From positions 1 to 20,734 of IMG/VR virus record IMGVR_UViG_3300025108_000477: a stretch of 20,734 nucleotides of DNA; one strand, written 5' to 3'. Of the stretch, positions 1 through 20,734 are shown one piece after another. The notes beneath the pieces were generated by a model that was not told the origin of the DNA, searched no databases, and worked only from the letters and a program-made list of their open reading frames with translations. How positions within the stretch are numbered: the stretch's first letter is position 1; every line of letters begins with the position of its first letter. This DNA is from a virus. The position numbers and the translations under genes were made by a program.

Positions 1-1493
1 GAGCCTTTTTTAAGTAGTTTGTTATATTCGTCTTGTTCTAAGTTTAATTTTTTAGTTATTTCTCTAGCTGAAAATAGTTCATCTACGGATAGTCCTGTTG
101 CTTTTGCAATTGCTTCTTGTATAAGAGGACTTCTTAATTGTTCGTCTGTTAAATTTTGAGTTTGTTTTAAGACTTCTTGTGTTGCTGTAGCTATATCACC
201 TGTAGCAGCGGCAGCTCTTGCTCTTTCAAAATTAAATTGTTTACCAAGTAGTATTTCTGCTTCAAGTTCAGCTCCTATGGATTGCTCAAAATCTAATAAT
301 CCATTAGCTATATTTTTAGCTTGTGTTAAACTTACACCAAATCTTCTTACTTGTCCAACTGCTTTAGCTAATTCTTTTGGATTATTCGCAAAATTAGCAA
401 GAATACCTGATGATGTTTCGCCAAGTTCACTAAAAATTTGTCTTGCTGTTAATGCTAAACCAGTAGTTTTTTGAAACTCTTGTGCAAATCCGGCTATATT
501 ATCAAAAACTAATCTAGAAGAACTACCTTGATTTTCGAATATATTAGATAGGTTAACTGCATTTTCTCCTGCTATACCTAATCCTTGAGTTAAAAAATTT
601 ACTTCTACTGCTTGTTGAGCAATATTGCTGGTAAAAATACCTTGGGTTTTTGTAATAAGCCCGTATGTTTTAAGCAATTCTTCTGTAGTATAGAATATAC
701 CATCGTTAGCACCTGCTGCTGCTAATAGTTCTTCTTTAAAAGCTTCAGCTGCTTTCATTGAAACTCCTAAGTTGACAGCTAACTCTTTTGTCTGCTTAGA
801 AGCTCTAAACATGGTTTGTACCAGTCCTTGAATTGCTTCAAAAGCTGCTAATGCTATCGCAACTGGTCCTAGTCCTTTAAGTAGTTGCTTTAATCCTAGT
901 CCAAGACTTTTCAATGCTGATCCTCCGGCTGCTAAACTTTTTCTCATTGCTTCTGTAGCTGCTTCAGCATTAAGTAGTTGCCCTATTACAGGAGTATTGG
1001 ACATTCTTGTAAATATCTGGCCTATGGCTCCTGCTCTATCTTCTATAGATTTGGCTAAATCTACTTGACCTTCGGTAGCTGCGGTGAGTTCATCGGTGTA
1101 CTTCTGGAGGTCATTGACTTGTTCCTTAGTTAGATCTGCTCCGTGTAATTGTAACTCGTTTCTTCTAGCTTCTAGAATTGCTATTTTTTCTCTTACCTTT
1201 TTACCTCTTGCAACGACTTGATTATATGATAATTCTCCTTCTTCAATTCTTTTCTGAGTAACTACTACATTATCTAACTCTCTTACAACAGCTTCAAAAG
1301 CATTTTTAGTTCTTCTTTCAATACTTTCAATTACATTCCTTTCGGCTCCTTTTGCCATATTCTTCATATTCTTATCAAGCACACTGGCAAGTTGAGCACC
1401 TAGACTACTTATTCCATCGCTCATAAAAGCAATAGATTCGTCAAAGTCTTTTTTTAACTTTTGCTTATCGAAATTATTAGGAGTTTGAGCCAT
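1..1493 (-). CDS. Tail tape-measure protein, N-terminal part (gene runs off the window)
   Basis: The frame is open from an ATG at 1491-1493 to the window edge, about 497 residues with no stop, so the C-terminus is missing. The protein begins MAQTPNNFDKQKLKKD. It is rich in Ala, Gln, Lys and Glu with long helical, coiled-coil-like stretches, and has a Gly/Ala/Leu-rich hydrophobic segment near residues 185-220. That composition is typical of phage tape-measure proteins, which span the tail lumen, set tail length and are threaded through the tube during DNA ejection. Position supports this: it is the next gene after the gp26-like gene and its overlapping small frame, the classic place for a tape measure. 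No ribosome binding site is visible, only A/T-rich sequence and TATTTATA at 1510-1517. The window cannot show whether a lysozyme or peptidase domain lies further on. Confidence 0.8.
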   Translation of the reverse strand, partial: MAQTPNNFDKQKLKKDFDESIAFMSDGISSLGAQLASVLDKNMKNMAKGAERNVIESIERRTKNAFEAVVRELDNVVVTQKRIEEGELSYNQVVARGKKVREKIAILEARRNELQLHGADLTKEQVNDLQKYTDELTAATEGQVDLAKSIEDRAGAIGQIFTRMSNTPVIGQLLNAEAATEAMRKSLAAGGSALKSLGLGLKQLLKGLGPVAIALAAFEAIQGLVQTMFRASKQTKELAVNLGVSMKAAEAFKEELLAAAGANDGIFYTTEELLKTYGLITKTQGIFTSNIAQQAVEVNFLTQGLGIAGENAVNLSNIFENQGSSSRLVFDNIAGFAQEFQKTTGLALTARQIFSELGETSSGILANFANNPKELAKAVGQVRRFGVSLTQAKNIANGLLDFEQSIGAELEAEILLGKQFNFERARAAAATGDIATATQEVLKQTQNLTDEQLRSPLIQEAIAKATGLSVDELFSAREITKKLNLEQDEYNKLLKKG

Positions 1494-1509
1494 AAGTCTA
1501 TCTATATAA

Positions 1510-1517
1510 TATAAATA
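1510..1517 (-). promoter_or_regulatory. TATTTATA motif ahead of the tape-measure gene
   Basis: The coding strand reads TATTTATA followed by TTATATAG, 17 bases before the tape-measure ATG. It is one of a set of similar motifs ahead of tail genes. It may be a phage late-promoter element or only a feature of an A/T-rich leader. Confidence 0.3.
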
Positions 1518-1522
1518 GGAAG

Positions 1523-1780
1523 TTAACCGTTTTTAGATGATTTTGTAGAAAAAGAAGGTTTAATGTCTGGTCCAAATTTCTTTTTAGGTACCGGGGGTGG
1601 TTTATTTTGTTTATCTAGCTTACTATAGTGTTCAGCTATAGTTGCATATGTAAATTTTCGTAACCATATTGGCATGTTATATACATCGTTCCACGAGTAA
1701 CCTCCTTTACCGTGAAATACGATTTCGTGTATTTGTGTAAATATTTGTTGTCGATGTTTAGGCGTCAGGCCAAAAAAAGT
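1523..1780 (-). CDS. Small ORF with no standard start codon; probable +1 frameshift extension of the gp26-like protein (tail assembly chaperone type)
   Basis: This frame opens after a TAG at 1781-1783 and ends at TAA 1523-1525, 85 sense codons. It contains no ATG, GTG or TTG until an internal ATG at codon 36. Yet the sequence looks strongly protein-like from the beginning: IHEIVFHGKGGYSWNDVYN followed by MPIWLRKFTYATIAEHY, then a Lys/Pro-rich tail. It lies one base forward (+1) of the gp26-like gene and overlaps its last 23 bases including the stop. A +1 shift on the T7 run at 1772-1778 would join residue Phe243 of the gp26-like protein to Gly-Leu-Thr-Pro-Lys, giving a product of about 325 residues. 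Known tail assembly chaperone pairs (lambda G/GT, P2 E/E') sit directly before the tape measure and use frameshifting in the same way. Alternatives are initiation at CTG (1766-1768) or translational coupling. Confidence 0.65.
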   Translation of the reverse strand, partial: TFFGLTPKHRQQIFTQIHEIVFHGKGGYSWNDVYNMPIWLRKFTYATIAEHYSKLDKQNKPPPVPKKKFGPDIKPSFSTKSSKNG

Positions 1781-2501
1781 CTATCCCTACCGGGATGATG
1801 ACGTCCTCCTCACCGCCATCCTTATTTGTAAATTTACAAGTAAGGTCAATATCAGGATTTATAGTTTCGTAAAACTTTCTAATAGCTCTAGCATCTTTGG
1901 CTAGTAAAAAATTATCTACAAATTCTCTAATATCTTTAGTTTCTTTAATCCCGTTAACTGAGGTAATAAGATGTTTCAATCTTGAACTACTCGAAGTATT
2001 TCCATCTTTATTAAATTTTTTATTACCGTCGATTTCTTCTTGTATCTTTTTTTCATCTCTAGCAGTTAAACATTTAATAGTAACTGTATTATCGGTATGG
2101 GGTAACTTAAACGCAAATTCATTTATATTGTCTTCAAATAAACTATAGTCTATTTTTTTATTATCTAAAGCTGCTAAATCAGCTTTGACTATTTCTCCTC
2201 CATAAACGAATTCATAATCCTTTCCGTATGATAAAATCCTACACGCTATAAATAATGCGTTCTTATCTCCTATTAATAAATCTTTTATATTAATATCTTT
2301 ATTCACTATTAATGAAGAAAGTAGTTTATCCATTACAATACCTTTAGTAATATAATTAGTATTAGTTAGAATATCTTCTTCTTTAGCTGTCATATACTTC
2401 ATCTCTATGATACCTGATGAAAGAGGAGATTCTTTTGGATAAAGTAAGCCTTTTGATGGTAAATCCACCGATTCTGTCGGTAAACTAAATTTTGATTCCA
2501 T
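1758..2501 (-). CDS. T4 gp26-like baseplate hub / tail assembly protein
   Basis: The protein has 247 residues. Its N-terminal layout, LPSKGLLYP followed by an EMKYMTAKEEDILTN segment, then DKLLSSLI and LLIGDKNALFIACRILSYG near residues 75-94, matches the T4 gp26-type baseplate protein family of T4-like phages (T4 gp26 is about 208 residues). The C-terminal ending FFWPDA also fits my recollection of the family, so the 0-frame stop looks genuine and not a lesion. In T4, gp26 is assigned to baseplate central hub assembly. Here the position immediately before the tape measure, and the overlapping frame at its 3' end, also suggest a tail assembly chaperone role, with the short form made by normal termination and a long form by frameshifting. 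The start ATG at 2501 follows an A/T-rich leader with no Shine-Dalgarno sequence. A terminator separates it from the tail tube gene upstream, so it needs its own promoter; TATTTATA at 2531-2538 is a candidate. Confidence 0.75.
   Translation of the reverse strand: MESKFSLPTESVDLPSKGLLYPKESPLSSGIIEMKYMTAKEEDILTNTNYITKGIVMDKLLSSLIVNKDINIKDLLIGDKNALFIACRILSYGKDYEFVYGGEIVKADLAALDNKKIDYSLFEDNINEFAFKLPHTDNTVTIKCLTARDEKKIQEEIDGNKKFNKDGNTSSSSRLKHLITSVNGIKETKDIREFVDNFLLAKDARAIRKFYETINPDIDLTCKFTNKDGGEEDVIIPVGIDFFWPDA
1772..1778 (-). other. Candidate +1 ribosomal frameshift slippery site (T7 run)
   Basis: On the coding strand the gp26-like frame reads GAC TTT TTT TGG CCT GAC GCC TAA. A Phe-tRNA on the second TTT can re-pair perfectly after moving one base forward. 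It then reads GGC CTG ACG CCT AAA and enters the 1523-1780 frame. The +1 frame is closed by TAG at 1781-1783 just upstream, and the 0 frame is closed by TAA at 1758-1760. Any shift must therefore occur in this short overlap. An AGGGA lies five bases before the TTT run and resembles the spacing of a stimulatory Shine-Dalgarno-like element; its role is uncertain. Confidence 0.5.
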
Positions 2502-2530
2502 AAATTTTATTTAAGTATAACTTGTCTTTA

Positions 2531-2538
2531 TATAAATA
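2531..2538 (-). promoter_or_regulatory. TATTTATA motif ahead of the gp26-like gene
   Basis: The coding strand reads TATTTATATAAAG, 30 bases before the ATG and just downstream of the terminator at 2565-2589. That is where a promoter for the gp26-like/tape-measure unit is needed. No -35 type partner is evident. Confidence 0.4.
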
Positions 2539-2564
2539 TACGAATAAAAACTTTATAAACAAAC

Positions 2565-2589
2565 AAAAAACCCGACTAAATGCCGGGTT
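2565..2589 (-). terminator. Intrinsic terminator after the tail tube gene
   Basis: On the minus strand AACCCG (2584-2589) pairs with CGGGTT (2569-2574), six base pairs around a nine-base loop. It is followed by a run of T (complement of the A run 2565-2570). It begins 25 bases past the tube stop codon and ends the sheath-tube unit before the gp26-like gene. Confidence 0.8.
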
Positions 2590-2613
2590 CTTATATATAT
2601 GTGTAGTTGATGA

Positions 2614-3099
2614 TTAGTAATTCAATACACAGTAGTCCATTGATACTGTCATCTGTAAATCTACTACTTCTGAATTTGCCCAATCAAATGATCCGAAGTT
2701 AGCAGTTTGTATGAATGCTCCTTTTATTACCCATTCACCGATTATATCACCTACAGGTCCTAAAATATTTAGAGTTAAGTCTTTTTTGTAAAAATCTGAA
2801 TAACCAGCTCTTCCAGTTACTGATTCATAAGAAAGACGAGCCCATTCCATTACTGCTTGTGCTCCTGATGGTGTTATTGGGTCATATAAAGTCATTTCTA
2901 TATCACTCCATTCTCTTTTTCCACGTATTTTTCTGTACGTGTTAATGTGGTCAAGTTTAACAACTTCGTCTGTAAAGCTTGGAGCTGCTACGTTCTTAAC
3001 CATAAAGGATGGAATACCGTCTATAAATAAGACAAATCTGTTTTGTACTTTCGGTTCGAAAGCTTTAAACATTATTTCATTTGGGTCTAATACTGCCAT
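2614..3099 (-). CDS. gp19: Tail tube protein, T4 gp19-like
   Basis: The protein has 161 residues, close to the 163 of T4 gp19. It stacks as hexameric rings forming the inner tail tube through which DNA passes. Family-like features are NRFVLFIDGIPSFMVKNVAAPSF near residues 20-43, the IEMTLYDPITPSGAQAVMEW segment near residues 67-86, and a C-terminal half with NILGPVGDIIGEWVIKGAFI and MTVSMDYC typical of the tube beta-barrel. It follows the sheath gene by 42 bases, the conserved sheath-tube order, and is closed by a strong terminator. The leader carries TATTTATA at 3121-3128 and an A-rich stretch before the ATG with no Shine-Dalgarno sequence. Because the tube is needed in high copy number, an extra promoter in this gap is plausible. 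Confidence 0.9.
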   Translation of the reverse strand: MAVLDPNEIMFKAFEPKVQNRFVLFIDGIPSFMVKNVAAPSFTDEVVKLDHINTYRKIRGKREWSDIEMTLYDPITPSGAQAVMEWARLSYESVTGRAGYSDFYKKDLTLNILGPVGDIIGEWVIKGAFIQTANFGSFDWANSEVVDLQMTVSMDYCVLNY

Positions 3100-3120
3100 T
3101 TTATACTTTTAATTATTTAT

Positions 3121-3128
3121 TATAAATA
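3121..3128 (-). promoter_or_regulatory. TATTTATA motif ahead of the tail tube gene
   Basis: The coding strand reads TATTTATAATAAATAATT in the 42-base gap between sheath and tube, 22 bases before the tube ATG. It could give the tube extra transcription. Confidence 0.3.
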
Positions 3129-3141
3129 TCTACTTTAAAAC

Positions 3142-4863
3142 TTATGCTCCAAAAGTTGCACCTGTTGGCTCAACTGTGAAGTCAAGTACAATAAATTCTG
3201 CTGTTTTAGCTGGTTGAATAAATATTTGACCTACTAATTGGTTTCTATCTACTATGTCAGCTGAGTTATTAGAATCATCCATTACGACTCTAAATGCATA
3301 TAGCCCTTGTCTTGATACTACTGTATCTAAATAAGGATTAACTGCTGCTAAGAATTTATTTCTTGTATTGATTGTATTTTGTTCGAATACTAAGTTTTGT
3401 GCTTGATTACCGACAAACTCTTTAAGTTCGATTAATAATCTTCTTACATTTACTCTATCTAAAGCTGATGCTTTAGTTTGTAAAGTCTTTTGACCAAATA
3501 CTGCTATTCCTGTTCCAGGGAAAGTAGCTATTGGGTTAACTTTAGCATCATATAAACTATCTCTTTGTACTCTTGATAATCTTCTTTCTGCTTGAATAAC
3601 TCCTGTTAATCCTCCTCTTACAAGTCCTGCTGGTGCAAACCATGGTGCAGAAGATCCATCTGTAAATGCATATACTCCAGGAATAAATACTGAAGCTGGT
3701 GCCCATACATTCTTACCTGTGCCAGACTGAGTCTGTAACCAAGGCCAGTATGATGCTGCATATGAACTGTTAAGCAAATCAGCTTGTCCAGTTATGTTAG
3801 ATACTGTTCCTCCGTGTCCGTAAAGGTCTGCTATAAATATACAGTCTCCTCTGCTCTCTGCTAAATCGATTAATGAGCTAATTGAAGTACCGTGATTATT
3901 ATTATTTAATCCTGGTGCTGTAATTACATTGAATCTATAATCATCTGAGTTACCTAATAAAGTTATTACCTTATCGTAACATCCTTTTGTTAGCCCTTGA
4001 GATCTTGTTCCTACATTATCATAGTAATTGTCTCCTCCTACAACGTTAGCTCCAGAAGCATTGAAGAATGATCCTGAACCTTCTATCGGTAGAGACCCTG
4101 TAAGACTGTCTAGTCTTCTTGCGCCATCGTTTCCGATATAATTAATAGTAGGTGAATTTACTGCGCTAATTCTAACGTAATTAGATTTGTTAACATATTC
4201 TCCAGTAACAGTAACGTTATCTCCTGTTCCGGAAATAGCCTCTACTTGATTACCTATTTGTTTTTCAATATAGTTTTCTGAATTAGGATCTAAGCTTAAA
4301 TTATTAAATGTTTCTAATACAATTTTATTTTTAAGATTATCATCTCCTCTACGTATTGATAAAGTAAATGTTCCTTTAGCTATATTTTTGTTTGAAATTT
4401 CCCATCTTAAGTTATCAGCAGATCCGCTTTTTAATGAGCTATCACTGTTTGATTCTCCTGCATCTAAAGATGCTGTTGAGTTATTATATAGGGTACCTTT
4501 TCCTATTGTATTTAATTGAAAAGGTTGAATTGAATCATTTGCTGAAGCAGAGATAAAAGTACTTCCTGCTGCTGTAAAAGATCCTGTTACAACTCTAGCT
4601 ACTAATAAAGAATTACCTCCTTGAGAGAAGTAATTTTTAGCTGCCATAGAAGTAAAAAATTCTTGTTTAGTTGAACCTGATTCAAATGTGTCTCCAAATA
4701 CTCTTACATATTCGTTATAAGAAGTAACTGTAGTAGGGATTTCAACTGGTCCTTTTACTGCTGGGCCAATTATACATGCTCCAACTTCTGCTGGTGCTGG
4801 GGAGATAAAAGAGATATCGTTTTCTCTTTGAAATACACCTGGGGAGATAATAGTTTCTGCCAT
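3142..4863 (-). CDS. gp18: Tail sheath protein, T4 gp18-like
   Basis: The protein has 573 residues (T4 gp18 has 659). The N-terminus, ISPGVFQREND near residues 6-16 then GPAVKGPVEIPTTVTSYNEYVRVFG, is the typical start of contractile tail sheaths. The last third holds the conserved core: GLTGVIQAERRLSRVQRDSLYDA, FPGTGIAVFGQKTL, NVRRLLIELKEFV, and the C-terminal GQIFIQPAKTAEFIVLDF. The middle, roughly residues 95-270, is Ser/Asn/Gly-rich and looks like the variable surface-exposed insertion found in many sheaths. The sheath polymer contracts during infection to drive the tube through the envelope. It directly follows the terminator that ends the glycan cassette, so it probably starts a new transcription unit, with TATTTATT at 4893-4900 as a candidate promoter element. 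If the cassette modifies the virion, the exposed sheath insertion is one possible target; this is inference only. Confidence 0.95.
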   Translation of the reverse strand: MAETIISPGVFQRENDISFISPAPAEVGACIIGPAVKGPVEIPTTVTSYNEYVRVFGDTFESGSTKQEFFTSMAAKNYFSQGGNSLLVARVVTGSFTAAGSTFISASANDSIQPFQLNTIGKGTLYNNSTASLDAGESNSDSSLKSGSADNLRWEISNKNIAKGTFTLSIRRGDDNLKNKIVLETFNNLSLDPNSENYIEKQIGNQVEAISGTGDNVTVTGEYVNKSNYVRISAVNSPTINYIGNDGARRLDSLTGSLPIEGSGSFFNASGANVVGGDNYYDNVGTRSQGLTKGCYDKVITLLGNSDDYRFNVITAPGLNNNNHGTSISSLIDLAESRGDCIFIADLYGHGGTVSNITGQADLLNSSYAASYWPWLQTQSGTGKNVWAPASVFIPGVYAFTDGSSAPWFAPAGLVRGGLTGVIQAERRLSRVQRDSLYDAKVNPIATFPGTGIAVFGQKTLQTKASALDRVNVRRLLIELKEFVGNQAQNLVFEQNTINTRNKFLAAVNPYLDTVVSRQGLYAFRVVMDDSNNSADIVDRNQLVGQIFIQPAKTAEFIVLDFTVEPTGATFGA

Positions 4864-4892
4864 GTCTTGGTTTAGTTTAATTATTGTATATT

Positions 4893-4900
4893 AATAAATA
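4893..4900 (-). promoter_or_regulatory. TATTTATT motif ahead of the tail sheath gene
   Basis: The coding strand reads TATTTATTAATATA, about 30 bases before the sheath ATG and downstream of the terminator at 4914-4935. A perfect TATTTATA also occurs at 4949-4956, but it lies before the terminator, so the 4893-4900 copy is the better promoter candidate. Confidence 0.35.
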
Positions 4901-4913
4901 TATTGTCTATTTC

Positions 4914-4935
4914 GAAAAACTCTTGTAAACAGAGT
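4914..4935 (-). terminator. Probable intrinsic terminator between the glycan cassette and the sheath gene
   Basis: On the minus strand ACTCT (4931-4935) pairs with AGAGT (4919-4923), five base pairs around a seven-base loop. It is followed by a run of T (complement of 4915-4919). It lies 34 bases after the stop of the 114-residue coiled-coil gene, where the long overlapping gene chain ends. The stem is short, so it may be leaky. Confidence 0.55.
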
Positions 4936-4968
4936 ATTTGTCTTCTTATATAAATAGATACTAAAAGT

Positions 4969-5313
4969 CTAAAGTGATGAAGGAATAAAAGTACCTTTGG
5001 AAGGATTAATTGTACCGTCTCCGTACTTAGATTGAAGATCTTTAGCTAGAGCTGCGTTTTGTTCGTTAGTCTCTTTAGTAAATTGACTCAAAGCAGCTTT
5101 CTTCTTATCTATATATAGTTCGATTTTACCTATTTCTTCTAATAAATCCTGTTTGTGCTGGGAGTTTATTACAGTGTTAATTTTTTTAGATAGTTCTATT
5201 TTTAAATTAGCTATTTCTATGATATCTGTTTTAATTAGATCTAATCTTTTTTCTATTATTTTAACATTATCAAATTCCTCTTTTTTTAATTTTTTTGCTC
5301 TTTTTACTGCCAT
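4969..5313 (-). CDS. Small coiled-coil protein of unknown function
   Basis: The protein has 114 residues and is highly charged. Residues about 1-90 are almost entirely Lys/Glu/Ile/Leu-rich helix with heptad-like spacing (IIEKRLDLIKTDIIEIANL and IELSKKINTVI), so a coiled coil is likely. The end, LQSKYGDGTINPSKGTFIPSSL, is a short Gly/Pro segment of a kind I associate with small coiled-coil phage proteins. No signal peptide or membrane segment is seen. Its start overlaps the stop of the glycosyltransferase-like gene upstream by 10 bases, so it is translated as the last member of the cassette. It is followed by a terminator and the sheath gene. It may be a structural or scaffolding protein that happens to end the cassette transcript rather than a glycan enzyme. 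Function unknown. Confidence 0.75.
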   Translation of the reverse strand: MAVKRAKKLKKEEFDNVKIIEKRLDLIKTDIIEIANLKIELSKKINTVINSQHKQDLLEEIGKIELYIDKKKAALSQFTKETNEQNAALAKDLQSKYGDGTINPSKGTFIPSSL

Positions 5314-5969
5314 TGTTTATTGTTTGGTAACTTAAGATTAATATCTTGAATTAATTCTATATTATAACATTCAAATAATTCTTTCCACAGTAGACTACCT
5401 TCGTATTCTTTTGCAACCCACCATTGAAGTTTATTATCTAATTTAATTGCCTCTTTCATAAATCCATCTTGATAGCTTTTGCTACCGTCGTCTTGAAACA
5501 TTTTATCTATTACGTACGGATAACAGGTAAAGATTCTTTCGTCCATTGCTTTATAGTGAATATACCCGTAAACACATTCCTCTTTTGTTGTATCGTTTAA
5601 TAAAGGTTGATTTTGAAGATATGCTTTTCTAAAGCTATTACTCATGTCTTCTTTATATTCAATAGTATCTATATCGAGATCTGGTTTAAATTTTACTATG
5701 GACTTATACTTATATGGGTCTTTAATTAAACTTGTAGCATAGTATGTAGACTGTAAGTAAGATATTCTTTTTCTTTTATGTTCTGGTTTGGTAAACATAA
5801 AGGTAGTTTCATTACAGTATTTTTTATATCTGTCTAATTTTTTTATCCACCTTTGATTATCCTCTGTTTGCCAAGAATGTACAAATAGATCAGTTTCTTT
5901 ATCTAAGAATGGAATAATATTATCAGAGAGATTATATAAAAATCCGGATATAAAGACAGCTTTATTCAT
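5304..5969 (-). CDS. Glycosyltransferase-like protein, divergent member of a five-paralogue family
   Basis: The protein has 221 residues from the ATG at 5967-5969. It starts MNKAVFISGFLYNLSDN, then DLFVHSW at residues 27-33 and IVKFKPDLD at 91-99. These line up with the N-terminal strand, the D-F-x-x-x-W motif and the Arg-Pro-Asp motif of four other proteins in this window (6402, 15076, 16856, 18928), although here Arg is Lys. The layout resembles a GT-A type nucleotide-sugar transferase, with the Pro-Asp motif in place of DxD; this is inference. A GTG at 5985-5987 with an upstream AGGAG could add six residues (IILLT segment). I prefer the ATG because the homologues begin right at this strand and the genome rarely uses Shine-Dalgarno sequences. 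It overlaps the GDPD-like gene upstream by 8 bases. Confidence 0.65.
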   Translation of the reverse strand: MNKAVFISGFLYNLSDNIIPFLDKETDLFVHSWQTEDNQRWIKKLDRYKKYCNETTFMFTKPEHKRKRISYLQSTYYATSLIKDPYKYKSIVKFKPDLDIDTIEYKEDMSNSFRKAYLQNQPLLNDTTKEECVYGYIHYKAMDERIFTCYPYVIDKMFQDDGSKSYQDGFMKEAIKLDNKLQWWVAKEYEGSLLWKELFECYNIELIQDINLKLPNNKQWQ

Positions 5970-6405
5970 AGTTAATAATATAATCACTGCAGACTCCTAA
6001 TCTGTCTGTAAGTTTATCGTTTTTAAGTTCAGGTAAGACAGCAATACTATTTGGTATATAGCAACCAGGGTTAGCCCACATATTACCTTTAGAAGTTAAT
6101 GCTACATCATCACTATCATGCCAAAAGTAATTAAAGTACACACCACCTCTATCTATCTCTATTAATTTAGAAAGAGCATCGTAATTTTTACAATGTATCC
6201 ATAATTTCCTATAGTAAGTTGTAATAAATTCAAATGGTATTTCATACTGAGGTTCATCATGACCAAGTATGAATTTATCTTTAACGTACCAGAAGTCTAC
6301 TTCACAGTCGTATCCTTTTTCAATAGCATTAGATATATAGGAAGGTTTATTTTCCTTATCTGTATTAGGTCCATCTATATTTCCTCTATGTGATATTAAG
6401 ATCAT
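5962..6405 (-). CDS. Short GDPD-like phosphodiesterase (PLC-like TIM-barrel family)
   Basis: The protein has 147 residues. It shows the glycerophosphodiester phosphodiesterase signature: ISHRGN with His6-Arg7 at the start, CEVDFWYVKDKFILGHDEP with Glu35, Asp37 and His49, and WIHCKN near 69-74 where the family has a conserved basic strand. Enzymes of this superfamily hydrolyse glycerophosphodiesters or related phosphodiesters with a metal ion. Full-length members have about 230-300 residues, so this is a reduced form that may lack part of the barrel. No signal peptide is visible, so it acts in the cytoplasm of the infected cell. In this cassette it could trim or transfer a phosphodiester-linked substituent (for example a glycerol-phosphate-type group); the true substrate cannot be read from sequence. 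It overlaps both neighbours by a few bases. Confidence 0.65.
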   Translation of the reverse strand: MILISHRGNIDGPNTDKENKPSYISNAIEKGYDCEVDFWYVKDKFILGHDEPQYEIPFEFITTYYRKLWIHCKNYDALSKLIEIDRGGVYFNYFWHDSDDVALTSKGNMWANPGCYIPNSIAVLPELKNDKLTDRLGVCSDYIINYE

Positions 6406-7211
6406 TCTTTATCAGTTGTTTCAAATATAACTCTAGCTTTATCGCTGTTTCCTTTAGTAAGTAACCATTCAGCACCGTACTCTTTTAGAATATTTTTAAA
6501 CTGTACCGGAGATGGATGTTTAACAGGCCATCCTGAATCTGTGTGAGCACCGTCTGGTTCGAATCTCATCGGCTCTCTAATTAATAACCCTTGAGCTATT
6601 TGAGCTCTTCCACCGTTCCAGGTTGATCTGTTGTATATATTACGGTAGTTTAAGTACTCAGCTTGCATAATATGCATTAAGAGTTCATCTTCTGTAAAAG
6701 AGTTTTTAATATATAAATCTTCAAACATTTGGCTGAACTTATTAAATGTATTTCGGTTTCCAAAAAAGAACATATCATCTGTCCATAACTTGCCGTTATG
6801 TAGTGAGCTACCTGTATAAGAGTATATTATATTTTCTCCTATTTGGTCTTCTTTGAATAGTAATATAAGTTCGTCTAATAGTTCTCTGAATAGATAAAAA
6901 TCAGATCTAGTTTGTAAAACAGCATCATAATCTTTTGTTAGAAGTTCATTAGCTTTGAATAATGTATAGCTATAATGAGGTTGATGACATCTATAAGCAT
7001 GATTTTTAAGATCGTAAGGACAATCGTCTTCTTTAAGTCTTATAAAACCTTCTATCCAATCAAACTGAGAATAATCTATGTCATCCTCCCAGGTAGCTAA
7101 GTAAAAATCGAACTTAACATCAGAGTATAGGTTATTCCAGTTATTAAAAAGTGGATCAAGAAGATCTAAATACTTTCCGCTACCGTTAATTAGTACAGCA
7201 ATATTGATCAT
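6402..7211 (-). CDS. Glycosyltransferase-like protein (paralogue family, close to the 15076-15936 protein)
   Basis: The protein has 269 residues. Family landmarks are MINIAVLINGSGKYL at the N-terminus, FDFYLATW at 34-41, YDAVLQTRSDFYLF at 95-108, and a later block DDMFFFGNRNTFNKFSQMF followed by MQAEYLNYRNIYN. The last two blocks match the 15076-15936 protein closely (KFSRMF and QAEYLNYIRIYN), so these two are nearest relatives. The Arg-x-Asp motif after a hydrophobic strand is where GT-A transferases bind the nucleotide sugar and metal. A cytoplasmic glycosyltransferase role is therefore likely but inferred. Its stop and start overlap the neighbours by 4 bases (ATGA), showing tight translational coupling with the SGNH protein before it and the GDPD-like protein after it. 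Confidence 0.7.
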   Translation of the reverse strand: MINIAVLINGSGKYLDLLDPLFNNWNNLYSDVKFDFYLATWEDDIDYSQFDWIEGFIRLKEDDCPYDLKNHAYRCHQPHYSYTLFKANELLTKDYDAVLQTRSDFYLFRELLDELILLFKEDQIGENIIYSYTGSSLHNGKLWTDDMFFFGNRNTFNKFSQMFEDLYIKNSFTEDELLMHIMQAEYLNYRNIYNRSTWNGGRAQIAQGLLIREPMRFEPDGAHTDSGWPVKHPSPVQFKNILKEYGAEWLLTKGNSDKARVIFETTDKE

Positions 7212-8083
7212 AATAATTTTATTGAAGGAACTGGTTTTATAGTTTCAGAGCTAGTATAATCATATCCTGAGGTATAATTAGCTGGGTTAATTGATAATGC
7301 ATTAAAATTTTCTGTCGTAACTAACTCTACCATTATATTAGCCAGTATATTATTATCATATGCTAGAGGATGACCATTAATATGTTCTGGTGCATATTGA
7401 CTTATAAAATCTACCCAAGTGCATAGAGTATTTTGTTTATAAGGCTGTCCAAAGTTAAAAAAATTAAAGCTATTTGTTGTTGAAGATAATTCATCATACA
7501 TTATACCTTTTATTTCTGACTTGCTATTAAGAAAAAAACTAGAAAATACTATAACTTTAGTTTTACGTACAGCAGCAAAATCAGACACCATGTTTAATTG
7601 TTGAACAAGTTCAGTTATAGCAGTACGGTCATTATATAAGTATTTGTAATGATTATCTAAAGTACCACTTAGCTGTGACATTGAAGCATATTTAGCTATA
7701 TGGTTTTCATATGTACCTACATTAAAATGATAATCAGATGGTGTTATATGATGGTACTTATTAGTATCTAAGATAGGTATTTCATGTCTTGCTAATTCAG
7801 TTAACGCTAAGACTGCTAATGTAGGTTGACTTCTTGGTTTCTCTTTTAAGTATTCGTAAAATTTTCTTATGATATACTTGTTGGAGTGGCCGGGTCGTGC
7901 ATCATTAGTTAACTTAGTATTTAATTTAGCACTTAAAAAATTAGGAAAAGATAAATTATGAAATTGAGAAGGGTTGTAGTTACTCTTAGTTAACTCTGCT
8001 CTTTTTGTTAACCCCTCATCATCATAAGCTCTAACTAAAAAGCTACAGCCACCGGTATATAGGTTTTTAATTTTTTTAAGCAT
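7208..8083 (-). CDS. Divergent SGNH (GDSL-like) hydrolase/acyltransferase family protein
   Basis: The protein has 291 residues. It has a block I-like motif TGGCSF with Ser14, a block II-like ARPGHSNKYI with Gly65, a block III position reading LALTELAR (residues about 91-98, in place of the usual GxND), and a block V-like INGHPLAYDN with His238. The same four blocks recur in the proteins at 9446, 11054 and 18179. SGNH proteins are esterases or O-acyltransferases; in polysaccharide clusters they often add or remove acetyl groups. The usual Asp three residues before the catalytic His is not evident. The C-terminal 50 residues extend past block V and are not recognisable. It overlaps the HAD-nucleotidyltransferase gene by 8 bases and the following glycosyltransferase-like gene by 4. 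Confidence 0.65.
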   Translation of the reverse strand: MLKKIKNLYTGGCSFLVRAYDDEGLTKRAELTKSNYNPSQFHNLSFPNFLSAKLNTKLTNDARPGHSNKYIIRKFYEYLKEKPRSQPTLAVLALTELARHEIPILDTNKYHHITPSDYHFNVGTYENHIAKYASMSQLSGTLDNHYKYLYNDRTAITELVQQLNMVSDFAAVRKTKVIVFSSFFLNSKSEIKGIMYDELSSTTNSFNFFNFGQPYKQNTLCTWVDFISQYAPEHINGHPLAYDNNILANIMVELVTTENFNALSINPANYTSGYDYTSSETIKPVPSIKLL

Positions 8084-9449
8084 TTTCTAAATAGTATTTT
8101 AAATCTTCAGGAGTTCCTAATCCCCACATGTTATCCACGTTAAAAATTCTTATAGCTTTGTTATCTTTAATAGCTTGATTAAATACAGGACAAACATAAA
8201 ATTCGTTATTTACTCTTACATTTTCTTCGATCATCTCTTCAGCGTACTTGACAAAATCAGACCCTTGTTTCCAGTAATAAAATCCAACAGTAGCTGTATC
8301 AGAGATTGGTTTCTTTTCTGCTACTTCTGTAACTAGTCCTTTTTCATCTACTTTTGCAAAAGACCATTTAGGGTGAGTAGCTTTGAACGTTACTATACCA
8401 CCATCAGCCTCTGTTTCATTCATCTTATATAAAAATTCATTACTATCCCACTCAACAAATTGATCTGAGTTGGCAAAGAATAAAGGTTTATCGTTATCTA
8501 TATATTTCTTAGCTAGTAGAGCTGTACATGCTGCTCCTTCTGTTACTCCTTCTACTTCGACTATTTTACATTTAGGAGTTATTAAGTTTAACAGAGTATC
8601 TAGGTTATATTTTTTTCTATGTGCTTTCTGTACCACGTAAACAAAGTTAGCTTTTATGTTTAAGTTTTCAGTTACTACTTGAATCATAGGTTTACCTTTG
8701 ACGTCTATGAGAGGTTTAGGAAAAGTATACCCGGCTTGTTCGAATCTACTTCCTGCTCCAGCCATAGGAATGAGTACCGTTAAGTTATCGTCTCTCCATG
8801 CTGGTGTTGTTTGTTTCTCTCCGTTATCTACTGTGTCTATTTTATTCATAATATTATTATATGTTACTTCTTTAGGATTCTTTACTCTTAAAATATACGA
8901 TTTACTTCTCGCGGCGGCAAGTAATCCGTAAGGAGAATCTTCTACTATTAAAGTCTCTTCGGGAAGCATACTCATAGTTGATATAGCTTTCCAGTACATT
9001 TCTGGGTGTGGTTTACTATTAGTAACATCTTCGTTGGATATTATAAGATCTAAATACTCTATCAGTCCAAGTTTAGCCAGTACAGTAAGTACTGTTCTTC
9101 TTATAGAGTTAGAACATACTGCCAGTTTAAAGCCATCTTTATATAGTAACTGAAATGTAGCTATTAAATCTTCATCTGGTTCTAAATCAGAAAGTTTTTG
9201 TAGTGTTAGTTGCTGTTTTTTATTCCATACATCGTTATGTACTTCGGCTGGTAATCCTTTTTCTTTGGTTAGTAGATCTAGTTTTTGAAATGTCTTTAAT
9301 CCGTCGTAAGTGTTCAAATGTTCCGACCATCCTATTTTGTATCCAGGGTTGATACTCGATAATGCTTCATTTAGAGCATCAAAATGTATATTTTTAGCTT
9401 CTACTAATACTCCGTCTAAATCGAATATAATTAATTTTATTGCACTCAT
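8076..9449 (-). CDS. Fused HAD phosphatase and sugar-phosphate-type nucleotidyltransferase
   Basis: The protein has 457 residues in two domains. Residues 1-about 205 form a HAD-superfamily hydrolase: motif I FDLDGVLVEA with Asp10 and Asp12, motif II VCSNS with Ser113, the Lys146 of NSKPHPEMY, and motif IV VEDSPYG with Asp171. Residues about 222-457 form a GT-A-fold nucleotidyltransferase: LIPMAGAGSRF near 227-236, FPKPLIDVKGKPMI with Lys245, and FANSDQF with Asp329. Such transferases activate a phosphorylated sugar or alcohol to an NDP derivative. The intact motifs suggest both halves are active. The HAD half could make or remove a phosphate on the same metabolite, so one polypeptide could dephosphorylate an intermediate and activate another. 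The nucleotide is unknown; the sequence resembles hexose-1-phosphate or LicC-like enzymes more than CMP-sialate synthetase. Flanked by SGNH genes with 4-8 base overlaps. Confidence 0.85.
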   Translation of the reverse strand: MSAIKLIIFDLDGVLVEAKNIHFDALNEALSSINPGYKIGWSEHLNTYDGLKTFQKLDLLTKEKGLPAEVHNDVWNKKQQLTLQKLSDLEPDEDLIATFQLLYKDGFKLAVCSNSIRRTVLTVLAKLGLIEYLDLIISNEDVTNSKPHPEMYWKAISTMSMLPEETLIVEDSPYGLLAAARSKSYILRVKNPKEVTYNNIMNKIDTVDNGEKQTTPAWRDDNLTVLIPMAGAGSRFEQAGYTFPKPLIDVKGKPMIQVVTENLNIKANFVYVVQKAHRKKYNLDTLLNLITPKCKIVEVEGVTEGAACTALLAKKYIDNDKPLFFANSDQFVEWDSNEFLYKMNETEADGGIVTFKATHPKWSFAKVDEKGLVTEVAEKKPISDTATVGFYYWKQGSDFVKYAEEMIEENVRVNNEFYVCPVFNQAIKDNKAIRIFNVDNMWGLGTPEDLKYYLENA

Positions 9450-10240
9450 AATGATTGTATATAATTGTAAAGATACTTAGCCCATGCTCGATGAGAAATA
9501 TCTGTTGGATGATTTGTAATGATGAATTTTTCTCTTATACTGTACTCTTCAGGTGTAATAGGGTCTGCTATATCGTATTTACTAGTTATATACTCTTTAA
9601 AATGAGCAGCTTTTGGATTATAATTTATCCACTTGGTTTTATCTACATACTGACTTAAGTAATGATCATCAAAGTCTTCAAACTGATCAAAAGCATTGAA
9701 CATGAGGTATTCGATATTATTGTTATTGAAATAATTCTGCAAGCTTAAAATTTGTGTTAGAAATTCGTTTTGTATATATTTTTCCCGTTTGTATAAATCA
9801 TTTGCTAATGTAAAATTATCAGGCCTTTGTTGTTCTACTCTGAGTTCATCATTTTCTGAAAGGTAGATTGGTATTCTAGTTTTTGAAGTCCATCCTATTA
9901 TTGCAAATATATCTTTCTTACCTTGTGCTTTTAGCCATTCTATTGATTGTACAGTGGTTGAATATATCCCATGGTTGCTGTCTCCTAGTCTACCGGCATT
10001 CCAAGTTTCTACACCCAGTCTTTTTCCTAACATTTTTGGCCAAATGTCTGAATCATAGAACTTATACAATATTCTAGTGTCATTATTAATTTTTATTCTA
10101 TTATTAATATAGTATTTGTATAGTGCTCCAAAGTAAGGTACAATATCATACCAGTCTTCTGTTTTAGTAGCTTCCCAGTTTATGTCTTGAGCTGGTGAAT
10201 CACCTTGTGTCCAGCTATCACCGTTTGTAAATAATATCAT
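9446..10240 (-). CDS. SGNH (GDSL-like) family protein
   Basis: The protein has 264 residues. It begins MILFTNGDSWTQGDSP, a canonical block I GDSW with Ser9 as candidate nucleophile. Block II is WNAGRLGDSNHGI with Gly83 and Asn89. The block III position reads IIGWTSKTR (114-122). Block V-like TNHPTDISHRAWAKYL carries His244 and His250. Of the four SGNH paralogues here this has the most typical block I. The long middle (roughly 125-225) is rich in Tyr, Phe and Asn and differs from the others, suggesting a different substrate. A likely role is O-acetyl or other acyl transfer or removal on the glycan; this is inferred from context. No signal peptide is visible. ATGA overlaps link it to the NeuB-like gene upstream and the HAD-nucleotidyltransferase gene downstream. 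Confidence 0.7.
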   Translation of the reverse strand: MILFTNGDSWTQGDSPAQDINWEATKTEDWYDIVPYFGALYKYYINNRIKINNDTRILYKFYDSDIWPKMLGKRLGVETWNAGRLGDSNHGIYSTTVQSIEWLKAQGKKDIFAIIGWTSKTRIPIYLSENDELRVEQQRPDNFTLANDLYKREKYIQNEFLTQILSLQNYFNNNNIEYLMFNAFDQFEDFDDHYLSQYVDKTKWINYNPKAAHFKEYITSKYDIADPITPEEYSIREKFIITNHPTDISHRAWAKYLYNYIQSL

Positions 10241-11070
10241 TTAAATCTTCCTCTATAATAATCGTGATTAAATATTTGTTGTTCGTTAAACTGGTTAAGT
10301 TCACGATACTGGTCATCTTTTGATAAAGTACTAAACCTTTTTATCTCTGACATCATCTTTGGAGTAACTGATACTTTACCGTCTCGAGTATCATCTATAT
10401 CAAGAACTGTAAAATGTCTCTCTATAACATCTATACCTTGAAATATAGCTAACTTAGAAGATAATAAGTTATCTTCATGAGGATTAGTGTGGTCACTTAA
10501 CCCAACATTCTTGACTCCAAGTTGGTTACGAAAATATTCTATATTCTGTAAATTAAGTTTAGACAAAGGAGTTGGGTATACACAGGTACATTGTAACATA
10601 TAGTATTCAATTCCCATCTCATTTAGATTATTAACAGTTTGTTTAATCTCTTCTATAGTTAAACTAGAGGTAGAGAAGAATAATCTTTTAAACTTAAAGT
10701 TTTTTAACTTTTTACCGTAATCAAAAGCTGGAATAGAGTAACCTGATAGTTTTAAGTTATCATAACCTAACTCGTTAAACCTAGGAGCGTGTTGAGGTAC
10801 AAAAACAGTAGTCATTGATTCTACTCCATACTCCATACATTTAAAGATAAAGAACTCTTCATCTATTCTAGATAACTCTAAACCTTTAAGTCTAACAAAC
10901 TCTGGTTCGTATGGTCTATATTCTTCATACTCCTTTCTGTAAGTAAATGTATTAGCTTTTATGGACTGTATTTTAACTATATCGCTACATACTGCAGCAT
11001 TTTTGACCATTCTTTCTAATAAATCTCTATCACCGTTGTGATTTTGACATAACTCAGATATTATTTTCAT
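10237..11070 (-). CDS. neuB: NeuB-like nonulosonate (sialic acid-type) synthase, catalytic domain only
   Basis: The protein has 277 residues forming the TIM-barrel domain of the N-acetylneuraminate/pseudaminate/legionaminate synthase family, which condenses phosphoenolpyruvate with a six-carbon aldose to make a nine-carbon acidic sugar. Motifs in order: SELCQNHNGD (5-14), VKIQSIKANTFT (32-43, Lys33), LKLSGYSIPAFDY (106-118), STSSLTIEEI (133-142), LQCTCVYPTP (159-168), GLSDHT (190-195, His194) and VIERHFTV (215-222, His219). The two His correspond to the metal ligands of the family. Characterised enzymes have about 340-350 residues with a C-terminal antifreeze-like (SAF) domain that helps close the active site of the partner subunit; here the protein ends soon after the barrel, so that domain is absent. 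Overlaps of 17 and 4 bases link it to SGNH genes on both sides. Confidence 0.85.
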   Translation of the reverse strand: MKIISELCQNHNGDRDLLERMVKNAAVCSDIVKIQSIKANTFTYRKEYEEYRPYEPEFVRLKGLELSRIDEEFFIFKCMEYGVESMTTVFVPQHAPRFNELGYDNLKLSGYSIPAFDYGKKLKNFKFKRLFFSTSSLTIEEIKQTVNNLNEMGIEYYMLQCTCVYPTPLSKLNLQNIEYFRNQLGVKNVGLSDHTNPHEDNLLSSKLAIFQGIDVIERHFTVLDIDDTRDGKVSVTPKMMSEIKRFSTLSKDDQYRELNQFNEQQIFNHDYYRGRFK

Positions 11071-11908
11071 CTATATATTTTAATATTTTATTTGCTAAAT
11101 TTTTATGTGATCCAGGTGATGGATGACCACCACTTGCAAATTCACCATAAGGTTTATACATACTTCTAGATCCTGATTCCCAGCTGCCGTATTTCTTGGT
11201 ATGTTTAGTATATATATCAGTATACCAGCAATCTGAGTTTATATGATACCCTCCTTCTTTTTTTAACTCGTAGTTCTTTGCTGTCTTATAACCAAACGAT
11301 AAGTAATTAGAAGATTGTTTAATTTTTTCTGATATTATATCTTCTATTGAATTGAATATTATATAAGGTATATTTTTATTATTTAAAAATCCAATAAGAA
11401 AAGTTAACTGCCAATCAAGTTTTTCTACTTCTAGTTGATTATCAAAAAAATACTTCATATTAAAGTTTACAAAGTTTTTTAATTTGTCAGTATTATTTTT
11501 ATTACCGGTGAGCTTTAGTGCCATATCTCTTGCTGCTTTCTCATTACTATCTGTATGGTAAAAATCTTCTAATTGATGCAAATCAAAAAAACGTTCATGG
11601 TGCTTTGAATATACTTCTTTACGAGCCAAACCTGATGTCCCTATCAATACAAGAGGAGTTTTATACGTCTTAGAGTTATTATCAAAGAACTTATAGATAG
11701 ATCTTAAAATAGATTCATTACTATATCCTGATCCGGCCATATTAACTTCCGGAATATTGTAATGATCTGCTAGTATTTTAGAAAATCTATACTTATCTCC
11801 AGCAAAATCTGTTGGCTCATTAGTATGTCTCAGGTCTTGACCTTTATTAATTGCATCACCGTGCACAAAACTACATCCAAATGCAGCTATACAGTCAAAT
11901 TTATTCAT
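11054..11908 (-). CDS. SGNH (GDSL-like) family protein
   Basis: The protein has 284 residues. Blocks: AAFGCSFVHGD (8-18, Ser13), VNMAGSGYSNESILRSIYKF (55-74, Gly61, Asn64), VLIGTSGLARKE (87-98), and SGGHPSPGSHKNLANKI near 259-275 with His262 and His268. It is closely related to the 18179-18931 protein, which shares GCSFV, SNExxIRxxY and the xGLxRKExY segment. Both replace the usual GDSL by GCSF. Probable esterase or O-acyltransferase fold acting on the cassette's glycan or a precursor; the acyl group and target are unknown. No signal peptide, so cytoplasmic. Its start overlaps the dehydrogenase gene by 4 bases (ATGA). Its stop lies 17 bases inside the NeuB-like gene, which is co-translated. 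Confidence 0.7.
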   Translation of the reverse strand: MNKFDCIAAFGCSFVHGDAINKGQDLRHTNEPTDFAGDKYRFSKILADHYNIPEVNMAGSGYSNESILRSIYKFFDNNSKTYKTPLVLIGTSGLARKEVYSKHHERFFDLHQLEDFYHTDSNEKAARDMALKLTGNKNNTDKLKNFVNFNMKYFFDNQLEVEKLDWQLTFLIGFLNNKNIPYIIFNSIEDIISEKIKQSSNYLSFGYKTAKNYELKKEGGYHINSDCWYTDIYTKHTKKYGSWESGSRSMYKPYGEFASGGHPSPGSHKNLANKILKYIDENNI

Positions 11909-12723
11909 ATCTTTTCTAAAACTCTTTTATAAGCCTTCTCTTGTGCTTCAATAGCTGTTCCTCCAACGTGTTTAGTAATGAATATACGATTATCATGATA
12001 ACATTTAAGTACTGTAGCTTTAGAGGTGTGTTCTTCTTGTATAACATCAGTCCCGTATCCTAATAACTTACCATCGTATAATAGTTTTACTATATCTCCT
12101 TCGTCAACGAATTCACCACGGCTTGTATTAACAATATAGATATTTTTTCTGAACTTTCCAACATATTCTTCATTAATATACTCTATGTTTGACTTTCTAT
12201 AATCGATATTGACACTTAAAAAATCAGTATTATTAAAAAAATCATCATCTATGAAATCTAAATCTGCTTTTAATACTGATTTAAATAACGGTTTAGCTAT
12301 TTTCTCTAATATTTTACCTAGTCTACCGTACCCTAAAATACCTAATGTTTTTTCTTTTAATTCTACTATCTTTCCTATCTCTCTAGGTAATGCTAAACAT
12401 AAGTATAGGTTGTGCTCTGCGGTAGAATATATTTGTTTAAGTATATTATCATTCTTTATTGAGATAACCGGTATAGAGACGTTTATATGATTGTCGCCAG
12501 TAGAAGGAGTTATTATTCCTTTTATGTTTGTTCCTTCTATATCTTTTTGCTCTATTATATATTTGAGATAATTTGGAGCTGCAAATAAATAATCTACACT
12601 TTTGAATATTTTTAGCTTATCTTTTGGTAAGCCAACCATATTAATACATTTATAATTACTCTTAACAAACTTACTAAATTCCGGTAAGTGTTGATACGGT
12701 GTTAAAAAACCTATTCTAATCAT
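11905..12723 (-). CDS. D-isomer-specific 2-hydroxyacid dehydrogenase (phosphoglycerate dehydrogenase-like)
   Basis: The protein has 272 residues, short for the family (about 310 or more). Motifs: STAEHNLYLCLAL (100-112), the NAD-binding LGILGYGRLGKILEKIAK (127-144), VNTSRGEFVDEGDIVKLL (198-215) with Arg202, LGYGTDV (221-227), and TKHVGGTAIEAQEKA (250-264) with catalytic His252. These enzymes interconvert a 2-hydroxyacid and a 2-oxoacid using NAD(H). The catalytic Arg and His are present, so it is probably active; the N-terminal substrate domain is shortened. Next to a PLP aminotransferase, one possibility is oxidation of a hydroxyacid followed by transamination, as in the serine pathway; another is a sugar acid. 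It overlaps its neighbours by 8 and 4 bases. Confidence 0.85.
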   Translation of the reverse strand: MIRIGFLTPYQHLPEFSKFVKSNYKCINMVGLPKDKLKIFKSVDYLFAAPNYLKYIIEQKDIEGTNIKGIITPSTGDNHINVSIPVISIKNDNILKQIYSTAEHNLYLCLALPREIGKIVELKEKTLGILGYGRLGKILEKIAKPLFKSVLKADLDFIDDDFFNNTDFLSVNIDYRKSNIEYINEEYVGKFRKNIYIVNTSRGEFVDEGDIVKLLYDGKLLGYGTDVIQEEHTSKATVLKCYHDNRIFITKHVGGTAIEAQEKAYKRVLEKI

Positions 12724-14116
12724 GATACATTTCTTTAGTTAATATCCACTCTTTATAATTTTTACCTGTCTTCCAGTATTCATGCTCACAATTTACTATC
12801 GCAAGCTTATTATCTTGACTTCTAGTTATAGCGACATCCCAATTAGTAAAGAATAGTAATTCATAATGATTTCTATATAAACCTTCTCTTAAACTTTCAT
12901 CGATATAGATACAATAACCTAAATATAAGTTTTGCTTTACAATTTTTTTAATATCTGTAGTTTCAACTTTTATAATATTCGGCCTAGTATATGGTTTTAA
13001 TTTAGATTCTTTAATTACATTCAAGTAGTCATCTGTTAAGCTAACTTTTTTTATGATACTGTTAAACTCATCTTTATAATTCTTACCGAGTAAATCTTTG
13101 ACTTGTAGAAGAAAAGTTTCCAAGGAGTGGTCTGGTCTTACTTTTGATTCGTTATTTTCTAACTCTTCGTTTATAGAGATATACTGTAGGAATTTCTTAG
13201 TAATTGTTAGTAAGTACCTATTAAGTTCTAAAGGTTTACAGTTAGTGTATATGTTAACTCTATTATTATGTACTTTATCCATAAAGTAATTAAAAGACCT
13301 AAATGAATTATCTATGTATATATCTGAAGGATGTACGGAAGTGGTAGGGTCTTTCTTAACATTCATCATATAGTATACCTTTGCAAGTGGAACTATTTCG
13401 TTACAACTAGTAGTTGGGTGTTCATGTGATTTAATATTATTTACTATGTCATACTTACTATAGTTATTTTCATAAGCATTAATATTTAACTCTATATCAT
13501 CTAAGTCGTCTGTAACTCCAGGGAGGACGTTATAAACCTGTGCTAACTTATCTATAGTATCTATTTTTGTTATATTATTAAAATTTACTAGCGAAATTCT
13601 GTCTTTAAATTTTTTAGGTATATAGAAAAGTACATTATTTAAGTTACGTTTACAGAATACTGCACTTTGTGCTCTAGTTTGACCAGGGTGTATAATTAAA
13701 TCTATATCTTCTTTATCATATCCATCTATATTGTCTATAATCACAGACTTATTTTGCGGTACATTCTCATTAATAATAACCGATATATGGATTGGCATAG
13801 AAGATGTAAAGTTAGCATCCATCATTTCACTTACTATGTTCATTTTTTGCCTGAGAGTAGAACTAAGGTCAAAATTATATGCTCTTTCTATAAACCTATC
13901 TGAAGCGTTAATGTATTTCATAATATTAGTATATAGTCCGTAATAGCCAAAAAGCCATTTTTTTCTTAAATGAAAAAATATATCATCAGTATCAGTCCTC
14001 CTAGTAATTCCAACATCATGTTGAGTTAACTTATAACTAAAGTTATTGATAGAATATACATCTGAGCTATCTAATACGTGCTTTACGCTCTCTATGCAAT
14101 TTTTGTTAAATTTCAT
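12716..14116 (-). CDS. Unrecognised 466-residue protein of the glycan cassette
   Basis: I do not recognise this protein. It is rich in Ile, Asn, Asp and Lys, with no signal peptide or obvious membrane segment. The most motif-like stretch is LIIHPGQTRAQSAVFCKR (140-157). The HPGQTR core and the preceding alternating hydrophobic segments suggest a phosphate- or nucleotide-handling loop at a strand-helix turn, but it matches no standard P-loop. The C-terminal region (LFFTNWDVAITRSQDNK then IVNCEHEYWKTGKNYKEW) may be a small separate domain. It sits between the PLP aminotransferase and the 2-hydroxyacid dehydrogenase with overlaps of 11 and 8 bases, so it is probably made with them and may belong to the same metabolic step or act on their product. 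Confidence 0.7.
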   Translation of the reverse strand: MKFNKNCIESVKHVLDSSDVYSINNFSYKLTQHDVGITRRTDTDDIFFHLRKKWLFGYYGLYTNIMKYINASDRFIERAYNFDLSSTLRQKMNIVSEMMDANFTSSMPIHISVIINENVPQNKSVIIDNIDGYDKEDIDLIIHPGQTRAQSAVFCKRNLNNVLFYIPKKFKDRISLVNFNNITKIDTIDKLAQVYNVLPGVTDDLDDIELNINAYENNYSKYDIVNNIKSHEHPTTSCNEIVPLAKVYYMMNVKKDPTTSVHPSDIYIDNSFRSFNYFMDKVHNNRVNIYTNCKPLELNRYLLTITKKFLQYISINEELENNESKVRPDHSLETFLLQVKDLLGKNYKDEFNSIIKKVSLTDDYLNVIKESKLKPYTRPNIIKVETTDIKKIVKQNLYLGYCIYIDESLREGLYRNHYELLFFTNWDVAITRSQDNKLAIVNCEHEYWKTGKNYKEWILTKEMYHD

Positions 14117-15113
14117 TTAATTTTAGATCATAATTAAATTTTATATACTCTTTACCATTGGGTAGAACAAGTGTTCTGAAGCTCATTCCAAGATCATTAA
14201 AATACTTTAGATTATCTTTATCAGTGAATCTTTCTAAATAAAACCAACTACCTTGAGTATCTATTATATTGTATCCTTCTTTTTTTAGTTTAAGAACAAA
14301 TTTTTCTTTACCTGTAATCATTTCATTAAAGTAAGATTGAAAATAATCAATATTGTCTATAATTAACTCAGTATACTTTGCACCAATAGCATTGATTTCA
14401 TACATAGATCTGAATTTAGATAGGTATTCCATGTTTTCTTTGTGACTGACTAAGAAACCTACTCTACACCCTGCTGCTCCGTAAGCCTTAGAAAAAGTTT
14501 TTGTTACTATTAAATTTTTGTACTCTTCAATTAACGGTATACTTGTTTCCTCCCCGGTAAATTCAAGGTACGCTTCATCTATTACAACAAAAACTTTAGT
14601 TTCTAAAAGCTTAATAATATCCTCCCTGCTATATAAATCTCCTAAAGGTGAGTTAGGGTTAGCTAGTATGATAAATTGAGTATCTTTGTCAATTAGTTTA
14701 ATGAGTTCATCAATATCAAGATGCATATTGGTATACTTTGCTTTTCTTAGCTCACATTGGTATAGATCACTAAATACCTGATACATTGGAAAAAAGTAAT
14801 CAGAAGTAATGACATTGTTACCTTTAACATTAAAAGTTTCAAATATAGTTTTAATAGCAAATGAAGATCCTGGTGTAAGTAATAAGTTATCTACATTAAT
14901 ACCGTAGTGGTTACAGATTTTATCTTTTAATACCGAAGTATTAGGGTAAAAACAAATATCATTCTGATTAAGAGAATTAAAGAATGCTCCAACAAATAGG
15001 TCTGCAAGTGGATGGTTCCTTTCATTTTGAGTTAAAACATATTTAAACTTTGTTTTATCCTCTTGATTGGATTTTCTATAGATATCTTTTAAGTGTCTTT
15101 TCATTTTTTGCAT
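14106..15113 (-). CDS. PLP-dependent class I/II aminotransferase (histidinol-phosphate aminotransferase-like)
   Basis: The protein has 335 residues. PLP fold-type I landmarks: LLTPGSSFAIKTIF (78-91), ILANPNSPLGDLYS (149-162) with Asn154, VVIDEAYLEF (176-185) with Asp179 and Tyr182, and VTKTFSKAYGAAGCRVGF (203-220) with Lys209 as the PLP Schiff-base lysine and Arg217. It resembles HisC and the related phosphoserine/threonine-phosphate decarboxylases, which also occur in capsule clusters. The C-terminal Arg that binds the substrate carboxylate in many family members (the usual LRI/VR position) reads YIKFNY, with Lys325, so the acceptor may not be a normal amino acid. The start overlaps the preceding gene by 38 bases. 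A second Met at residue 4 would shorten the overlap to 29, and neither has a clear ribosome binding site. Possible roles: amination of a keto-sugar or of an oxo-phosphate. Confidence 0.85.
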   Translation of the reverse strand: MQKMKRHLKDIYRKSNQEDKTKFKYVLTQNERNHPLADLFVGAFFNSLNQNDICFYPNTSVLKDKICNHYGINVDNLLLTPGSSFAIKTIFETFNVKGNNVITSDYFFPMYQVFSDLYQCELRKAKYTNMHLDIDELIKLIDKDTQFIILANPNSPLGDLYSREDIIKLLETKVFVVIDEAYLEFTGEETSIPLIEEYKNLIVTKTFSKAYGAAGCRVGFLVSHKENMEYLSKFRSMYEINAIGAKYTELIIDNIDYFQSYFNEMITGKEKFVLKLKKEGYNIIDTQGSWFYLERFTDKDNLKYFNDLGMSFRTLVLPNGKEYIKFNYDLKLNEI

Positions 15114-15936
15114 GTTTTGTAAAAATTGCTGTTATTTCTTTTTTTAAATCTTTTTTATATAAGTCTTTTCCGTATGTTTTATAAATTTCTTCTAAAGCAG
15201 ACGTAGAAGGATGAAAATAGTTTTTCGTTTGTACTTTTCTGTTTATTTTACCGTCAATTGATTCTTCTGCTGAGTTATATATTCTTATATAGTTTAAATA
15301 TTCAGCTTGTAATCTATGTAAGTTAAAAGGTGGAAATTTTTGTTCAACAAATATATCGTTAAACATTCTACTAAACTTAGTTATTCCTTTTAGTGATCCA
15401 ACAAAAACAGTATCTGCACCGCAAAAAAGGCCATCTTGACTATAAACCGTACCAGCTGATGAATAAATATTACTATCTCCAAAAGGAATATTATTGTTAT
15501 GTTCATTTGGGAGTATGTTATTAAACTTTTGAATTAAAAAATTAAAAAATGGTTTTTGAACAAATATATCTGGTCTAATCGTTACAGCAGCATCATATTT
15601 AGTTGTGCTTAATTCAGTAAGTTTTACAGCTTTACCAAGTAAGTATGAATAGTAGTGTTGATATTGTCTGATATGTGAAGTGGTTTCCTTCCATTCATAC
15701 TTAAAGTAGTTTACAAGGCTCTGGTTCATTTCATAGTACATATCATCTAGACTATGTATAGATACCTGTTTAAGAGGTAGGTATCTGTCTAATTCATCTG
15801 TTTGTCTATCTCCCCAAGTAGCTAAGAAAAAATCAAAGTGAATATTTGGATTTGAAAAATTCCATAGAGAAAAAATCTTACTGCATGTACTCCAGTCTCT
15901 TAATTCACCATGTAAACATACTGCTACTTTTAACAT
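15076..15936 (-). CDS. Glycosyltransferase-like protein (paralogue family)
   Basis: The protein has 286 residues. Landmarks: MLKVAVCLHGELRDW (1-15), HFDFFLATWGD (33-43), YDAAVTIRPDIFV (114-126), then DGLFCGADTVFVGSLKGITKFSRMF and LQAEYLNYIRIYN. It aligns block for block with the 6402-7211 protein and shares the first three blocks with the other three paralogues. The G-x-L-R motif, the D-F-x-x-x-W strand end and the R-P-D after a hydrophobic strand suggest a GT-A-like nucleotide-sugar transferase, although the family is not biochemically assigned as far as I know. It begins one base from the radical SAM stop (TAATG) and its end is overlapped by the aminotransferase start. Confidence 0.7.
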   Translation of the reverse strand: MLKVAVCLHGELRDWSTCSKIFSLWNFSNPNIHFDFFLATWGDRQTDELDRYLPLKQVSIHSLDDMYYEMNQSLVNYFKYEWKETTSHIRQYQHYYSYLLGKAVKLTELSTTKYDAAVTIRPDIFVQKPFFNFLIQKFNNILPNEHNNNIPFGDSNIYSSAGTVYSQDGLFCGADTVFVGSLKGITKFSRMFNDIFVEQKFPPFNLHRLQAEYLNYIRIYNSAEESIDGKINRKVQTKNYFHPSTSALEEIYKTYGKDLYKKDLKKEITAIFTKHAKNEKTLKRYL

Positions 15937-16859
15937 TATTTTCTTATTTTACTTAATAGTGGAGCTAATTCCTTATATGAACAGTTTAAACAATGACTTG
16001 TTGGTTCACCGGTAGAACATCCTTTCTGTACTGCTTGAAAATCATCGTTTTCTCTAATTTCTTCGATTGTATTTTCAAATAAGTTACCAAATGGATCTGC
16101 TCCTGTATTTAAACAGCACATTTTAACATGTCCTTCAACAGTAGTATAGATACCCTCTTTTACCCAGAAACAATCAGGAAAGTCCCATTCACTTTTACCT
16201 TTTATTTCGTTTTTCCAGTTTTTATTTAAATAATCTATTTGGTCTAGTGTATATCCACCTGGCATACTCTTATCTTCACTCCAATCTTGAGCAATATTAA
16301 GTCTTAACTCTTCTAAATCGTATACATCTACTATCTCATCTTTTATTATTTGAATATCATTAATATTATTTGTGTTAACTACATAATTACATGTTACTCT
16401 GCAACCATGTCTTTCCATAGGTTTAAAGTCTTCTAAGAACTTTATCAATTTATCCCATTTAGCAGGAGATCTATCTCTTTCATAAGAATCTTTATAGCCA
16501 TCTATACTAAAATAAAGTAAATCTATATATTTCATAGATTCGTTAAATTTTTTTCCCATCTTAGTATCAGGTCTAATAGGGTATTGACAGTTTGTTGCAA
16601 CTATTAGGAAGGCTTCTGGAAAATATTCTTTAAATGTCTTGCATATTTCGTCGAATTGAGGATGGAGCATTGGCTCTCCCATTCCCATTAGTTTGGCTTC
16701 TTTTATAGGATGATGTTTAAGTTTGTCTAACATCGATTTAAACTTAGTTAGAGGCATATGCTGTAAGGCACCGATTACCTCATCTCTGTTACAAAAAGAG
16801 CATTGTAAGTTACAGTAGTTAGTAGTCTCTAAGTAAGCATATGTTATAGGCTGATTCAT
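15936..16859 (-). CDS. Radical SAM enzyme with SPASM/twitch-type C-terminus
   Basis: The protein has 307 residues. The radical SAM cluster motif CNLQCSFC has Cys16, Cys20 and Cys23 (CxxxCxxC). The Gly-rich SAM contact GMGEP lies at 59-63. The C-terminus carries further cysteines: Cys230, Cys248, Cys249, Cys281, Cys290 and Cys293, arranged as in SPASM or twitch domains that hold extra iron-sulfur clusters. Such enzymes perform radical chemistry on peptides, but also on sugars and aminoglycoside precursors (oxidation, dehydration, epimerisation). Here the setting among sugar genes favours a sugar or glycan substrate, though peptide modification of a virion protein remains possible. Translation is coupled to neighbours by 4-base and 1-base overlaps. 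The enzyme needs host electron carriers and iron-sulfur assembly. Confidence 0.85.
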   Translation of the reverse strand: MNQPITYAYLETTNYCNLQCSFCNRDEVIGALQHMPLTKFKSMLDKLKHHPIKEAKLMGMGEPMLHPQFDEICKTFKEYFPEAFLIVATNCQYPIRPDTKMGKKFNESMKYIDLLYFSIDGYKDSYERDRSPAKWDKLIKFLEDFKPMERHGCRVTCNYVVNTNNINDIQIIKDEIVDVYDLEELRLNIAQDWSEDKSMPGGYTLDQIDYLNKNWKNEIKGKSEWDFPDCFWVKEGIYTTVEGHVKMCCLNTGADPFGNLFENTIEEIRENDDFQAVQKGCSTGEPTSHCLNCSYKELAPLLSKIRK

Positions 16860-17620
16860 AAGTGTTTTTTTACAATATTTTTTACTTCATCTAAAGTTTT
16901 CACTTTTTTTAATTCTTCATCATATTGAGGTTCTGTGGTTAATTTTATGTCTTTTAGGTAATGGTGTCTTATCAGATCGAAATTTGCAAATGGTGCTATA
17001 ATGTTAAAGGGTGAAACTAGTAAATTAAACATCTTAACGTAGCATATAGGATCAGTATGGTAAGCAGAATGAAAAGGAGATTCGGTATTATTATGTAAAT
17101 GGTTAAACCCTAAGCAAAATAGATCTGCTGACTCTTCTGTAGCATAGAATACTTTATCATCTACATCAAATGGTTTAACACTTGAATTAGATATTTCTTT
17201 TTGAAACCAAGTTCTATATATCATTTGCTTATTCTTCAAAGTACTTAAAAAAGACCCTAATGTTTTTTCTTCTCCTATTTTTATTCTTAAATCAGGTCTC
17301 ATCATTATAACAAAGTCATAAGTTTTATCTGTTCTATTCTGATATTTCTTTCTTAGGTTTCTAGATTTTATTAAACAATACCCCCATCTCCATAATCCTT
17401 GGTATATAACTTTAGGAATGGGTAATAATTCTAAGTCTGTAAAAAAATTAAACTTGTCATCGTTGTAATTTGCTCTACTATACTCATCGTCCCAAAAACT
17501 ACCGAATACATCAACAGACTCTGCTTGTGTTCTAAGGAAATTAATAAAATTTTTGTACTGATCTACATTTTCCCACATTCTTAACTGACCAAAAATTTGA
17601 ATTGCTATATTATATTTCAT
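16856..17620 (-). CDS. Glycosyltransferase-like protein (paralogue family)
   Basis: The protein has 254 residues. Family blocks: MKYNIAIQIFGQLRMWENV (1-19), VDVFGSFWDD (36-45), TYDFVIMMRPDLRI (100-113). After this it diverges from the 6402/15076 pair but keeps a comparable length and a second half with Tyr/Phe-rich segments (DKVFYATEESADLFCLGFNHL). The G-Q-L-R-x-W motif is shared with the 18928 and 15076 paralogues. Inferred to transfer a sugar in the cytoplasm with a GT-A-like fold; donor and acceptor unknown. It lies between a short unknown protein and the radical SAM enzyme with overlaps of 11 and 4 bases. Confidence 0.65.
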   Translation of the reverse strand: MKYNIAIQIFGQLRMWENVDQYKNFINFLRTQAESVDVFGSFWDDEYSRANYNDDKFNFFTDLELLPIPKVIYQGLWRWGYCLIKSRNLRKKYQNRTDKTYDFVIMMRPDLRIKIGEEKTLGSFLSTLKNKQMIYRTWFQKEISNSSVKPFDVDDKVFYATEESADLFCLGFNHLHNNTESPFHSAYHTDPICYVKMFNLLVSPFNIIAPFANFDLIRHHYLKDIKLTTEPQYDEELKKVKTLDEVKNIVKKHL

Positions 17621-18182
17621 AACATTTTAAATTTAGGTTATTAAACATTTTAAATTGATAATACTCTAATTCAGTCATACATCTTTTCTGAACTGCCTCT
17701 TGAGTATCTTCCACTAAACTATATGTAGTATAAATTTTAGCAAACTTTTCGTAGTTTTTAAATAATAAAGTAGCAATTTTATCATAAGTAAGAGAATCAC
17801 TAGACCACTTATCTAGGGAACATAGTTTAATTGGATGCTTCTTATTTTGTTTTAAAATATTATTAGGAAACTGAAGGAAAGTTTTAGTATGTGGACTAAA
17901 GACACAGTCAGGGTATATCTTTACTCTAGGTATTTTAAAATTATCTTGCTCTACATTTAAATTTACTAACTTTACTTTTTCAAATACATTCTCTCTTTCT
18001 ATTTCAAGTTCAGATTTTAAAATAGTTGAATAGTTAAGTGCTTTAAAAAACCAATCTACACTACTTTTTTTATCTACAGTACTTACTTCATCATTACCTA
18101 TAGTCATAAGTGTATCGTTTGCATCTAAAACTTTAACTTCTGTTTTAGCGTACGAGTTTAAATGTACTGTTAGTCTCATCAT
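17610..18182 (-). CDS. Unrecognised 190-residue protein of the glycan cassette
   Basis: I do not recognise this protein. The first third (MRLTVHLNSYAKTEVKVLDANDTLMTIGNDEV) looks like beta strands. The middle contains IPRVKIYPDCVFSPHTKTFLQFP, and the end is helical and charged (LTELEYYQFKMFNNLNL). Cysteines are scattered without a metal-binding pattern. There is no signal peptide or membrane segment. Two adjacent ATG codons can serve as start; the upstream one overlaps the SGNH gene by 4 bases (ATGA). It is inserted between an SGNH protein and a glycosyltransferase-like protein, so a role in the same glycan step is possible but not shown. Confidence 0.65.
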   Translation of the reverse strand: MMRLTVHLNSYAKTEVKVLDANDTLMTIGNDEVSTVDKKSSVDWFFKALNYSTILKSELEIERENVFEKVKLVNLNVEQDNFKIPRVKIYPDCVFSPHTKTFLQFPNNILKQNKKHPIKLCSLDKWSSDSLTYDKIATLLFKNYEKFAKIYTTYSLVEDTQEAVQKRCMTELEYYQFKMFNNLNLKCYEI

Positions 18183-18931
18183 TGTTTTAAAACTTTAAGA
18201 ATATTTTCCGATAAAATACGTTCATCAGCAATAGCTGGATGATGTGAAAAATGATAATAATTATCATAGCTACTAATAAACTCTCTCCAAGAATTACCTG
18301 AAGGCATGTTAAATAAATCAAAATCAAGCTTTAACTTATCTGCTTGCTCCATCATAGCAGAAAAAACTAATAATTTTCCACCTTTACTTGTAATATAAGC
18401 ATATAACATATTTAATTGTTGTGATAATTTTCTTAATTCGTTTTCTATATCTGTAAAATACATTATGTCTAACTTTGCATATTCTTTTAACTTACTTAAA
18501 AGGTTATCTCTTTTAACTATATCGTGAAATAAAAAAGAAGATGGAAGTAATTTAAATAAATTTTCGTCTAAAACATCTATATTTGATACTTTATCAAAGA
18601 AAATAGTATTTCTCCATTTAATATACGATTTAGATTGACTAGAATATTTTTCTTTCCTAAGCAATTCAGTTAATCCAATAATGAAGATTTTATCTTTACC
18701 TCCATTTTCATTTACATACTCGTATACTCTTCTTATAGCTCTTTCATTAGAACTTCCTGAACTAGCAATGTTAACTTCTTTATACTGTAGCCCATCAGAA
18801 ACTAATTTGCTAAGTCTATTTGCATTTGCAGTATCAAAATCTACGGTATTGAGCTTTATTTTATAATTATGTGTCTCCACCATGCTCTGTCCTTCAACAA
18901 AACTACATCCTGCTGCTACTAACTCTTTCAT
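18179..18931 (-). CDS. SGNH (GDSL-like) family protein
   Basis: The protein has 250 residues. Blocks: VAAGCSFVEGQ (5-15, Ser10), VNIASSGSSNERAIRRVYEYV (53-73, Gly59, Asn62), IIGLTELLRKEKY (84-96), and FSHHPAIADERILSENI near 228-244 with His231. It is the nearest relative of the 11054-11908 protein, including the shared xLxRKExY segment after block III, so the two probably arose by duplication and then diverged. The usual catalytic Asp three residues before the His is not obvious. Likely an esterase or acyltransferase of the glycan pathway; this is inferred. ATGA overlaps join it to the glycosyltransferase-like gene upstream and the 190-residue gene downstream. Confidence 0.7.
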   Translation of the reverse strand: MKELVAAGCSFVEGQSMVETHNYKIKLNTVDFDTANANRLSKLVSDGLQYKEVNIASSGSSNERAIRRVYEYVNENGGKDKIFIIGLTELLRKEKYSSQSKSYIKWRNTIFFDKVSNIDVLDENLFKLLPSSFLFHDIVKRDNLLSKLKEYAKLDIMYFTDIENELRKLSQQLNMLYAYITSKGGKLLVFSAMMEQADKLKLDFDLFNMPSGNSWREFISSYDNYYHFSHHPAIADERILSENILKVLKQ

Positions 18932-19698
18932 TGTATAACTGGGTTTTTAAATGTTTCAGTATTAATTTTATATTTTTTTGAATTTATATGTATTTTTTTT
19001 ATTAGCTCTGGAGAGTTATAATATTGTTCAAGTACTTTTAAATCTCTTACTGGTCTTACTATAAGACATGGAATTTGTTGCTTAACTACATTGAAGTTTT
19101 TATGTAGAAAGTAGTGAGGGTGCACCCAATGCCCACCTTCTCTATAATTCCAATTTTGACTTTTATATTCTTCATCAATAAAAAAGAAGTCAAACAGTTT
19201 TGAGTGTAAATTAGCTCCAGTTGAGTTCATTAAAAATATAAAATCTTCATGTACTCTATATGTATTTTCCTCTATCGCTATCCCATCATGTAAACTTACC
19301 GTAGGTACAGAATGTTCTATGGAGGTGAAATCTATAATATTACTAACCATTTTTATATTATCGAATACGACATCTGGTCTAATGGTTAATACAGCATCGT
19401 ACATTATTCCAGTCTCTAACTCATGTTTCGATTTCAAGTTAAGTACTTTTTTTAAGTGGTACGCCATTTTAGGAGTATTTCCCCATAACGGGTTTAGATC
19501 TGATACGTTAGGTGTACTAAAACTCTCTTCTTTAAAGATAAGATTTATTTTATTAATATCAAAATCTTTCCAAGAAGAAATAAAAAAATCTATATGTAAA
19601 TTAGGGTTACTGTCTCTAAAGTTTTTATAAAATAAATTAAAACCTTCGACATACCTAACTTGTCCATAAAAACATATAGCTAAATTTTTTGGTTCCAT
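18928..19698 (-). CDS. Glycosyltransferase-like protein (paralogue family)
   Basis: The protein has 256 residues. Blocks: NLAICFYGQVRYVEGFNLFY (5-24), HIDFFISSW (35-43), YDAVLTIRPDVVFD (100-113), then VHEDFIFLMNSTGANLHSKLFDFFF, a counterpart of the D-x-F-F-x-G...F-S-x-M-F block of the 6402 and 15076 proteins. This is among the clearest examples of the family's three N-terminal motifs. It ends in a basic segment with no recognisable extra domain. Inferred cytoplasmic glycosyltransferase. It overlaps the 19680-20633 gene by 19 bases and the following SGNH gene by 4. Confidence 0.7.
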   Translation of the reverse strand: MEPKNLAICFYGQVRYVEGFNLFYKNFRDSNPNLHIDFFISSWKDFDINKINLIFKEESFSTPNVSDLNPLWGNTPKMAYHLKKVLNLKSKHELETGIMYDAVLTIRPDVVFDNIKMVSNIIDFTSIEHSVPTVSLHDGIAIEENTYRVHEDFIFLMNSTGANLHSKLFDFFFIDEEYKSQNWNYREGGHWVHPHYFLHKNFNVVKQQIPCLIVRPVRDLKVLEQYYNSPELIKKIHINSKKYKINTETFKNPVIQ

Positions 19699-20633
19699 AG
19701 ACTTTGATTTTTACTGATTGCAGTATTTTTTTCCTGTGTAAAAGTAAAGGTTAGTTGGCTTTTAATTCTATCTACATACATAAGAAGGAATTGCCATTTG
19801 TTATCGTAAAAAAACATAGGGTCTCTAGATTGACTATACCAAGCGTAAGGAGTTTTGTAAGGAACTTGAGTAATAAAAGGAATATCATACTTATTATACC
19901 CCATCATAATCATCCTATGGGTAGCGTTTGATGCTATAGTTACAGGGTCCCACCATTGACAAGGGAATATTAAACCTTCGTTTTTAACCTGTATGAAGCT
20001 ATTAATAGGAAAGTCGTGATTCCAGTCTGGGTATTTTTCGTCATAATAGTCTACTAATTCTTTTATTTTTGGTCGATCTTCCCAACCTATAGTTTCATCT
20101 ACTTCCTGTATAAATTTTTTAGTAGTTAGTAATGGAGCACTATTGATAGATTTATTCATGTACTTATACACATACTCATACGGTAGTTCAAAATATATCC
20201 ATTCTCCCGTAGTTAATTTTCTTTGTTTTGCATTTATATACGTACCGTAAGCGTCAATTTCAGAAAAACCTCCTACTATAAATCCATCTCTATTATTTAC
20301 ATTAGAAGTTAATCCTTTAAATATATGTCTGTTTTCTTCCTCATAATATCTTGATTGTGAATATATGGGTTTATATTGACGCAATACTATTTGGGTATCT
20401 GTAGGGTAAGAAGTTAATGGGGAGTTATATTTTTTGGAAAGATAAACTAATTCTGGGTCGTCAATCTTATCAGTGTTGATTTGTAGAAAAGCTCTTCCTG
20501 ATTTATGCTGTGACAAAAAGTCTCTCTCATTAATATCCAGCATTGCCTGTTTTGTTCTAGACAATAGGTTATCATATGTTAGAGTATCAAAAGATTTTAA
20601 ATCTTTGAATGTTTTGCTTTTCCACTTTACCAT
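19680..20633 (-). CDS. Unrecognised 317-residue protein with a possible ParB/sulfiredoxin-like core
   Basis: I do not recognise this protein as a whole. The stretch VKNEGLIFPCQWW (216-228) followed by NATHRMIMMGYNKYDIPFI (236-254) resembles the ParB/sulfiredoxin-type pattern, in which a Gly-x-His-Arg turn is followed by a helix, Gly and an I-P strand. That fold includes nucleotide-hydrolysing and kinase-like enzymes such as SerK. This is a weak resemblance from memory, not a domain assignment. The first 150 residues (GGFSEIDAYGTYINAKQRK, EWIYFELPYEYVY) are Tyr-rich and may form a separate domain. No signal peptide or membrane helix. The start ATG shares one base with the stop of the upstream glycosyltransferase (TAATG), and the 3' end overlaps the next gene by 19 bases. 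Confidence 0.65.
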   Translation of the reverse strand: MVKWKSKTFKDLKSFDTLTYDNLLSRTKQAMLDINERDFLSQHKSGRAFLQINTDKIDDPELVYLSKKYNSPLTSYPTDTQIVLRQYKPIYSQSRYYEEENRHIFKGLTSNVNNRDGFIVGGFSEIDAYGTYINAKQRKLTTGEWIYFELPYEYVYKYMNKSINSAPLLTTKKFIQEVDETIGWEDRPKIKELVDYYDEKYPDWNHDFPINSFIQVKNEGLIFPCQWWDPVTIASNATHRMIMMGYNKYDIPFITQVPYKTPYAWYSQSRDPMFFYDNKWQFLLMYVDRIKSQLTFTFTQEKNTAISKNQSLWNQKI

Positions 20634-20734
20634 TATAGTTCTTTATATTGTTTCTCCCAATTGCTTCTGTAATCACCGTCCCATGTATCGTGCCAAGGTC
20701 CTCCATTAGTGTAGTGAATAACTTTAGGATTATC
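20633..20734 (-). CDS. C-terminal end of a probable glycosyltransferase (5' part outside the window)
   Basis: Only the last 33 residues are in the window, ending at TAA 20633-20635. They read KVIHYTNGGPWHDTW then DGDYRSNWEKQYKEL. The His-Tyr-Thr-Asn-Gly-Gly-Pro-Trp segment is like the C-terminal end of glycogenin/GT8-type and related phage glycosyltransferases, where a conserved His-containing H-(F/Y)-x-G-x-x-P-W stretch follows the catalytic core. The gene overlaps the next start by one base, so the cassette continues upstream beyond the window. Identity is based on a short piece and is moderate. Confidence 0.6.
   Translation of the reverse strand, partial: DNPKVIHYTNGGPWHDTWDGDYRSNWEKQYKEL

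Follow-up and report, generated by a model that had tools for sequence, protein, structure and literature searches.

Introduction

Tail assembly chaperone genes with frameshifts of -1, -2 or +1 occur across phages, T4 being singled out as an exception (PMC5009743). In lambda gpG/gpGT and other frameshifted chaperones, two overlapping frames precede the tape measure gene and give a short protein and a rarer extended one (PMC5009743). The locus described here has the same layout; lambda, however, makes a -1 shift, whereas our locus would shift +1 on a UUU-Y sequence that is no classic heptamer, in a protein of the T4 gp26 family. In T4 itself, gp26 and gp51 are described as hub assembly chaperones (PMC3004832). 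According to the work of Vladimirov et al. (2022) as presented with PRFect (PMC10885494), some T4-like phages use no frameshift but encode a short chaperone and a long, fused one in separate genes, and poly-T -1 signals in T4-like phages are credited elsewhere to the same study (PMC12846349). Our locus resembles T4 in its short protein and, through a cyanophage intermediate, perhaps also in the domain that follows it, which may be like the C-terminus of gp51; it differs from the separate short and fused genes of T4 in that it would use a frameshift. The haloarchaeal myovirus HSTV-2, a contractile-tailed virus with a chaperone shift that is very likely +1 (PMC5009743, PMC8211752), is similar in the direction of the shift but infects archaea.

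Here we analyse a stretch of 20,734 nucleotides of viral DNA (the window; IMG/VR record IMGVR_UViG_3300025108_000477). Comparison with its relatives indicates that in this phage, a contractile-tailed and distant relative of T4, expression of the tail assembly chaperone very probably involves a programmed +1 ribosomal frameshift.

Results

The tail genes of the window lie on the minus strand in the order sheath, tube, chaperone, tape measure, as they do in Flavobacterium phage immuto. The sheath gene (3142-4863) encodes a protein 60% identical to the sheath annotated in immuto, the gp19-like tube gene (2614-3099) matches PHROG 4542 (tail tube, E 1e-26), and the tape measure gene (3-1493), of which the N-terminal part is present before it runs off the window, has 27% identity over ~500 aa (E 5e-36) to the annotated immuto tape measure. 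Between tube and tape measure are two overlapping ORFs, the pattern by which frameshifted chaperones are recognised. The first (2501-1758) encodes a gp26-like protein of 247 aa, the short tail assembly chaperone, here TAC-N, and its 3' end reads ATA GAC TTT TTT TGG CCT GAC GCC TAA. The second (1780-1523), encoding the domain that we call TAC-C, consists of 85 codons and a stop, is open throughout, and shares, in the +1 frame, 23 nt with the 3' end of the TAC-N gene. A TAG at 1783-1781 forms its 5' boundary, with a single codon, ACT, between this TAG and TTT TTT GGC in the +1 frame, and no ATG, GTG or TTG precedes an ATG at 1675, 35 codons in, within the conserved MPIWLRK. The putative slippery site, TTT TTT T in GAC TTT TTT TGG CCT, occupies 1772-1778; translation with one base skipped there predicts a joined product, TAC-NC, of 325 aa (1523-2501; ...VGIDFFGLTPKHRQQ...). 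Inspection of the ORFs agrees with the first-pass annotation on the start-less frame, its TAG boundary, the +1 overlap with the gp26-like gene and GAC TTT TTT TGG, and the match to the immuto tape measure confirms the position of the pair (1523-2501) before the tape measure gene. Judged by occurrence in the window alone, the slip motif is not significant (TTTTTTTGG is found once, against ~0.6 expected by chance); its conservation is what is significant.

Beside the tail module, positions 5304-20633 hold more than 12 co-oriented genes, including those for NeuB, HAD and nucleotidyltransferase, aminotransferase, radical SAM/SPASM and 2-hydroxyacid dehydrogenase proteins, which form a large island of surface-sugar type.

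TAC-N belongs by its sequence to the T4 gp26 family, with matches to PHROG 150 (baseplate hub, E 5e-14), shared by 52 of 52 aligned TAC-N members, and to Pfam T4_baseplate (PF12322; 30.1 bits, cut-off 24.5). Structures were modelled for the TAC-N and TAC-C halves separately. The AlphaFold model of TAC-N (pLDDT 92) matches T4-like baseplate hub assembly proteins and an SP-15 protein in a viral fold library; against the PDB, the HK97 tail assembly chaperone 2ob9 (gp13) ranks second, an insignificant match (E 1.4, prob 0.33). TAC-C is modelled as a small three-helix domain (pLDDT 76). Profile comparisons suggest a distant relationship with the cyanophage domain (79.6%, E 1.5e-5 in hhalign) and, via it, with the end of T4 gp51 (cyanophage TAC-C against the gp51 C-terminus, 40.6%, E 3e-4), the direct comparison of the window-type profile with gp51 being insignificant (0.2%). 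Two members have a match (E 0.0013) to PHROG 634, annotated as baseplate hub assembly catalyst, and the KVP40 record already links a small ORF of its own to the gp51 C-terminus. Pfam DUF6760, matched by five of 52 TAC-C members (best E 1.7e-5), may represent this domain as it occurs in other contractile systems. The best reading of the pair is that TAC-N and a +1-frameshifted TAC-NC would be tail assembly chaperones encoded between tail tube and tape measure.

Across relatives we examined the second frame from the TAC-N stop to the common internal ATG. This start-less stretch is under strong purifying selection (pN/pS 0.20; median dN/dS 0.14 over 1196 pairs, which are not independent), with 11678 substitutions at third positions against 4642 and 2641 at the others. 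In 168 junctions the +1 frame has no stops, whereas frame 0 has stops in 167. The substitution counts and those over 168 junctions rest on junctions picked by motif, a choice that matters little because 231 of 233 +1 loci carry the motif. Conservation of the +1 frame starts at the Phe-Phe site, and where the CCT that follows TGG is changed to TCT, TTT or GTT, the TAC-N residue is altered and the +1 glycine is not. On the upstream side the open frame contains no NTG in 104 of 240 unique junctions, and in 75 of those 104 at least the first 20 codons downstream are free of NTG as well. Going by its sequence, the start-less stretch must be translated from upstream, and a change of frame would therefore be the simplest account.

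The same observations weigh against a separate gene, whether translated from a start codon inside the frame, from a non-standard one or by ribosomes re-initiating past the TAC-N stop, a reading that we consider very unlikely. Such a gene could begin at the ATG about 35 codons into the frame, where an NTG is found in 109 of 168 unique junctions, and in the GenBank records of immuto and SP-15 short ORFs are given internal starts. However, purifying selection also acts on the conserved stretch of some 30 codons ahead of that ATG, conservation beginning already at Phe-Phe; the methionine itself is replaced in immuto (FPIW) and in many others; 75 junctions have no NTG nearby; and in two loci (L219 and L198) the first NTG comes only at codons 44 and 54.

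A search with the +1 frame retrieved 80 relatives; wherever one of them also holds the upstream gene, the offset is +1 and the junction is TTT-YTT-TGG-CCT. Enlarged by second-frame searches with immuto, Mel-JY01 and SP-15 and by a junction-blind search with the TAC-N alignment, the set comes to 309 loci, whose TAC-C sequences fall into 32 clusters at 60% identity. Every locus has a Phe-Phe/Leu dipeptide at its junction, and 240 junctions are unique. A scan with the TAC-C of LR756508 as query gave no matches. In the junction-blind scan, the offset is +1 in 74 of the 75 loci with both parts, and the sole exception, L390, looks like a one-base indel. Left out of the set were this locus, L150 and L161, all with indels, and a -1 relative, L087. 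The three broken frames are interrupted away from the slip site (around the TAC-N stop in L390, inside TAC-N in L150 and L161), probably by assembly errors. Three loci (L326, L327 and L328) that show the +1 layout too were found by a profile scan in bacterial metagenome-assembled genomes (WOR-3 CP070664, a Flavobacteriales and an Actinomycetes), where they are probably phage sequence within the bins.

The first-pass annotation had singled out the T run, the +1 offset and the missing start codon as the features to follow in related phages. Over the 309 loci the offset, the frequent absence of a start and the slippery site, as TT[TC]-[TTT/CTT/CTA]-[TGG/TAY/TTC], are conserved, whereas the run itself varies: the 240 unique junctions read TTT TTT TGG in 157 cases, TTT CTT TGG in 55 and TTT TTT TAC in 22, with few others, among them TTC TTT in three. 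What these sequences share is a UUU codon for Phe with a pyrimidine behind it, inside a Phe-Phe/Leu pair, rather than a run of T. In all variants the pair includes an in-frame UUU with U or C after it, whether the site is TTT YTT, TTC TTT T, TTT CTA (LR756508), TTC TTT C (GXN1), TTT TTT C (SP-15) or TTT TTT A (LIS04, on the first codon), and full re-pairing of Phe-tRNA one base forward, proposed for the window, is possible in every one. The UUU-Y rule is consistent with an exact site and is no proof by itself, because a Phe-Phe pair at ~80% TTT often fits it by chance. A stronger sign for the site is how seldom TTC stands at the first codon, which is TTT in 306 of 309 loci and TTC in three, whereas TTC makes up ~20% of Phe codons in these genes.

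The same frame would be entered by a net -2 slippage of the ribosome, as recorded for phage Mu (PMC5009743), with one more residue in the product (DFFFGL). The seven-T run would permit it, and we nevertheless hold it to be highly improbable: re-pairing after -2 fails at TTC TTT TGG (L333, L403) and at TTC TTT CGT (GXN1), with a poor fit at TTT CTA TTC (LR756508), whereas +1 re-pairing works in every variant. The two readings predict different junction peptides, VGIDFFGLTPK under +1 and ...VGIDFFFGLTPK under -2; in the window protein the +1 product would contain DGGEEDVIIPVGIDFFGLTPK, with one extra F if the shift were -2.

Slippage of RNA polymerase on the T7 run, giving mixed mRNAs, would suit the seven T found in most loci. 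It is extremely improbable, as the +1 frame is kept in the 55 of 240 unique junctions with TTTCTTTGG and in the three with TTC TTT, where runs are of three to four T; such T-poor variants exclude long-run slippage in those lineages. The C-interrupted versions argue equally against a homopolymer error. Such errors are common, and L150, L161 and L390 resemble them elsewhere in the gene, but that the T run hides one in-frame fusion gene is almost certainly wrong, since the +1 offset recurs in independent metagenomes and in the isolates immuto, Mel-JY01, SP-15, LIS04 and GXN1, non-homopolymer versions included, and no same-frame fusion of TAC-N and TAC-C was seen among homologues of the +1 clade.

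Under the preferred reading, a programmed +1 frameshift, most ribosomes would complete the 247-aa TAC-N, and a minority would slip on the Phe-Phe codons, the P-site Phe-tRNA moving from UUU to the overlapping UUU or UUC. These ribosomes would enter the start-less frame and produce TAC-NC, that is, TAC-N extended at its C-terminus by a helical domain. If lambda gpG/gpGT is a guide, TAC-N may coat the tape measure protein and the minority TAC-NC may recruit tail tube subunits. We infer the ribosome as the slipping agent, the efficiency of slipping and the chaperone role from these comparisons. The slipping codon of the pair would be the first to judge by the CTT variants, and a slip in the TTC variants requires the second. 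Next to the pair, on its 3' side, the codon varies (TGG, TAC, TAT and TTC, and in distant members CAC, AGT and CGT), and therefore no rare or stop codon is common to the A site. No conserved RNA structure was found downstream or upstream (seven windows, mean z -0.2 to -1.0), and no consistent Shine-Dalgarno-like element upstream, one being present in less than half of the loci. At the +1 site of prfB (RF2), CUU UGA C, the A site holds a stop codon and a Shine-Dalgarno element lies upstream. The CTT variants, with CUU UGG C, share with it a +1 offset at a pyrimidine-rich codon, but neither the stop codon nor the Shine-Dalgarno element is conserved in the +1 chaperone loci. The sites also fall outside the class of classic -1 heptamers (X XXY YYZ), the downstream frame being +1 in all 309 loci.

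Homologous TAC-N proteins that end in Phe-Phe, with TAC-C in another frame, are also found in Kyanoviridae, KVP40 and the Agrobacterium phage Atu_ph07, where, in contrast to our loci, the second frame is at -1. All 81 cyanophage or Kyanoviridae-type gp26 loci (L091, L246-L325) end NNT TTT TTC Gxx stop, thus carrying T TTT TTC, with TAC-C at -1 and a conserved ATG ~14 nt after the TAC-N stop. In the cyanophages TAC-C may be made either by a -1 frameshift or from a separate start at this ATG. In KVP40 and Atu_ph07 the -1 offset is at Phe-Phe. The second frame of LR756511 is likewise at -1; in a tree of TAC-N the +1 members group together with LR756511 among them, the deeper order being unsure, with long branches.

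Discussion

Frameshifted tail chaperones, some of them +1, were already known, and what is added here is a probable +1 shift in the gp26 family, of which we found no earlier report in the literature searched, in which Vladimirov et al. (2022) was covered through later papers. The first-pass annotation had called a +1 shift unusual; it is unusual, but not without precedent, a handful of +1 chaperone shifts being on record in other phages.

The chances seem to us about even for a broader proposal, in which one chaperone family has switched the direction of its shift at the same Phe-Phe: the loci described here would go +1, those of cyanophages, KVP40 and the Agrobacterium phage -1, and T4 would have duplicated and fused genes in place of shifting. 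The signal for +1 would then be minimal, UUU-Y followed by sense codons, with neither stop codon nor RNA structure nor Shine-Dalgarno element, and would form a distinct bacterial +1 class.

There are practical consequences for annotation, as GenBank records give the second frame wrongly or omit it: TAC-C is given an internal start in immuto (4854-4964) and SP-15 (3821-3940) and is absent in LIS04 (after 3729). Well-studied bacterial examples of +1 frameshifting on sense codons only are few, and the hundreds of natural variants of one site, from marine and freshwater phages, offer material for deriving the rule of the slip. For the T4-like phages, the published view of T4 is one of separate genes, and many of its relatives appear to frameshift, in either direction.
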